NCBI GenBank assembly: GCA_018240405.1
Contig: JAFEFW010000637.1
Coordinates: 62,001 to 126,000, forward strand
Length of the DNA stretch: 64,000 bases
Reading direction: 5' to 3'
From: Pseudomonadota bacterium
GTDB lineage: Bacteria > Pseudomonadota > Alphaproteobacteria > Acetobacterales > Acetobacteraceae
The notes below the pieces were generated by a model. The model saw nothing but the letters and a program-made list of their open reading frames with translations. It was not told the DNA's origin and ran no database searches. Shown piece after piece: positions 1 to 64,000 of the stretch. The translations under genes were made by a program, and so were the position numbers. The stretch's first letter is position 1; every line of letters begins with the position of its first letter.

Positions 1-252
1 CTGGCTGCCGGATCCAAGCATTTGGCCGAGTAGCAGCAACGACGCGAGCCATAGGCGAAACGTCACAGAGGCTTGCCGGTGGAGGTAGGGCGAACGGAAC
101 ACGAGCGCGCGGGGACAGTGATCGTCACGGTGTAACCACACGCGACGCACTCGACAATGTCAGATTTCCTGGCCGGTGTTGCTGGGTAAGGCATTGCCGT
201 TGATAACGGATATAGCCCGATCGGCGGCATCCTGGGTGGGCTGTTCGGCGGC
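1..252. other. Left-edge stretch without an assignable gene
   Basis: No credible complete gene is visible. The last ~65 bases before the MocR stop read on the + strand as a glycine/serine-rich tail ending in TGA at about 278, but an in-frame TAA lies just upstream near 188, so it may be a remnant or chance. On the minus strand a short reading frame containing a CxxC pair is also open. Neither can be supported as a gene from this window alone. Confidence 0.3.
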
Positions 253-1719
253 TCAGGCGGTAGCGGCAGCAAGAGCTGACGGTGCCTGGGCCGCGACCGA
301 ACCAAGCGCCGCCTCCAGCCGCCGGGCAGCGTCGGCGGCCAGCGCCGGCGGCGTGGCGGCGAAGCCCAGGACCAGGCCGCTCATGCGTGGCGCGCCGGCG
401 TAGTAGGCGCGCAGCGGCGACACCGCCAGATCCCGCGCTCGGCAGGCGCGCACGGCGGCGGCCTCATCAATATCGTCGCGCAGGCGCGCCACCATGTGCA
501 GGCCGCCCGGCGCGGCGAGCGGCGTCGCCAGGCGCCCGTGCTTCTCCATCGCCGCCAGCAGCGCGGCACGGCGGCGGGCGTATTCTGTCCGCATCCGGCG
601 GATATGCGGGCTGAGCAGGCCGGACCGCATGAACTCGGCCAGGATCGCCTGCGTGAACGCATCGGTGCCGCGATCTGTCAGGGTGCGCGCTCTGACGAAG
701 GCGGGAACCAGCGGCGCCGGCACGACGGCAAAGCCGACGCGCAATGCGGGGGCCAGCGTCTTGCTGAACGTACCGCAGTAGATGACATGGCCGGCACGAT
801 CGAGGCTGGCGAGCGGCGGCAGCGGCTTGCCCTCCCAGCGGAACTCGGAGTCGCAATCGTCCTCCAGAATCCAGGCACTGGCATTACGTGCCCAGTCCAG
901 CAGCGCGAGGCGCCGGCCGACCGGCAGCGTACCGCCGAGTGGGGTGGCGTGGGAGGGGGCGACGAGGGCGAGGCGGGCGCGGGGAGCGGCGACGATGCCG
1001 GCGGCAACGTCCAGCCCCTCGCCGTCACTCGGCACCGGAACCGGTACAGCGCCGGCCGCGATCAGCGCGCCACGGCCGGCGATATAGCCGGGATCCTCGA
1101 CCCAGGCCGGATCGCCGGGGTCCAGGAGCAGATCGGCGGCGGTGCGCAGCGCCTGCTGCGTGCCGGCAGTGACGATGACGCAGCCGGGATCGACGACCAG
1201 GCCACGAGTGGCGGCAAGGTGGGCGGCGATCTGCTCGCGCAGCGCAAACAGGCCCTGTGGCGGCGGGTAGCTGGAGAGTTCCCCCGCCAGCGGCTTCAGC
1301 ACTCGGGCCGCGCAGCGGGCCCAGGCTTCGGACGGGAACAGGTCGGGCGCGGGCAGGCCGCCGGCGAGCAGCAGGCCGCCGGACGCGTCACGCGGGGCGG
1401 CGGACGCGGGTATGGCGGCGAGGCGGGCGCCACGGGCGGACAGCGCAACGGCGGCGGCCCGCGGTGGTTCAGCAGGGCGCGGGGCCTGGTCGGGCAAATC
1501 GTCGGCGACGTAGGTGCCGCTGCCGGTGCGGCCGCGGACGTAGCCCTCATCGGCAAGACGCTCATAGGCAAGCACGACGGTTTGCCTTGCCACGCCCATT
1601 TCCTGCGCCAGCGCACGGGTCGGCGGCAGGCGGCCGCCGGGTGGCAGCGCCCCGGACAGGATGCTCTGGCGAAGATGGCTGAACACGGCGCTTTGCCGTG
1701 TTTGGTCTGGCGCTTTCAT
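253..1719 (-). CDS. MocR/PdxR-family transcriptional regulator (GntR HTH plus aminotransferase-like domain)
   Basis: This 488-residue protein has the MocR architecture. Residues about 10-75 form a GntR-type winged helix (LPPTRALAQEMGVARQTVV, then YERLADEGYV). Residues about 110-480 resemble a fold-type I PLP aminotransferase, with the likely PLP lysine in the GTFSKTLAPALR segment and the conserved ILEDDCDSEFR stretch. MocR proteins act as cytoplasmic, PLP-responsive regulators of vitamin B6, GABA, taurine or ectoine genes. The target here cannot be inferred because no divergent metabolic gene is adjacent. An inverted repeat at 1725-1742 directly abuts the start codon and could be an autoregulatory site. 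No clear Shine-Dalgarno precedes the ATG. The family call is secure; the ligand is unknown. Confidence 0.9.
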   Translation of the reverse strand: MKAPDQTRQSAVFSHLRQSILSGALPPGGRLPPTRALAQEMGVARQTVVLAYERLADEGYVRGRTGSGTYVADDLPDQAPRPAEPPRAAAVALSARGARLAAIPASAAPRDASGGLLLAGGLPAPDLFPSEAWARCAARVLKPLAGELSSYPPPQGLFALREQIAAHLAATRGLVVDPGCVIVTAGTQQALRTAADLLLDPGDPAWVEDPGYIAGRGALIAAGAVPVPVPSDGEGLDVAAGIVAAPRARLALVAPSHATPLGGTLPVGRRLALLDWARNASAWILEDDCDSEFRWEGKPLPPLASLDRAGHVIYCGTFSKTLAPALRVGFAVVPAPLVPAFVRARTLTDRGTDAFTQAILAEFMRSGLLSPHIRRMRTEYARRRAALLAAMEKHGRLATPLAAPGGLHMVARLRDDIDEAAAVRACRARDLAVSPLRAYYAGAPRMSGLVLGFAATPPALAADAARRLEAALGSVAAQAPSALAAATA

Positions 1720-1724
1720 GGAGG

Positions 1725-1742
1725 CTGACCCCGGTGGGTCAG
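1725..1742. promoter_or_regulatory. Inverted repeat upstream of the MocR-type gene (possible operator)
   Basis: Seven-base perfect arms, CTGACCC and GGGTCAG, are separated by four bases and end six bases upstream of the ATG at 1719. The position would let a bound dimer block ribosome access or transcription. MocR-type regulators commonly bind repeats next to their own gene; assignment to this protein is inference. Confidence 0.35.
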
Positions 1743-1835
1743 TCCAATTGTGCCGATGTGTGTTTCTGCGTCAATACCGAGTATGGATCGACCCGCGCCG
1801 GATTGGTGCGCCTTATCACAGTTCGTAGCCGGTCG

Positions 1836-2237
1836 TCACGGCGCTGTCAGGGCAACAATCGGTACGTCTGTCTGCTGGAAGTCCTGCCCCTTGCATAAGA
1901 GCGGCCGGTCCAACTCCATTGCCAAGGCGTAGGAAAAGCAGTCACCAATGTTAAGGGCGGCTGGATGACGACCTTTCCCGAAGCGCCGGAACGCGTTCAC
2001 AGCAAGCAACGCCTGCCGTGGTGTGACCGAAACCATCTCCACCTGCGCATCGACCAGGAGGCGGTCGACCGCCTGTCGGCCTTCCTCGCCCTTGCGTCCT
2101 TCGATGACGCAGGACAGTTCGACGCGAGTAACGGCCGAGATCACGCAGAGCGCGGTCGCCTCGATGATTTCGGCGAATGCCTCCGCCTCCGGTTCGCCAA
2201 GGAGAATTGCAACGAGCGCCGAGGTGTCGATGACCAC
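1836..2237 (-). CDS. vapC: VapC-family toxin, PIN-domain ribonuclease
   Basis: The 133-residue protein has the PIN-domain layout: an N-terminal MVIDTSALVAIL segment with the first acidic metal ligand, a central acidic residue in TRVELSCVIEGR, and a C-terminal GDCFSYALA followed by LLCKGQDF. VapC toxins are Mg-dependent RNases that cleave tRNA or rRNA and are neutralised by a cognate VapB. The start is GTG at 2237, immediately after the TGA of the upstream antitoxin gene, so the pair is translationally coupled. All family acidic positions appear to be present, so the toxin is probably intact. The RNA target is unknown. Confidence 0.9.
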   Translation of the reverse strand: MVIDTSALVAILLGEPEAEAFAEIIEATALCVISAVTRVELSCVIEGRKGEEGRQAVDRLLVDAQVEMVSVTPRQALLAVNAFRRFGKGRHPAALNIGDCFSYALAMELDRPLLCKGQDFQQTDVPIVALTAP

Positions 2238-2495
2238 TCAGCGCCACATCCCATTCTCGTCATAGCCAACGATTTCGTCGGGACTGCGCTGATCGAGGTC
2301 AGGAAGCGCCGCGCACGCTCGACCGATGGCGAGGAGGTTTTCGGCGGAGCGTGTACGGTGTCCGCGCCGTAGCGTCTCACGTTCCAGCCGTTCCCGCAGC
2401 GCACTTCGCACCGCTTCCGCCAAAGTCTCGCCGGTCAGGGCCGCAACAGCCCTGGCGAGACGATCAGCCTCCTTGTCCTTCAGGCTCAGCGCCAT
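2238..2495 (-). CDS. vapB: VapB-family antitoxin
   Basis: This 85-residue protein starts [18 protein letters not shown], followed by [19 protein letters not shown]. This is the pattern of Rv0623-like/PSK-operon VapB antitoxins: an N-terminal DNA-binding strand and helices (about 1-45) and a charged C-terminal tail (about 46-85) that binds the toxin. It ends exactly where the PIN toxin begins. Such antitoxins normally autorepress the operon, so the promoter and operator should lie in 2496-2687, which contains an A/T-richer patch around 2505-2545 but no palindrome I can assign with confidence. Confidence 0.88.
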
Positions 2496-2687
2496 GAGCA
2501 GCCTCGGATTCTATAAAACCTGGAGCACAATATATGGCTCGGTGACTATTCTGGTCGAGTGCGAACGCTGGATGGCTCCGAAAACCCGACGACTGAGCCG
2601 TCACCGCGCGTACAGGCACAATCGGCCGGGCAGCAACGCCAGCCCAGCCGAACAGCACTCTCGCGGTTTCAGGCCGTCAGGTAGGGC

Positions 2688-2891
2688 TCAGAAGCCCTCA
2701 CGCTCCAGCCGCTTGCGCTCCAGCTTGCGGGCGCGCCGCACAGCTTCCGCGGCTTCACGAGCCCGGCGCTCAGACGGCTTTTCATAATGCCGGCGCAGCT
2801 TCATCTCACGGAAAATGCCTTCCCGCTGCATCTTCTTCTTCAGCGCTTTCAGCGCCTGGTCAACATTGTTATCACGCACGAGGACTTGCAC
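2688..2891 (-). CDS. rpsU: 30S ribosomal protein S21
   Basis: The 67-residue highly basic protein begins [20 protein letters not shown] and continues with [14 protein letters not shown], the signature of bacterial bS21. It binds 16S rRNA near the anti-Shine-Dalgarno region on the small-subunit platform. The C-terminus has a long Arg/Lys/Glu helix, as in alphaproteobacterial S21. The start codon is GTG at 2891, preceded about 11 bases upstream by AGGAG. It is divergent from def (peptide deformylase), sharing the 2892-3039 intergenic region, so both translation genes probably have promoters there. Confidence 0.97.
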
Positions 2892-3039
2892 TTGGCCGCC
2901 TGCTCCTTTCCTGATGCGCCCCCGCCCATCGGGTGCACGAAACGCCCGCCGCCGGAGGCCCCGGCGCGGGAAAGTGCCGTCTTAGCATGGCGGATCGGAC
3001 TCGCAAGCCCAATTTGAGTGAGACCACCACGGAGCGGAC

Positions 3040-3591
3040 ATGGCCATCCTGAAGATCGCCCGCATGGGCCACCCGGTGCTGCTGCGGAAATGTGAACCGG
3101 TGGCAGATCCGGGCGCGCCGGACATCCGCCGGCTGGTTGCCGACATGATGGAGACGATGGAGGATGCGCCGGGCGTCGGCCTTGCCGCGCCGCAGGTGTT
3201 CCAGCCACTGCGCCTGTTCGTGTTCCGCGTGCCCGGTGGCCGCGCCACCAGCGACAAGGACGACACGCAGCAGCCGAACACCGTGCTGATCAACCCCACC
3301 GTGGAACTGCTCGGCGAGGAGCGGGAGTTGGGCTGGGAAGGCTGCCTGTCGATTCCTGATCTGCGCGCCGCCGTGCCACGGGCCAAGCGCGTGCGCTACC
3401 GCGGCGTCGACTGCGACGGCCAGGTGATCGAGCGTGAGGCGTCCGGCTTCCACGCCCGGGTGGTGCAGCACGAATACGACCATCTGGACGGCATCCTGTA
3501 CCCGATGCGGATGACCGATTTCCGCTATTTCGGCTTCAACGAAGAACTCAACCGCGCCACCGCCGCCGCACAGGCTGCGGCGCAGTCATGA
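3040..3591 (+). CDS. def: Peptide deformylase
   Basis: This 183-residue enzyme removes the formyl group from the N-terminal methionine of nascent proteins at the ribosome exit. All three family motifs are present: GVGLAAPQ (45-52), EGCLSIP (100-106, metal-ligand Cys102) and QHEYDH (143-148, metal-ligand histidines 144 and 148 with catalytic Glu145). The length is typical. A GGAG-like site precedes the ATG. No methionyl-tRNA formyltransferase gene follows, unlike the common def-fmt pair; a COQ9-family gene starts 13 bases downstream and is probably co-transcribed. Confidence 0.96.
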   Translation: MAILKIARMGHPVLLRKCEPVADPGAPDIRRLVADMMETMEDAPGVGLAAPQVFQPLRLFVFRVPGGRATSDKDDTQQPNTVLINPTVELLGEERELGWEGCLSIPDLRAAVPRAKRVRYRGVDCDGQVIEREASGFHARVVQHEYDHLDGILYPMRMTDFRYFGFNEELNRATAAAQAAAQS

Positions 3592-3604
3592 TGGGGATAG
3601 ACCG

Positions 3605-4243
3605 ATGATCCAGCCGCCGGAACGCCTGGAGGACCGCGACAAGGCCATCGAGGCTATGCTGCCGCATGTGCCGTTCGACGGCTGGACGCTGCGCGCGCTG
3701 CGCGCCGGGCTGCGCGATGCCGGTATGCCGGCGGATGAGGCCGACCTGCTGTTCCCCCTCGGCACCGTCGACATGATCGAGACATTCTGCGACCTCGCCG
3801 ACCGGAGGATGGAGGAGGCGGCCAAGGATCTGCCGCCGGACATGCGCCTGCCCGATCGGGTGCGGGCCGTCATCGCGCTGCGCCTCGAGCAGAGCCGGCC
3901 GCACAAGGAGGCCGTGCGGCGCGCCATCGCTGTCCTGGCCCTGCCGCAAAATGCCCGCGCCGCGGCTTCCTGCACCGCTCGGACCGTGGACTCGATCTGG
4001 CACGCGGCGGGCGACCGGTCGGCCGACTTCGCCTGGTATACCAAGCGGGCGCAGCTGGCGGCGATTTATACGGCGACGGTGCTGTACTGGCTGCGCGACA
4101 CGTCGGAAGGCGACGCCGATACGCTGGCCTTCCTCGACCGCCGCCTGGCCGGGTCCGCCAGGCTGCGCAAGCTGCGCAACCGGTTCGATGACATGGTGGC
4201 GAAGCTGCCGCGGCCGAAAATGCTGCGCGCTCAGGAATCGTGA
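3605..4243 (+). CDS. COQ9-family protein (ubiquinone biosynthesis accessory)
   Basis: The 212-residue protein matches the alphaproteobacterial COQ9 family: an N-terminal helical TetR-like region (about 1-70), the internal MRLPDRVRAVIALRLEQ segment, and the C-terminal region containing DSIWHAAGDRSADFAWYTKRAQLAAIY, which is the family's most conserved stretch (written here only by its key residues WHAAGDRSADFNWYTKR-like). In eukaryotes COQ9 binds isoprene lipid and presents ubiquinone intermediates to the COQ7 hydroxylase. Bacterial members are assumed to act similarly but are less studied. It lies between def and lepA, probably in one transcript. Confidence 0.85.
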   Translation: MIQPPERLEDRDKAIEAMLPHVPFDGWTLRALRAGLRDAGMPADEADLLFPLGTVDMIETFCDLADRRMEEAAKDLPPDMRLPDRVRAVIALRLEQSRPHKEAVRRAIAVLALPQNARAAASCTARTVDSIWHAAGDRSADFAWYTKRAQLAAIYTATVLYWLRDTSEGDADTLAFLDRRLAGSARLRKLRNRFDDMVAKLPRPKMLRAQES

Positions 4244-4304
4244 ACCTAATGACACGGGCGGTGCAGCACTCTATGTGTGCCGCACCCGCTGACAGCGCAG
4301 GACC

Positions 4305-6110
<1,806 letters not shown>

Positions 6111-6160
6111 AACGGGGTTTCTTTGGCGGCGTGACGCTGCTAAAGGAGGCGCCGCGCGCT

Positions 6161-6250
6161 GGAGAGATGGCCGAGCGGCTTAAGGCGCACGCTTGGAAAG
6201 CGTGTGTACGTGCAAGCGTACCGTGGGTTCGAATCCCACTCTCTCCGCCA
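6161..6250 (+). tRNA. tRNA-Ser (anticodon GGA)
   Basis: The 90-base sequence starts GGAGAGATGGCCGAG and ends with its complement CTCTCC plus GCCA, giving a seven-base acceptor stem and an encoded CCA. The anticodon stem CACGC/GCGTG encloses the loop TTGGAAA, so the anticodon is GGA (6195-6197), reading UCC and UCU. A long variable arm (TGTACGTGCAAGCGTACC region) is the class II hallmark of tRNA-Ser. The T-arm contains GGGTTCGAATCCC. Confidence 0.97.
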
Positions 6251-6529
6251 TCGCCCTGTCTGGCATCGGTTGCCTCATGTATCGAAATGTGTGGTCGAAA
6301 TGGCCCGGGCGGGCACTGTCAGGCTTTTGCAGCCTGTGCGTAGGGATCGGGTTGAGTATCCGAGACCTGCACCTGCGTATTGATCTACCGGTATTGCGGG
6401 AAGCGGACCACTCGGTGCAATTACGGTCCAGCTATTTCCACGGAAAGTCATAGCGCGGGCGGCCTCTCAGCGGTACTTGTTGCGTGAATTTCGACGGACT
6501 AGTTATCTGACCAGTCACAGAGGTCACCC

Positions 6530-6787
6530 ATGAAGCACTGGCCCGTTCAGGACGCAAAGGCTCGCTTCAGTGAGTTGCTGGACACGTGCCTGAAGGAGGG
6601 CCCGCAAATGGTCACCAGGCGCGGCGCCGAGGCTGCCGTGCTGGTGCCCGCCTCTGACTGGCGCCGCCTGCAGCAAGCCGCGCGGCCAAGTCTGAAGGAC
6701 TTGCTGCTGTCGGACGAAGCGCGCGGGGATCTGCCCCTGCCCAGGCGCGGCCGCCTCCGGCGCCGTGTTGCACAGGTATTCACCTGA
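6530..6787 (+). CDS. Phd/YefM-family antitoxin
   Basis: The 85-residue protein begins MKHWPVQDAKARFSELLD, the N-terminal Phd/YefM DNA-binding signature, followed by GPQMVTRRGAEAAVLVPASDW, the usual second strand-helix element. The C-terminus (about 50-85) is the basic/hydrophobic toxin-binding tail. It is followed by a PIN-domain toxin gene starting four bases past its stop, so the two form an antitoxin-toxin operon. It should autorepress its own promoter in 6251-6529. The pair sits just downstream of tRNA-Ser, a common site for accessory gene insertion, although no attachment-site duplication is visible. Confidence 0.88.
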   Translation: MKHWPVQDAKARFSELLDTCLKEGPQMVTRRGAEAAVLVPASDWRRLQQAARPSLKDLLLSDEARGDLPLPRRGRLRRRVAQVFT

Positions 6788-6791
6788 TCTG

Positions 6792-7208
6792 ATGTATCTG
6801 CTGGATACCAACGTCATCTCGGAACTGCGGCGGGCCCGGCCGCATGGCGCAGTCGTCGCTTGGCTGCGAAGTGTTGCTGACGCGGACCTCCACATCTCAG
6901 CCGTAACGGTCGGTGAAATCCAAGCGGGGATCGAGGTCACGCGTGCACAGAACCCGATCCGGGCCGCTGAGATCGAGACATGGCTCGAGCGGGTGGCGCA
7001 GACCTATGCCATCCTCAACATGGACGCGCTCGCTTTCCGCACCTGGGCGCGGTTCATGCACGGACGCTCCGACAACCTGATGGAGGACGCGATGATCGCC
7101 GCGACGGCCGCCGTGCATGGCCTGATTGTGGTTACTCGTAACGTCCGCGACTTCAGGCCATTCGACGTGCCGACCTTGAACCCATTCAATCGACCGCAGA
7201 TCAACTAA
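6792..7208 (+). CDS. VapC-like toxin, PIN-domain ribonuclease
   Basis: I place the start at the ATG at 6792 (MYLLDTNVISELRR), because the frame upstream lies inside the antitoxin gene and PIN toxins begin just before this acidic motif. The 138-residue product contains all PIN elements: LDTNVISE near the N-terminus, VTVGEIQAG with the second acidic residue, and EDAMIAATAAVHGLIVVTRNVRDF near the C-terminus (key residues E, D, A and the TRNxxDF ending). It is probably a tRNA- or mRNA-cleaving ribonuclease of the FitB/VapC type. It is independent of the VapBC pair at 1.8-2.5 kb and only distantly similar to it. Confidence 0.9.
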   Translation: MYLLDTNVISELRRARPHGAVVAWLRSVADADLHISAVTVGEIQAGIEVTRAQNPIRAAEIETWLERVAQTYAILNMDALAFRTWARFMHGRSDNLMEDAMIAATAAVHGLIVVTRNVRDFRPFDVPTLNPFNRPQIN

Positions 7209-7236
7209 CCGGCCGGCGAAGGTTGTCCGGCGCCCC

Positions 7237-8286
7237 CTACCACGCCGCCTTATACCCCCCAAACGGCGTCGCAATCCGCTTGATCTCCTGGATCACGTCC
7301 GGAGGCACATTCGTATCCGCGCTCTGGGCATCCGCCCGCAGGTTGATCGCATCGCTCAGCCCGCCGAATCGTTCCGCGATCGTCCCCGGCAGTTCCTTGT
7401 GAGTGCCGACCGCGGCGAACAGGTGCACCAGATCATCCGGCACCCGGCTCGCCAGCTCGTTCCACTTCCCCGCCTTCGACATCGCGTTCAGCTCGCGCCC
7501 CAGGTCGCCGTAGCCGTGCAGCTCGAACACCCCCCAATAGGCCGGCGTCGTGCCGTAGAACGCCACGCGCCCGCGCACCACCTCGAACGCTCTCGCCACC
7601 GCATCGTTGTCCTTGCCGGTGGCAATGAACCCACCGCCGGTGATCTCGAAATCCTGCCGCTGCCGGCCCGAACGGGCCATGCCCTCGGCGAGGCGCGGAA
7701 CGATTTCTTCTTCCATGTAGCGCCGCGTGCAGAACCCGTGCAGCCGCACGCCGTCCGCCACCTCCCCGGCCAGCCGTAACGAATGCGGACCCACCGCCGC
7801 CAGCGTCACCGGCACCATCTTCTGTCCCATGCTCGGCGGCATGAAATACGGCGGCATCAGCGTGAAGGTGTAGTGCTGGCCGCGGAAATCCAACTTGGCC
7901 CCGGTCTGCCACGTCGTCCAGATCGCCCGCAGCGCCTGCACATATTCCCGCAGCCGTGGCGCCGGCGCTGTCCACGGCACGCTGAAGCGCTTCTCGTTAT
8001 GCGGCTTGATCTGCGGCCCGATGCCCAGCACGAACCGCCCGCGCGAGGCATTCTGCAGATCCCAGCACGCATTCGCCACGACCATCGGGCTGCGGGGAAA
8101 GGCGATGGCGACGGACGTTCCCAGCTCGATCCGGTCGGTGTTCACCGCGGCGACGGCGTGCGCCAGGAACGGATCGTGCTTGTTCTCCATCGTCATCAGC
8201 GCATCATAACCGGCCTGTTCGGCGGCGATCGCCGCCGCCGCCGTAGTCCGCAGATCCGCCTGCGGCAGGTTATTCAGGACACGCAT
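7237..8286 (-). CDS. Luciferase-like (LLM) flavin/F420-type oxidoreductase
   Basis: The 349-residue protein belongs to the bacterial luciferase-like superfamily, closest in feel to the MSMEG_2256-type family. N-terminal strands include AIAAEQAGYDALMTMENKHD, then IELGTSVAIAFPRSPMV and the GRFVLGIGPQIKPH flavin-binding region. These TIM barrels bind FMN or F420 and oxidise carbonyl or alcohol substrates. F420 use cannot be decided; no F420 genes are in the window. The ATG lies three bases after the stop of the upstream enoyl-CoA hydratase gene, so the two are one operon. A second, non-identical LLM gene lies in the divergent operon. Confidence 0.85.
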   Translation of the reverse strand: MRVLNNLPQADLRTTAAAAIAAEQAGYDALMTMENKHDPFLAHAVAAVNTDRIELGTSVAIAFPRSPMVVANACWDLQNASRGRFVLGIGPQIKPHNEKRFSVPWTAPAPRLREYVQALRAIWTTWQTGAKLDFRGQHYTFTLMPPYFMPPSMGQKMVPVTLAAVGPHSLRLAGEVADGVRLHGFCTRRYMEEEIVPRLAEGMARSGRQRQDFEITGGGFIATGKDNDAVARAFEVVRGRVAFYGTTPAYWGVFELHGYGDLGRELNAMSKAGKWNELASRVPDDLVHLFAAVGTHKELPGTIAERFGGLSDAINLRADAQSADTNVPPDVIQEIKRIATPFGGYKAAW

Positions 8287-8289
8287 CGA

Positions 8290-9072
8290 TCAGCGGCCCT
8301 GGAACACCGGCTTGCGCTTTTCCTTGAACGCGGCCACCGCCTCGCGATGATCCTCGGTCTGCGAGCACCGCGCCTGGTGCACCGCCTCCAGCTCGATCGA
8401 CGCCTCGAACGATCCCGTTTCGGCGGCGGACAGGTTCTTCTTCGTGTAGCCCAGCGCGATCGGCGACATCGACGCGATGCGCCGAGCCAGCTCCATCGTC
8501 GTGTGGCGCAGTTCGGCATCGGCGACGACCTTGTTCACCAGGCCGATGCGCAGCGCTTCCTCCGCATCAATGATATCGCCGGTAAAGAACATCTCGCGCG
8601 CCTTGGCGGTGCCGATCAACCGCGTCACCGTCCAGGTGCCGCCCCAGTCGCCGGACAGGCCGATCTTGATGAACCCGCTGCCGAAACGAGCCGACGTCGC
8701 CGCGATGCGGATATCGCAGGCGCACGCCATCGACAGCCCGGCGCCGACTGCAACGCCGTTGATCATGCCGATGATCGGCTTCGGCACATTGTTCATCAGC
8801 AGTGCGATATTGTTAGAGTTTCGGATCTGCTCCGCCCGCTCCTCGAACACGCGGGCCGACCGCCCGGCCATGGTCTTCACGTCGCCGCCGGCGCAGAAGC
8901 CCCGGCCGTTGCCGGTGACCACGATGCACCCAATGGAGTTGTCGTGCCCGTACTTGGTGATCGCGTCCCGCATGCCGACCCGGATCTCCTCCGACAGCGC
9001 GTTGAGCGATTCCGGCCGGTTCAGGGTGATGATGGCGACGCGGTCTTCGACCGATTCCAGGATGTCGGGCAT
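8290..9072 (-). CDS. Enoyl-CoA hydratase/isomerase family protein
   Basis: The start is the ATG at 9072 (MPDILESVEDRVAIITLNRP). The frame remains open far upstream, to about 10158, but that part is antisense to another gene and is rejected. The resulting 260-residue crotonase has the oxyanion-hole segments GRGFCAGGDVKTM and CDIRIAATSARFGSGFIKIGL with the acidic position typical of hydratases nearby (LSGDWGG). The product probably hydrates an unsaturated acyl-CoA in the degradation pathway encoded here. It is the first gene of the leftward operon and is divergent from the second LLM gene; the shared 84-base region 9073-9156 must hold both promoters. Confidence 0.9.
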   Translation of the reverse strand: MPDILESVEDRVAIITLNRPESLNALSEEIRVGMRDAITKYGHDNSIGCIVVTGNGRGFCAGGDVKTMAGRSARVFEERAEQIRNSNNIALLMNNVPKPIIGMINGVAVGAGLSMACACDIRIAATSARFGSGFIKIGLSGDWGGTWTVTRLIGTAKAREMFFTGDIIDAEEALRIGLVNKVVADAELRHTTMELARRIASMSPIALGYTKKNLSAAETGSFEASIELEAVHQARCSQTEDHREAVAAFKEKRKPVFQGR

Positions 9073-9156
9073 GGGACGTTCTCTCTGTTTCAATCTCCGT
9101 AAGCTTGGCGCGCCTGCCAGTCGCGCGCAACATCCCCCGAAACCCGGAGACGCCGC

Positions 9157-10143
9157 ATGACCCTGATCCTGGACAAGCGCCTGCGCATCGGCATCCAGAC
9201 GATCCACCGCCGGACGGAGCACTCCGACGCGCCCTGGCTGCCGGCTATCGATGAGCTGGTCGAGCTGGTGCAGCTCACCGACCGCCTGGGCTATGACTCG
9301 CTGTGGTGCGGCGATCATATTTCGTTCCCGCTGCCGATCCTCGATCCAATGCTGCAGCTGGCGCAGGCCGCGGTGGTCAGCCGGCGGCTGATCCTGGGGA
9401 CATCGGTGCTGCTGCTGCCGCTGCGCCACCCGACGCCCGTGGCGAAACAGGCGATCAGCCTGGATCACCTGACCGAGGGCCGCTTTATCCTGGGCGTCGG
9501 CGTCGGTGGCGAGTTCCCCAAGGAATATGCCGCCTGCGACGTGCCGCACAACGAACGCGGCGCCCGCCTGGCGGAAGGCGTCCAGGTCCTGCGCAAGTTC
9601 TTCAGCGGCCAGCCGGTCAGCCATCACGGCAAGTTCTACGGCCCGTTCGACGACGTCCCGATGCAGCCGCCGCCGCGCCAGCATGGCGGTCCGCCGATCT
9701 GGTTCGCCGGCCGGAAGGAACCCGCCCTGCGCCGCATCGGCCGGCTCGGCGACGGCTACCTCGCCTATGTCATCACGCCGGAGATGTATCGCGATTCCCT
9801 GGCCACCATCGACGCCGCAGCGCAACAGGCCGGACGCGGAACGATCCCGTTCGGCACGGGGCATTTGCTGTTCACCCGTCTGGACAAGACCTATGAGGAG
9901 GCGCTGGACAGGGCAACGGAAACGCTCAGCGTCCGCTACGCCATGGACTTCCGCAAGGCGGCGCAGCGCTACTGCGCCCTCGGCACGCCCGAGATGGTGG
10001 CGCAGCGCATCCGCGAGTTCCACGCCGCCGGCGTCCGCCACATCGCCCTCGATCTGCTCGGCCCTTACGAACAGAAGTCGGAACAGATGGAGTGGTTTGC
10101 GCGGGAGGCGCTGCCATTGCTGGCGGACCTGACCGCGGGTTAG
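9157..10143 (+). CDS. Second luciferase-like (LLM) oxidoreductase
   Basis: The 328-residue protein shows the LLM fold: LTDRLGYDSLWCGDHISFP, RLILGTSVLLLPLRHP, the KQAISLDHLTEGRFILGVG segment that contacts the flavin phosphate, and GGPPIWFAGRKEPAL. It has CGGAGA six bases before the ATG. It heads the rightward operon, followed after 39 bases by an FAH-family gene. With the other LLM gene it may catalyse two different oxidation steps, such as a Baeyer-Villiger-like lactonisation or alcohol oxidation. The specific substrate is unknown and the cofactor (FMN versus F420) undecided. Confidence 0.88.
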   Translation: MTLILDKRLRIGIQTIHRRTEHSDAPWLPAIDELVELVQLTDRLGYDSLWCGDHISFPLPILDPMLQLAQAAVVSRRLILGTSVLLLPLRHPTPVAKQAISLDHLTEGRFILGVGVGGEFPKEYAACDVPHNERGARLAEGVQVLRKFFSGQPVSHHGKFYGPFDDVPMQPPPRQHGGPPIWFAGRKEPALRRIGRLGDGYLAYVITPEMYRDSLATIDAAAQQAGRGTIPFGTGHLLFTRLDKTYEEALDRATETLSVRYAMDFRKAAQRYCALGTPEMVAQRIREFHAAGVRHIALDLLGPYEQKSEQMEWFAREALPLLADLTAG

Positions 10144-10182
10144 GCTAGCGGCCTTCAATCAATCCCTGGGAGGGAACAAGCC

Positions 10183-11100
10183 ATGAAGCTGGCATTTTTC
10201 GACGACTTCAAGCTGGGCGTCGTCAAGGGCGATGCCATCCACGACGTGACGTCCGCGGTCCGCGATATCCCGCATGTCGGGCCTGGCGACCTGATCAGCA
10301 GCGTGATCGCGCGCTGGAGCGACTGCAAGGGCCGCATCGAATCCGCCGCCACCGGCAGCGGCACCCCGCTGGCCAATGTCCGCCTGCGTCCGCCGCTGCC
10401 GCGCCCTGGCAACATCGTTTGCATGGCGGTGAACTACATGGAGAACGGCACGCTGGCGAAGCCGGCCCCGATCAACGCGTTCCACAAGGCAGCCAACGCC
10501 ATCATCGGCCCCGGCGACACCATGGTGCTGCCTGACGTCCCCGCCACGATCTTCGAAGGCGAGGCCGAAATGGCTCTCGTCATCGGCAAGCGCGCAACGA
10601 ACGTGCCGGCTTCGCAGGCGATGGACTACATCTTCGGCTACATCAACTTCATCGACGGCTCCGCCCGCGGCCTGCCGCCGCAAAGCTTCTTCCACATGAA
10701 GTCGCGCGACACGTTTGCGCCGATCGGTCCTTATCTGGTGACCAAGGACGAAATCGCCGACCCGCAGAAATTGCCAGTCAAGCTGTGGGTCAACGGCGAG
10801 CTGAAGCAGGACTTCAACACCGACGACATGGCGCACAACATCGCCCGCTGCATCGAATGGGTCAGCTCGATCCACACCCTGGAACCGGGTGATATCCTCG
10901 CCACCGGCACCAACCATCGCGGCCTGTCCTCCTTCATGGATGGTGACGTCGTGGAACTGGAAACGCAGGGCCTCGGCCGCCTGAAGTTCAACGTGAAGGA
11001 CGACCTGAAGCGCACCTGGCTACGGGAGACGCGGCTCGACCGGCAGCAGAAGGGCCAGGAAGGTCCGACGCCGCAGGTCTCTGGGAAATATGCGAAATGA
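10183..11100 (+). CDS. Fumarylacetoacetate hydrolase (FAH) family protein
   Basis: The 305-residue protein has the FAH fold: an N-terminal variable domain (about 1-75), then PRPGNIVCMAVNYMENG, the metal-binding EGEAEMALVIGK element (the E-x-E pattern of the family), DYIFGYINFIDGSARG, and the C-terminal GDILATGTNHRG. Family members hydrolyse C-C bonds of diketo acids or act as hydratases/decarboxylases using Mg. A GGGAGG site lies upstream of the ATG. The last four bases overlap the next start (ATGA), so downstream translation is coupled. The DGSARG/PPQSFFHMKSRDTF segment resembles the subgroup annotated as acylpyruvase or 2-hydroxyhepta-2,4-diene-dioate isomerase; I do not assign the exact reaction. 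Confidence 0.87.
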   Translation: MKLAFFDDFKLGVVKGDAIHDVTSAVRDIPHVGPGDLISSVIARWSDCKGRIESAATGSGTPLANVRLRPPLPRPGNIVCMAVNYMENGTLAKPAPINAFHKAANAIIGPGDTMVLPDVPATIFEGEAEMALVIGKRATNVPASQAMDYIFGYINFIDGSARGLPPQSFFHMKSRDTFAPIGPYLVTKDEIADPQKLPVKLWVNGELKQDFNTDDMAHNIARCIEWVSSIHTLEPGDILATGTNHRGLSSFMDGDVVELETQGLGRLKFNVKDDLKRTWLRETRLDRQQKGQEGPTPQVSGKYAK

Positions 11101-11423
11101 GCACGGCGTTCCTGGTTGTCCGCGCGACGCTGGCCGAAATGGCCGATCGCCCTCGTTTCGACACCTGGTACAAGAAGGAACACCTGCCCGACGCACTGAA
11201 GGCATTCAACGCCGAAGCCGCCATGCGCGCCTGGAGCACACAGGATCCCAAGGTGCACACGGCGTTCTACCGCTTTCCGTCGCTGGAGGCGGCAAAGGCG
11301 GCCACCAGCGGCACCGCGATCAAGGAACTGATCGAGGAATTCGACCGCGTCTGGGGCGACCGCGTCCACCGCACGCGCGATATCATCGTCGTCGAGGATG
11401 AACTCAAGGGAGGCATACGCTGA
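11097..11423 (+). CDS. Small EthD-like dimeric alpha-beta barrel protein
   Basis: The 108-residue protein has the look of a ferredoxin-like dimeric alpha/beta barrel: STAFLVVRATLAE, then FDTWYKKEHLPDALKAF, a pattern typical of EthD and related small proteins, followed by FYRFPSLEAAKAATSG and RTRDIIVVEDEL. Such proteins sit in degradation operons as accessory or isomerase/monooxygenase-like factors. It overlaps the FAH stop by four bases and ends with TGATG overlapping the next gene's ATG. The function is not known; the fold assignment is by pattern only. Confidence 0.7.
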   Translation: MSTAFLVVRATLAEMADRPRFDTWYKKEHLPDALKAFNAEAAMRAWSTQDPKVHTAFYRFPSLEAAKAATSGTAIKELIEEFDRVWGDRVHRTRDIIVVEDELKGGIR

Positions 11424-12316
11424 TGGACCCCGAAATCAAGGCAATCCGCGAGCTGATGGCCAGCCGTCCGCGCGCGACGGAAATTTCCCAGATGCGCGCG
11501 GACTCCGACGCCCGCGGCGCGGAACTGGCGAAGAAGGCCAACCGCCAGGTGAAGGCCGAGAAGGTCAGCGCCAACGGTGTGGACGCGGAATGGCTGACCA
11601 CGCCGGATGTCAGCGCCGACAAGGCGATCCTGTACCTGCACGGCGGCGGCTACGTCATCGGCTCGATCGAAAGCCACCGGCATTTCGCCGCCGAAGCGGG
11701 AAGGCAGGCGGGGGCTCGCACGCTGATCATCAACTACCGCATGGCGCCGGAGCACCCGTTCCCGGCGGCAGTCGATGACACGGTCGCCGCCTACCGCTAC
11801 CTGCTGGACAGCGGCATCGCGGCGAAAAACATCTGCATTGCCGGTGACAGTGCCGGCGGCGGGCTGGTGGTCGGCGCGCTGCTGGCGATCAAGGACGCGA
11901 AGCTGCCGCTGCCTAGCTGTGGCTGGTGCATCTCACCGTGGGTCGACATGGAGGCACTGGGGAAATCCTTCATCGATCGTGCCGAAACCGATCCGCAGGT
12001 GCAGAAGGCCACGATCGAGTTCATGGCGAAGACCTACCTGAACGGCGCCGACCCGCGGCACCCCTACGCCGCACCGATCTACGGCGATTTGCGCGGGCTG
12101 CCGCCGCTGATGATCCAGGTTGGATCGATCGAGACGCTGCTGGATGACTCCCTGCAACTCGCCCGCAAATGCGCTCTCGATGACGTGCCGGCCACGCTGG
12201 AGGTTTGGCCGGAGATGGTTCACATCTGGCACATCTGGTTCCCGATGTTGAAAGCCGGCCAGCGCGCCCTCGAATCCGGCGGCGCTTTTGTCCGCAATGC
12301 CCTGAGAGGAAACTAA
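11423..12316 (+). CDS. Alpha/beta hydrolase of the hormone-sensitive-lipase (family IV) type
   Basis: The 297-residue esterase contains the oxyanion motif HGGG (73-76), the nucleophile motif GDSAGG (141-146, Ser143), and a C-terminal acid/histidine region (GSIETLLDDS and EMVHIWHIW). HSL-family enzymes hydrolyse short-chain esters and lactones in the cytoplasm; no signal peptide is visible. Its start overlaps the preceding stop and the SDR gene begins four bases after its own stop. In this operon it may open a lactone or ester produced by an LLM oxidoreductase. That role is inference. Confidence 0.92.
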   Translation: MDPEIKAIRELMASRPRATEISQMRADSDARGAELAKKANRQVKAEKVSANGVDAEWLTTPDVSADKAILYLHGGGYVIGSIESHRHFAAEAGRQAGARTLIINYRMAPEHPFPAAVDDTVAAYRYLLDSGIAAKNICIAGDSAGGGLVVGALLAIKDAKLPLPSCGWCISPWVDMEALGKSFIDRAETDPQVQKATIEFMAKTYLNGADPRHPYAAPIYGDLRGLPPLMIQVGSIETLLDDSLQLARKCALDDVPATLEVWPEMVHIWHIWFPMLKAGQRALESGGAFVRNALRGN

Positions 12317-12320
12317 GAGT

Positions 12321-13232
12321 ATGGACGTTCGTTACGACAACAGAGTCGCCATCGTCACTGGCGCCGGCGTGGGCCTCGGTCGCAGCCACGCGCTGCTGCT
12401 GGCCTCGCGCGGTGCCAAGGTGGTGGTGAACGACCCGGGCGGATCGGTGGACGGCACCGGCGGCGCTTCGGCCGTGGCCGACAAGGTGGTGGCCGAGATC
12501 AAGGCGGCCGGCGGCGAGGCCGTCGCCTCATACGCTTCGGTTGCTGACGAGAAGGCGGCGAACAGCATCATCCAGACCGCCATGGACACCTGGGGCCGCG
12601 TCGACATCCTGGTGAACAACGCCGGCATCCTCCGCGACAAGGCGTTCAACAACATGTCGATGGAGGACTACGAGTTCGTCAATCAGGTGCATCATTTCGG
12701 CACCGTCTACTGCACCAAGGCCGCCTGGCCGATCATGCGCAAGCAAAGCTACGGCCGCATCGTGGTCACGACTTCGGGCTCCGGCACGGTCGGCAATTTC
12801 GGCCAGGCCAACTACGGCGCGGCCAAGATGGCAGTGAACGGCCTGATCAACGTGCTGCGGTTCGAGGGCGCGAAATACAACATCCGCCTGAACGCGATCT
12901 CCCCCTCCGCCTACACGCGGATGACGGAATCGCTGCTGCCGCCAGACATGGCGCCGTGGATGAAGCCGGAACTCGTTTCCCCGATGGTGGCGTGGCTGTG
13001 CAGCGAGGAATGCGACCAGAACGGCGAGATCATGGCCGCGACCGCCGGCGGCTATGCCCGCGTCCAGTACTTCGTCACCGAAGGCAAGCAATTCGACCCG
13101 GCCGAACCGGTGACGATCGAAATGGTCCGCGACAGCCTGGATCAGATTCGCGACCTGACCCAGGTCAAGCCGTATTTCGGCATGATGGGCAATGTCGTTG
13201 ATAAGCTGCGGGAGATGGGCCGCATCAAGTAA
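12321..13232 (+). CDS. SDR-family dehydrogenase, similar to the (3R)-hydroxyacyl-CoA dehydrogenase of MFE-2
   Basis: The 303-residue protein has the NAD(P)-binding motif TGAGVGLGRSHA, the NNAG motif (VDILVNNAGILRD), the catalytic Ser in VVTTSGSGTVGN and YGAAK as the Tyr-x-x-x-Lys pair. An unusual VVNDPGGSVDGTG segment after the second strand and the C-terminal extension ending VVDKLREMGRIK match dehydrogenases related to multifunctional enzyme type 2, which oxidise (3R)-hydroxyacyl-CoA. It is the last gene of the rightward operon; a perfect hairpin follows at 13248-13275. Together with the enoyl-CoA hydratase it would give two beta-oxidation steps. Confidence 0.9.
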   Translation: MDVRYDNRVAIVTGAGVGLGRSHALLLASRGAKVVVNDPGGSVDGTGGASAVADKVVAEIKAAGGEAVASYASVADEKAANSIIQTAMDTWGRVDILVNNAGILRDKAFNNMSMEDYEFVNQVHHFGTVYCTKAAWPIMRKQSYGRIVVTTSGSGTVGNFGQANYGAAKMAVNGLINVLRFEGAKYNIRLNAISPSAYTRMTESLLPPDMAPWMKPELVSPMVAWLCSEECDQNGEIMAATAGGYARVQYFVTEGKQFDPAEPVTIEMVRDSLDQIRDLTQVKPYFGMMGNVVDKLREMGRIK

Positions 13233-13247
13233 CGAAGTCATGTGAGC

Positions 13248-13275
13248 AGCCGCACCGGCAAACACCGGTGCGGCT
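13248..13275. terminator. Hairpin between convergent genes (likely terminator)
   Basis: An 11-base perfect stem (AGCCGCACCGG with CCGGTGCGGCT) encloses a six-base loop. It lies between the SDR stop (13232) and the stop of the convergent membrane-protein gene (13309). No T-run follows on either strand, so it may be a weak bidirectional terminator or mRNA 3'-end stabiliser. Confidence 0.6.
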
Positions 13276-13308
13276 CCGTCACCGGAGCCGGCTGGCGGCG
13301 GTCTTGCT

Positions 13309-14925
13309 TCAGACGCCAGGGTCCTTCGACTTCGCTGGCTGGTCGGCAACGGGTGCGTGAGGAATACGAAGCAACACATAGTCTTCGCCCCGCACCACAG
13401 GGACCAATGCCGAAGGCGGCCGCGCCGGCCACAGTGCCGGGTTGATCACCAAGACCAGGTCGAAGAATGCCAACTCCCGCGGGTTATACGGGTCATCCGG
13501 CCGCAGCCACTTTGAGACGTGACCAACCTGGTAGACTGGCACGAACGACGCGTCGGCATAGGCTGGCAGCCGATAGACCAGGTTTTGCGACGGCAGCGCG
13601 TAGACCCCGGCATAGTAGGCATTGCGCCGGATCACCGCATAGCCCGGCAGGGATGCAATCGGCACCCGCACCACCGGCGCGAAATCGGTATAGGCAATGG
13701 CCGAGTAGATACGAGTGCCGGGCGGCACCGTGTCCAGCGCCGCCAGCACCGGGCGGAAGGCCGCATTGGCCGTCAGCCAGGCCTGCTCGACCACTGCTCC
13801 CCGCACCAAAGTCAGCAGTGCGATCACGGCAGCGAGCGCGTGAAACTCCATCCGCTGGGCCGGCACGACATCGGTCGATGCAACGGCAAGCATGAACAGC
13901 GCGATCGGCAGGCGGTTGGGGATGTAGTAGGTGCCAAACCAGAAATCCGGGATCAGCAGGAAGACCACGAGCAGCCCGGCGATTGGCAGCAGCCGCCGCC
14001 CGTCCACCCGCAGGCGGCCGGCCATCAACGCCAGGCCGCCGACCGCCAGCAGTATCAGCAGGGAGAGCTTGTCGATCACACCGTCATAGGCCCAGGTGAA
14101 GTTGCGCAGGACGACGAACCGGTCGCGCAACCCCGCCCAGGTCAGTTGCTGGACAAAGCTGGCCAGCGACGGCGGTTCTGTACCCGACGTCAGTGGTGAC
14201 AGCGCCATCAGCCCCAGCGGCAGGCAGGTCGCCAGCAGGACCGCGGGTAAGCGGCGAAAATTGCCTCGGCCTCCGAGCGGGCCGCGGACAAACAGCTCAC
14301 TGAACTCCGTGGCGACAACAATCCCGATCAGCAGCAATTGCGCGACGAGATGGCAGAAGAACAGCAGCACCGAACACAGTGCCAACCCGCAAAGTGCCAG
14401 TATTGGCCGGTCGCGTTTGCCGATCTCCCAGCCGGCCGCCCCGATGAAGGCCAGGCCAACGCCGAAGAAGTAGTTGAGCAGGCCGCCGAAGAACATGTCG
14501 TGGTAGAAGAACGGCAGCGCGATCAAGGGCCAGACCGACAACCGGCGGAAATTGGCATAGTGCAGGCCGATGACGCCGGCACTCATCGCCAGCAGCGACA
14601 GGCCGAGGAAAATCCGGCCGGCTGCCTCGATGCCGACCCCAAGCTGCATCAGCCCGAGCACGAACCCGTCGATCGCCAGGTTTGGCACCACCGCGAAACG
14701 ATAGGTGAACATATCGGCGAAGGCGGTGCCGTGGATAAGGCTATACAGAATGTGGATGCGGGCCAGATGGCCGGCATAATCCATCAACGGCGGGATCGGA
14801 TTGGTGACCACCGGCAGCAGCAGCAGTCCGACTGACACGCCGCCGAGTGCGACGATCAGCCACGTCGTCTTATCGGGTTTTCCGAAGGCGCCGCTGGGGC
14901 CTAACGAAACGGAAGGCTTGACCAT
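13309..14925 (-). CDS. Multipass integral membrane protein of unknown function
   Basis: I choose ATG 14925 (MVKPSVSLGP) because GGAGGTGGAG lies about nine bases upstream; an in-frame ATG at 14949 has no such site. The 538-residue protein has about ten or more hydrophobic segments, the first being TTWLIVALGGVSVGLLLLPVV, followed by a large loop with PPLMDYAGHLARIHIL. This order (TM1, then an acidic DYxGHxxR loop) resembles GT-C-type polyprenol-dependent glycosyltransferases or YfhO-like proteins, but I see no decisive motif. The C-terminal ~100 residues (YVLLRIPHAPV) look periplasmic. It stands alone between convergent neighbours. Function unassigned. Confidence 0.75.
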   Translation of the reverse strand: MVKPSVSLGPSGAFGKPDKTTWLIVALGGVSVGLLLLPVVTNPIPPLMDYAGHLARIHILYSLIHGTAFADMFTYRFAVVPNLAIDGFVLGLMQLGVGIEAAGRIFLGLSLLAMSAGVIGLHYANFRRLSVWPLIALPFFYHDMFFGGLLNYFFGVGLAFIGAAGWEIGKRDRPILALCGLALCSVLLFFCHLVAQLLLIGIVVATEFSELFVRGPLGGRGNFRRLPAVLLATCLPLGLMALSPLTSGTEPPSLASFVQQLTWAGLRDRFVVLRNFTWAYDGVIDKLSLLILLAVGGLALMAGRLRVDGRRLLPIAGLLVVFLLIPDFWFGTYYIPNRLPIALFMLAVASTDVVPAQRMEFHALAAVIALLTLVRGAVVEQAWLTANAAFRPVLAALDTVPPGTRIYSAIAYTDFAPVVRVPIASLPGYAVIRRNAYYAGVYALPSQNLVYRLPAYADASFVPVYQVGHVSKWLRPDDPYNPRELAFFDLVLVINPALWPARPPSALVPVVRGEDYVLLRIPHAPVADQPAKSKDPGV

Positions 14926-15068
14926 CGGCAGGCGCTCCACCTCCACCATGAGGTGCGCCGCATCATAGCAGAAATAGTTTCAAGGTGCCAGCAAGACCTT
15001 CAGAGCCAGTGGCAAGCCATTATGATTTCGGGAAATTTCGGACCAATGAGCAAGCCCGCCTGCACCGC

Positions 15069-16526
15069 CTACTCGCCCGGGCGGGGCTCGGATGCCTCGG
15101 TTTTGGCCGATTGCCGGCCAGTCAGGTCGTCGCCTGCCGTCACCGGCATCAGCACGGCGATCGGGGCCGCAACCAGCGTCATTAACCCCACGACGACAAA
15201 GGCCGCGCTGAAGTCGCCGATCGTCGGATCGGCGTGGCCGGAGAACAGGCGCGCCACCTCCAGCGACAGCGCACCGGCTGTCACGCCGATCGTGGCGGCA
15301 AGCTGCTGACCCGCGGTATAGAGGCTGGTCGCCGCGCTCATGCGCGGGCGCGGCACGTCGCCGTAGGCCAGCGTATTGTAGGCGGTGAACTGCAAGGAGC
15401 GCAGGAAGCCGCCGACCAGCAGGACAAGGTAGATGGCGGCGGCCGGCCAGGTCGGGCGAAACGCAGCGCAGGCAATCAGCATGATGGCAGACAGCACGCC
15501 GTTCCAGATCAGCGTGTTGCGGAAGCCGAACAGCCGTAGCGCGTGCTGCGCCGCCGGCTTCATGACCAGCGCGCCGGCCGACGAGGCAAAGGTGATCAGC
15601 CCGCTCTGCACCGCGGACTGGCCGAAGCCGACCTGCAGCATCATCGGCAGCAGGAACGGGATGGCGCCGATACCGGTGCGGAACAGCATCATCGCGGTGA
15701 AGGAGACGCCGAAGCATGGCAGGCGCATCAGTGTGAAGTCCAGCAGTGGCGCCTTATGACGGCGCGCATGCAGGAAATACAGGAAGGCAAAGCACAGCCC
15801 GATGCCGATCATCGCATAGGTCACCGTCTGTGCGACCACGCCGCGGCCAGCGGTCTCCAGGCCGAACATGAAGCAGGCTAGGGCGACGGCGGACAGCAGT
15901 AGGCCGCGCAGGTCGAACGCGGCGCCGGGTGGCTCGCGGATGTCCTTGATGAACGCGGTGACGGCCAGCAGGCCGATGATGCCAATCGGGATATTGATGT
16001 AGAACGTCCAGCGCCAGTCGAAATAGGTGACGATGAAGCCGCCTACCGGCGGGCCGACCACGGGCCCGAGCAGGGCCGGCATCGTCAGCCAGGCCATGGC
16101 GGCAACCATCTCGGTCTTGGCGGCGGTGCGCAGCAACAGCAGGCGGCCGACCGGCACCATCATGGCGCCGCCCATACCCTGGACCACGCGAGCCGCTACC
16201 AGTTCCGGCAGGCTGTTCGACAGCCCGCACCACACCGACCCCAACGTAAACACGATGATCGCAGCCCGGAACACGTTGCGCGTGCCGAACCGGTCGGCGA
16301 CCCAGCCGCTGGCCGGGATGAACACGGTCAGCGACAGAAGATAGGCGGTCAGCGCCACGTTCATCCGCACCGGGTCGATATCGAACGCACGCGCCATCGT
16401 TGGCAGGGCTGTCGCGATGATCGTCGAGTCCAGGTTCTGCATGAAAAACGCGCAGGCCACGATCACCGCGGTCAGGCGTGTCTGCGGCGAAACACGGACG
16501 ACGGGTGCGGAAGGTTGGCGGGGCAT
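15069..16526 (-). CDS. MFS transporter, DHA2 (EmrB/QacA-like) family
   Basis: At 485 residues with about 14 predicted membrane segments it fits the 14-TM DHA2 drug:H+ antiporters. TM1 contains QNLDSTIIATALPTMA, the D1 motif of this family; motif A is GWVADRFGTRNVF after TM2; motif C is GPVVGPPVGGFI in TM5, marking an exporter. It acts in the inner membrane. No EmrA-type adaptor or TetR regulator gene is adjacent, so it may work alone. Substrates cannot be predicted. The C-terminus is a short polar tail. Confidence 0.92.
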   Translation of the reverse strand: MPRQPSAPVVRVSPQTRLTAVIVACAFFMQNLDSTIIATALPTMARAFDIDPVRMNVALTAYLLSLTVFIPASGWVADRFGTRNVFRAAIIVFTLGSVWCGLSNSLPELVAARVVQGMGGAMMVPVGRLLLLRTAAKTEMVAAMAWLTMPALLGPVVGPPVGGFIVTYFDWRWTFYINIPIGIIGLLAVTAFIKDIREPPGAAFDLRGLLLSAVALACFMFGLETAGRGVVAQTVTYAMIGIGLCFAFLYFLHARRHKAPLLDFTLMRLPCFGVSFTAMMLFRTGIGAIPFLLPMMLQVGFGQSAVQSGLITFASSAGALVMKPAAQHALRLFGFRNTLIWNGVLSAIMLIACAAFRPTWPAAAIYLVLLVGGFLRSLQFTAYNTLAYGDVPRPRMSAATSLYTAGQQLAATIGVTAGALSLEVARLFSGHADPTIGDFSAAFVVVGLMTLVAAPIAVLMPVTAGDDLTGRQSAKTEASEPRPGE

Positions 16527-16620
16527 TGCGCCAGTGTCGCCTCAGTTACGGACCGTGGAAAGAGCAAGCGCGCCACCGCCTGCCATGACGTTGGCTCAGA
16601 GCGAATGGTTCGCCACGCCG

Positions 16621-18540
16621 TCAGCAGGCAGAAAGCTGCCGATACAGCGCCGGCAGCACCGCAGGAAGGCGTGACGGATTCGACACGATTGCATAGCCGC
16701 CCCGGCCGAACAGAGTCGGGAAATAGGACTGTGCCTTGGCGTCGATGGTGATGCCAAACACGGTTGTGCCGTCGCGCCGTGCCTCCTGCACGGCTCTGCG
16801 TGTGTCCTCGATGCCGTAGCGGCCTTCATAGTGGTCGGCATCGTTTGGCTTGCCGTCGGTCAGCACCAGCAACAGGCGGTGGCGGTGCGGGCGGGTCGTG
16901 AGTTGTGCCGTCGCATGGCGGACAGCCGCGCCCATCCGGGTATAGTGACCTGGGGTCAGCGCTCCGATGCGGCGGGCGATGCGCGGGCCGAATGGCTCGT
17001 CGAAGGTCTTCACGGAGCCGACTCGCACGTTCTGCCGGCACTGTGAGGTGAACGTCAGGATGGCGTGATCGTCGCCGCAGGCGGACAGCGCATGGGCGAA
17101 GACCAGCACCGCCTCCTTCGCCACGTCCAGCACGCGGCGGTCGGCGGCCCAACTATCGGTCGACAGCGATGTATCCACCAGCAGCAGCGCCGCCAGGTCG
17201 CGTGCCTGGCGGCGCACTAGCAGGTGCACGTTGTCGGACCCGGTGCCGGACGCCAGCAGATCAGCCCTGGCCCGCACCAGGGCGTCAAGATCGTAGTCGG
17301 CGCCGTCCGGCTGGGCGCGCTGCACGACGTGACCGGGGCGGAATGCCTCGAACTGCCGCCGGACGTGGCGGATGCGGCGCCAGGTCAGCGCATCGGGCTG
17401 CCAGGACTCGCCCTGCTCCGCTGCCGGGCCAGCCAGCACCCGGCAATGATCCTTATGATAGGCGCGCCGCCTATAGTCCCATTCGGGGTAGGTCAGCACG
17501 GCCGTCAGTGGCTGGGCGTCAGTGCCAGGGGGCGGCAAATCGAGCTCCACCTTCAGGCGCGTGGAGGCCTTGCGGCTGATTGAGGTCAAGCCGATCTCGT
17601 CGGCATCCTCCAGTGCTTTGCGCGCGCCTTCCTCGTCGTCGTCGTCGACCTTGCGGTTGATGTTCAGCGACTCGATCAGCGACAGGATCTTTTCAAAGCG
17701 GTTCAGGATCAGGCTGTCGGACCGTTCGATCTGGTCGCCGGGGCGGCGTTGCGCCTTGCGGGTCCGGCTGTCGGTTGATTCACCGGCCTTGCCAGGCTCG
17801 CCGTCTTCGGCCGGGGCCGGGGTAGCGGTCACGGGCTGGAGCGCGTCACCCCAGAGCGGGACTGGCAGGAACGGGCGGTAGCCCTTTGGCGCGGTCAGCC
17901 CGGCCGGGACAGGCGTGCCCGTGACGAACTGCCAGAAGCCACCGGGATGGTCGTCGGAGCCTAGCAGCGCGAGAACCGCGTGCTCGATATTGGCTTCGGC
18001 GGGAGGCAGCCGGCGGGCGGGCCGCTGGCCGCGCAGGGTCGCGCAGAGCTCGGCGTGCGTCGCATGAAGCCCCGCCGCGGACCGCAAGGCCGCCTGCGTC
18101 GCATCCCGGGCCGCGCGCAGGCGGTGCAGATCGTTGCGCAGTGGGTCAGGATCGGTCGCCGCCGGACGGCGATGCGCGAAGTATGCCGCCAGCCACACAT
18201 ACAGCGCGCGGTTCTGGGCCTTGTCCGGCAGCGCGTCGATCACCGCCGGCAGCAGCAGGGTGATGCCATCAAGGCGGGGTTGCGGCAGCGCCTCCTGCCC
18301 GTGGCCGAGACGCAGGCGGAGCGAGAGGCGATGCGCGGACGCTTCGGCGCCGATGGCGCCCAGTTTGATGCCGGACGCGCCGCCGAGGCCGCGAAACAGG
18401 ACGGCGAGCGACCCCCGCACGTCTTCCAGCGCCACGGCCGCATCCGGGAAGCGCGGCCAGGAGGCGCTGGCACCAGCCCAGCGGTGCCAGTGCCGGCCGA
18501 CGAATTCCTCGGGTTCCAGAAGGGAGAGCAGGCCGGTCAT
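16621..18540 (-). CDS. norD: Nitric oxide reductase activation protein NorD
   Basis: The 639-residue protein ends with a von Willebrand A domain (about 440-639): the MIDAS element VDTSLSTDSW around residue 455, TDGKPNDADHYEGRYG and the ending segment FGITIDAKAQSYF are characteristic of NorD. NorD partners with the MoxR-type ATPase NorQ to insert the non-heme iron FeB into NorB. The N-terminal part is long and poorly conserved, as in other NorD. A 292-base gap with REP-like inverted repeats separates it from norQ, whereas the two genes are usually adjacent, so it may depend on read-through or its own promoter. Confidence 0.93.
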   Translation of the reverse strand: MTGLLSLLEPEEFVGRHWHRWAGASASWPRFPDAAVALEDVRGSLAVLFRGLGGASGIKLGAIGAEASAHRLSLRLRLGHGQEALPQPRLDGITLLLPAVIDALPDKAQNRALYVWLAAYFAHRRPAATDPDPLRNDLHRLRAARDATQAALRSAAGLHATHAELCATLRGQRPARRLPPAEANIEHAVLALLGSDDHPGGFWQFVTGTPVPAGLTAPKGYRPFLPVPLWGDALQPVTATPAPAEDGEPGKAGESTDSRTRKAQRRPGDQIERSDSLILNRFEKILSLIESLNINRKVDDDDEEGARKALEDADEIGLTSISRKASTRLKVELDLPPPGTDAQPLTAVLTYPEWDYRRRAYHKDHCRVLAGPAAEQGESWQPDALTWRRIRHVRRQFEAFRPGHVVQRAQPDGADYDLDALVRARADLLASGTGSDNVHLLVRRQARDLAALLLVDTSLSTDSWAADRRVLDVAKEAVLVFAHALSACGDDHAILTFTSQCRQNVRVGSVKTFDEPFGPRIARRIGALTPGHYTRMGAAVRHATAQLTTRPHRHRLLLVLTDGKPNDADHYEGRYGIEDTRRAVQEARRDGTTVFGITIDAKAQSYFPTLFGRGGYAIVSNPSRLPAVLPALYRQLSAC

Positions 18541-18614
18541 CTGGGTCGGAGCCTTGGCAGGACTATGCGAGGAGGACAGACTTGACGTCCGTCGCGACAG
18601 TGCAACGATGCTAA

Positions 18615-18734
18615 CCTCTCGTCATGGCGGGCGGGGGCCCGCCATTCACGGCGTTGCCACAAAGACAATGTCTGGTCCTTGCGCTTTCCCATTGCGAGGC
18701 GTGGATGGCGGGCCTTCGCCCGTCCTGACGAGAG
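18615..18734. repeat. REP-like inverted repeat pair between norQ and norD
   Basis: Two ~39-base copies lie head to head: 18615-18653 (containing CTCTCGTCATGGCGGGC and CCGCCATTCACG) and 18696-18734, which read in reverse complement gives CTCTCGTCAGGACGGGC and CCGCCATCCACG. Each copy also folds on itself. A third degenerate relative is near 18768-18800 (GGGGCGAAGGCCTGTCCTGACG). This is the usual structure of REP/BIME elements in alphaproteobacterial intergenic DNA. The rest of the 18541-18832 gap holds no gene. Confidence 0.7.
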
Positions 18735-18832
18735 AGCAATGGCCGTCATCGACAGACCTGTGTTAACGCTCATGGGGCGAAGGCCTGTCCTGACGGGAAG
18801 GCCGCGATCAGTGCGTCCGACTTTGGCACATC

Positions 18833-19648
18833 TCATCCCAGCGTAACGGTGGCGAGGTCGAGCAGCCCGCGCTTCACCTCCGGATCATCGGTCAGCGGTT
18901 CGATCATTGCGGCGGCGATCGCGTCGTCCAGCTTCATGCCCGCGGCGATCAGCGTGGCGGCGTAGACCACCAGCCGGGTGGAGCAACCCTCCTCCAGATC
19001 CACGCCCTTCAACGCGCGCAGCCGAGCGGCAAGCATGACCAGCGGGCGGCAGCGCTGCACCGGCAGGCCGCTTTCCTCCGCAACGATCTGCAGCTCCGCC
19101 TCCTCGCTTGGAAAGCCAAACTCCAACGCCAGAAACCGCTGCCGCGTGCTCGGCTTCAGCGCTTTCAGCGCATTTTGGTAGCCCGGGTTATAGGAGCATA
19201 CCAACATGAAATCGTCGGGGGCGTGCAACAACTCGCCGGTGCGGTCGAGCGGCAGCAGGCGGCGATCATCGGTCAACGGATGCAGCACGACCGCAACGTC
19301 CTTGCGCGCCTCGACCACTTCATCCAGGTAACAAATGCCGCCGTGGCGGACGGCGCGGGTCAGCGGCCCATCGACCCAGACCGTATCGCCGCCGCGCAGC
19401 AGATAACGGCCGGTCAGGTCGGCGGCCGTCAGGTCATCATGGCAGGAGACGGTGTGCAGCGGCAAGCCGAGGCGGGCGGCCATGTGGGCAACGAAACGGG
19501 TCTTGCCGCAACCGGTCGGGCCTTTCAGCAGCAGCGGCAGGCGGTGGCGGTAGGCCTGCTCAAACAGCGCGCACTCGTTGCCGGTTGGCAGATAGAACGG
19601 CGGCTCCGGCTGGTGCACCAGCACGGGCGTACGCATGGCGTGGGGCAT
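18833..19648 (-). CDS. norQ: NorQ/CbbQ-family MoxR-type AAA+ ATPase
   Basis: Start chosen at the ATG at 19648 (MPHAMRTPVLV), preceded at eight bases by AAGGA; a GTG at 19717 in the same frame lies inside norB and upstream of an intrinsic terminator, so it is rejected. The 271-residue ATPase carries Walker A GPTGCGKT, Walker B CYLDEVVEAR (within GGICYLDEV), sensor VCSYNPGYQ and the C-terminal TLIAAGMKLDDAI. NorQ forms hexamers that, with NorD, activate NorCB by FeB insertion. The position right after norB supports this over the RuBisCO-linked CbbQ role. Confidence 0.94.
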   Translation of the reverse strand: MPHAMRTPVLVHQPEPPFYLPTGNECALFEQAYRHRLPLLLKGPTGCGKTRFVAHMAARLGLPLHTVSCHDDLTAADLTGRYLLRGGDTVWVDGPLTRAVRHGGICYLDEVVEARKDVAVVLHPLTDDRRLLPLDRTGELLHAPDDFMLVCSYNPGYQNALKALKPSTRQRFLALEFGFPSEEAELQIVAEESGLPVQRCRPLVMLAARLRALKGVDLEEGCSTRLVVYAATLIAAGMKLDDAIAAAMIEPLTDDPEVKRGLLDLATVTLG

Positions 19649-19669
19649 CGGGAAAGTCCTTGGACGCGG

Positions 19670-19706
19670 AAAAACAAAGCCCGGCTCCGTGGTGACGGAG
19701 CCGGGC
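19670..19706 (-). terminator. Intrinsic terminator/attenuator between norB and norQ
   Basis: On the minus strand a perfect 12-base GC-rich stem (GCCCGGCTCCGT with ACGGAGCCGGGC, four-base loop, 19679-19706) is followed by TTTGTTTTT (19678-19670). This is a textbook Rho-independent terminator. It starts eight bases after the norB stop (19714) and precedes the norQ start, so it should reduce transcription of norQ-norD relative to norC-norB. Confidence 0.85.
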
Positions 19707-19713
19707 GCGACAG

Positions 19714-21063
19714 TCACTCGGCTGGTTTCAGCGCGGCCGGTTGACCCGCTGTCTCCAGGTTGGGAACCAGAAGGGCAACCAGATACATCAGGAAGCCGAT
19801 CATCGTGATCGCCCCGCCGGCCAGGCGGATCCAGTAGAACAGCGTCAATTGCTGCTGGACATCCATGTACTCCATGCCCAGCACCCGCTCGAGATGCGTC
19901 TGCAGGATACCGGCGAAGGTCAGCGCCAGCGACATCAGGATGACGCCACCGGTGATCGTCCAGAACGAAGCGATGTTCAGCCGCTGGTTATAGGGCGCGC
20001 GGCCGAGCAGTTGCGGCATCGCAAAGGAGAACATCGCCAGGTTCACCATCGCATAGGCGCCGTAGAAGGCGAGGTGGCCATGCGCGGCTGTCACCTGTGT
20101 GCCGTGCGTGTAGTAGTTCACACCCGACAGCGTGTGCAGGAAGCCCAGCACGCCGGCGCCGAGGAAGGCGCAGATCGCGCAGCCCAGCGACCACAGCAGC
20201 GCGGCCTTGTTCGGATGGTCGCGGCGGCCCTTCCACACCATGCCAAAGGCAAAGATCACCATGGCAAAGAACGGCAGCGGCTCGACGGCCGAGAAGATGC
20301 TGCCGATCCACTTCCAGTAACCAGGCGTGCCGATCCAGTAATAGTGGTGGCCGGTGCCAAGGATGCCGGAGAACAGCGCGGTGCCGATTATGACGTAGAG
20401 CCACTTCTCGATGACCTCGCGGTCGACGCCGGTCATCTTGATCAGCATGAAGGCGAGGATGGCGGCCATCACCAGTTCCCACACGCCCTCGACCCACAGA
20501 TGCACGACCCACCACCAGAACATCTTGTCGATGACGACATTGGCGGGGACGTAGAACGCGAACAGGAAGAAGACGGCGACGCCCCACAATCCCAGCAGCA
20601 GAATGCCGGAGATGACGGTGCGGCGGCCCTTCAGCACGGTCATCGAGCAGTTGAACAGGAAGATCAGCGCCACGGCGACGATGCCAATTTTGATGATCAT
20701 CGGTTGCTCGAGATAGGAGCGGCCATCGTAGAAGCCGAACAGATAGCCGACGACGCAGATCGCGGCCGCCACGAAGAACAGCCAGAACTGGATGATCGCC
20801 AGTTTCGGGCTGAATAATTCGCGTTCGGTCTCCTCGGGCAGCAGATAGTAGGTGCTGCCGAAGAAGCCCAGCAGCAGCCAGACAATCAGCGCGTTGGTGT
20901 GGATCATGCGGACGACGCTGAATGGCAGCAGGTCGACCGGCACGATCGTCGGCGCGACGTAGACCGAAGCGCCGATCAGGCCAAACAGTAACTGCAACGA
21001 AAAGATCAGCAGCGCGCCGATGAAGTACGGCTTCGCCACCGCCTGGGATTGGTATTTCAACAT
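19714..21063 (-). CDS. norB: Nitric oxide reductase subunit B (cNOR catalytic subunit)
   Basis: The 449-residue, ~12-TM heme-copper oxidase superfamily protein has the NorB ligands: MIHTNALIVWLLLGFFG (low-spin heme His), VHLWVEGVWELVMA (FeB His and the NorB-specific glutamate), GTGHHYYWIG (two FeB histidines), and AAHGHLAFYGAYAMVN (heme b and b3 histidines). It has no N-terminal quinol-oxidase extension, so it is the short cNorB that pairs with NorC, not qNOR. It reduces 2 NO to N2O at the inner membrane. It follows norC by 12 bases and is followed by a terminator and norQ. Confidence 0.97.
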   Translation of the reverse strand: MLKYQSQAVAKPYFIGALLIFSLQLLFGLIGASVYVAPTIVPVDLLPFSVVRMIHTNALIVWLLLGFFGSTYYLLPEETERELFSPKLAIIQFWLFFVAAAICVVGYLFGFYDGRSYLEQPMIIKIGIVAVALIFLFNCSMTVLKGRRTVISGILLLGLWGVAVFFLFAFYVPANVVIDKMFWWWVVHLWVEGVWELVMAAILAFMLIKMTGVDREVIEKWLYVIIGTALFSGILGTGHHYYWIGTPGYWKWIGSIFSAVEPLPFFAMVIFAFGMVWKGRRDHPNKAALLWSLGCAICAFLGAGVLGFLHTLSGVNYYTHGTQVTAAHGHLAFYGAYAMVNLAMFSFAMPQLLGRAPYNQRLNIASFWTITGGVILMSLALTFAGILQTHLERVLGMEYMDVQQQLTLFYWIRLAGGAITMIGFLMYLVALLVPNLETAGQPAALKPAE

Positions 21064-21075
21064 GGGCGTGGGTCC

Positions 21076-21528
21076 CTATCGCGTGACCGGCTTCGGCGGC
21101 CAGTTCTGGGTGTCGATGGCGCTGGTCCAGCGCAGGAAGTCGATCAACTGGTCGAGTTCCGCATCGGACAAGTTGAACTGCGGCATCTGGTGGCGGTCCG
21201 AAATGTTTGTCGGCTGCGCCGCGAACCAGGCTTTCAGCGTGTCACGCGCCGCGGCGGGATCCTTGTCGCCGCCATATTTCAGCCAGACCTTGCCGACTTC
21301 AGGCGCGAAACGAGCGCCCTCACCGAACAGGGTGTGGCAGTCGAAGCAGGCCTTCTTCTCCCAAACCCGTTTCCCGGCGGCGACAGAGTCGCTGATCGGA
21401 TGGGCCTCGGCCATCTGGCTCGCCTGGCGGAAGCTGTCGCCGACCAGCAGGGCGAAGATAATAAAGAAGAAGATGGAGCCGCCGTAGAAGATGTTGCGCG
21501 CCGCCGTCTTGGTGAGACGCTCGATCAT
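21076..21528 (-). CDS. norC: Nitric oxide reductase subunit C (membrane-anchored cytochrome c)
   Basis: The 150-residue protein has one N-terminal membrane anchor (about 12-31, NIFYGGSIFFFIIFALLVG), then a periplasmic cytochrome c domain with the heme motif CFDCH (61-65) and the axial methionine in RHQMPQF (Met115). NorC passes electrons from a periplasmic cytochrome c or cupredoxin to NorB. Length and layout are standard. It is preceded by the pseudoazurin gene with a 35-base gap, so pseudoazurin, norC and norB may be one transcript. Confidence 0.96.
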   Translation of the reverse strand: MIERLTKTAARNIFYGGSIFFFIIFALLVGDSFRQASQMAEAHPISDSVAAGKRVWEKKACFDCHTLFGEGARFAPEVGKVWLKYGGDKDPAAARDTLKAWFAAQPTNISDRHQMPQFNLSDAELDQLIDFLRWTSAIDTQNWPPKPVTR

Positions 21529-21563
21529 GGGTTACCCCCAAATGTTGTTGCGTGGCGGTGCGG

Positions 21564-22019
21564 TCAGTTCGCCGCGGTCTTGGTGGCGTCGAGCTTGTCG
21601 AACAGCGCGCCGAAGATCTGCTTTGCGCGGCCCGGATGGGTGATGGCCTTGGCCGCGTCCTCATTCACCGGATCGCCGACGACGACCATCCCGACCATGC
21701 CCATGCCGTAATGCGGCTTGCAGCGGACGCCATAGATTCCGGGCTTGTCGAAGGTGACGGACACGTCCTGGTTCATCGGGCCGGTGAACTGCACGCCGCC
21801 TTCCGGCGTCATGGCCGGGATCGACTCGACGTTGTGACCCTTGTCGGTGGCGACGAAATGCACCGTGTCGCCGGGGGCGATGCGGACCAACGCCGGCTCG
21901 ATGACCATAAGGCCGCCGTCGCTGCCGCGGTTGAGAGTCTTGACCTGAACCTCGGCCGCCTGGACGGCGCCGACGGTCAGTACGGCGCCCAATGCGCCGG
22001 CGAGGAACGACCGAACCAT
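21564..22019 (-). CDS. Pseudoazurin (type I blue copper protein)
   Basis: The start is the ATG at 22019 (MVRSFLAGALGAVL), with AGGAG nine bases upstream; a frame ATG at 22040 would lack a site. Residues 1-21 form a Sec signal peptide with likely cleavage after VQA. The mature cupredoxin has all type I copper ligands: His62 (GHNVES), Cys100, His103 and Met108 (VRCKPHYGMGM), with the Cys-to-Met spacing of eight seen in pseudoazurins. It carries electrons in the periplasm to denitrification enzymes. Its placement directly before norC makes it a likely donor to NorCB. No nitrite or nitrous oxide reductase gene is in the window. Confidence 0.94.
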   Translation of the reverse strand: MVRSFLAGALGAVLTVGAVQAAEVQVKTLNRGSDGGLMVIEPALVRIAPGDTVHFVATDKGHNVESIPAMTPEGGVQFTGPMNQDVSVTFDKPGIYGVRCKPHYGMGMVGMVVVGDPVNEDAAKAITHPGRAKQIFGALFDKLDATKTAAN

Positions 22020-22102
22020 GAATGATGTCTCCTGATGCACGAACGAACCGCTTGCGCGAGACCGTCATCAGGTTTCATACGTGATCTCATGTCGCTGCCG
22101 GG

Positions 22103-22116
22103 TTGCGGCAGATCAA
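22103..22116 (-). promoter_or_regulatory. FNR/Nnr-like site upstream of pseudoazurin-norCB
   Basis: On the minus strand the sequence TTGATCTGCCGCAA matches the FNR/Dnr/Nnr consensus TTGAT-N4-ATCAA at eight of ten positions, with one perfect half-site. It lies 84 bases upstream of the pseudoazurin ATG, a workable distance for activation. CRP/FNR-family NO-responsive regulation of nor genes is well established; this particular site is inferred. Confidence 0.45.
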
Positions 22117-22279
22117 TTAGTGGCATTTTTAATACCAATTTAACGGCACCGATCCAGCGGACCCGCGCGTGCCGGCTTCACCGGTTGTTCATGAATCTAT
22201 GCGCAGAGTCGTGCGATCCGAGGGAGAGAGGCTCGAGACAGTCCCGATGGCGCCGCCGGTCGACGACGTGAGGAACTGG

Positions 22280-22585
22280 ATGAACATGTTCCGCTGGATC
22301 GTGAAACTCATCCGTGATGATTACGAGATCGACGAAGCCGTCCTGACGCGGACGGCGGTGCTGGAGTCCGATTGCGGCCTGGCGATTGAGCAGATCGAGG
22401 CTGTGCTCGACACGATCGCCACAAGCTTCGCGCTACACTTCCCGCCCGGCACGCTGGATGAGATCGTCAAGCTGGAGGAGCTGTGTATGGTCGCAAGCTG
22501 GATGAAGGGGCTGTACAAGCGGCCGCCGTTCATCTCGGAAGGTTATGAAGCGCAATGCCGGGTGCTGAACCCGGGCTGCGGGTAG
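22280..22585 (+). CDS. Small acyl-carrier-protein-like protein lacking the carrier serine (unknown)
   Basis: The start is uncertain. ATG 22280 has AGGA five bases upstream; ATGs at 22199 and 22247 and GTG 22169 are in frame without clear sites. The 101-residue product has a helical pattern resembling acyl carrier proteins: RTAVLESDCGLAIEQIEAVL aligns with the E-x-DLG-x-DSL-x-x-VEL region, followed by SFALHFPPGTLDEI and KLEELCMVASWMK. The phosphopantetheine serine position is replaced by Ala-Ile-Glu, which resembles DUF1493-like ACP relatives. The assignment is by eye. It is divergent from pseudoazurin-nor and convergent with ruvC. Confidence 0.5.
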   Translation: MNMFRWIVKLIRDDYEIDEAVLTRTAVLESDCGLAIEQIEAVLDTIATSFALHFPPGTLDEIVKLEELCMVASWMKGLYKRPPFISEGYEAQCRVLNPGCG

Positions 22586-22615
22586 AAACCGCCACTGCCG
22601 ACGGCCGCCCGCCAG

Positions 22616-23128
22616 TCAGGATAGCGCAGGGTCCCGTTTCCCCGCCCAGGCCAACTTCGATGCCCGGTGATGCGCGTGGCAGATTGCCACGGCCAGCGCA
22701 TCGGCGGCGTCGGATCGGCGCAGCAGGGCATTGGGTAGGAGGCGCTTCACCATCGCCTCGACCTGCTGCTTGTCGGCGCCGCCGGTGCCGACGACCGCCA
22801 TCTTCACCGTCTTGGCTGCGTACTCCGCCACCGGCACCCCCTCCAGCGCCGGCGCCAGCAGCGCCACGCCGCGGGCATAGCCAAGCTTCAGCGTCGCTGA
22901 TCCGTTGCGATTGACATAGGTCTCCTCGACCGCCGCCTCATCCGGCCGCTGAAGCTGCAGCAGGTCCAGTAGCGCACGGTGCAGCACCTTCAGCCGCTCG
23001 GGCACGCTTTCCCCCGAATCCGTCGCGATAACCCCATCAGCGACATGGCGCAGCCGGTTGCCTTCGCTCTCGATGATTCCCCATCCGGTGAAGCGTAGTC
23101 CCGGATCGATCCCCAGCACCCTGACCAT
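22616..23128 (-). CDS. ruvC: Holliday junction resolvase RuvC
   Basis: I start at ATG 23128 (MVRVLGIDPGLRFTGWG); the longer frame adds 12 residues with no support. The 170-residue nuclease has the catalytic acidic residues in GIDPG near the N-terminus, AVEETYVNRN, and SDAADALAVAICHAH near the C-terminus. RuvC cuts Holliday junctions together with RuvAB during recombinational repair. The usual neighbours ruvA, ruvB and yebC are absent here, so the ruv genes are split. A GT2 gene starts divergently ~105 bases away. No LexA box is visible in the 23129-23234 interval. Confidence 0.96.
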   Translation of the reverse strand: MVRVLGIDPGLRFTGWGIIESEGNRLRHVADGVIATDSGESVPERLKVLHRALLDLLQLQRPDEAAVEETYVNRNGSATLKLGYARGVALLAPALEGVPVAEYAAKTVKMAVVGTGGADKQQVEAMVKRLLPNALLRRSDAADALAVAICHAHHRASKLAWAGKRDPALS

Positions 23129-23234
23129 CGCGCGACTCGGCCTCCAATCCGTTCCGGCCTCCATGGTTATAGAGGCGCAACCGATGATGCCATGCTACAG
23201 AGCGCTACCCCGACGGAGCCCATAGCAGCACACG

Positions 23235-23903
23235 ATGAAAATCTGCGTTGTCACACCGTATTTCCGCGCCGAAACAGCCTGGCTTCAGCAGGCGCATGAC
23301 AGCGTGAAGGCGCAGACGCTGCCCGCCCACCATGTCCTGGTGTGCGATGGGTCGGAGCCGGCACAGATCCAGGAGTTCCAGGGCTCGCACATCATCCTGC
23401 AGCGCAACTACCAGGACTATGGCAATACCCCTCGGCTGATCGGCAGCTATCACGCAATCACGCACGCCGCCGATGCCATCGCCTACCTGGATGCGGACAA
23501 TTGGTACTTGCCGACGCATCTCGAGGCGCTTGTCAGCTTCGCGCAGGAACGCGACCTCGACGCCTGCTCATCCGCCCGGATGCTGCACCGGCTGGACGGG
23601 TCGCCGATGATGAAGTGCCCGCATGTCAATGCCAGGCCGCTGATCGACACGAGCTGCCTGCTGGTGATGCGCCGCGCCTTCCCGCATCTGATTGCCTGGA
23701 CGCTGTTTCCGCAGGCCGTGGCCGCGGACACCGATAACCGGCTGTGGCGCTTCATGAAGAGTGTCGGTGCGCGGTTGGATTTCCTCGACAGCCCGACGGT
23801 GGCGTACCGGACGCGGCACCTTGTGCACTACAGCCTCGCCGGGGAGGCGCCACCGCCCGAAGCCGTCACCCGACGCGACCTGGCCGGCACCAACTACCAC
23901 TGA
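23235..23903 (+). CDS. Glycosyltransferase family 2-like protein
   Basis: The 222-residue protein begins MKICVVTPYFRAETAWLQQA, the first strand of a GT-A fold. It contains VKAQTLPAHHVLVCDGSEPA and the DXD-type AIAYLDADNWYLPTHL motif that binds the metal and nucleotide sugar. It lacks membrane segments and is shorter than most GT2 enzymes, consistent with a single catalytic domain. The acceptor is unknown and no polysaccharide cluster adjoins it. It lies between ruvC (divergent) and folD (convergent). Confidence 0.85.
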   Translation: MKICVVTPYFRAETAWLQQAHDSVKAQTLPAHHVLVCDGSEPAQIQEFQGSHIILQRNYQDYGNTPRLIGSYHAITHAADAIAYLDADNWYLPTHLEALVSFAQERDLDACSSARMLHRLDGSPMMKCPHVNARPLIDTSCLLVMRRAFPHLIAWTLFPQAVAADTDNRLWRFMKSVGARLDFLDSPTVAYRTRHLVHYSLAGEAPPPEAVTRRDLAGTNYH

Positions 23904-23910
23904 TGCTCCG

Positions 23911-24756
23911 TCACCCGCCGCGGCGGCGTTGCGCCGCGGTCACCGTGTTCTCCAGCAGGCAGGCTACCGTCATCGGGCCGACGCCACCGGGCACAGGCGT
24001 GATCGCACCGGCCACTTCGGCGCCGGCGGCATAGGCGACATCGCCGACAAGCCGGCCGTCCGCCAGACGGTTGATGCCGACATCGATCACCGTGGCGCCG
24101 GGCTGAATCCAGTCCGGCTGGATCATTTCCGGCTTGCCGATGGCGGCCACCAGAATATCCGCGCGCCGGCACTCGCCCGGGAGGTCGCGGGTGCGGGAAT
24201 GGGCAATCGTCACCGTGGCGTCGGCCGCCAGCAGCAGCGCCGCCATCGGCCGGCCGACAATGGTCGAGCGGCCGAGCACCACCGCCCGCGCTCCGGATGT
24301 CGCGATGCCCGCCGCCGCCAGCAGTTTCATGACGCCAAGCGGAGTGCAGGGAACGAGTTTGGGACGGCCGTCGGCGAGGGCACCGACGTTGAACGGGTGG
24401 AAGCCATCGACGTCCTTGGCCGGGTCAACCGAGGCGATCACGGTGTAGGTGTCGATGTGCTTCGGCAGCGGCAATTGCACCAGGATGCCGTCGACTGACG
24501 GGTCCGCATTCAGCGCCGCGATCTGCTGCAGCAGCAAATCCTGCGGCGTATCCGCCGGCAAGCGGATTGTCCGCGCCTCGATCCCCGCCTCGCGCGCGGC
24601 GCGGTCCTTGGTGCGCACATAGACGGCGCTGGCCGGATCGTCGCCAACCAGCACAACGGCGAGGCCGGGGGTGAAGCCGGCTGCAGCGACGCGGCGGGCG
24701 ACGCTGGCGCGAAGGTCGGCGGCGACGGACTTGCCGTCGATGACGCGGGCAGTCAT
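23911..24756 (-). CDS. folD: Bifunctional methylenetetrahydrofolate dehydrogenase/methenyltetrahydrofolate cyclohydrolase
   Basis: The 281-residue enzyme interconverts methylene-, methenyl- and 10-formyl-THF using NADP. Diagnostic segments are the catalytic [14 protein letters not shown], the [13 protein letters not shown] motif, [14 protein letters not shown], the nucleotide-binding [14 protein letters not shown] and the C-terminal [14 protein letters not shown]. It overlaps the upstream DUF167 gene by four bases, so both are translated from one message with the yggT-like gene in front. Confidence 0.97.
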
Positions 24757-25049
24757 AGGCGGGCGAGCCTCTCAACCAGGAGCGAAGTGTCGCCGGTGAC
24801 GCGCAGCGTCTTGTCCCGGCTGGTATGGCCCAGTGCGACGGCGACAGAAGACGTGGGAAGATCCAACGCGTCGGCCAGCACGGCGCAGGCGGCAGCGTTG
24901 GCGCGGCCGCCCTCGGCCGCCTCGGTGACGCCGATGCGCAGGCAGGGCCCGCGCGGCGAGTCGTAACGGCCTTGCACGCCGGGGCGGCGGGACTTCGGCT
25001 GTACTTTCACCGTGATGCTGACCCCGTCAGGCTGGACTCGCCAGAACAT
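24753..25049 (-). CDS. DUF167/YggU family protein
   Basis: The 98-residue basic protein has the DUF167 pattern: [14 protein letters not shown], then [19 protein letters not shown] (the A-x-x-G-x-A-N signature) and [18 protein letters not shown]. The family is widespread and of unknown biochemical function. It lies one base downstream of the YggT-type gene and overlaps folD, repeating the common yggT-yggU gene order. Cytoplasmic; no other domain. Confidence 0.93.
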
Positions 25050-25050
25050 C

Positions 25051-25365
25051 TCACAGCAGCGGCCGCAGCGTGCCGAAGATCAGCGACTGATAGATCGCGC
25101 CAATCGCCATGTTCGCCGCCTGCAGCAGCAGGATCAGCACCAGCGGGCTCAGGTCGATGCTGCCGAAGCTCGGCAGGAAGTTGCGGATCGGCCGCAGCGC
25201 CGGTTCGGTCACCCGGTACAGGAAATCGCCGATCGACCAGACCAGTCGGTTGCGGGTGTCCAGCACGCCGAAAGACGCCAACATGCTGAAGATGGCCGCC
25301 AGGATCACTGCCCAGATGTAGAGCCAGATCACTTCCTGAATCAGCCAGAACAGGGCGCCAATCAT
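25051..25365 (-). CDS. YggT family inner-membrane protein
   Basis: The start is ATG 25365 (MIGALFWLIQEVIWLYIW); the longer frame upstream lacks a membrane-like N-terminus. The 104-residue protein has two hydrophobic segments, about 4-26 and 72-92, with the conserved between-segment motif VTEPALRPIRNFLPSFGSIDLSP (key residues TEP, RPxR, P and DLSP). YggT proteins are linked to osmotic or cell-division-related functions, but the role is not settled. It heads the yggT-yggU-folD operon and is divergent from an esterase gene. Confidence 0.93.
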   Translation of the reverse strand: MIGALFWLIQEVIWLYIWAVILAAIFSMLASFGVLDTRNRLVWSIGDFLYRVTEPALRPIRNFLPSFGSIDLSPLVLILLLQAANMAIGAIYQSLIFGTLRPLL

Positions 25366-25531
25366 ACTGCAACTCCAGAAACACGGCGGAGCCGGCCGGC
25401 GTACTGACCTGGCGACGAGTTGGTCCCGCCGGTCTGGACGCCGGCCGGATTCCGACCAACACTGGCGCCATACATAAGAGAGGAAACCGCGATGCCCAAC
25501 CCAAAACCCTGCATGTCGCGGGCCGTCTGAC

Positions 25532-26464
<933 letters not shown>

Positions 26465-26491
26465 CTTTCGGTCTCCAACCCCCGTAAGCGG

Positions 26492-27046
26492 TCAGGCAGC
26501 CGCGGCGTGTGCGGCGGCGCGTTGCGCACGCTGCGCCTGGATTTTCGCCGCACGACGGGCCGCCCGGTTCATCGGCGGCTGGGACTGCGCCGCGGCCCGC
26601 GCTTCGGATAGGACCGCGGCGGCACAGCGGACGGCTTCCCGCACGTCAGCCTCGGTATAGGTTCGTTCCGCTGATGGTGGCGGCACGTGCGTGGCCGGCG
26701 GGTTGGCTGGTGCCGCCGCGGCTTTGCGGCGCTGGTCGAGCGCCTTGCGGCACTGCATCGCCGCGCGGTGCATCGCATTGGCATTGCCGCGGAGGCGCAG
26801 GGCCGCGCTGGGTGCGAGGTCCGGCGCTTCTTTTGACCAGCGCAGGCTGTCGAAGCTGGCAAGGTTGTAGACGACGATCTGCGCGGCCAGAAAGAATTCG
26901 TCCATTGTTGCCGGGTTGAGACCGGCGATCGCGGCTTCGGCCGCGGCGCGGGCATCGGCGCGGTTGCCGCCGGCCGCTTCCAGGAAGAACGGGATGAGGC
27001 TGAGATAGACCGGTTCCCTGGCGGTGGTCTCGGCGGGCTGGATCAT
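26492..27046 (-). CDS. Hypothetical protein with a LexA-type box in its promoter
   Basis: The 184-residue protein is not recognised. Residues about 1-100 are helical (PVYLSLIPFFLEAAGGNRAD, then DEFFLAAQIVVYNLASFDSL). Residues about 105-184 are low-complexity, Ala/Arg/Pro/Gln-rich and basic, ending in an RAARRAAKIQAQRAQRAA tail. The acidic-helical N-terminus with a basic disordered tail could suit a nucleic-acid-associated or secretion-independent cytoplasmic protein. A perfect GTTC-N7-GTTC sequence lies 27-41 bases upstream of the ATG, implying SOS control. No neighbour shares its transcript. Confidence 0.75.
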   Translation of the reverse strand: MIQPAETTAREPVYLSLIPFFLEAAGGNRADARAAAEAAIAGLNPATMDEFFLAAQIVVYNLASFDSLRWSKEAPDLAPSAALRLRGNANAMHRAAMQCRKALDQRRKAAAAPANPPATHVPPPSAERTYTEADVREAVRCAAAVLSEARAAAQSQPPMNRAARRAAKIQAQRAQRAAAHAAAA

Positions 27047-27448
27047 GAGTGGCGCTCTCTGCTGAAATATATGTTCTTGTTACGTTCTTAGCGCGGTGCC
27101 AGCCGTTTGACAAGCGGAAAGTGCGGCAGGCGAACAGGCTCTGGCTGTTCCGGGGCGCGGACGCGCCTCGTGGTCGATGCAGGCACGACACGCGGATTGG
27201 GTCCTGGGTGACCCGACGGTTGCGCGTCCTGGACCAGGGATGTCACCCTCAGCGGTGTATTCTCACCTGACTTCAGGCCGCAGCCAGCCGCTCATCCCGG
27301 CGGTATCGGTGCCGGATTGAAGCTGCACGCCATTCCAGTCCGCCGCCACGCAACCAGGCGCGCCGGCGCGTTCAGGCTATTGACATGACTGGTCGTGCGG
27401 CAGGCAGAACGCGTGGATCATCCTTTGGGGGCGCGGAAGGGCGGCGCT
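27047..27448. other. Intergenic stretch without a gene
   Basis: 402 bases between two minus-strand genes. The right-hand part is G/C-rich with no coding signal I trust. The left end holds the promoter and LexA-type box of the 184-residue protein. Short + strand frames here have no recognisable product. Confidence 0.6.
27073..27087 (-). promoter_or_regulatory. LexA (SOS) box, GTTC-N7-GTTC
   Basis: The + strand shows GTTC at 27073-27076 and GTTC at 27084-27087 separated by seven bases (TTGTTAC), an exact match to the alphaproteobacterial LexA operator. It overlaps the promoter region of the minus-strand gene starting at 27046; a possible -10 element (TATATT in the minus sense) lies within a few bases. 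Confidence 0.6.
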
Positions 27449-28933
27449 TCACCTGGCGGCAACGACCCGCTCGATCGCCAGCCGGCGCGGGGAAATTTCA
27501 TATGGGCGCTCGGGTACATCGTGCTGTGGCATGGCGCCATGCAGCGCGCCGGCGGCGTTTGCAGCCTCGGGCGTAACCGCGCGCTCTGGCCTCGCCATCA
27601 GGAACGGCGTCTTGGACCCACCGTAGACGCGCCTGAGTTCAGCAATATTGTCACGAATCCGTTCCGGTGCACGCTGCAGGACGTCCGATACCCGATAGTA
27701 GCTTGGCACACCGGATGGATTCACGAAGAGCATGTCGTGCTTCAGGAACGGAAACCCCATTCTGGTAATCAGGGTGTCCCAGAAAAAATGGGTCGGATCG
27801 ACAGGTATTCCTTCAATCACCTGCGCAACGATTGCATCGACCCGCGCGCGCAGCGATTCCTTGTAGCCGCCGTTGGTGCCAGGCTGCTCCGGTACGGGCA
27901 GCGCAGCCACGCCGGCCAGCAATTCCGGGACCGCGGCCAGCCATGCGCCGGCGACAGCTTCATAAGGGAACAGCGCCTTCATGGTGAAGCCGGCGTTGAT
28001 CAAGTATCTTGTAAGACTTACATCGCCCTCCCGGATGACGATCTCCTTATCGGAGCATAATGAATACTGCGCGATAAAGAGCTGAAGCGCCGGGGACTGG
28101 CAGATCGCGCGCCCAAACCACAGGAAATAGCTCTGCAGGTGATAGCAGCGTTCAAAGCTATCGGTCAGGCCAACGACATCGGTGTTCGCCGCGCGAATAC
28201 GCTCCAGCAGCGGCGCCAGGTCGGTGATCGGACCCACAATGCTGTCGTTCAGCAGCAGCAACTCGTCCAGGTGCGGCAGGAGGGCGCAATTCGTGTAGAT
28301 GCCGACGGCCCAGGCGTTGAAGTCATAGCCGATATTTCGTTTCAGCGTCAGGAAGACGTTGTCCGATTCGATCGAACTAAGCGCCGCCGACGGCTCTCCT
28401 CCAGAGTGGATGATGTGCACGACGAAGCCAAGCGCCGAGAGGGCGTGGACCAGCTCGCGATGATAGGAGAGGAATCTTGGCGCGCCGTGGCTAGTACTCA
28501 TGATCGCCAGGCGCTTCATTCGCAGCACGCGCGGCCACATCTCATTAGCGCGCGGGCTGTGCCTTACAACCAGTTCCCGCTCGGCCCAGGCGGTCTTTTC
28601 TTTCAGAATTGGAAGATCCTGGACAGACCAGGTGAATTCCCTTGGGCTGTCCGGCAGAGCGCGTTTCAGCTCCCGCTGAACCAGGTCGATCGTATGGGGT
28701 TTGCCGTCAAAGTACCTGATTGGTATCCGGAACGAAAATCCCGCATACCCATCTCGTATCTTCTGTTGCAGCAGGTCTTCACGAAACAGATCGGCGATGG
28801 TCTCGCCGACGAACTCACCATCGATGACAACGTCGATCGTCACAGGATCATCTTGATTGGCCGGGTTGACAGCCCAGCCTTTGGCGCTGCCGTCAACCAC
28901 TTCATCAAAGTATCCGTTATCCGTTAATTCCAT
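27449..28933 (-). CDS. RgpF-like (rhamnan synthesis protein F family) glycosyltransferase
   Basis: I start at ATG 28933 (MELTDNGYFDEVVDG), with AGGAG just upstream; a TTG at 29008 would add 25 residues without a site. The 494-residue protein has an N-terminal domain (about 1-100) with GSAKGWAVNP and FREDLLQQKIRDGYAGF, a small module found in front of many polysaccharide enzymes. A catalytic region of the RgpF type follows: RNIGYDFNAWAVGI, LLLLNDSIVGPI and FFWDTLITRMGFPFLK. RgpF-type enzymes add sugars to cell-surface rhamnan or O-antigen. No other cluster genes are adjacent. The family call is fairly firm; the product is unknown. Confidence 0.82.
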   Translation of the reverse strand: MELTDNGYFDEVVDGSAKGWAVNPANQDDPVTIDVVIDGEFVGETIADLFREDLLQQKIRDGYAGFSFRIPIRYFDGKPHTIDLVQRELKRALPDSPREFTWSVQDLPILKEKTAWAERELVVRHSPRANEMWPRVLRMKRLAIMSTSHGAPRFLSYHRELVHALSALGFVVHIIHSGGEPSAALSSIESDNVFLTLKRNIGYDFNAWAVGIYTNCALLPHLDELLLLNDSIVGPITDLAPLLERIRAANTDVVGLTDSFERCYHLQSYFLWFGRAICQSPALQLFIAQYSLCSDKEIVIREGDVSLTRYLINAGFTMKALFPYEAVAGAWLAAVPELLAGVAALPVPEQPGTNGGYKESLRARVDAIVAQVIEGIPVDPTHFFWDTLITRMGFPFLKHDMLFVNPSGVPSYYRVSDVLQRAPERIRDNIAELRRVYGGSKTPFLMARPERAVTPEAANAAGALHGAMPQHDVPERPYEISPRRLAIERVVAAR

Positions 28934-29008
28934 CAGCTCCTGCCGAGTGGCTGATCTGTTGCCAAACGCACCGAGACCCACTGTGCCTGTGGGTGTGTAG
29001 AATTCCAA

Positions 29009-29492
29009 ATGCTAAGACAGTCGCTGTTACCACGATCGCGGCAGCGTGACAGACGTCCCCGGCCTCCCGCTAATGTGGAGACATTACCTTACATCGGTCA
29101 AAGATCAAGTGACGTCTTGTTACAAAGGAAATCTCATACGCCGCGATTGGAAACTACCCCGTAATATAACTAATCAATAACAGTTGCCGGCTCATGGAGA
29201 CCAGAGCGTGAAATTTCTGCGCCGCGCCTCATTGGACGTGACGGCGGCCGTCTGGGTATCGCTTCATGAGCGCCGGTACGCACAAAGTGGATGCCTGATA
29301 ATTTCGTTACGAACAGTCTGGCGAAACCGGCCCTGCCCATCGCATGCCGGATGGGGTGAGGTGGGGACAAACGGGCTTGGATCACCCCTGGTGGTATGGC
29401 GGTTCTTCGACGCTGTCCCAGCGTGATCGGGCTCGCACGTGCAGTCCGCGCTTCGCCCGGCGGTCGCGGGACGCAGCGATAGTCAGCGTCGG
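29009..29492. other. Intergenic stretch, A/T-richer, no gene assigned
   Basis: 484 bases between two minus-strand genes. The part at 29090-29190 is clearly A/T-richer than its surroundings and probably carries the promoter of the RgpF-like gene. A + strand frame beginning MKFLRRASLDV near 29208 is open but short and unrecognised. No repeat or RNA signature is visible. Confidence 0.5.
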
Positions 29493-31028
29493 CTATTTCC
29501 CCACTACCCGCAGCCCCCGCCGCCGCGCCCGCGGCGACGCCTCGGCTGGCAGGTCCAGTGGCAGCAGCGGCGACTGCTCGCGCGCCCCGTCGCCGACCGT
29601 GTCGGCGTCCTCAATCTCCGCCTCGGGCAGGTCCCGCCGTCCCAGGTAGTTCGCCGCCAGGTGGCGGAACGTGTAGTCCAGCAGCGAGGTCGCCTTTTTC
29701 ACCGCCGGATCGCCCTCGACCACGCCGGCGGGCCCGAAGCGCGTGAAGGTAAACGCCTCAACAAAGCGCTCCAGCGGCACGCCGTGCTGCAGCCCCAGGC
29801 TGACCGCCAGGGCAAAATTGTCCATCAGGCCGCGGAAGGCCGCGCCTTCCTTGTGCAGCGCAATTACCACCTCGCCCAGCGTGCCATCGTCATATTCGCC
29901 GGTGCGGACGAACAGCTTGTGTCCGCCCACCGCGGCCTTCTGCGTATAGCCCGCGCGGCGCGCGGGCAGGTCACGGCGATGCGCCGCGCCTGCCGGCACC
30001 TGCATCGGCACGGGCCGCGGCGGCATGGCGTGGACATACGGCGCCACCGCGTCATGCATGGCTGCGTGCGCGGCGGCGCCATGAACGGGCAGCGGGTTGC
30101 CGCCGGCCAGCACGTTTGCCAGCGCGGCCTCAGTCGATACAGCCTCCGCCGCCAGCCAGGCGCGGGCGGCGCGGGTCAGGCCGCCGGCGGCCGACACCGG
30201 GGAGAAGGCGGGCGCGATGCCACCGGTCTCGGCGCCCAGCAGCGCCTCGGTCAATCCGGCATGATCGATCGCCGTCGTTGCACGATGGCGCGGCCCGATT
30301 GCGGCTGACAGCGCTGCCTGCCGTGCGGTTACGGCTGCCTCACGCAGGCCGCGCACCGGCACGTTTGCCGGAGGCTCCGGCCAGGTCGCCGCCATACCAC
30401 CCGCGCTGGACCGAGCGGCGCCCAGCAGCGCGGCCACGGCGCAGGATGCCGCATCCGCATGGCCGCGCAGCAGGCAAGCCAGCGCGCGCGCCAAGTCCCG
30501 CGCGGCATCGCTGGCATAATCAACGCCCAGCGCCGCCAGTAATCCCGCCAGATCGGCAAATCCGATATCGATGTCCCGCACGCTGGGCGCAGCAAAGGAC
30601 AGCGCGAACACCGCGGTCTCGACCGCCTCGGCAAATCCGGCGGCGTCGAACACGCCGCCATCCTCCAGGAAAGCCGGCAGGTTCAGCACGAAGCCCGGCG
30701 CATCGGCCGCATCCAGCGCCCACACCGCGGCAGTTGGCGCGCCGCGACGCAGCAGCAGCAAGCGGTGCAGGCGGTCAGCCAGCGGCGTCTCCATCCCGGC
30801 CTCTCGCGCAGCCGCGGCAATCGGATCGATCCATGCGGCAGCGGCGGCGGCCAGCGTCACCGGGGCGGCGCCGGGGGCCAGCGCCGCCAGGGCCGCTGCA
30901 GACGTGTCGTCCCAGGTTGCCGGCAGTGTCACAAGGCGTGGCGCGGCGTCCGGATCCGGTGCCGCTTCGGCCCGCCGCATACGCACGCCGTGCCATGTCC
31001 GGTGAAGCTGAGATCGCGCCGTCTTCAT
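29493..31028 (-). CDS. TSCPD-type protein similar to the C-terminal region of B12-dependent ribonucleotide reductase
   Basis: The start is ATG 31028 ([15 protein letters not shown]). The 511-residue protein ends with a region close to Nrd[61 protein letters not shown] and [19 protein letters not shown]. The preceding ~350 residues are Ala-rich and show none of the RNR catalytic cysteine/finger-loop motifs I would expect. It therefore looks like a standalone paralogue of the accessory C-terminal NrdJ domain, not a reductase. It is divergent from ndufa12. Role unknown. Confidence 0.82.
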
Positions 31029-31179
31029 ACGATCCAGCCTATGCGAAGCCGGGACACCGCGACAGCACATTTGGTGGGCGGGAAATCAGATCAGCCCAAA
31101 ATCTTGTGGATAATTTCCCGTTCGCGCGATCCCGTGACACGGGTGGACCAAACCTTGCGGCGTGCGTATATCTCACGCC

Positions 31180-31530
31180 ATGACTTTCGGTACATGGCTG
31201 TTCACCCGGTTCAACGGTCGCCGCGTCGGCACCGACGCCGCGGGCAACGTCTACTATGAAGAGAAGCGCCTGCGCGCTGGTGCCCGCACGCGCCGCTGGG
31301 TCGTCTACAATGGTGAGGTAGAGGCATCGCGCGTGCCGCCCGAGTGGCATGCCTGGCTGCACTACACCACCGAGGCGCCGCTGCCGGAAACGCAGCGCCG
31401 GCCCTGGCAGAAGCCGCATGTGCCGAATGCCACCGGTACGCCGCTGAGCTACCGCCCGCCCGGCCATGACTACCAGGGTGGCCACAGGGCGAGAGCAACC
31501 GGCGACTACGAACCCTGGGTGCCGGGCTAA
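31180..31530 (+). CDS. NADH:ubiquinone oxidoreductase subunit NDUFA12 (B17.2) family
   Basis: The start is ATG 31180 (MTFGTWLFTRFNGRRVG). The 116-residue protein carries the family hallmarks DAAGNVYYEEKR, RRWVVYNGEVEASRVPPEWHAWLHY (key residues RRWVxYxG, S-x-VPPEWH-x-WLH) and KPHVPNATGT. NDUFA12 is an accessory subunit on the complex I arm, retained in alphaproteobacteria and mitochondria. It is distant from the nuo operon and heads a compact six-gene transcript. Confidence 0.95.
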   Translation: MTFGTWLFTRFNGRRVGTDAAGNVYYEEKRLRAGARTRRWVVYNGEVEASRVPPEWHAWLHYTTEAPLPETQRRPWQKPHVPNATGTPLSYRPPGHDYQGGHRARATGDYEPWVPG

Positions 31531-31536
31531 CCCCGT

Positions 31537-32064
31537 ATGGCCCGACATGGGGTCGCGGAGACGCTGACTGGCGCTGTTGTGCTGCTCATTGCCGGTGGGT
31601 TCCTAGCTTATGCCGTGGCGCATTCTGGCCGCACCGTCGGGTCCGGCTATCCGCTGCGCGCCGAGTTCGACCGGATCGACGGGCTGGCGACCGGCGCCGA
31701 TGTGAAAATCGGCGGCGTTAAGGTGGGAACGGTCACCGACGAACGCATCGATCCGGCCAGCTTCAAGGCCATTGTCTCCTTCACGGTGCAGGACAATATC
31801 AAGCTGCCGAAGGATACTGCGGCGGTGATCACCAGTGAGAGTTTGCTGGGCGGCAAATACATCTCCCTGGCGCCGGGCGGTGACACGACTGACCTGAAGC
31901 CGGGGCAGACAATCAACATCACGCAGTCCTCGGTCAGCCTGGAGGAGCTGTTGGGCAAGTTCATCTTCAGCGCGTCGCAGGTATCGACGAAGAAGGAGGG
32001 CGAGGGCGGCGGATCGGGCAGCGCACCGACCACCGGCGGCAGCACATTGCAGGCGCCGAAATGA
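31537..32064 (+). CDS. mlaD: MlaD-family phospholipid-transport protein
   Basis: The 175-residue protein has an N-terminal membrane anchor (about 9-30, ETLTGAVVLLIAGGFLAYAV) followed by the MCE domain: PLRAEFDRIDGLATGADVKI, GGVKVGTV, AVITSESLLGGKYISL and LEELLGKFIF. MlaD is the substrate-binding protein of the Mla ABC system that moves phospholipids between outer and inner membranes. The permease, ATPase and soluble carriers (mlaE, F, B, C) are not nearby. Its stop overlaps the next start (ATGA). Confidence 0.92.
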   Translation: MARHGVAETLTGAVVLLIAGGFLAYAVAHSGRTVGSGYPLRAEFDRIDGLATGADVKIGGVKVGTVTDERIDPASFKAIVSFTVQDNIKLPKDTAAVITSESLLGGKYISLAPGGDTTDLKPGQTINITQSSVSLEELLGKFIFSASQVSTKKEGEGGGSGSAPTTGGSTLQAPK

Positions 32065-32279
32065 TCCCGCCGCCGCCGGGTGCATGGCCGGGGCTGGACG
32101 GCAATGCCGTCGGTTGCCGGGAAAAGATCAAGATGCTGAACGAGAACTATGCCGAGGTGGCGCAAGTGCTGACCGACGCATTTGAGGACGCCGTCCTGAT
32201 GGGCGTGCCGGAAGACGACATGCGCAACTTGCTGTCCGATATTGTCGCGGGCCTTGAGTCGCCCAAACGCGCCCGCTGA
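32061..32279 (+). CDS. Conserved small protein of unknown function (72 residues)
   Basis: The product is an acidic, helical 72-residue protein with MLNENYAEVAQVLTDAFEDA and GVPEDDMRNLLSDIVAGL segments. It overlaps mlaD by four bases at its start and overlaps the DUF2155 gene with TGATG at its end, so it is firmly embedded in the operon. No signal peptide or known domain is visible. A role linked to the envelope proteins on either side is inference only. Confidence 0.75.
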   Translation: MIPPPPGAWPGLDGNAVGCREKIKMLNENYAEVAQVLTDAFEDAVLMGVPEDDMRNLLSDIVAGLESPKRAR

Positions 32280-32797
32280 TGCGTCACGCCTTGCTGCCGG
32301 TCCTGCTGTGCCTGTCGGTGCACGCGGCCGCTGCTCAAAGCAGCCCGCCGCTGCAGGAGACGTCGCCACCCCAGTCGGACTCGCTGCTGCCGCCCTCGTT
32401 GCGCGGGCTGGCGCCGCGAGCTCCCGCAGCGCCTGAGGCTGCCGCGCCGGATGCACCGGCGGTTCCGCCGCCCGACATGACGCCGCAGCAGCAATGGGCC
32501 AACAAATGGCTGCCGGCCGGGACAGCTCAGTTGCATGCGCTGGACAAGGTCACCGCCCAGGTCGGCAACCTGACGGTAAAGGTTGGCCAGACCGCGACGT
32601 TCCAGAGCCTGACGATCACCGTAAAATCCTGCCTGGTGCGGCCGCCGGACCAGCCGGCCGATGCCGCGGTATTTGTGGAAGTGGCGGACACCCACCCGGA
32701 CGCGCCGGGCTTCGCCGGCTGGCTGCTGGCAAATGAGCCTGCGGTGTCAATGATGCAGAGCCCGATCTACGACCTTCGCGTCAGCGGCTGCTCGTAA
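32279..32797 (+). CDS. DUF2155 domain-containing secreted protein
   Basis: The 172-residue protein has a signal peptide (about 1-19, LLPVLLCLSVHAAAAQ) then a Pro/Ala-rich linker (about 20-75) and a DUF2155 domain from about 85: LHALDKVTAQVGNLTVKVGQ, FQSLTITVKSCLVRPPDQP and the aromatic/acidic C-terminal segment PIYDLRVSGCS. DUF2155 proteins are alphaproteobacterial periplasmic proteins of unknown function, commonly encoded near complex I accessory genes, as here. Two cysteines (in KSCL and SGCS) could form a disulfide. Confidence 0.88.
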   Translation: MRHALLPVLLCLSVHAAAAQSSPPLQETSPPQSDSLLPPSLRGLAPRAPAAPEAAAPDAPAVPPPDMTPQQQWANKWLPAGTAQLHALDKVTAQVGNLTVKVGQTATFQSLTITVKSCLVRPPDQPADAAVFVEVADTHPDAPGFAGWLLANEPAVSMMQSPIYDLRVSGCS

Positions 32798-32800
32798 GGC

Positions 32801-33541
32801 ATGGACGCGCTACCACCATTTCGCCAGACCGCTCTGCTGCTGGATATGGATGGCACGCTGATCGATATCGCGCCGACGCCGGACTCGGTGGTGGTGGAGC
32901 CCGGGCTGACCGATGTGCTGGCAACGCTGCGGGAGTCGCTGGATGGCGCCCTGGCCGTGGTGACCGGCCGCCCGATCGAGACGGTCGACCGCCTGCTGGG
33001 TGCCGCCCCTGGCGCGGTCGCCGGGGAGCACGGCGGCGTCGTGCGCCACACCCCGTCGAGTGCCGTGGAGCGTCCGCAACTGCCGCCGCCGCCGGACTCC
33101 TGGCTGGCCGCGGCACAGGCGCTGTCGGACGCATTTCCGGGCGCGCTGCTGGAGCGCAAGGCGCGCGGTTTCGCCCTGCACTATCGTCTGGCCCCGCAGG
33201 CTGGACCGGTGTTTCACGCCGTCCTGTACGCCCTGGTCGAGAAGTGCCCAAGCTTCCAGCTCTTGCCCGCGCACATGCTGTGGGAGGTCCGGCCGGTCGG
33301 TGCCGACAAAGGGCGGGCCGTCGCCGCACTGATGGCGCGACCGCCGTTCCATGGCCGCCTGCCGGTGTTCATCGGTGACGACGTGACCGATGAGGATGGC
33401 ATGAACGTCGCCCGCAGCCTGGGCGGGGCCGGCTTCCGCGTCGATGCCGCCTTCGGCGACCCGGCCGGCGTTCGGGCCTGGCTTGCCCTGTCGGCCGCGC
33501 TTGGCGACTGGGCGCCGCTACCCGGGCCGGTGAGGGGGTAG
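32801..33541 (+). CDS. otsB: Trehalose-6-phosphate phosphatase (HAD family)
   Basis: The 246-residue enzyme has HAD motif I DMDGTLIDI, the trehalose-phosphatase motif VVTGRPIETVDRLL, motif III lysine in the GADKGRAVAALM region and motif IV GDDVTDEDGM. It dephosphorylates trehalose-6-phosphate to trehalose, an osmoprotectant. The partner synthase otsA is not in the window, so either it lies elsewhere or the substrate differs. It begins four bases after the DUF2155 stop and precedes another HAD gene by five bases. Confidence 0.9.
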   Translation: MDALPPFRQTALLLDMDGTLIDIAPTPDSVVVEPGLTDVLATLRESLDGALAVVTGRPIETVDRLLGAAPGAVAGEHGGVVRHTPSSAVERPQLPPPPDSWLAAAQALSDAFPGALLERKARGFALHYRLAPQAGPVFHAVLYALVEKCPSFQLLPAHMLWEVRPVGADKGRAVAALMARPPFHGRLPVFIGDDVTDEDGMNVARSLGGAGFRVDAAFGDPAGVRAWLALSAALGDWAPLPGPVRG

Positions 33542-33546
33542 AGCGC

Positions 33547-34263
33547 ATGCAATTATCAGATTTCCGCGTGCTGACCTTTGATTGCTACGGCACGCTGATC
33601 GACTGGGAGAGCGGGCTGCGGACCGCGCTCGCCCCGTTGCGGAACGCCGCCGCGCCGGCATTGTCGGACGATGCCATGCTGGAGGCGTTTGCCGAACACG
33701 AGTCTCACCAGCAGGCGCTGACACCAGCGATGCCGTACTCCGAGGTGCTCGCCGCGGTACACCGGCGGCTTGCCGCTGACTGGGGCGCGCCGCCCGACCC
33801 GGTCGCCGATGCGCGCTTTGGTGGTTCCGTGGGTGAGTGGCCGGCATTTCCGGATACGCCGGGCGCGTTGCGCTACCTGAAGCAGCATTTTCGCCTGGTG
33901 ATCCTGTCGAACGTCGACCACGCCAGTTTCGCACGCTCGCTGCCACGGCTCGGGGTGGCTTTCGATGCCGTCTACACCGCGCAGGACATCGGATCGTACA
34001 AGCCGGACGCTCGCAATTTTGCTTATCTGCTGGACCGACTGGCGGCGGACGGCGTGGCGAAGCATGAGGTGCTGCACGTGGCGCAGAGCCTGTTCCACGA
34101 CCATGTGCCGGCAAATGCGGTGGGCCTGGCTTCGGCCTGGATCGATCGCCGCCACGCCACCGGCGGAGCGGGTGCCACCGCCCCTGTCAACGGAACGGTT
34201 CGTTACGATTTTCGCTTTACCAGCATGGCTGCCCTGGCCGATGCGCATCGCTCGCTTGGCTGA
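33547..34263 (+). CDS. Haloacid dehalogenase type II-like hydrolase
   Basis: The 238-residue HAD hydrolase has motif I FDCYGTLIDWESG, motif II LVILSNVDHASF, motif III lysine in DIGSYKPDARNF and a C-terminal acidic region near VAQSLFHDHVPA. The F-D-C/T-Y-G-T-L-I-D sequence and the SNxD motif are typical of L-2-haloacid dehalogenases, but many such proteins are phosphatases of unknown substrate. It is the last gene of the operon; a short hairpin TCAGCC/GGCTGA at about 34266-34282 follows. Confidence 0.85.
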   Translation: MQLSDFRVLTFDCYGTLIDWESGLRTALAPLRNAAAPALSDDAMLEAFAEHESHQQALTPAMPYSEVLAAVHRRLAADWGAPPDPVADARFGGSVGEWPAFPDTPGALRYLKQHFRLVILSNVDHASFARSLPRLGVAFDAVYTAQDIGSYKPDARNFAYLLDRLAADGVAKHEVLHVAQSLFHDHVPANAVGLASAWIDRRHATGGAGATAPVNGTVRYDFRFTSMAALADAHRSLG

Positions 34264-34392
34264 AATCAGCCTGCGTGGCTGAGGCCGCGCGCACCGGGTT
34301 AGGATTCTTAATAAAGATGAATCAATTAGCGCTCACCACATACAAAATGGTTGGGTAACGGTTTGGCACGATCCACTGCCTGGACTGGTGCC

Positions 34393-36666
34393 ATGGCCAT
34401 CAACGTTCTCCACAATGCGTTCGTCGACCAGGCGTCGATAACCACTGCATTGTCGAAGATGGTCGGCGTCACGCCGGGCGCGAATAATCCGGCGTATCTG
34501 GTACTGACTGCGCTCGACCGTAACGAATACACAGCGGGCTCCACCGGGGCGACGGGCTGTTTCATAGGCAACGGTAAGACGTTGGCATTCAGCGGGATTG
34601 GCGGCGATGGGCGCGGCACCGGCCTCGTCTTCACCTACCAGGCAGCCAGCGGGCGCTACTACAATAGCGTATACGGATATCTTGACGAGCTGGTGTACAA
34701 GTCGTCCAGCAACAGGAACGACGTTACCAACATTTCGCTGTTCGGCACCAGCAACCTCAGCCTGGCAAACCAGTACGCCAGCAATGCCTGGTATGCGATG
34801 CAGATCAGCGCATTCAACTACCTCGGCAGCGTCACCGTCGCGACCCAGCCGGCGTTTGCCGGACCGGTGCCGGACCAGGCGACGCCGATGTCGATTGCCG
34901 CGGTCGCCAGCAGCTTTGTCGGCAAAGCCTGGAACATGAACGGATGCTGGGTGCTCGCCAGCACGATTGCCGCAGAGGCCGGCGCCTCACTGCCGCTGCG
35001 CAGCACGGCCATTGGTCTGGCGGGACAGGCGAATGGCGAATGGGTCGTGGCCTTCAACGGTCCGGCCGGACAGACCGGCGCCTGGCAGCAGATGGTCACT
35101 GCCGGTGAGATCGTGGTGTTCGGCTTTGCCGGTGGCGGCGGCCACATCACCACGTGTGTATCGGGCTCGGGCAGCAGCGCCATGCTGGTCGACAATATCA
35201 CCTACGTTAACGGCAACGGTACAGTCGCGAATCCGGCAAATGACGGATCGGCGAGTGACATCCTGATCGCGCCGCCGCACCCCGCGTCACACGAGTGGGC
35301 CAGTGCGATCGCGTCGACTGTCGTTATCTATCAGCTCGATACACCGATCGTCACCGCGAAGGTCAGCAGCGTCAGCCTCACCTGCGGCATGTCGCTGTCG
35401 CTTTACACGCTGTTCTCGGTCAGCGATCCAGCCGGCAGGCCGATCACCAAGTGGCAGGTGTATGACACCGCCGCGAGCGACTGGCTGGTCTGCAACGGCG
35501 CCAGCACGTCGAACCATGCCGCGAGCACGGCGCTTGAGGTAGGATCGTTGTCGCCGGTTTCGCTGCTGGCGGGTTCGGTAGCGGTCACCGACACGATCGG
35601 GGTGCGGGCGTACAACGGGTCCTATTGGGGCGACTGGCAGACCCTGACTGTCGCTGTCACCACGTCAGCGGTCGCGGCACCCAGGGCGCCCTCCGCGCCG
35701 GTGGTCACCAACCAGACGGCGGCGCAGACCTGGCTGGCTGGGCAGTCGCTGTCGCTGACCCTGCCGGCCAACACGTTCACCGACCCGGACCAGCAGGCGC
35801 TGAGCTACGCCGCAACATTGTCGTCCGGTGCGGCGCTGCCGTCCTGGCTGAAGTTCAATGCGGCCACCGATACGTTCACCGGCATCGTTCCAAGCGTGGC
35901 GCAGAAACTGACGCTGTCGGTGAAGGCGACCGACACCAGCGGCCTGTCCGCGACCGACACGTTCGCCGTGACGGTGATTGGCGCCCCGACGGTGACGGCG
36001 CAGACGCCGATGCAGAACTGGGTCGTTGGACAGAAGGTCAACCTGGCCCTGCCCGGCAACACATTCACCGATCCGCAGGGGCAGAAGCTGACCTATACGG
36101 CGTCGCTTGCCTCCGGCGCCGCCCTGCCGTCCTGGCTGCAGTTCAACGGCGCCACCGATACGTTCACCGGCACGGCGCCGAGTGTGGCTCAGGCCATGAA
36201 CATCAAGGTGACAGCGACGGACGCCAGCGGCCTGAGCGCGTCAGAAACCTTCACCGCCGCCGTCAAGCCGGGCATTGCGGTGGCCAACCCGATCCCGGAT
36301 CAGACCTGGCTGAACAACAGGGCGCTGAACGTCGTCCTGCCCGGCAACACATTCACCGACTCGCTTGGCCTGAAGATGAGTTTCGCCGCCTACCAGGTCT
36401 CGGGGCCAAGCGTGACGTCCTGGCTGCGGTTCAACGGGTCCAGCCTGACCTTCTCCGGCGCGGTGCCGGCAACGCAGTCCGGTACGATCGGCCTCGCCAT
36501 CCTGGCAACCGACGCGGCGCGTTGCAGCGCGACCGACATGTTCCAGGTCAGCTTTGCGACCGCCGCTTCGGGCCAGGTGCATGCGGAAATCCAGTCTGTG
36601 GCCTCGGCGCTGTATGATCCGTATGATCAGACGCAGCTGCAGGGACTGATTCCGCTGGAACGGTGA
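34393..36666 (+). CDS. Secreted-type protein: Cys-peptidase-like region plus three cadherin-like (He_PIG/CADG) repeats
   Basis: I start at ATG 34393 (MAINVLHNAFVDQA); TTG 34351 would add 14 residues. The 757-residue protein has no clear signal peptide and is Ser/Thr/Ala-rich with few charges. Residues about 165-275 resemble a papain-like NlpC/CHAP fold: the nucleophile candidate Cys185 in WNMNGCWVLAS and the base candidate His251 in GEIVVFGFAGGGGHITT, with Asp267/Asn268 behind. Three tandem ~95-residue repeats follow (about 434-723), each with the PGNTFTD and SWLxFN signatures of dystroglycan-type cadherin-like modules. It is probably an extracellular or surface protein. Secretion route unknown. 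Confidence 0.75.
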   Translation: MAINVLHNAFVDQASITTALSKMVGVTPGANNPAYLVLTALDRNEYTAGSTGATGCFIGNGKTLAFSGIGGDGRGTGLVFTYQAASGRYYNSVYGYLDELVYKSSSNRNDVTNISLFGTSNLSLANQYASNAWYAMQISAFNYLGSVTVATQPAFAGPVPDQATPMSIAAVASSFVGKAWNMNGCWVLASTIAAEAGASLPLRSTAIGLAGQANGEWVVAFNGPAGQTGAWQQMVTAGEIVVFGFAGGGGHITTCVSGSGSSAMLVDNITYVNGNGTVANPANDGSASDILIAPPHPASHEWASAIASTVVIYQLDTPIVTAKVSSVSLTCGMSLSLYTLFSVSDPAGRPITKWQVYDTAASDWLVCNGASTSNHAASTALEVGSLSPVSLLAGSVAVTDTIGVRAYNGSYWGDWQTLTVAVTTSAVAAPRAPSAPVVTNQTAAQTWLAGQSLSLTLPANTFTDPDQQALSYAATLSSGAALPSWLKFNAATDTFTGIVPSVAQKLTLSVKATDTSGLSATDTFAVTVIGAPTVTAQTPMQNWVVGQKVNLALPGNTFTDPQGQKLTYTASLASGAALPSWLQFNGATDTFTGTAPSVAQAMNIKVTATDASGLSASETFTAAVKPGIAVANPIPDQTWLNNRALNVVLPGNTFTDSLGLKMSFAAYQVSGPSVTSWLRFNGSSLTFSGAVPATQSGTIGLAILATDAARCSATDMFQVSFATAASGQVHAEIQSVASALYDPYDQTQLQGLIPLER
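34951..35200 (+). other. Putative papain-like catalytic region within the secreted-type protein
   Basis: This sub-region encodes WNMNGCWVLAST (Cys codon at 34945) through GGGGHITTCVSG, the arrangement of a Cys-peptidase/NlpC-CHAP domain. It is a motif-level inference; the rest of the fold is not verified. Confidence 0.4.
35694..36573 (+). repeat. Three tandem cadherin-like (CADG) repeats
   Basis: Copies at about 35694-35985, 35986-36273 and 36274-36573 each encode ~95 residues with the pattern NQT/PDQTW, L(S/N)L-x-LP-x-NTFTD, SWL-x-FN and FTG/FSG. DNA identity between copies 1 and 2 is visibly high, copy 3 is more diverged, which suggests stepwise duplication. Confidence 0.8.
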
Positions 36667-36671
36667 GTGCG

Positions 36672-37427
36672 TCAGGCCGTCATGCCGGCTTCGACCACGC
36701 CGACTCCGGCGAAGGTGACGCGGATGCGGTCGCCGGGGCTGATCGGGAACTGGCGCGTGAACGAGCCGGTCATCACAATGTCCCCGGCGCGCAGCGCGCG
36801 GCCGTGCGATGTCAGCTTACCGGCGAGCCACACCAGCGAGTTCAGTGGGTTTCCCAGCACCGCGTCGCCTGTCCCGGTGGCCGCCGGCTGCCCATTGATC
36901 TCGACCGAACACAGCACGCTCTCGGGTGCAGCCGGCAGCGGTGCTGGCGCGCCCAGCACACAGGTCTTCTGCTGCGCGTTGTCGGCCATGGCGCAGGGAA
37001 TCTGCGTCATCGGCACGCGTGTCTCGATGATCTCCAGCGCCGGATAGATCTCGGCCACCGCGGCCCGCGCCGCGGCAAGATCGGCGCCGGGCACCAGGTC
37101 GCGGCCCAACCGCATGCACAACTCGCATTCGAAGCCTGGGTTGATCAGCGATCCCGCCGGAAACATGTGACCACTCGGCACCGTCTCCAGCACGCAGCCG
37201 AACACCGGCTCGTGGAAACCGAACTGCTGCTGGATCGCCTTGGCGGTCAGCCCGACCTTCCAGCCGATCTGCCGCTCGCCCAGCGCGATGCGCCGGTCGA
37301 TGAGGCCCAGCTGGATTTTGTGGGCATCGTCGATGTGCAGGCGGTCGTAGTACTCGGTTGCCGCGAATTCGCCGCGCTGGCGCGCCTGCCAGAACGCCTC
37401 GACCGCTTCGGCGGTGTTGAATGCCAT
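36672..37427 (-). CDS. 2-keto-4-pentenoate hydratase-like protein
   Basis: The 251-residue protein has the MhpD/FAH-related hydratase layout: GERQIGWKVGLTAKAIQ, FGFHEPVFGCVLETV, FECELCMRLGRDL (metal-binding E-x-E in ECEL) and the C-terminal AGDIVMTGSFTRQFPI. It adds water to a 2-hydroxypenta-2,4-dienoate in meta-cleavage pathways for aromatics. It follows the FAH-family gene by 31 bases on the same strand, so the two form an operon. The aldolase and dioxygenase partners are not here. Confidence 0.88.
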   Translation of the reverse strand: MAFNTAEAVEAFWQARQRGEFAATEYYDRLHIDDAHKIQLGLIDRRIALGERQIGWKVGLTAKAIQQQFGFHEPVFGCVLETVPSGHMFPAGSLINPGFECELCMRLGRDLVPGADLAAARAAVAEIYPALEIIETRVPMTQIPCAMADNAQQKTCVLGAPAPLPAAPESVLCSVEINGQPAATGTGDAVLGNPLNSLVWLAGKLTSHGRALRAGDIVMTGSFTRQFPISPGDRIRVTFAGVGVVEAGMTA

Positions 37428-37458
37428 GGCTTGTCGTTTCCCCTCTTCAGACTGGCGG

Positions 37459-38640
37459 CTATGCCAGCAATCCGCGGCCCGCCAGGTTGCGCATCAGCGC
37501 ACTGGCGCCGAACGACCATGGCTCGCACCGGTCCGTCGGCATGATCCGGTTCACCAGCCGTCCCAGCTTCGGCGCGGCGATCGTCACGACGTCACCAGTC
37601 TTGTGGGTGAACCCCTGGCCTGGCGCGTCGCGATCCTGAATCGGCGCGAACATGGTGCCCAGGAACAGCAGCGCACCGTCCGGATAACGGTGATGCGCAT
37701 TGACCATCTGCGCCACCAGATCCGCCGGATCGCGGCTGATGCGCCCGATCGAGGAGGATCCCTCCAGCACGAACCCGTCCGTTCCCTCAACCCGCAGCGT
37801 TACGGTGGTTGAACGGATGTCATCGAGGCTGAACCCGCCGTCGAACAGCCGCAGGAACGGCCCTATGGCGCAGGAGGCGTTGTTGTCCTTTGCCTTCCCC
37901 AGCAGCAGCGCTGACCTGCCTTCGACATCGCGCAGGTTCACGTCGTTGCCCAGCGTCGCGCCGACGATGCGGCCGCTGGAGGCAACGACCAGCACCACCT
38001 CGGGCTCCGGATTGTTCCAGGACGATGCCGGATGCACGCCGGCATCCATGCCGGTGCCGACCGACGCCATCGGCTGGCATTTGGTGAAGATTTCCGCATC
38101 CGGGCCGATACCCACTTCCAGGTACTGGCTCCAGGCACCCTGTTGGATCAGCACCTCCTTCAGCCGCATGGCCTCCGGCGAGCCCGGCTTCAGGCGGGCC
38201 AGATCGTCGCCGACAAGGCGGGTCACTTCCGCCCGGATCGCCGCGGCGGCGGCATGGTCGCCACGGGCGCGTTCCTCGATCACGCGCTCCAGCATGGAAA
38301 TCGCAAAGGTCACACCGGCCGCCTTCACCGCCTGCAGGTCGGCCGGCGCCAACAGCCAGGGTTTGCCGCGGTCGCGGCCCTCGACCGGCGTGTTGTCCAG
38401 GATGCTGGCGAGCGACCCCATCCATTGCCCGGCCGCGGCGTTCAGGGCGGCGGCCGGGTCTTCGGCCTCGCACAGGTCACGAACGGTGGGGAAGAAGCGG
38501 GAGATGTCGAACACGTCGCCGTTGCGGATCGCGGCGACGGCAGGGCCGCCGGCATCCGGTTTCCAAACACGCGCCACGAGGGCCGCATCGGCCGCGTCGT
38601 CCGGCAGGGCGCCGCGCACCAGCGTCGCTATCGGGGTCAT
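37459..38640 (-). CDS. FAH-family protein (COG3970-like)
   Basis: The 393-residue protein has an N-terminal region that looks catalytic-domain-independent (about 1-110) and a C-terminal FAH fold with GIGPDAEIFTKCQPM, GMDAGVHPASSWNNPEPEVVL (E-x-E metal ligands in PEPEVV) and GATLGNDVNLRDVEGRS, ending RNLAGRGLLA. FAH-family members of this long type act on diketo acids or as dehydratases. It is upstream of the hydratase gene. The exact reaction is not assigned. Confidence 0.88.
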   Translation of the reverse strand: MTPIATLVRGALPDDAADAALVARVWKPDAGGPAVAAIRNGDVFDISRFFPTVRDLCEAEDPAAALNAAAGQWMGSLASILDNTPVEGRDRGKPWLLAPADLQAVKAAGVTFAISMLERVIEERARGDHAAAAAIRAEVTRLVGDDLARLKPGSPEAMRLKEVLIQQGAWSQYLEVGIGPDAEIFTKCQPMASVGTGMDAGVHPASSWNNPEPEVVLVVASSGRIVGATLGNDVNLRDVEGRSALLLGKAKDNNASCAIGPFLRLFDGGFSLDDIRSTTVTLRVEGTDGFVLEGSSSIGRISRDPADLVAQMVNAHHRYPDGALLFLGTMFAPIQDRDAPGQGFTHKTGDVVTIAAPKLGRLVNRIMPTDRCEPWSFGASALMRNLAGRGLLA

Positions 38641-40227
<1,587 letters not shown>

Positions 40228-40231
40228 ATCC

Positions 40232-40696
40232 ATGACCGAAACGCCCTATGCCGGCCTGACTCAGCTTGGACACCAGGTCCGCCAGCCACCCTCGCCGCAA
40301 GAAGCGAAGCTCGAACGCGTGGCCAATCCGGCGAAGGGCAAGCACTACGTGATCCGCTTCACCTGCCCAGAGTTCACCTCGCTATGCCCGCTGACCTGGC
40401 AGCCGGATTTCGCGCATCTGGTGATCGATTATATCGCTGACGACTGGATCGTCGAAAGCAAGTCGCTGAAGCTGTTCCTGGCGTCCTATCGCAACTACGG
40501 CGCCTTCCATGAGGCCTGCTCAATGGAAATTGCCCAGCGCTTGATCGACGTGCTGTCCCCTGTGTGGCTGCGCATCGGTGCCTACTGGTATCCGCGTGGC
40601 GGCATGCCGATCGATGTGTTCTGGCAGAGCGGCGAGGCGCCTTCCGGCGTTTGGATCCCACCGCAGGACGTGCCGGGTTATCGCGGCCGGGGTTGA
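40232..40696 (+). CDS. queF: NADPH-dependent 7-cyano-7-deazaguanine reductase (unimodular QueF)
   Basis: Start at ATG 40232 ([13 protein letters not shown]), after GGAG; the longer frame lies inside tgt. The 154-residue enzyme reduces the nitrile preQ0 to preQ1. The signature [19 protein letters not shown] includes the catalytic cysteine in TSLCP; the [20 protein letters not shown] element contains the NADPH/substrate contacts (key residues E, S-K-S-L-K, F). It lacks the N-terminal half of bimodular QueF. Confidence 0.96.
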
Positions 40697-40745
40697 TGCC
40701 GGGGCGGGACAAGCCTCGGCCTCGGCAGAACAAGCCGGTCGCCTT

Positions 40746-43442
40746 TCAATCCGCGGCGTGTGACTGCCCCGGGCCGAGCCGCGGATCCGGCCGCCGCTCG
40801 GGCGGGACAATAGCGGCCACCTCGATGCGCTGCAGCGGATTGAACATGCGGATGCCCAGCTCCTGGAACCGCTTCTTCATCCGCCGGTTGAACTCGCGCT
40901 GCACCGGCCAGCGGCCCGTGTCGGTGCAGACGATCTGGCCGGTGATGGTCACACCACCCCCGTCCACCCGGTCCACGCCCCAAAGCTGCAGGTCGCCCAG
41001 CATCTGCGCGGACAGCGTCGTGTCGTTGCGCATCTCCGACACGATCGTCCTCAACTCCGCCATGACGCGATCGGTGTCCTCCTGATACGCCACGGTGACG
41101 TTGACGGACGCGTTGCCGAGGCCGCGATTCACGTTGGTTACGCTGGTCACGGCGCTGAACGGTATCAGGTGCACCGATCCATCCGCGGCGCGCAGGCGGA
41201 TGGCGCGCACCGACAGCGCCTCCACCGTGCCGGACAGACCCGATACGGTGACGTAGTCGCCAACCTGCATCGCATTTTCCAGCAGCAGGAAGATGCCGTT
41301 GATCAGGTCCTGCACCAGCTTCTGGGAGCCGAAGCCAATTGCCACGCCGACGATGCCTGCGCCGGCCAGCAGCGGCGCGACATTGATGCCGATCTCGCTC
41401 AGTATGGTCAGGCCAGCAAAGATCGCGATGCAGATGAACAGCGTGGTGCGCAGCAGCGGCAGCAGCGTGCGCAGACGCGCGGAACGGCCGAGTTGCGCCT
41501 GCGCCTGCAATTTGTCGAGGTGGCGATGTACGCCAGCGTTGGCTGCCTCCCATACGGTCAGCGCCACGACAACGGTCAGCAGAATTGTGACGGAGGTGTT
41601 GACCACACGCAGGCCCAGCGCGCTCGTCGCCAGCCAGATGAACGTGTTCGCACCATACAATTGCAGCAAGCCGAGGAAGCAGAGCACCCAGATCGTGAGG
41701 CGAACCGCCAGCGCGGCGACCGGATAATAGGTGCCGAGGCGTGCGTTCAGGCTGGCGGCGTTCGAGCCCGGCCGCATGCCGCGCTCAATCACGCCCAGGA
41801 TGACGACGATGGTCAGCCGCGCGCCGATCAGGACAATCGCGGTGATGGAGGAATAACGCAGCAAAGCGGTGAAGCCGTGCGGCACCTCGATCGCCCAGAC
41901 CAGCCAGCCGCCGAACAGGAAGAACAGCGCCACCCAGTGCCAGACAGCAGCCGCGCGGTTGCGCAGGGCCGCGGTGAAGCCGGCCTGGTCCGCGGGCGCG
42001 CGCAGCAGGTACCGGATCGTGCGCCGCTTCCGGATGATCACAAAGGCAATCAGAATATGAAGCACCAGCGCAATCGACTTGTGCAGCAACTCATAGCCGT
42101 CTTCCGACAGCCCCAGCAGCAGCCCCACCTCACCCAGCGCGTAGCCGAGCACGGCGACCAGCACGATGACCCTGACCCACCGCATCAGATAGGCAGCGGC
42201 CGAGTCGGGCAGATGGAACAGTCGCATCCGCGACTTGCGCGGTGACAGCAACATGCGGGCAATACTCAGGATCGCCATGCACACAGCAAAAGCATCCACG
42301 ACGGCGAGGATGATCAGGCGGCTGATCTCATGCCCGCCGACGCTGGAGGCGGCGATCAGGTGGCCGGTGACCACGATCCCCAGCACCGGCACAAGCTCCA
42401 GCACAAGACGGGCAAGCACCAGCGGCACACGCCGCAGCAGCACGGATGCGGCCGGCTTGGGCGGGGCGGAGTCGGCCGCCGGCGCCGGATCGGAATCGTC
42501 CAACGGGTTGTGTACGGGCTCCGGCGCCTCGGTGACGTCCGGTTCCACGGCGGCCGCCGTCTCCGGCGCCGCGTTCTCGCCATCCTCGAGTTCCGGCGCA
42601 TTCGGTGGCGCGATGGCCTCCAGCGACCGGATTGGCCGCTGCATCCCCCACTGCAGCGCGAGACCGACCAGCCCCGATGCGGCGACCGCCAGCACCAGCC
42701 GCCACAGCACATCCTGCAGCAGGTCACGCGCGGTGGGATTGGTGGCCATGACGACCAGCCAGCCCCACAGCAGGGGCAGGCTCTGCGCCGCGTCGAACGC
42801 GTCCACCGCTTGGTTGCCAAGCTGGTTGACGAAGCTGGACGCCGACACCAGCACCTGGGCGCCCAGGCTGTCGGGGGCGAGTGGAATGGCAATTCCCTCG
42901 ACCGTCGTCTTCTGTGCCGGCGGTTGTTCCGCCCCAGCCGGTGCGGGTTGTCCCGCCGGTGTCGCGGCTTGTGCCGGGGTACCCGCCTTGATCAGGGCGT
43001 TCAGCGTGGCTGTGAAGGCGGCCCGCTTGGCGGGGTCGTTCACGACATCGAGGGCGAGCCGGGCCTGCTCCGGGGTGATCCCATTCGCCGGCGACGCCGC
43101 CGCTGGCCTGGCGCCGCCGCTCGGCCGTGCCGCTTGTGGTTTAGGCGGGCTCGGCGCGGGTGTCGGCGCCGCCTGGCTGGGCGCCGGCGATGCAGGCGTG
43201 GTCGGTGCCGGCGCCGTTTGGACAGGGGCGGGCTGCGCCGCGGCCGGAGGCGGGGCGGGCACAGGTGTGGCCGCCTGCGGCGGCGGACCGAGCGGTGCGG
43301 TGGCGGGCGGCGTGGCCGCCTGTGGTGCCGCGGCGGGTGCGCCCGCTGCCGGTTGCGCGTCGGGGGCATTTTCAGGGCCCGCGGCGAGCGCCCCGGCGGC
43401 AACGGCACAAAGCCACGCCAGGACGAAAAGAAGACGCGTCAT
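40746..43442 (-). CDS. Large MscS-family mechanosensitive channel
   Basis: The 898-residue protein has a signal-like N-terminus (about 1-22, LFVLAWLCAVAAGALAAG), then a ~150-residue Pro/Ala-rich periplasmic region that is low-complexity, about ten membrane segments, and a C-terminal MscS core: ILSEIGINVAPLLAGAGIVG (TM3 pore helix), FGSQKLVQDLINGIFLLLEN and the beta domain VGDYVTVSGLSGTVEALSVR. MscS-type channels open under membrane tension to release solutes. The long Ala/Pro stretch and multi-TM N-part make it an MscK/YbdG-like large form. It is divergent from the HIG1-like gene. Confidence 0.93.
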   Translation of the reverse strand: MTRLLFVLAWLCAVAAGALAAGPENAPDAQPAAGAPAAAPQAATPPATAPLGPPPQAATPVPAPPPAAAQPAPVQTAPAPTTPASPAPSQAAPTPAPSPPKPQAARPSGGARPAAASPANGITPEQARLALDVVNDPAKRAAFTATLNALIKAGTPAQAATPAGQPAPAGAEQPPAQKTTVEGIAIPLAPDSLGAQVLVSASSFVNQLGNQAVDAFDAAQSLPLLWGWLVVMATNPTARDLLQDVLWRLVLAVAASGLVGLALQWGMQRPIRSLEAIAPPNAPELEDGENAAPETAAAVEPDVTEAPEPVHNPLDDSDPAPAADSAPPKPAASVLLRRVPLVLARLVLELVPVLGIVVTGHLIAASSVGGHEISRLIILAVVDAFAVCMAILSIARMLLSPRKSRMRLFHLPDSAAAYLMRWVRVIVLVAVLGYALGEVGLLLGLSEDGYELLHKSIALVLHILIAFVIIRKRRTIRYLLRAPADQAGFTAALRNRAAAVWHWVALFFLFGGWLVWAIEVPHGFTALLRYSSITAIVLIGARLTIVVILGVIERGMRPGSNAASLNARLGTYYPVAALAVRLTIWVLCFLGLLQLYGANTFIWLATSALGLRVVNTSVTILLTVVVALTVWEAANAGVHRHLDKLQAQAQLGRSARLRTLLPLLRTTLFICIAIFAGLTILSEIGINVAPLLAGAGIVGVAIGFGSQKLVQDLINGIFLLLENAMQVGDYVTVSGLSGTVEALSVRAIRLRAADGSVHLIPFSAVTSVTNVNRGLGNASVNVTVAYQEDTDRVMAELRTIVSEMRNDTTLSAQMLGDLQLWGVDRVDGGGVTITGQIVCTDTGRWPVQREFNRRMKKRFQELGIRMFNPLQRIEVAAIVPPERRPDPRLGPGQSHAAD

Positions 43443-43544
43443 GCCAGGGTACGACCACGATGCAAAGCAATCGTCAACGACTATTGCTGCCGCTCCGGCA
43501 GGGGCCTACTGAACAAACCGTAACGCCTGCCTATTGTGTGTCCC

Positions 43545-43736
43545 ATGCATATGTTCTTTTCATTCGTGCTCGGCCTTACGCTGTTGGGTGTTCTTGGTGT
43601 CCTCGCCGCCGGGATGATCGGCATTGCCCGCGGCGACGATGCCAGGCGGTCGAACAAGCTTATGCAGTGGCGTGTCGGGCTTCAGGCGCTGGCGATCCTG
43701 CTCCTGGGCCTGCTGATGCTGTCGATGCGGCACTGA
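43545..43736 (+). CDS. HIG1-domain twin-transmembrane protein
   Basis: The 63-residue protein (start MHMFFSFVLG, alternative ATG 43551) has two hydrophobic helices, about 3-27 and 42-60, joined by ARGDDARRSNKLMQWRV. The R-G-x-x-x-R-S-N-K-x-M-x-x-R-V loop is the HIG1 (hypoxia-induced) signature. Mitochondrial relatives act in assembly or regulation of respiratory complexes. It is divergent from the MscS-type gene with 102 bases between starts. Confidence 0.88.
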   Translation: MHMFFSFVLGLTLLGVLGVLAAGMIGIARGDDARRSNKLMQWRVGLQALAILLLGLLMLSMRH

Positions 43737-44036
43737 CCCCGCGGTGCAGGGTCCGCCGCCGGTGGCGCCTGCTCTTCGCCGCCGCGGCATTTCCGGCTGC
43801 CTGGATAAGCACAATCATTGGAGCGTGCGTGCCGCTGCGCCCTCATCCCGGCGCCTACTCGCCGGTTTGACACGTGGAAACCGCGTCAATATGGTCCGCC
43901 GCCTCTATCGCGGATGCGATCAGGCAGGTTCGTGGAGCGGCGCCGGCAACCCGTCGCCGGGTTGATCGTTGCGCACAATCTGCCCGTTCGTGAGGGTATC
44001 TCTGTCAACTCGTCCCAGGAAGCGGTTCGGTTCCCC
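43737..44036. other. Leader region of the etf operon
   Basis: 300 bases between the HIG1-like stop and the etfB start. It contains a good sigma-70-type promoter at 43867-43895. Upstream short frames (to 43965) show no product. The 5' untranslated part would be about 135 bases. Confidence 0.5.
43867..43895 (+). promoter_or_regulatory. Sigma-70-type promoter for etfB-etfA-hbd
   Basis: TTGACA (43867-43872) and TATGGT (43890-43895) are separated by exactly 17 bases, a perfect -35 and a 4/6 -10 element. The initiation site would be about 43902, 135 bases before the etfB ATG. No other -35/-10 pair as good is visible in this interval. Confidence 0.5.
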
Positions 44037-44786
44037 ATGAAAATACTCGTCCCCGTCAAGCGGGTGGTCGACTACAACGTCAAAGTTCGCGTCAAGGCGG
44101 ACGGCTCCGGCATCGAGACCAATGGCGTCAAGATGTCGATGAACCCGTTTGACGAAATCGCCGTCGAAGAGGCTGTCCGTCTCAAGGAGAAGGGCGTCGC
44201 GACCGAGATCATCGCTGTCTCGCTTGGTGTGACGCAGTGCCAGGAGACCATCCGCACTGCGCTGGCGATGGGCGCGGACCGCGGCATCCTGGTGGAGACC
44301 GACGCGGAGCTTCAGCCGCTGGCCGTGGCCAAGCTGCTGAAGGCGATCGCCGACCAGGAGCAGCCAAAGCTGATCATCCTGGGCAAGCAGGCGATCGACG
44401 ACGACATGAGCGCCACCGGCCAGATGCTGGCCGCGCTGCTGGGCTGGTCGCAGGGCACCTTCGCCTCGAAGGTGGCGGTCGAGGGTGAGCGCCTGATCGT
44501 TACCCGCGAAGTCGATGGCGGGCTGGAGACGGTGGACCTGGCGCTGCCGTCGATCATCACCACCGACCTGCGGCTGAATGAGCCGCGCTACGCCTCGCTG
44601 CCCAACATCATGAAGGCACGCAAGAAGCCGATCGACACCAAGAAGCCGGCGGACCTGGGCGTCGACGTGACGCCGCGGCTGCAGACGCTGAAGGTCGAGG
44701 AACCGCCGAAGCGCAAGGCGGGCGTTAAGGTCGGCTCCGTCGCCGAATTGGTGGAAAAGCTCAAGAACGAAGCGAAGGTGATCTGA
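44037..44786 (+). CDS. etfB: Electron transfer flavoprotein subunit beta
   Basis: Start at ATG 44037 ([19 protein letters not shown]); the frame upstream is long but reads through the leader. The 249-residue protein has the ETF-beta signatures [19 protein letters not shown] and [23 protein letters not shown] (key residues DLRLNEPRY, the conserved AMP-binding region is [20 protein letters not shown]). ETF carries electrons from acyl-CoA dehydrogenases to ETF-quinone oxidoreductase. etfA follows after two bases. Confidence 0.96.
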
Positions 44787-44788
44787 CC

Positions 44789-45724
44789 ATGACGAGCCTG
44801 GTCCTTCTCGAATTCGACGATAGCGGCATCAAGCAGCCGTCGCGAGCCGCGGTGGCCGCCGCAACGCAGCTTGGTGAGACGCATGTGCTGGTGGCCGGCG
44901 TGAACCTGGGCGCCGCCGCCGCGGCTGCCGCCAAACTGCCGGGTGTCGCCAAGGTGCTGGTGGCGGAGAACGCCGCGCTCGATCACGTGCTGGCGGAGCC
45001 GACCGCGGCGCTGCTGGTGGCGCTGGCGCCGAACTATTCGCACATCCTGGCCGCCACCACGGCGGTGGGGAAGAACATCCTGCCACGCGTCGCCGCGCTG
45101 CTGGACGTGCAGCCGATCAGCGACATTGCCGCAGTGGTGGACGCCGATACGTTCGTACGCCCGATCTATGCCGGCAACGGCATGGCGACAGTGAAGTCCT
45201 CCGACGGCAAGAAGGTCATCACCGTGCGTGGCGCGAGCTTCGACCCGGTGGCGGCCGAAGGTGGCAACGCCGCGACGGAAAATGTGACGGTCGGCGACAT
45301 GCCGGGCCTGTCGAAGTTCGTTTCGGCTGAACTGTCGAAGAGCGAGCGTCCGGAACTGACGGCGGCGCGCGTCGTTGTCTCCGGCGGCCGCGGTATGCAG
45401 GCCGGTGAAAATTTCAAGCTTTTGGACCCGATTGCTGATAAATTGGGGGCTGCGGTCGGTGCGTCGCGCGCCGCCGTGGATGCTGGCTTCGTGCCCAACG
45501 AGTACCAGGTCGGTCAGACCGGTAAGATCGTCGCGCCCGAGCTGTACGTCGCTGTCGGTATTTCCGGTGCCATCCAGCACCTTGCCGGCATGAAGGACAG
45601 CAAGGTGATCGTGGCGATCAACAAGGATGAGGAAGCGCCCATCTTCCAGGTCGCCGATTACGGCCTGGTGGCTGATCTGTTCAACGCGCTGCCGGAGCTG
45701 GCGGCGGAACTGGAGCGCTCCTGA
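44789..45724 (+). CDS. etfA: Electron transfer flavoprotein subunit alpha
   Basis: The 311-residue protein has the FAD-binding C-terminal domain: [38 protein letters not shown] and [20 protein letters not shown] with [15 protein letters not shown]. It forms the ETF heterodimer with EtfB. Its stop TGA is immediately followed by the ATG of the hydroxyacyl-CoA dehydrogenase gene. Length is standard. Confidence 0.97.
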
Positions 45725-46654
45725 ATGAACGACGACGTCGCGTCCACGGTTGGGTTTGGTGCTGCAGGGGTCCTGATCCCCGAAATACGATCAGTCGGCA
45801 TCGTCGGGGCCGGACAGATGGGCAGCGGTATTGCCCATGTCTGCGCCCTCGCCGGCCTGGACGTGACGTTGGTCGACATCAAGGCGGACGCGCTGCCCAA
45901 GGCGCTCGCCACCATCAATCGCAACATGACGCGGCAGGTGAACCGCACGCTGATCTCGGAAGATCTGCGTGATGAGGCGCTGCTGCGGATCAAGACCTCT
46001 ACCGACTACACCGCCTTCGCCGAAGCCGACTTCGTCATAGAGGCGGCGACCGAGAAGGAAGACATCAAGCGCGCCGTGTTCAAGGCGATGATGCCGCACC
46101 TGAAGCCCGAGTGCATGGTGGCCTCAAACACGTCGTCGATCTCGATCACGCGGCTCGGCGCGTCGACCGATCGGCCGGAAAAGTTCATCGGCATGCACTT
46201 CATGAACCCGGTGCCGGTCATGAAGCTGGTGGAGATCATCCGCGGCATCGCCACGGACGAGACGACGTTCCAGTCGGTCAAGGCGCTGGCGCAGAAGCTG
46301 GGCAAGGTCAGCGCGGTGGCCGAGGACTTCCCGGCATTCATCGTCAACCGCATCCTGGTGCCGATGATCAACGAGGCGGTCTATGCGCTGTATGAGGGCG
46401 TGGGATCGGTTGAGGCGATCGACACCTCGATGAAGCTGGGTGCGAACCATCCAATGGGGCCGCTGGAACTGGGCGACTTCATCGGGCTGGATACCTGCCT
46501 GTCGATCATGCAGATCCTGCATGAGGGCCTGGCCGACAGCAAATACCGACCCTGCCCGCTGCTGGTGAAATACGTCGAAGCCGGCTGGCTCGGCCGCAAG
46601 ACCGGGCGTGGGTTCTACGACTACACACAGACCCCGCCGAAGCCGACGCGGTAA
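45725..46654 (+). CDS. 3-hydroxybutyryl-CoA dehydrogenase
   Basis: The 309-residue enzyme has the NAD-binding motif GIVGAGQMGSGIA (starting after an ~18-residue N-terminal leader), the catalytic His/Glu regions FIGMHFMNPVPVM and VNRILVPMINEAVY, and the C-terminal domain GPLELGDFIGLDTCLSIM. It oxidises (3S)-hydroxyacyl-CoA in butyrate or fatty-acid metabolism. Coupled to etfA with no gap. The start is the in-frame ATG overlapping the etfA stop; a later start would remove the short leader. Confidence 0.93.
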   Translation: MNDDVASTVGFGAAGVLIPEIRSVGIVGAGQMGSGIAHVCALAGLDVTLVDIKADALPKALATINRNMTRQVNRTLISEDLRDEALLRIKTSTDYTAFAEADFVIEAATEKEDIKRAVFKAMMPHLKPECMVASNTSSISITRLGASTDRPEKFIGMHFMNPVPVMKLVEIIRGIATDETTFQSVKALAQKLGKVSAVAEDFPAFIVNRILVPMINEAVYALYEGVGSVEAIDTSMKLGANHPMGPLELGDFIGLDTCLSIMQILHEGLADSKYRPCPLLVKYVEAGWLGRKTGRGFYDYTQTPPKPTR

Positions 46655-46732
46655 CACGCCCCCGAGCGCGGCCTGAACGCTGCGCCCGGACCTGTTGGCA
46701 CACCGGCGCTTGGCTCAGCGAGGTTTGCCGCC

Positions 46733-47461
46733 TTAGCGTTGCGCCGCAACCAACAGCATCATCGGTCGCTCCATCTCCTCGGCCAGAGCCGGGCTTTGCT
46801 CGATCTGCGCCTGCGTCGGGTGCCATTCCTCGACGTGGCGGATGGCAAACCCGGCCTTGATCAGCGTGTTCAGCGTCGTCCCGAGGGTGCGGTGCTGCTT
46901 CACCACGCCCGGTGCCAGCCAATCGGTCGTGCGGGCCCCTTCAACGGCGTAGTGATCCACCGGCCAGATCTTCTGGCCGTCGTCTCGTGTCAGCCAACCG
47001 GGTTGCGTGGACGCCATGTAAATCGGGTGTTCGATGGTGAACACGAACCAGGTCCCTTGCGCGAGGGATTTGAAAACCATCCGCGTCAGCCGGTCAAAGT
47101 CGACGATGTAATGGAATGTCAGGGAACTATAGGCGAGATCGAATGCTCCGTCCGGCAGCTCCAAGGTTTCCAGATCGGCAATGGCGTAGCGGATAGCCGG
47201 ATCGTCCGTGTCTGCCTTGGCGCGCGCCAGCATATTCTCTGACAGGTCCAGCCCGAGCACCTGGGCGGCGCCTTCGCTGCGGGCCCAGCGCGCAAACCAG
47301 CCGAATCCGCACCCAAGGTCGACGACCCGGCGGCCCTGGATATCCGGCAGCATCGCCCGGATCGCGGGCCATTCCGGTGCGCCGTCCAGTCCGTGGACGG
47401 AGCGGTTCAGGCGGCTATAGCCGGCGAAAAAGGCGGGGGTATCATAGATGTTCTGTGCCAT
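46733..47461 (-). CDS. Class I SAM-dependent methyltransferase
   Basis: Start at ATG 47461 (MAQNIYDTPAFFAGYSR), preceded by GGAGAG; the longer frame is rejected. The 242-residue protein has motif I VVDLGCGFGWFARWA, motif II LGLDLSENMLARAK, and the post-motif II segment LADLETLELPDGAFDLAYSS. It is a Rossmann-type methyltransferase of the UbiE/COQ5-like group, of unknown acceptor. It stands alone, divergent from an SDR gene. Confidence 0.88.
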   Translation of the reverse strand: MAQNIYDTPAFFAGYSRLNRSVHGLDGAPEWPAIRAMLPDIQGRRVVDLGCGFGWFARWARSEGAAQVLGLDLSENMLARAKADTDDPAIRYAIADLETLELPDGAFDLAYSSLTFHYIVDFDRLTRMVFKSLAQGTWFVFTIEHPIYMASTQPGWLTRDDGQKIWPVDHYAVEGARTTDWLAPGVVKQHRTLGTTLNTLIKAGFAIRHVEEWHPTQAQIEQSPALAEEMERPMMLLVAAQR

Positions 47462-47574
47462 GTGTCTCTCCATCAGATGTCGATGGACGGGGCACAAATC
47501 GACCGCAACCCCGTCCGTTTCCGGCGGGGCAATGCGGTCGCGTGCGGCGCTGTTCTAGCTGTGGGTCCGCGCTC

Positions 47575-47601
47575 CCTGCATCCCGCCTGTTGGGATGCAG
47601 G
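47575..47601. repeat. Inverted repeat in the divergent promoter region
   Basis: Ten-base perfect arms CCTGCATCCC and GGGATGCAGG enclose a seven-base centre. It lies between the divergent methyltransferase and SDR genes and could be a regulator site or RNA hairpin. No T-run follows. Confidence 0.4.
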
Positions 47602-47790
47602 CCAGCCGGGAAACAATCAGGGCCGCCCACTCGCGCATGGCGCCATGCTATGGCAGGTTAGGCGCGGCTTGAAGCCATTATTTGCCGGCCAGCGACGCCT
47701 TCACCGGCGGCGAGGTTGCCGGTGAACATGGTCGAAGGGGTCGGCGCCTCGCTCCGCACCTCGGCCCAAAACACTCTGGAGGAAGCAGGC

Positions 47791-48762
47791 ATGAAGGATT
47801 TTGCGGGCCGCATTGCGGTCGTTACCGGTGGCGGCTCCGGCATGGGCCGGGAACTGGTGCGCCAACTCGTCGCTGAAGGCTGCAACGTCGCCATGTGCGA
47901 CGTGCATCTTGGGCCGATGCAGGAGACGAAGGCGCTGTGCGAGCAGGCGCGCATCCCGCAGGGCACGCGGATCACGTCGCATGTCGCCGACGTCTCGGAC
48001 GAGGCGCAGATGACGCGCTTCCGGGATGAGGTGGCGGCGCAGCAGGATACCGACCGCATCCACCTGCTGTTCAACAACGCCGGCATTGGCGGCGGCGGCA
48101 GCATGATTGCCAACAGCCGTGAGGAATGGGAGCGCACCTTCAATATCTGCTGGCGCGGTGTCTACCTCGGCTGCCGGCTGTTCCTGCCGATGATGCTGAA
48201 GGCGGATGAGGGCCACATCGTCAACACCAGCAGCATCAATGGTACTTGGGCCTCGGTCGGGCCGAAAATCCCGCACACCGCGTATGCCGCGGCGAAGTTC
48301 GCGGTGAAGGGCTACACCGAGGCGCTGATCACCGACCTGCGCATCAACGCCCCGCACATCAAGTGTTCCGTGGTGATGCCTGGCCATATCGGCACCTCGA
48401 TCGTTGCCAACTCGCGCAAGATCCAAGCCGGCACCGAGGCGGACGACATCTCCGCGGTGGAACTGGCCCAGGCGCGGGCGCGCATTGCCTCGACCGGCGC
48501 CGATGCGGCTGCGCTGTCAGATGAGGACATCAAGGCAAAGATGCAGGAGCGGGCGCGCAACTTCCTGACCAACGCACCGACTTCGGCTGCCGAGGCGGCG
48601 ACGATCATCCTGAACGGCGTAAAGGCCGGGCAGTGGCGAATCCTGGTGGGCGCCGATGCGGTCGAGATCGACAAGCGGGTGCGTGCGACGCCCGAGCGGG
48701 CGTATGACGTCGCCTTCTTCGAGGAGATGGCCGGCGCGGTCGGCTGGCGCCTGGGGGCGTAA
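47791..48762 (+). CDS. SDR-family NAD(P)-dependent oxidoreductase
   Basis: Start at ATG 47791 (MKDFAGRIAVVTGGGSG), with GGAGGAA upstream. The 323-residue protein has TGGGSGMGRELV, LLFNNAGIGGGG, the Ser in NTSSINGTWAS and YAAAKFAVKGY as the YxxxK pair. A ~60-residue C-terminal extension after the core is typical of a subgroup of SDRs. No operon partner is adjacent. Substrate unknown. Confidence 0.9.
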   Translation: MKDFAGRIAVVTGGGSGMGRELVRQLVAEGCNVAMCDVHLGPMQETKALCEQARIPQGTRITSHVADVSDEAQMTRFRDEVAAQQDTDRIHLLFNNAGIGGGGSMIANSREEWERTFNICWRGVYLGCRLFLPMMLKADEGHIVNTSSINGTWASVGPKIPHTAYAAAKFAVKGYTEALITDLRINAPHIKCSVVMPGHIGTSIVANSRKIQAGTEADDISAVELAQARARIASTGADAAALSDEDIKAKMQERARNFLTNAPTSAAEAATIILNGVKAGQWRILVGADAVEIDKRVRATPERAYDVAFFEEMAGAVGWRLGA

Positions 48763-48927
48763 CGAAGGGCGGCGAGAACGGCGGAGCACAGCCGTTGCTG
48801 CCGTCATGGGCGGGTTCGTTTCGTATTGGCGCTGGAATAGGCGGCCTTCATTAACGCTCACGGGCCACCCGACCCCGTATCGTGGATGGCCACGACACTG
48901 GGGGAGGGTGGCCCGCGCTATCCCGGC

Positions 48928-49899
48928 CTACGGGAGAAGCACTGTGCTGCCAGTGGTCTTCCGGCTTTCCAGGGCGATATGGGCCTGGGCGGCATCCTTC
49001 AGCGGATAGGTCTGGTTGACCTGGATCTTCACCGCTCCCTTCGCCACCACGTCGAACAGATCGTTTGCCGTCGCTTCCAGGTCCGCGCGCTTTGCCGTGT
49101 AGGTCGCCAGCGTTGGCCGGGTCAGGAACAGGCTGCCCTTTGCGGCCAGGATGGAGATGTCGACGGGTGGCACCGGGCCGGACGCATTGCCGTAGCTGGC
49201 CATCAGGCCCAGCGGGGCAAGGCAGTCGAGGCTGGCGGTGAACGTGTCCTTGCCAACGCTGTCATAGACGACCGGGACACCGGCCCCGCCGGTGATACGC
49301 TTCACCTCTGCCGCCAGCTTGTCGTGGCCGATGACCGTGTGAGCGGCCCCATTAGCACGCGCGAGCGCGGCCTTTTCCTCGGTCGAGACTACGCCGACGA
49401 CCGTGGCGCCCAGGTGCTTCGCCCATTGGCACATGATCAGGCCGACACCGCCAGCCGCTGCGTGTACGACAATGGTATCGCCGGGCTTCACATGGTACGT
49501 GCGCCGCAGCAGGTACTGCGCGGTCATGCCTTGCAGCATCATCGCCGCAGCCGTTTCGAAGCTGATCGCGTCTGGCACCTTCACGACGCGGTCCGCGGCG
49601 ATGACCCTGTCGGTTGCATAGCCACCGATCGCACCGGCATAGGCGACGCGGTCGCCCGGCTTCAATGTCGTGACGGCCGAACCGACAGCCGTCACCGTGC
49701 CGGCACCCTCCTGCCCGATGATCAGCGGCATGCTCGGCGCCTTGTAGAGACCGGTGCGGAAATACACGTCGATATAGTTCAGGCCGGCAGCCTGCTGCTT
49801 CAGCAGCACCTCATTCGGCCCGGGCTCGGGCGTGGGTACATCCTCCCACACCATCACCTCCGGGCCGCCATTCCGGTGAATGCGGATCGCCTTGGACAT
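48928..49899 (-). CDS. NADPH:quinone oxidoreductase (MDR family)
   Basis: Start at ATG 49899 (MSKAIRIHRNGGPEVMV). The 323-residue medium-chain dehydrogenase has the QOR elements GLNYIDVYFRTGLYKAPSMP, the nucleotide-binding GDTIVVHAAAGGVGL and the EEKAALARANGAAHTVIG segment, ending RKTTGSTVLLP. It lacks zinc-binding cysteines, so it is the zeta-crystallin type that reduces quinones with one electron. It stands alone on the minus strand. Confidence 0.93.
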   Translation of the reverse strand: MSKAIRIHRNGGPEVMVWEDVPTPEPGPNEVLLKQQAAGLNYIDVYFRTGLYKAPSMPLIIGQEGAGTVTAVGSAVTTLKPGDRVAYAGAIGGYATDRVIAADRVVKVPDAISFETAAAMMLQGMTAQYLLRRTYHVKPGDTIVVHAAAGGVGLIMCQWAKHLGATVVGVVSTEEKAALARANGAAHTVIGHDKLAAEVKRITGGAGVPVVYDSVGKDTFTASLDCLAPLGLMASYGNASGPVPPVDISILAAKGSLFLTRPTLATYTAKRADLEATANDLFDVVAKGAVKIQVNQTYPLKDAAQAHIALESRKTTGSTVLLP

Positions 49900-50207
49900 G
49901 TCGTTCTCCGTAGTACCGGGACCTGTCATAGCAAGTCCGGCGATGCGGGCGAAGCCCGGTCCCGTGGCTGCGTGTCGGGCCCTGGTGGGGACCACGGCGG
50001 CGCGGCCACCAAACGGTTACGTCCAGCCTGATGTCCCGACCGATCGGCGCCGGCGCAAGGCCGGCAATCATCCTGCGGCTGGCCGGCATGTCATTAGGAT
50101 TTCATTAGGATTTTGCAGCGAAGGTTACGCATGGAGAGTCCCATGCCCCGTCCGCGACAGTTCCATGGCAGTGTGCAGTGGTGGGCCGTGCCGGCCCGTG
50201 ATGACGC
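49900..50207. other. Divergent regulatory region with an 11-base tandem repeat
   Basis: 308 bases between divergent genes. It holds TCATTAGGATT twice in direct tandem (50091-50112), spaced one helical turn apart. This could be a regulator site for the amidohydrolase gene. No other element is recognised. Confidence 0.4.
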
Positions 50208-51707
50208 ATGAGCGCTGAGCGTGTTGTGATCGCGGGCGGTCTCGTTCTGACCGCCGGCGCAGCGGGTGCAACGCGTGCCGATATCCTGGTCACTGGGGAT
50301 ACGATCACCGCCATCGTACCGCCGGACAGCCTTGAGGCGCCGCGTATCGACGCGTCCGACCGACTGATTATTCCCGGCCTCGTCAATGCGCATACGCATG
50401 GATACGTCGGGCTCTCGAAGGGCGGCGGCGATGGCTGGTCCCTGGAGCCAGGCACCGCATCGTCGGCCTGGGATGCCGCGCCTGAGGATGACGAGGACCG
50501 CTACCTGGCGACGGTGCTTTCCGCCGTGGAGATGGTGCGGAAGGGCTGCACGTCCTGCTTCGACCTGACGGTGCTGCCTTCGGCGCCGACTCCCGATCCA
50601 GTCTATCATATTGCGCGGGCCTATCATGACCTTGGTATGCGGGCCGTCGTGGCGCCGATGGTGGCCGACCGAGGCTTTCACCAGGCCATACCCGGGATAT
50701 CGGACGCATTTCCGGCCGATCTGCGCCATCTCGTTGAGAGCATGGAGTTGCCGCCGGCCGAAACGGTCCTAGCCCTGCTGCGGCAGGCGGTGCGGTCCTG
50801 GGCATTTCCGGCGGACCAGGTGCGACTGGGCGTCGCTCCGGCGGTGCCGCTGCATTGCTCCGATGCGTTGCTGATCGGTTGCCGGGATATCGCGGCCGAA
50901 TATGGCTTGCCGCTGCAAACGCACCTGGCGGCGTCGGCTGCGCAGCGCGCCGCGTCAGAGCGGCGCTATGGCAGTACGTTGACGGCCCATCTGCATGGCC
51001 TTGGACTGGTCGGGCCGTGGTTCAGCGGCGCACACGGAACCTGGCTGGATCACACCGAGATGGCGCTGATAGCCCGTAACGGTGGGAGTTTGGTGCATAG
51101 TCCTGGCGCGGACCTTCGCATCGGCAACGGGATTGCGGATATGCGGCGCGCCCTGGCCGCCGGTGTCACAGTGGGCGTGGGTACGGATGGTGGCGGGTCC
51201 TCCGGCCACCAGAACATGTTTGAGGCGGTGCGCCTGACCGCCTTCGTATCGCGTGTGTTCGACCGGGCGCCGGAGGACTGGATCGGTGCCGGCGAGGCAC
51301 TGCGGATGGCAACGGAAGGCAGCGCCGCGGTGCTGGGCATGGCGGATCTGATTGGCCGTATTGCGCCGGGCTACAAGGCCGATCTGGTCTTCCTCGACAG
51401 GGCCGATGGGACCCTGGTGCCGTTGCATGATGCCGTTACCCAACTGGTCGATGCGCAGGATGGTTCTGCCGTGCGGGACGTCATGATCGGCGGCCGCTTC
51501 GTCATGAGGGATGGCGAATTCCCAGGCATCGACTGGCCGGCGATGGTCCGCCGCGCCCATGCGGCGGCGGACCGCCTTGAGGCGAGGAATGCGGCGGCGG
51601 GCGACGTTGTGGCGCGGCTTGCACCGATGGTCGCCCATTTTTGCGTCGGCCTTGGCCGGTGCGAGCATGGCCTGCCGCGCAAGCTGACGGCTGCATCCGC
51701 GCTGTAG
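50208..51707 (+). CDS. Amidohydrolase-family protein (TRZ/ATZ, MTA/SAH-deaminase-like)
   Basis: The 499-residue protein has the metal-binding H-x-H in LVNAHTHGYVG (His62/64), QTHLAAS, DHTEMALIARNGGSLVHSPGAD and the terminal aspartate in GVGTDGGGSSGHQNM. This matches amidohydrolases with hydrolytic deaminase activity on heterocyclic amines. The substrate (guanine, S-adenosylhomocysteine, chlorohydrolase-type) is not decided. It is isolated, with the giant repeat gene downstream and an A/T-richer leader between. Confidence 0.87.
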   Translation: MSAERVVIAGGLVLTAGAAGATRADILVTGDTITAIVPPDSLEAPRIDASDRLIIPGLVNAHTHGYVGLSKGGGDGWSLEPGTASSAWDAAPEDDEDRYLATVLSAVEMVRKGCTSCFDLTVLPSAPTPDPVYHIARAYHDLGMRAVVAPMVADRGFHQAIPGISDAFPADLRHLVESMELPPAETVLALLRQAVRSWAFPADQVRLGVAPAVPLHCSDALLIGCRDIAAEYGLPLQTHLAASAAQRAASERRYGSTLTAHLHGLGLVGPWFSGAHGTWLDHTEMALIARNGGSLVHSPGADLRIGNGIADMRRALAAGVTVGVGTDGGGSSGHQNMFEAVRLTAFVSRVFDRAPEDWIGAGEALRMATEGSAAVLGMADLIGRIAPGYKADLVFLDRADGTLVPLHDAVTQLVDAQDGSAVRDVMIGGRFVMRDGEFPGIDWPAMVRRAHAAADRLEARNAAAGDVVARLAPMVAHFCVGLGRCEHGLPRKLTAASAL

Positions 51708-52120
51708 GCGCAAGCGCGTCAGCAGGGTCGGCAGATCGTTGCTGTTCTATTAGCGCGGCTACCCGGCAACCAGCGACGGCATCGCTATTTGAGCGGCTGG
51801 AGTGAGTTCGGCGTCGTAGGATCGAGCACGAAGGCCGCGTCGCTTTTATTGGTCGCCAATAGTCATGTGAGACAACAAAGCCACGGGCGTGGCGCGCCCA
51901 AGCAACTATTGATAATTTATCGCAATCAAATCGGTCTTAAAAACTTTTTGACGCTGCAAGATTCCAGAGGTAATGACACTATCGTAATCATACGGGGTGC
52001 TTTACCCGGGCAAGACAAATTGTTGCAAAATATTCGCCCGCCCCTGTTGCCACTTTCTTCGGCGTGTGGACGACGCGTCGCAGACGGGGCGGCCGAAGCC
52101 ATGGCCGCAAGGATATCCCA
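51708..52120. other. A/T-richer leader of the six-repeat protein gene
   Basis: 413 bases with clear A/T enrichment at 51900-52040 relative to flanking coding DNA, likely carrying the promoter of the large repeat gene. A TTGACG element at 51948 has no good -10 at 17 bases. No gene, RNA or repeat is evident. A + strand frame through 52124 is a shadow. Confidence 0.5.
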
Positions 52121-55100
52121 ATGACCCTTCCAACAACAGAACCAACCTTCTTCGGCGCCACGATTGCGACCACGATCGACACGACCGCGCACAAATGGGT
52201 TGCCGATCAGGACGGATTGTTTCACACTGCAACCGACCTGAACGCGGAGTGGCAGGCAGCCTACGACAAGATGATCGCGGGGTCTGCTGATACGATGTCC
52301 TTCATCGCCAGGCTGGAGGGCAACGCGCAGGCCGTGTTCCAGAACACCGGCCTGAATGCGCTGTCAGCCGAGGAGCAGAAGGCGGACCGGGAGGACGTCC
52401 AGCGCGTGTTGGACTCGGTCGGGCTGGCGATGAAGAAGGCCGGCGTCAGTGGGACCACGCCGCTGACCACGGTGGACTACCTGAAGATCGGCTACGCCTT
52501 GCAAGGCAGTCCGATTCTGCAGGAACTCGCGCAGCAGGGCTACGGCTTGTATGCAGCGGCCGAGCCGAAATACAGCGGCTATGTCAATGACTTCAGATGG
52601 GCCGATGGCTCGACGCTGTATATCGGCGGCGGTCTGGACAACAACGAGAACGCGCTCGACCGTTTCTTCGGCGATGTACTGCTGCCAAATCTGATCTTTC
52701 CGGCGGCGGCACAGGATGGGTATCTGGTGCAACTGGATTACAACGGCTCCGCCTGGGGCAGTGCCGCACTGCCCGACATTGTCGGAGCGCTCGATCAGTT
52801 CGGCTTCGGACGCGTCCTGACGGCAGCGGATTTCTCTGATACACCCGGTTCGGCGTCCTCGGCACCGGCCGCGCCGCCGCCTGCGCCAGCCGCACCGCCG
52901 CCAAGCGGGCAGATGTATTCGCAGCTCACCGGCATGCTGGTGCCGACGACAATCACCGCCAACTCCCATACCTGGATCGCCAATGAGGATGGGCTGTACC
53001 TGACCGAGGCCGATCTCGCCACCGAGTGGCAGGGCTACTATCAGCAGATGCTGGCAGGCAACGGCGCCTCGCTGACCGGCCTGCAACGCCTGGAGGGCAA
53101 CGCCGAAGCAGTCTTCGAGAACACCGATATCGCCAAGGTTGCACAGATGGATGCGACCGCAGTTGCATACTACCGTATGGATGTGCAGCGCGAAATCGAC
53201 GCCATCGCCGCCACCATGTCGTCGCTCAAGTACAGCCCGAGCGTGCGGTTGAATACTCAGACCTATCTGGCCATCCAGCATGCGCTCATCGCCAACCCGG
53301 CCATGCAGGAACTGGCAGTGCAGGGTCATGGGTTAAACAACCCGATCTCGCCGATCTATGACGGCTACACCAACGATTTCCAGAACGACGTCGACGACCG
53401 CACGCTGTATCTGGGCCCTGGACAGGACACCGGTGAGCGCGCGCTGCGCGACTTCTTCGACGACGCGATCCTGCCGCATCTGCCGTTCCCGACCATCGCC
53501 CGGGACGGGGAGATGGTGCAACTGAACCAGAACGCCAATGAGGAGTCGACGCTGCAGCAGGCGGTCGACGCTTTGAACATGGCGATGTTCACGCGCACCC
53601 TTACGGCTGCGGATTTCGGTAAGCCGGGTGCGCCGGTCGCCGGGACGACAGTGCCGGCCGGCAAGATCCTGTCCTATTTCGGCAACATCATCTCGAATAC
53701 AGCAACCCTGAATGGCCATGTCTGGACCGTCGGGTCGGATGGCCGCTTCCACACCACCGCGGACCTGCAGACCGAGTGGAAGACCTATTACCGTCTGATG
53801 CTGGCCGGCAGGGGATCTGCGCTGACTGCCGTCCAGCGTCTGATAGGCAATGCTGAAGCGGTGTTCGAGAATACCGCACTGGCCGATACCAGACGCTTTA
53901 GCGCTGCCAAGCAGAAGGCTTACCGCGAAGATGCCCAGCGCGAGTTCGACGTGATCGCGGCCGCGATGGCCACGCTCAAGCTGGGCAAGACCCTGCTGAC
54001 GGAACAGGATTATCTGGCCATCGGTCAGGCCATCCAGTCCAACGCGATATGGCAGGAGCTTGGGATGCAGGGGCACGGCCTGAACGACGCGCCGTCGCCA
54101 AAATATTATGGCTATACCCATGACTTTCAGAACAACTCGGACTGGGAAACCTATTATGTCGGCGGCGGCCCATCGAATGGCGAGCACGCGGTCGCCGACT
54201 TCTTCGACGATGTCATCCTGTCTCACCTGCCATTCCCGGTGGTCTGGCAATGGAACGGGCTGACGCAGCTCAACCAGAACGGCAATGCCGAAGATGACCT
54301 GGACGAAGCCGTTGCCGCCACCAACGATGCCATGTTCCGGCGAGTCTACGTCGCCGGCGACTTCTCCAAGAATCCGAACGCGACCGGGCCGGTGATGTGG
54401 GTTAGCCCGGCAATGGCAACCGCGACACCGCCGCCTGCGCCGGTGCCGGGTCCCGGGCAGATGCTGTCGCTGACGGGGCAGGTGATCCCGACGACCATGG
54501 TGGTCAATGGCAACACCTGGACCGCGGACGCCGACGGCCGCTACCAGACGACCACCGATCTGGCTTTGGCCTGGTACCGGTCCTACCAGACGGCACTGGC
54601 CGGCGGTACGCTGACTCTGACGCAGCGCTGGCAGGCCCAGGCCGAGGCCGTGTTCTTGAACACCTGCCTGAGCAAAGCGTCGGAAGCGGATCAGGCGGTC
54701 TTCCGGGCCGACGTGCAGCGGGAGATCGACGCGGTCGTGACCGCCATGGCGAGTTTCGGCGTCACCGGCGGACCACTTGGGATCGGGACCTATCTGCGGA
54801 CAGAGCATGCGCTGCAGGGCAATGCCGCGCTGGAGGAACTTGCTCTTCAGGGCCACGGGCTGAATAACCCACCCTCCAGCCGCTACGACGGCTATACCAA
54901 TGACTTCCAGTGGGCGAGCTATGGCACCCTGTATGTCGGGAGTGGGCTGAACAACGGCGAACAGGCCGTCGCCGACATGTTCGACGACGTCATCATGACG
55001 CACCTGCCGTTCGCGACGATCGCGCAGGACTATGAGATCGTCCAGCTCAACCAAAACGGTAACGAGGAGAGCACGCTCGCCGCCGCCGTCGCCCAGTTCA

Positions 55101-56692
55101 ATCAAGTGCTGACCGGCCCCCTGCTGACTGCAGCCAATTTCCTGGTCCCCGGCAAGATGCCAGCAGCGCCGGCGCCGGCCGGATTATCCAGCACCACAGG
55201 GTTTTTCGGCGATACGCTGCCAGGATCGACCGGTGTCAACGGCCACACCTGGACGTTGAACGCCGATGGCCTGTACGTCACCACGGCCAACCTGGAGATC
55301 GAGTGGCGCGGCTACTACCAGACGATGCTGGCTGGAAAAGGCGACACGCTGACCGCCACCCAGCGTCTGGAAGGCAATGCCGAGGCGGTGTTCGAGAACA
55401 CCTCGATCTCGGAGCGCTGGGCGCCGGAAGAAGCGCAGGCGCGCATGGATGTGCAACGTGCGATCGACGCCATCGCCGGCGCCATGGCGATCGACAAGAC
55501 CACCTACGGCATCGATCCGTCACAGCCGCTGACCGAGGCCAGCTATATTCGCCTGGGAGAAACGCTGCGTGCCAATCCGCTGCTGGAGGAACTGGCGCTG
55601 CAGGGACATGGTGTCTGGAACCAGAGCGAGATCTACTACGGCGCCAAGGCGCATCTGGGCTGGCTCTGGTCTGACACGCTGTTTGTCGGTGGAGGCGCCG
55701 GCAACGGGCAGAACGCCATCGACTATCTGCTGGACAGTATCGTGACGAATCTGCCCTTTGCCACGACCTGGCATAATGGCGCCTGGATGCAGTTCGATTC
55801 CGACGGCGATCCGCTGATGACGGCACAGGCGGCGGCAACGTTGTTCAACACATCCGCCTACCGGCAGGTCTATGTGCGGTCCGACTTCGACCTCTCGGCC
55901 AGCGCGGTTGGCGCGGTGGTCACGGTGCCTGGGTCGGTGGCGCCGGACGCGGTGCCGATCACGTCGATGTCGCCGACGCCCGGCAAGGTGCTGACGCTGG
56001 ACGGCAGCCAGATCGCCAACACGATGACGCTGAACGGCCATGTCTGGACCGCCGATTCCAACGGCCTGTTCCACACCACGAGCCTCGCGGCAGAATGGCA
56101 GACGCTGGGGCAGAAGGTGCTGGCCGGCCAGACGGCGGGACTGACCCCGTGGCAGATCCTGGAAGGCAATGCGGCCATCGTGTTCCAGAACACGGGCCTG
56201 TCGACGCTGGCCGGCACCGCGCTGCAGGCGGCACAGGAGGATGTGCAGCGCGTGATCGACGCCGAAGTCGGCGCGGCGGCGATCAATGCCACGACGCTGG
56301 GCATCCCGTCCAACGCAACGCTGGTGCACGGCTCCTACCTCGCGCTGGAGCGGACATTGCAGTCGTCACCGGTGCTGCGTGAGCTTGCGCTGCAGGGTGT
56401 CGGCCTGAACAACCCGCCCTCGGCGCGCTACAGCGGTTTCCTCAACAGCTACACCGCTGCGCAGCCGACCACTTGGTATGTCGGGCCGGGTCCGAACAAC
56501 TGGCAGAACGCGCTGTCCGTCTACATGATGGAGAACATCATCATGGAGACGGCATTCCCGACTGTCTGGAAGTGGGGCCAGTTCCTGCAGCTGGATCAGA
56601 ACGGGGAGTGGGTCATGTCTCTGGATGACGCCGTCGCCGTGGCGGCAGCCTCCACCACCGTCCCACTGACCGCGGCGCAGTTCCGGCGATAG
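52121..56692 (+). CDS. Giant six-repeat protein of unrecognised domain family
   Basis: Start at ATG 52121 (MTLPTTEPTFFGATIA), with AAGGAT upstream; the frame from 52064 is longer but less likely. The 1523-residue protein is almost entirely six tandem repeats of 244-265 residues. Each carries H-x-W-T/V, DLxxEW, Y(Y/D)-x-x-MLAG, RLEGNAEAVF(E/Q)NT, DVQREIDAI, LAxQGHGLNNP, GYTNDFQ, (L/Y)YVG-x-G-x-(N/S)NGE, DFFDDVI-x-HLPF and QLNQNG-x-E signatures. Linkers between some copies are Pro/Ala-rich (e.g. PAAPPPAPAAPPP). No signal peptide, RTX, cysteine-rich or membrane segment is visible; low charge and Asn/Thr content suggest an extracellular role. Function unassigned. It ends six residues after the last repeat. 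Confidence 0.85.
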   Translation: MTLPTTEPTFFGATIATTIDTTAHKWVADQDGLFHTATDLNAEWQAAYDKMIAGSADTMSFIARLEGNAQAVFQNTGLNALSAEEQKADREDVQRVLDSVGLAMKKAGVSGTTPLTTVDYLKIGYALQGSPILQELAQQGYGLYAAAEPKYSGYVNDFRWADGSTLYIGGGLDNNENALDRFFGDVLLPNLIFPAAAQDGYLVQLDYNGSAWGSAALPDIVGALDQFGFGRVLTAADFSDTPGSASSAPAAPPPAPAAPPPSGQMYSQLTGMLVPTTITANSHTWIANEDGLYLTEADLATEWQGYYQQMLAGNGASLTGLQRLEGNAEAVFENTDIAKVAQMDATAVAYYRMDVQREIDAIAATMSSLKYSPSVRLNTQTYLAIQHALIANPAMQELAVQGHGLNNPISPIYDGYTNDFQNDVDDRTLYLGPGQDTGERALRDFFDDAILPHLPFPTIARDGEMVQLNQNANEESTLQQAVDALNMAMFTRTLTAADFGKPGAPVAGTTVPAGKILSYFGNIISNTATLNGHVWTVGSDGRFHTTADLQTEWKTYYRLMLAGRGSALTAVQRLIGNAEAVFENTALADTRRFSAAKQKAYREDAQREFDVIAAAMATLKLGKTLLTEQDYLAIGQAIQSNAIWQELGMQGHGLNDAPSPKYYGYTHDFQNNSDWETYYVGGGPSNGEHAVADFFDDVILSHLPFPVVWQWNGLTQLNQNGNAEDDLDEAVAATNDAMFRRVYVAGDFSKNPNATGPVMWVSPAMATATPPPAPVPGPGQMLSLTGQVIPTTMVVNGNTWTADADGRYQTTTDLALAWYRSYQTALAGGTLTLTQRWQAQAEAVFLNTCLSKASEADQAVFRADVQREIDAVVTAMASFGVTGGPLGIGTYLRTEHALQGNAALEELALQGHGLNNPPSSRYDGYTNDFQWASYGTLYVGSGLNNGEQAVADMFDDVIMTHLPFATIAQDYEIVQLNQNGNEESTLAAAVAQFNQVLTGPLLTAANFLVPGKMPAAPAPAGLSSTTGFFGDTLPGSTGVNGHTWTLNADGLYVTTANLEIEWRGYYQTMLAGKGDTLTATQRLEGNAEAVFENTSISERWAPEEAQARMDVQRAIDAIAGAMAIDKTTYGIDPSQPLTEASYIRLGETLRANPLLEELALQGHGVWNQSEIYYGAKAHLGWLWSDTLFVGGGAGNGQNAIDYLLDSIVTNLPFATTWHNGAWMQFDSDGDPLMTAQAAATLFNTSAYRQVYVRSDFDLSASAVGAVVTVPGSVAPDAVPITSMSPTPGKVLTLDGSQIANTMTLNGHVWTADSNGLFHTTSLAAEWQTLGQKVLAGQTAGLTPWQILEGNAAIVFQNTGLSTLAGTALQAAQEDVQRVIDAEVGAAAINATTLGIPSNATLVHGSYLALERTLQSSPVLRELALQGVGLNNPPSARYSGFLNSYTAAQPTTWYVGPGPNNWQNALSVYMMENIIMETAFPTVWKWGQFLQLDQNGEWVMSLDDAVAVAAASTTVPLTAAQFRR
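52148..52840 (+). repeat. Repeat 1 of the six-repeat protein
   Basis: Starts at FFGATIATT and ends at AADF. Most divergent copy, e.g. QGYGLYAAAEPKYSGYVNDF in place of the QGHGLNNP-type segment; followed by a Pro/Ala linker. Confidence 0.85.
52931..53620 (+). repeat. Repeat 2 of the six-repeat protein
   Basis: Contains RLEGNAEAVFENT, DVQREIDAIAATM, VQGHGLNNPISP, GYTNDFQND and QLNQNANEES. Confidence 0.88.
53678..54366 (+). repeat. Repeat 3 of the six-repeat protein
   Basis: Contains NGHVWTVGSDG, RLIGNAEAVFENT, MQGHGLNDAPSPKYYGYTHDF and GGGPSNGEHAVADFFDD. Confidence 0.88.
54472..55143 (+). repeat. Repeat 4 of the six-repeat protein
   Basis: Contains NGNTWTADADG, WQAQAEAVFLNT, DVQREIDAVV, LQGHGLNNPPSSRYDGYTNDF and NNGEQAVADMFDD. 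Confidence 0.88.
55199..55895 (+). repeat. Repeat 5 of the six-repeat protein
   Basis: Contains NGHTWTLNADG, RLEGNAEAVFENT and LQGHGVWNQSEIY; the DFFDD motif is altered to DYLLDSI. Confidence 0.85.
55999..56689 (+). repeat. Repeat 6 of the six-repeat protein
   Basis: Contains NGHVWTADSNG, ILEGNAAIVFQNT, LQGVGLNNPPSARYSGF and QLDQNGEWV; the gene ends just after its last segment. Confidence 0.87.
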
Positions 56693-56697
56693 GAGCG

Positions 56698-56737
56698 ACC
56701 GTCCGCCCGGGCGGAACCCCACCGCTCGGGCGGTCGA
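56698..56737. terminator. GC-rich hairpin region between convergent genes
   Basis: Contains the 14-base palindrome TCCGCCCGGGCGGA (56702-56715) and a partly complementary CGGGCGG arm at 56728-56734. It lies between the stops of the six-repeat gene and the convergent acyl-CoA dehydrogenase. No T-run; terminator role is inferred. Confidence 0.35.
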
Positions 56738-56801
56738 GGCAATCGCGGATGGAAGTGCGTCCCTTCCGCTGAGGCCGGCAGCGATCGTGTGTGCCGGCCG
56801 A

Positions 56802-58544
56802 CTACGCCGCCAACAGCGGCGTCACTTCGGCCAGCGTCAGCGCCTTATCGCCCAGCAGAGCATTCGTTGCCGGCGTTTCCCAGTCGGCTTCCTCCGGCGC
56901 CAGCGGATCCGCCGGCGACAGCTTGTGGGCCAGCACGAAGCGTGACAGCAGCGCCCGCCGGGCATCCGCCTGTGGCTGCGCGCCTTCCCACGCGAGCAAC
57001 ACGGCGCTGGTCGCGTCGTACAGCGCGGTTGCCGCCTGCCGGGCCAGCGTCTCCTGCCCGGCGGCCGCGACCCGCTCCGCCAGCGCCACGGCGCGGTCGA
57101 GCGCCGAACCCAGCGCGTTGCGGAATGGTGCCGGCAAGGCGGTGGCCTCCGCCAGGCGCCCGTGCAGCAGCGATTGCAGCGCCAAATGCGCCTGCTCCTT
57201 CCGCACTGCCCGGGTGATCACGTCCAGCGCATTGATGTTGCTGGTGCCCTCCCACAGCAGCCCGACCTGCGCGTCGCGAATCAGGCGCGGGTTCACCCAG
57301 TCCTCGATGTAGCCATTGCCGCCGCGCGCTTCCATCGCGCCCGTCGCCGCCGCAATGTTGTCGCGGCAGGCGCGCAGCTTCAGCAGCCCGGTCAAGACGC
57401 GCAGTTCCGGCGCGCCGCGCCCCAGCGCATCCGCGGTGCACAGCGCCACCGACAGCGCCTGCTCCGCCGGCACCAGCAGTTTCATCAGTTGCCGGCGCAT
57501 CAGCGGGAAATCCGCGACCTGTTGGCCGAACGCGGTGCGGCCACGCGCCGCCGCCACTGCCTCATTGAAGCAGCGGCGCATCATCGCCGCGGCGCGCACA
57601 CCGTGCGAAAGGCGCGACAGGTTCACCTGCTCCATCATCTGCTTCAGCCCGCCATCGATCTTACCGACCAGATGGGCTTCCGCGCCCTCCAGCCGGATCT
57701 CGCCGCTGGCCATCGACTTGGTACCCAGCTTGTCCTTCAGCCGCGCAATCCGGTAGGCGTTGCGCCGGCCGTCGCGGGTGCGGCGGGGCATCGCGAACAG
57801 CGCCAAGCCGCGCGTGCCTGGCGGCGCGCCCTCGGGCCGGGCCAGCATCAGCGCCACGTCGGCATCGGTGTGGGAGCAGAACCACTTTTCGCCATACAGC
57901 CGCCAGACGCCGTCCTGTTCGCGCGCCACCGTCTCGATGGCGCCGACATCGGAGCCGCCGGCCTTCTCCGTCATGAACTGCGTGCCCTTCCACATGGTGG
58001 ACAGGTCGTTCGACAGCATCTTCGGCAGCAGGTAGTCCTGCAGCGCGTTGCTGCCGAATTTCCGCACCAGGTGGATGGATGTATCGGTCACGCTGATCGG
58101 GCACATCAGCCCGAACTCGCCCTGCACGAACAGGTACTGGAACGCGTATTTCGCGACGGGTGGCAGCGGCCGGTCCATCCCCAGCACACCGCCGCGATGC
58201 GACATGGCGTGGAAGGCAAAATCGCCGAAGGCGATCTGCTCCATCTCGCGGTACGCGGGATGATATTCGATCCAGTCTTCATCGCGGCCGAACTTGTCGC
58301 GCGCATGCAGCACAGGCTCGTGGCGGTCGGCGATGCGCGCCAGTTCGTCCAGACGCCCGCCGGCCAGCGCGCCGAGCCGCTGATAATGCGGTGTCAGGCG
58401 GTCCAGCACGTCCCGCGGCAGGTACAGCGCCAGCCGGTCGTGCAGGCCACGATCAATCGCCCAGAAATCCCAGCCAGCGCAGTCGGGCGCGATCCAATCG
58501 GAGCCGGTACGAACCGAAGCTGTAGTGCCGTGATCGAGAGGCAT
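56802..58544 (-). CDS. AidB-like acyl-CoA dehydrogenase
   Basis: The 580-residue protein has the AidB-like layout: MTEKAGGSDVGAIETVA, YGEKWFCSHTDADVALMLAR, GLKQMMEQVNLSRLSHGVR, RTAFGQQVADFPLMRR, MEARGGNGYIEDWVNPRLI and LWEGTSNINALDV. The glutamate-like base and FAD sites of acyl-CoA dehydrogenases are present in pattern. E. coli AidB is DNA-alkylation-linked; the substrate here is unknown. Could transfer electrons to the EtfAB encoded 12 kb away. It has a 22-bp palindrome upstream. Confidence 0.9.
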   Translation of the reverse strand: MPLDHGTTASVRTGSDWIAPDCAGWDFWAIDRGLHDRLALYLPRDVLDRLTPHYQRLGALAGGRLDELARIADRHEPVLHARDKFGRDEDWIEYHPAYREMEQIAFGDFAFHAMSHRGGVLGMDRPLPPVAKYAFQYLFVQGEFGLMCPISVTDTSIHLVRKFGSNALQDYLLPKMLSNDLSTMWKGTQFMTEKAGGSDVGAIETVAREQDGVWRLYGEKWFCSHTDADVALMLARPEGAPPGTRGLALFAMPRRTRDGRRNAYRIARLKDKLGTKSMASGEIRLEGAEAHLVGKIDGGLKQMMEQVNLSRLSHGVRAAAMMRRCFNEAVAAARGRTAFGQQVADFPLMRRQLMKLLVPAEQALSVALCTADALGRGAPELRVLTGLLKLRACRDNIAAATGAMEARGGNGYIEDWVNPRLIRDAQVGLLWEGTSNINALDVITRAVRKEQAHLALQSLLHGRLAEATALPAPFRNALGSALDRAVALAERVAAAGQETLARQAATALYDATSAVLLAWEGAQPQADARRALLSRFVLAHKLSPADPLAPEEADWETPATNALLGDKALTLAEVTPLLAA

Positions 58545-58878
58545 GCCGCGTTTCCTTGCACGTTGGGATGCTCCAACGGCTTAGCGCGTATGCCAACACA
58601 ACGCCAACCCGGCGGCCTGACCCTCATTTCTCACCGGCCGGGCATTTCATTTGGAATCGTAATGTGAAATCCGCTGTTTACAGCCTGGACCTGTCCAGGC
58701 TGCAGAACGGGGCGGGATCGCAGTGTTGTCAGCCAAGCCCCGCCACCACCGCCCGCTGGGGCTGCTGGGTTACGAGGGCCGGCAGATCAACTGTTGGGTC
58801 GGCCGTGGCGTCCTGCCCTGTCAGCGCAATAAGGCCCACCGGAGACGGAGCCGGGCGCGCCTCCCCAACAGCCGCGCG
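58545..58878. other. Intergenic stretch with a 22-bp palindrome
   Basis: 334 bases between two minus-strand genes. It holds CAGCCTGGAC-CT-GTCCAGGCTG at 58681-58702. The rest has no gene or recognised element. Confidence 0.5.
58681..58702. promoter_or_regulatory. 22-bp near-perfect palindrome (possible dimeric operator)
   Basis: Ten-base perfect arms with only a two-base centre. Such spacing cannot form a good RNA hairpin but suits a dimeric regulator. It lies 137-158 bases upstream of the acyl-CoA dehydrogenase start. Confidence 0.45.
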
Positions 58879-59862
58879 TCAATCCACCGCACACCCCTCA
58901 AACCCGCGCCGCAGTTGCGCGCGGTTCAGGTTACGGCCAATGAACACCAGGCGGCTGACGCGCGGCTCGCCCTCCTTCCACGGGCCGATGAAGTCGCCAT
59001 CGGCGATCATGTGCACCGCCTGGAAGGCGAAGCGCCGGTCGTCGTTGGCGTAATTCAGGATACCTTTGGTGCGCAGCAGGTCCGGCCCCTTGTCCTGCAG
59101 CAGCATGCCGATCCAGGCGTTGAACTTCTCCGGATCGATCGGCTTCTCGACCTCAAAGCTCATCGAGCGCACGTCCTCATTGTGCGAATGTTCGTCGTCA
59201 CCGGACAGGAAGTCCGGCTGGAACGCCAGGATGCGCTGCAGGTCGAAGGCGCCGCGGTCCAGCACCTCCGCGATCGGTACGGCCGAACGCTGGGTGCGAT
59301 GGATCACCGCGAAGCGGTTGATCTGGCGGATTGCGGCTTCCACCGCTTCCAACTCCTCCGGCGTCACCAGGTCCGTCTTGTTGAGGATGATGACGTCGGC
59401 GAAGGCGATCTGGTCCTCGGCCTCGTGACTGTCCTTCAGCCGCTCCGGCAGGTGCTTGGCGTCGACCACGGTGACGATCGCATCAAGCCGCGTCTTCGCC
59501 TTAACCGCGTCGTCGACGAAGAAGGTCTGCGCCACCGGCGCCGGGTTCGCCAGCCCGGTCGTCTCGATGATGATGCCGTCAAACTTGTCGCGTCGCTTCA
59601 TGAGCCCGCCGACGATGCGGATCAGGTCGCCGCGCACGGTGCAACAGATGCAGCCGTTGTTCATCTCGAACACTTCCTCATCGGTGTCGACGACGAGGTC
59701 GTTGTCCACGCCCAGCTCCCCGAACTCATTGATCACCACGGCATATTTGCGGCCGTGCTGTTCGGTCAGGATGCGATTGAGCAGCGTGGTCTTACCGGCG
59801 CCGAGGTAACCGGTCAGCACAGTGACAGGGACCTGCTGGTCCGCGGCCTGGGTGTCCGCCAT
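58879..59862 (-). CDS. CobW/YjiA-family GTP-binding protein (metal chaperone)
   Basis: The 327-residue G3E GTPase has Walker A GYLGAGKTTLLNRIL, the CxCC metal motif NNGCICCTVRGDL, ETTGLANPAPV and NKTDLV. The C-terminal CobW domain (about 220-315) includes FEVEKPIDPEKFNAWIGM and the ending HMIADGDFIG. Related proteins deliver Zn or Co. No metal transporter is adjacent, so which metal is unknown. GGAGGG precedes the ATG. Confidence 0.93.
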   Translation of the reverse strand: MADTQAADQQVPVTVLTGYLGAGKTTLLNRILTEQHGRKYAVVINEFGELGVDNDLVVDTDEEVFEMNNGCICCTVRGDLIRIVGGLMKRRDKFDGIIIETTGLANPAPVAQTFFVDDAVKAKTRLDAIVTVVDAKHLPERLKDSHEAEDQIAFADVIILNKTDLVTPEELEAVEAAIRQINRFAVIHRTQRSAVPIAEVLDRGAFDLQRILAFQPDFLSGDDEHSHNEDVRSMSFEVEKPIDPEKFNAWIGMLLQDKGPDLLRTKGILNYANDDRRFAFQAVHMIADGDFIGPWKEGEPRVSRLVFIGRNLNRAQLRRGFEGCAVD

Positions 59863-59913
59863 ATCTATGATCCCTCCTGGTTTGAGGCTGCAATATAGGC
59901 TTCGCGCGCCCGG

Positions 59914-61023
59914 TCAACCACCCGTCCGGTCCAACACCTGCCGGCGGAGCGCCGCAAGCTGGGCATGTACCGGCGCGACATCGAACAGCCGGGCGCGTGC
60001 CCGACCCGCCTCGCCCAGCGCAGCGCGCAGAGCCGGATCGGCTGCCAGTGCTCGCATCGCCGCCGCAATCTCTTCCGGCCGATCCGGATCGGCATAGACG
60101 GCGACGTCGCCTGCCACCTCCGGCAGTCCGCCGCGCGGCGCACAGATCAGTGGTGCGCCGCTGGCCAGAGCCTCCAGCGCCACCAGCCCGAACGGCTCTG
60201 CCCATCGGCTCGGCACCACGACGATGCCGGCCTGAGCCATCGCCAGCAGTACCGCCTCATGGTCGCGGTAGCCGAGCATCTGCACACCCGCGCGTTCCGC
60301 GGCGGCACGGACGCTGACAACGAACCCGGTGTCTGGGCTGTCTGCTCGGAACCGGTCAGCGCCTATGATGTGCGCCTGCCAGCCCGGCAGATCCGGCAGC
60401 GCCATGGCGCAAGCGGCAACGAAAGCGTCCGGCGCCTTGTTCTCGACCACGCGGCCGGCAAACAACACGACGGTCTCGCGCGGCTGCGGCGGTGGCAGTT
60501 CCGTCAGGTCCAGGCAGTTCGGCAGCACCACCGGATCGGCCGGCGGCGTGTCAATGCCATCCAGCAGCCGACCGCGCAGCCAGGCGGATGCCGTCATAAC
60601 CAGCGCGAGCCGCTGCAGCAGCCTGATCCGCTCCGCCGGTGAGCGCGCCTCCCGCATCTCCAGCGGGTCGTTGTTGAACAGGATCGTTACCGGTGTGGCG
60701 GGTAGCCGAGCGGCAAGGGCCAGTGCGATTTCCGGCCGGTTGTGGACCTCGACCAGCGCCGGTTGCCGCTTCCGCAACAGCGCGGCGACAGCGGCAGCGT
60801 AGCGGATATTGCTGTTGCCCATAGGCCAGAGCCCCGGCTTGACCGGGACGAACTCAATATCCGGGAACAACGGCCCCGGCTGCGGGCCGCCGACAACGAG
60901 GGCACGAAACCCTGGCGTCTGTGCCAGTCGACGGGCGATCATGCCAAGTGCGCCGGCACGGCCGAGACCGAACCCCTCGCGCGGCGGCAGGACGATGGCA
61001 ACCAGGGGCTCTGACGCAGGCAT
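59914..61023 (-). CDS. Glycosyltransferase family 4 protein
   Basis: Start at ATG 61023 (MPASEPLVAIVLPPREGFG); the longer frame is antisense to lptF's upstream region and rejected. The 369-residue GT-B protein has GAGALGMIARR-like N-terminal glycine-rich loop (GLGRAGALGMIAR) and the donor-binding SRWAEPFGLVALEALASGAP with APRGGLPEVAGD. It probably uses a nucleotide sugar for lipopolysaccharide or exopolysaccharide. Divergent from lptF, consistent with envelope work. Confidence 0.9.
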   Translation of the reverse strand: MPASEPLVAIVLPPREGFGLGRAGALGMIARRLAQTPGFRALVVGGPQPGPLFPDIEFVPVKPGLWPMGNSNIRYAAAVAALLRKRQPALVEVHNRPEIALALAARLPATPVTILFNNDPLEMREARSPAERIRLLQRLALVMTASAWLRGRLLDGIDTPPADPVVLPNCLDLTELPPPQPRETVVLFAGRVVENKAPDAFVAACAMALPDLPGWQAHIIGADRFRADSPDTGFVVSVRAAAERAGVQMLGYRDHEAVLLAMAQAGIVVVPSRWAEPFGLVALEALASGAPLICAPRGGLPEVAGDVAVYADPDRPEEIAAAMRALAADPALRAALGEAGRARARLFDVAPVHAQLAALRRQVLDRTGG

Positions 61024-61126
61024 GATGGGCGCGCTGTATCGGCTATGCCCGCTCCTGTGCCTAGATCGTCTGGCACGTACACAGGTGCCAATTGCATCCG
61101 ACAGCGCTCTGCCGCAGTAAGGCTGC

Positions 61127-62269
61127 ATGCGCCGCGGCAAGCTCCTGTCCCAAGTCGACCGCTATCTCTCGCGTCAGGTGCTCGTGGCGCTGATTGCCGC
61201 GTCGGGTGGTCTGACCGCGCTGGTCTGGCTGACCCAGTCGCTCCGATTCGTGGAGCTGGTGGTGAACCGCGGCCTGTCCTTTCTGGTGTTCATGCACCTG
61301 ACCGGGCTGCTGATCCCCAGCTTCGTGGCGATCATCCTGCCGATCACCACCTATATCGTCGTCCAGTTCGTCTACCAGCGTCTTTCCACGGATCGCGAAC
61401 TGACAGTGATGCGCGCCGCCGGCCTGTCGCCCTGGGCGCTCGCCCGGCCTGCGCTGCTGGTGGCGCTGGCGACCACCGCGCTGGGCTATACGCTGACGCT
61501 GTATGTCGTGCCCGCCAGCCTCTCCAGCTTCCGCGACTACCAATGGCAGATCCGCAATCGACTCGCTGCGTTCCTGATTCAGGAGGGCGTGTTCACGCCG
61601 ATCTCGGAGAAGCTGACGGTTTATATCCGGTCCCGCGAGACCGACGGCACGCTGCGCGGCATCCTGGTGGACGATGCCCGCGATCCGACCGCCCATGCCA
61701 CGATCCTGGCGGAGCGCGGCCGGCTGGTGGAGGGGCCGACGGGGCCGCGGGTGGTACTGCTGGACGGCAGTCGCCAGCAGATCGACCATCAGAACGGTCG
61801 ACTGAATATGCTGACATTCAAGCAGAACGAAATCGATCTTGCCGACGCCACCAAGGACACTGGCGCTCGTCTGCCCGATATGTCGGAGGTCTCGCTGCCG
61901 GAGTTACTTGACCCACATCCGGTGTTCGAACGTGATCGGTCCAAATGGTACGCCGAGGGCCATCGCCGGCTGACGCTGCCGCTGACCACGATGTCCTATG
62001 CGATGCTGGCGTTGTGGTCCGTATTGGGCGGCATGTTCCGCCGCCATGGCGGCTGGGTCCGGCCATTGGCGACGGTTGGCATCATGGTCGGGTTGCTCGC
62101 GACCGGCCTGGCGTTCGGCTCGCTGGCGGCACGCGACAACCGGCTGGTCTTCCTGATGTGGCTGCACGCCATTGCGCCGGGCGTGGTGTGTGCGGCGCTG
62201 CTGATGGGACCGTCACTGCGCGCCTATGGCGATCGGTCCAGGCCGGCCGCGGTCCCCGAAGCCGGATAG
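61127..62269 (+). CDS. lptF: LPS export ABC transporter permease LptF
   Basis: The 380-residue protein has the LptF/YjgP layout: three membrane segments near the N-terminus (e.g. LVALIAASGGLTALVWLTQS, FLVFMHLTGLLIPSF), the STDRELTVMRAAGLSPW coupling segment, a ~130-residue periplasmic beta-jellyroll and three C-terminal segments. With LptG and LptB it extracts LPS from the inner membrane. lptG normally follows but the next gene is convergent, so lptG lies elsewhere. Confidence 0.93.
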   Translation: MRRGKLLSQVDRYLSRQVLVALIAASGGLTALVWLTQSLRFVELVVNRGLSFLVFMHLTGLLIPSFVAIILPITTYIVVQFVYQRLSTDRELTVMRAAGLSPWALARPALLVALATTALGYTLTLYVVPASLSSFRDYQWQIRNRLAAFLIQEGVFTPISEKLTVYIRSRETDGTLRGILVDDARDPTAHATILAERGRLVEGPTGPRVVLLDGSRQQIDHQNGRLNMLTFKQNEIDLADATKDTGARLPDMSEVSLPELLDPHPVFERDRSKWYAEGHRRLTLPLTTMSYAMLALWSVLGGMFRRHGGWVRPLATVGIMVGLLATGLAFGSLAARDNRLVFLMWLHAIAPGVVCAALLMGPSLRAYGDRSRPAAVPEAG

Positions 62270-62280
62270 CTCACACCAGG

Positions 62281-62317
62281 ACCATCCCGCGCCTGGCCTT
62301 GCCAAACACGGGATGGT
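62281..62317. terminator. Hairpin between lptF and a convergent gene
   Basis: Nine-base arms ACCATCCCG and CGGGATGGT enclose a ~19-base loop. Placed between convergent stops (62269 and 62340); probably bidirectional. No T-run. Confidence 0.4.
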
Positions 62318-62339
62318 TACGGCGCGGTAGCAGCAACGA

Positions 62340-63182
62340 TCAGAACGTGTCGTCCGATCCGCCGCCGGAATCCCAGCTCCCGCCGTCGTCGAACCCGCCA
62401 CCACCGCCGCCGGTGTCCCAGCTGCCGTTGTCGACGTAATCCTGGTTCGCCGCGCCGGCGGCGTTCGGATCCCAACCTGACCCAGCGGCTCCGGCGTTGC
62501 CGGCGTCCCAGCTTGAGTTATCGATGTATTGCTGATCCGCGGGTGCTCCCGCCCAGGGGCTGGCAGCGCCGGCGCCTAACCCAGCTGCCGAGTGGCCGCC
62601 CGAAAACATGCTGGTGATCGCATTCGCGGCCAGCATACCGCCCGCAACGCCTGCCGCCGTCGTCAGCGCGGAGCCAAGGAACCCCGACCCCTGCCGCTGC
62701 TGGAACATGCCCGGCTGGTAGTTGGGAGGGTATTGCGGCGGAGGCGGCGGTGGGTAGTAGCCCTGCTGCGGTCCGCCCTGACCACCCCAGGGACCGGCGC
62801 CCGGTCCCGGACGCGGCGGCTGTTGCTGACGCCCGCCGCCGAACAGCCCGCTGAAGAAGCCGCCGCCCGAACTCTGCTGAGGCGCCTGCTGCGCCTGCTG
62901 GAGCTGCTGCTGCATCTGCTGGTTCTGATACTGCAGCTGCTGGATGCGGTTCTGCGCTTCCACCAGCGCGGCCTCCTGCACGAAGGCCAATTGCGTGATG
63001 CGGTACCGCGCTTCCGGATACTGCTGGAACTTCTGAGCGATCAGCGCATCAGCGTCGCGATCCACCGGCGGCAGTGCTGGCTGGGTCTGCGGCACGGAGC
63101 CGAAAGCAGACCCCGTGTTGGCCGGCGAGCCGCCCACGCGGGCGATGAACTGGTCGATGATTCTGCGTTCTTCGTCGGTCAT
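62340..63182 (-). CDS. DUF2076 family protein
   Basis: The 280-residue protein begins MTDEERRIIDQFIARVGG, a DUF2076 hallmark. A coiled-coil of Gln-rich heptads (about 75-105, QQLQQAQQAPQQ) follows, then a Gly/Pro/Gln-rich low-complexity region and two YIDNSSWD/YVDNGSWD repeats near the C-terminus (SWD repeats around residues 215-275). DUF2076 proteins are annotated as possible periplasmic ligand-binding or sensor-associated factors; function unknown. No signal peptide. Confidence 0.85.
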   Translation of the reverse strand: MTDEERRIIDQFIARVGGSPANTGSAFGSVPQTQPALPPVDRDADALIAQKFQQYPEARYRITQLAFVQEAALVEAQNRIQQLQYQNQQMQQQLQQAQQAPQQSSGGGFFSGLFGGGRQQQPPRPGPGAGPWGGQGGPQQGYYPPPPPPQYPPNYQPGMFQQRQGSGFLGSALTTAAGVAGGMLAANAITSMFSGGHSAAGLGAGAASPWAGAPADQQYIDNSSWDAGNAGAAGSGWDPNAAGAANQDYVDNGSWDTGGGGGGFDDGGSWDSGGGSDDTF

Positions 63183-63269
63183 GATTGTCCCATTTGGGTC
63201 GTGAAGGCCGATCCTGTTTATGGCGCTGATGTGATGCCGATTCGGCCGCGATTCAAGCGGGTGCCTGGT

Positions 63270-64000
63270 TCACCGCACCAGCGCCTGGGCGATTCTCTCC
63301 CGGGTCAGCGGCATGTCGCGAATGCGCACGCCCAGGGCATGGGCGACGGCGTTGCCGATGGCCGCGGCGGTGGGACCGAATGTGGCCTCGCCCATGCCCA
63401 GCGTCGGCATGTCGGGGTTGTGCATGATGACGGTGTCGATCTCGGGCACCTCGGAGAAGCGCATGATCGGGTAGGAGTCCCAGTCGAGCGAGGTGATGCC
63501 CGCGCCGTCGATCTGCACCTTCTCCTTGAGCGTCATCGACGCTGCGTGGATGATGCCGCCGTCCAACTGGTTGCGGGCGCCGTCGGGATTGATGACCAAG
63601 CCGGCATCGGCGGCGCACCAGACGCGGCGCAGCTTCACCTCATAATCCACGTCCAGCTCGACGGCGACGCAGGCATAGGCCGCCCGGTTCTTGTACTGCG
63701 CCCAGGCCAGGCCAAGGCCGCGCCCGGTCCCCGCTGGTCCGCGCTTGGACCATTGGCAACGCGCTGCGACGTCCTCGATCAGCCGCCGCGCGCGCTGGTC
63801 CGACAGCAGCGACAGGCGGTAGGCGACCGGATCGACGCCGGCACGTTCGGCCAACTCATCCATGAAACATTCAATGGCGTAGACATTTGGCAACGCGCCG
63901 AGGCCGCGCAGCGAAGACGTTCGCACGACCGTCTCCAGCGCCAGATGGTGGATGACGCGCTTCGCCGGAAAGTCATACAGCGGGATGCCGTTGCGGGTGC
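63270..64000 (-). CDS. Molybdopterin-dependent hydroxylase large subunit, C-terminal part (truncated by window edge)
   Basis: About 243 residues are visible; the 5' part lies beyond 64000, where the frame is still open. The sequence includes FPAKRVIHHL, SSLRGLGALPNVYAIECFMDELA and, near the C-terminus, GEATFGPTAAAIGNAVAHALG, which are typical of xanthine dehydrogenase/aldehyde oxidase (CoxL-like) large subunits that bind molybdopterin. The GEATFGP element contains the catalytic glutamate of this family. Substrate unknown. The iron-sulfur and FAD subunits would lie to the right. Confidence 0.88.
   Translation of the reverse strand, partial: TRNGIPLYDFPAKRVIHHLALETVVRTSSLRGLGALPNVYAIECFMDELAERAGVDPVAYRLSLLSDQRARRLIEDVAARCQWSKRGPAGTGRGLGLAWAQYKNRAAYACVAVELDVDYEVKLRRVWCAADAGLVINPDGARNQLDGGIIHAASMTLKEKVQIDGAGITSLDWDSYPIMRFSEVPEIDTVIMHNPDMPTLGMGEATFGPTAAAIGNAVAHALGVRIRDMPLTRERIAQALVR

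Follow-up and report, generated by a model that had tools for sequence, protein, structure and literature searches.

A six-unit tandem protein of an Acetobacteraceae bacterium and its relatives in three phyla: intact and decayed copies of a ten-residue polar set

A single long gene of the window (the whole stretch of 64,000 nucleotides that was analysed) encodes a protein of six tandem units, and the unit, of about 245 residues, has no name in any of the libraries searched and, to judge from its model, may represent a new fold. Throughout the family a set of ten polar residues is nearly always either kept whole or largely lost. Our working hypothesis, which we hold tentatively, is that the protein is extracellular, that each intact unit carries a catalytic or metal pocket, and that the decayed units have been kept as scaffold.

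Results

The six-unit gene

The frame is open for 1523 codons, and its six units, compared in pairs, align from end to end with 33–52% identity. The features discussed below are as follows.

51708..52120, forward strand: AT-richer intergenic leader, GC 0.55 versus 0.66 for the window
52121..56692, forward strand: gene of the six-unit protein, 1523 aa, pI 4.42, K+R 4.8%, one Cys
52127..52879, forward strand: unit 1, site decayed (1/10 site residues)
52904..53638, forward strand: unit 2, site intact (10/10)
53657..54394, forward strand: unit 3, site intact (10/10)
54452..55174, forward strand: unit 4, site intact (10/10)
55184..55933, forward strand: unit 5, site decayed (1/10)
55979..56689, forward strand: unit 6, site decayed (3/10); ends at the stop codon
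53327..53545, forward strand: unit 2 site, H403 N406 T417 Q421 D447 H453 N469 Q470 N471 E475
54074..54292, forward strand: unit 3 site, H652 N655 T666 Q670 D696 H702 N718 Q719 N720 E724
54854..55069, forward strand: unit 4 site, H912 N915 T926 Q930 D955 H961 N977 Q978 N979 E983

The gene apparently stands alone as a single gene, since the downstream gene runs in the opposite direction and the upstream gene ends 413 bases before it. The leader would probably hold the promoter region and ribosome-binding site; by eye, a Shine-Dalgarno-like AAGGA lies seven bases 5' of the ATG, and an alternative in-frame GTG start is found upstream of the ATG, at 52064. The 200 bases 5' of the chosen start are AT-richer than the locus in all seven homologues measured. 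One copy of the gene is present in the host genome (7.37 Mb, 681 contigs).

Homologues compared in five close pairs (homologous loci are given L numbers) are under purifying selection, with dN/dS, derived from dN and dS, of about 0.06–0.28 (L019/L022, ~0.06; L006/L007, ~0.10; L011/L012, ~0.17; L010/L011, ~0.19; L017/L018, ~0.28). Given these ratios, and homologues that match the whole protein in the number and order of their units, we take the frame to be neither a chance opening nor untranslated, the latter being an outcome that the initial annotation named as refuting its reading. Its description of six tandem repeats in a 1523-residue protein is borne out by the end-to-end alignment, and the periods it gave (259, 250, 265, 244 and 265 residues) are correct. 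The H-x-W landmarks that it placed at 52196, 52973, 53723, 54518, 55250 and 56045 all prove to be W codons, but unit 4 has N-x-W, and the strings it listed as conserved are exact in some units only (RLEGNAEAVFENT in units 2 and 5, QGHGLNNP in units 2 and 4). We agree, by eye, that there is no signal peptide or membrane segment, and the reported lack of an RTX motif is matched by a count of zero for GGxGxD in the six-unit protein.

The unit as an unrecognized domain

Searches of Pfam, NCBIfam, PHROGs, PADLOC and PDB sequences returned no significant match to the six-unit protein; the best Pfam entry was CooC_C (E 0.028, 14.9 bits versus a cut-off of 29), NCBIfam gave none, and PADLOC gave no family at E up to 0.01. 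When 84 units were scanned singly, the best E-values were 0.0055 (Pfam) and 0.0076 (NCBIfam), from unrelated families each seen in one or two units, and a profile of the 84 units retrieved one chain from the PDB sequences, at E 2.2. No mention of the motif strings GHGLNNP and GYTNDFQNN was found in the literature, nor was anything of apparent relevance present among the papers matched on novel protein families.

The AlphaFold2 model of a single unit has a pLDDT of 96.9, and the best match of this model to the PDB in Foldseek has an E-value of 1.6. The earlier proposal of a folded but unrecognized domain is therefore supported, as no repeat scanned singly has a significant profile match and the model is of this quality; the six units are not equivalent, the site being lost in three of them. 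Unit 2, our type unit, is predicted with high confidence to be one compact domain of ~245 aa with a small N-terminal beta part and a helical core as scaffold, and its C-terminal half (unit residues ~142–214) is modelled, again with high confidence, as the part that carries the ten-residue polar set. Units 1–4 modelled together gave a pTM of 0.83, which makes a beads-on-a-string reading less plausible; in the model these units are probably not loose beads.

The ten-residue set

Alignment columns were clustered according to which units keep the consensus residue, and from one group of 16 columns ten polar positions were taken (H142, N145, T156, Q160, D186, H192, N208, Q209, N210 and E214 in unit-2 numbering). 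In 98 units, 61 keep all ten residues, 37 keep none to six and not one keeps seven to nine. The alignment in which this pattern appears is also the one that supplied the ten columns, and 'intact' means all ten by definition. The variance of the count is 13.5, as against 5.2 or less in 5000 ten-position sets taken from 52 further, similarly conserved positions, so that 0/5000 random sets reached the observed value. Because the columns had been picked on the same data, the set was also re-derived on a random half of the loci and tested on the other half, in 40 splits; of a mean of 51.6 units, 28.7 kept nine or ten residues, 3.4 kept seven or eight and 19.6 kept none to six, and an average of 7.5 of the ten re-derived positions belonged to the original set. 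Fifteen units placed afterwards, ten of which are taken as copies or near-copies of genes within the 98, include ten that keep all ten residues, four that keep two to five and one that keeps nine. The five truly new units among them (two L016 pieces, L025 and two L028 pieces) keep 10, 4, 10, 10 and 9, respectively, and the unit with nine belongs to a broken planctomycete gene.

H192 is missing in every one of the 37 decayed units. Identity among the 61 intact units averages 51%, with a minimum of 39%, and W24, W42, Q95, D99, G141 and G143 are invariant in intact and decayed units alike. With these invariant positions on one side and the site columns on the other, the N-terminal half looks like the scaffold and the C-terminal half like the site; the set itself has, from the sequence comparison, the look of an active or ligand site. 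Decay recurs across the family: unit 1 is decayed in the window protein and intact in L005 and L008, unit 4 is decayed in L015 and intact in L014, and losses are also seen in unit 2 of L024, unit 3 of L010–L012 (5–6/10 kept) and units 2–4 of L021 and L023. In 11/11 six-unit proteins, both unit 5 and unit 6 are decayed.

Unit number and architecture

Homologues carry 1, 2, 4, 6 or 12 units, distributed as follows.

One unit: L017, L018, L025, L027
Two units: L019, L020, L022, L026, with a weak extra fragment after the L020 gene
Four units: L013–L015
Six units: the window protein, L005–L012, L023, L024
Twelve units, a doubled six: L021

The L021 protein (9779–19288, in a Roseiarcus MAG) has 3170 aa, and its second six units are nearly identical to its first six: either the doubling is recent or the assembly is at fault. 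The homologues at L016 (9025–11416) and L028 (9785–11450) are broken into several ORFs, by decay or by sequencing error. In a tree of the 98 units, grouping is mostly by position across species (unit 1 of the window protein, for instance, lies with the first units of other proteins), which gives the six-unit plan, at the level of sequence, the appearance of being old and stable. The exceptions are units 3 of L010–L012, L021 and L023, which lie near units 5. In L014 and L015, the last unit groups with the last units of the six-unit proteins.

Occurrence

Two short peptide patterns, with which divergent members may be missed, were used to scan genome_contigs (one genome per species, 84,980 species), and 24 homologous loci were found, all in MAGs according to their record titles. 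By title, 15 belong to Rhodopila/Acetobacteraceae/Rhodospirillales, one to Roseiarcus, one to Sphingomonadales, three to Mycobacterium/Mycolicibacterium, one to an actinobacterium, two to Schlesneria and one to Planctomycetales. The carriers thus span Alphaproteobacteria, Actinobacteria and Planctomycetes, a wider range than the related genomes to which one outcome named in the initial annotation would have confined the family. Many of the titles name a site; two of these places, Kiruna and Alinen Mustajarvi, were sampled for a stratified-lake data set (PMC8121793), whose main text does not mention 'Umea'.

Presence is patchy. In whole-genome searches, the family was carried by 4/34 genomes of the genus and by 15/398 sampled genomes of the taxonomic family (the host genome itself counted in both), and in a sample of the class, searched with a six-row profile, the only one of 385 genomes was the host's own. 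Similarly, the taxonomic family of one mycobacterial carrier yielded 1/201 genomes, that carrier. Twenty carrier genomes of the 24 loci were searched, and in each the matches fell at one place on one contig. The L019 gene (Schlesneria) has a GC of 0.521 as against 0.515 for its locus, a closeness that speaks against a binning error there; the corresponding values for L018 are 0.66 and 0.676. No match to the unit family was found in phages or plasmids (tblastn) or in viral contigs (pattern scan), and a mobile-element or defence reading was rejected, there being no phage, plasmid, viral or PADLOC match.

Gene neighbourhood

ORFs flanking the 24 loci and the window gene were compared at a threshold of at least 50% identity over most of the ORF. 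Flanks are shared by L006/L007, L011/L016, L012/L016, L018/L025 and L019/L022, and a single ORF by L010/L026; no flanking gene of the window is common to any of the 24 loci at this threshold. At looser cut-offs, ABC-transporter and dehydrogenase matches recur, which we take to be common families, and no neighbourhood link to a pathway emerged from the 24 loci and the window. In seven congeners, the stretches around the homologue of the downstream acyl-CoA dehydrogenase contained 0/12 of the other window genes tested, which left no way to define an empty site. In three other carriers of the genus (contig numbers of L005, L006 and L007), the dehydrogenase homologue is on other contigs than the six-unit gene. 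This, together with the lack of a flank in common with the window, fits an accessory gene that was gained or moved singly. Elsewhere in the window, three adjacent genes (16621–21063, reverse strand) resemble, by eye, a nitric oxide reductase cluster (VWA protein, MoxR-type ATPase and NorB-like protein).

Composition and export

The six-unit protein contains 11.4% N+Q and 0.07% Cys, and only 2 of the 38 window ORFs taken as genes are lower in K+R, one being the He_PIG protein at 34393–36666. Eight proteobacterial homologues have K+R of 3.4–6.2%, pI of 4.1–4.6 and 0 to 4 Cys each. The Ig-like domain He_PIG (PF05345) lies C-terminal to the unit in 3/3 actinobacterial proteins scanned (L017, L018 and L027); the Pfam scan did not find it in the window six-unit protein. 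Judged by eye, actinobacterial relatives have a signal-peptide-like start, and proteobacterial members show no recognizable export signal. On the basis of its composition and its He_PIG-bearing relatives, the window protein is likely to be extracellular; it would be exported without a Sec signal peptide, perhaps via a type I system, and the host genome holds, on another contig, one HlyD-type protein above cut-off. In the Schlesneria proteins, the LExRR-VPA N-terminus is reminiscent of a planctomycete export-type motif. The term LEPR-XLL was not found among the literature matches listed (best 5 of 3,034), and the available part of the text of PMC4452313 has no 'LEPR'.

The He_PIG protein at 34393–36666 (forward strand) is itself probably secreted, with three He_PIG stretches, K+R of 3.4% and no signal peptide by eye; in its N-terminal half, GCW and GGGGHI stretches recall, by eye, an NlpC/CHAP-type peptidase.

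Discussion

Under our working hypothesis, the six-unit gene product would be a secreted multidomain protein, and its ten-residue set would make up a single pocket, as sequence and secondary structure suggest; this pocket, with two His, an Asp and a Glu plus Asn/Gln, would probably coordinate a metal or other ion. H192 would be essential, given its absence from all decayed units. Units 2, 3 and 4 would do chemistry on an extracellular substrate, and units 1, 5 and 6 would be pseudo-domains, retained through their packing into a fixed superstructure. An enzyme is our first choice over pure binding, since none of the 98 units departs from the set at just one to three positions (one of the five further units does), although several copies per chain suit multivalent binding equally with catalysis. 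The main rival is binding, by a multivalent surface adhesin or lectin, whose intact units would hold a glycan or polar ligand through the Asn/Gln/His-rich set, with copies conferring avidity and decayed units acting as spacers. We regard this as possible, if somewhat doubtful; the range of 1 to 12 copies per chain, the He_PIG that follows the unit in each of the three scanned proteins from Actinobacteria, the Pro/Ala linkers and a patchy presence that suits surface proteins are all consistent with it. In tandem lectins, however, binding sites often vary between copies, unlike the 61 units identical at ten positions, and the high four-unit pTM, a property of the model, opposes flexible beads on a string.

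That the ten residues merely stabilize the fold, as an ion or hydrogen-bond cluster (e.g. with Ca2+) that has no ligand of its own, seems to us improbable: a set rich in Asn, Asp, Gln and Glu in an acidic protein would suit such a role, but the rest of the core persists in 37 units from which many or all of these residues are missing, so the fold seems to manage without them. We consider it very unlikely that the protein is a cytoplasmic ring or scaffold in Proteobacteria and is secreted only in Actinobacteria, for the extracellular-type composition is found also in the eight proteobacterial homologues measured, even though no Sec signal is visible in the window protein and a fixed four-unit arrangement is predicted. 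Returning to the enzyme reading, one may speculate that a new fold founds a new class of secreted metal-dependent enzymes, with gene transfer between aquatic bacteria belonging to three phyla and, in the window protein, a fixed assembly of three working and three decayed copies; taken as a whole, this is rather unlikely. If the unit is an enzyme, the extracellular proteins of aquatic bacteria would include a new fold and a new activity. The unit offers a clean target (pLDDT ~97, best Foldseek PDB E 1.6, three phyla and a near all-or-none ten-residue set), and the six-unit plan, with its orthologous positions and recurrent site loss, is a good natural case of tandem copies becoming scaffold.

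Among known systems, Legionella LpiR1 / Lpg0634 (PDB 5fia, 5es2) gave the best structural rows for the unit, far below a meaningful match. He_PIG-bearing extracellular proteins are approached by L017, L018 and L027, which carry this domain, and another He_PIG protein is encoded in the window; however, the unit matches no Pfam domain and the window six-unit protein is without He_PIG. Type I substrates that lack a Sec signal differ, as a class, in that the window protein has no RTX motif or RTX family match (Pfam, NCBIfam), no linked secretion genes are seen and the chain ends on unit 6, but they resemble it in being acidic, low in K+R and almost free of Cys, with no N-terminal signal by eye, and an HlyD-type protein is present in the host genome. 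The general plan, tandem copies in a secreted protein with some of them decayed, is already known. Although no relation in sequence or fold was found between the unit and tandem-domain proteins that have decayed copies (pseudo-enzymes and tandem carbohydrate-binding modules), they have in common with it the combination of intact and decayed sites on a retained scaffold.
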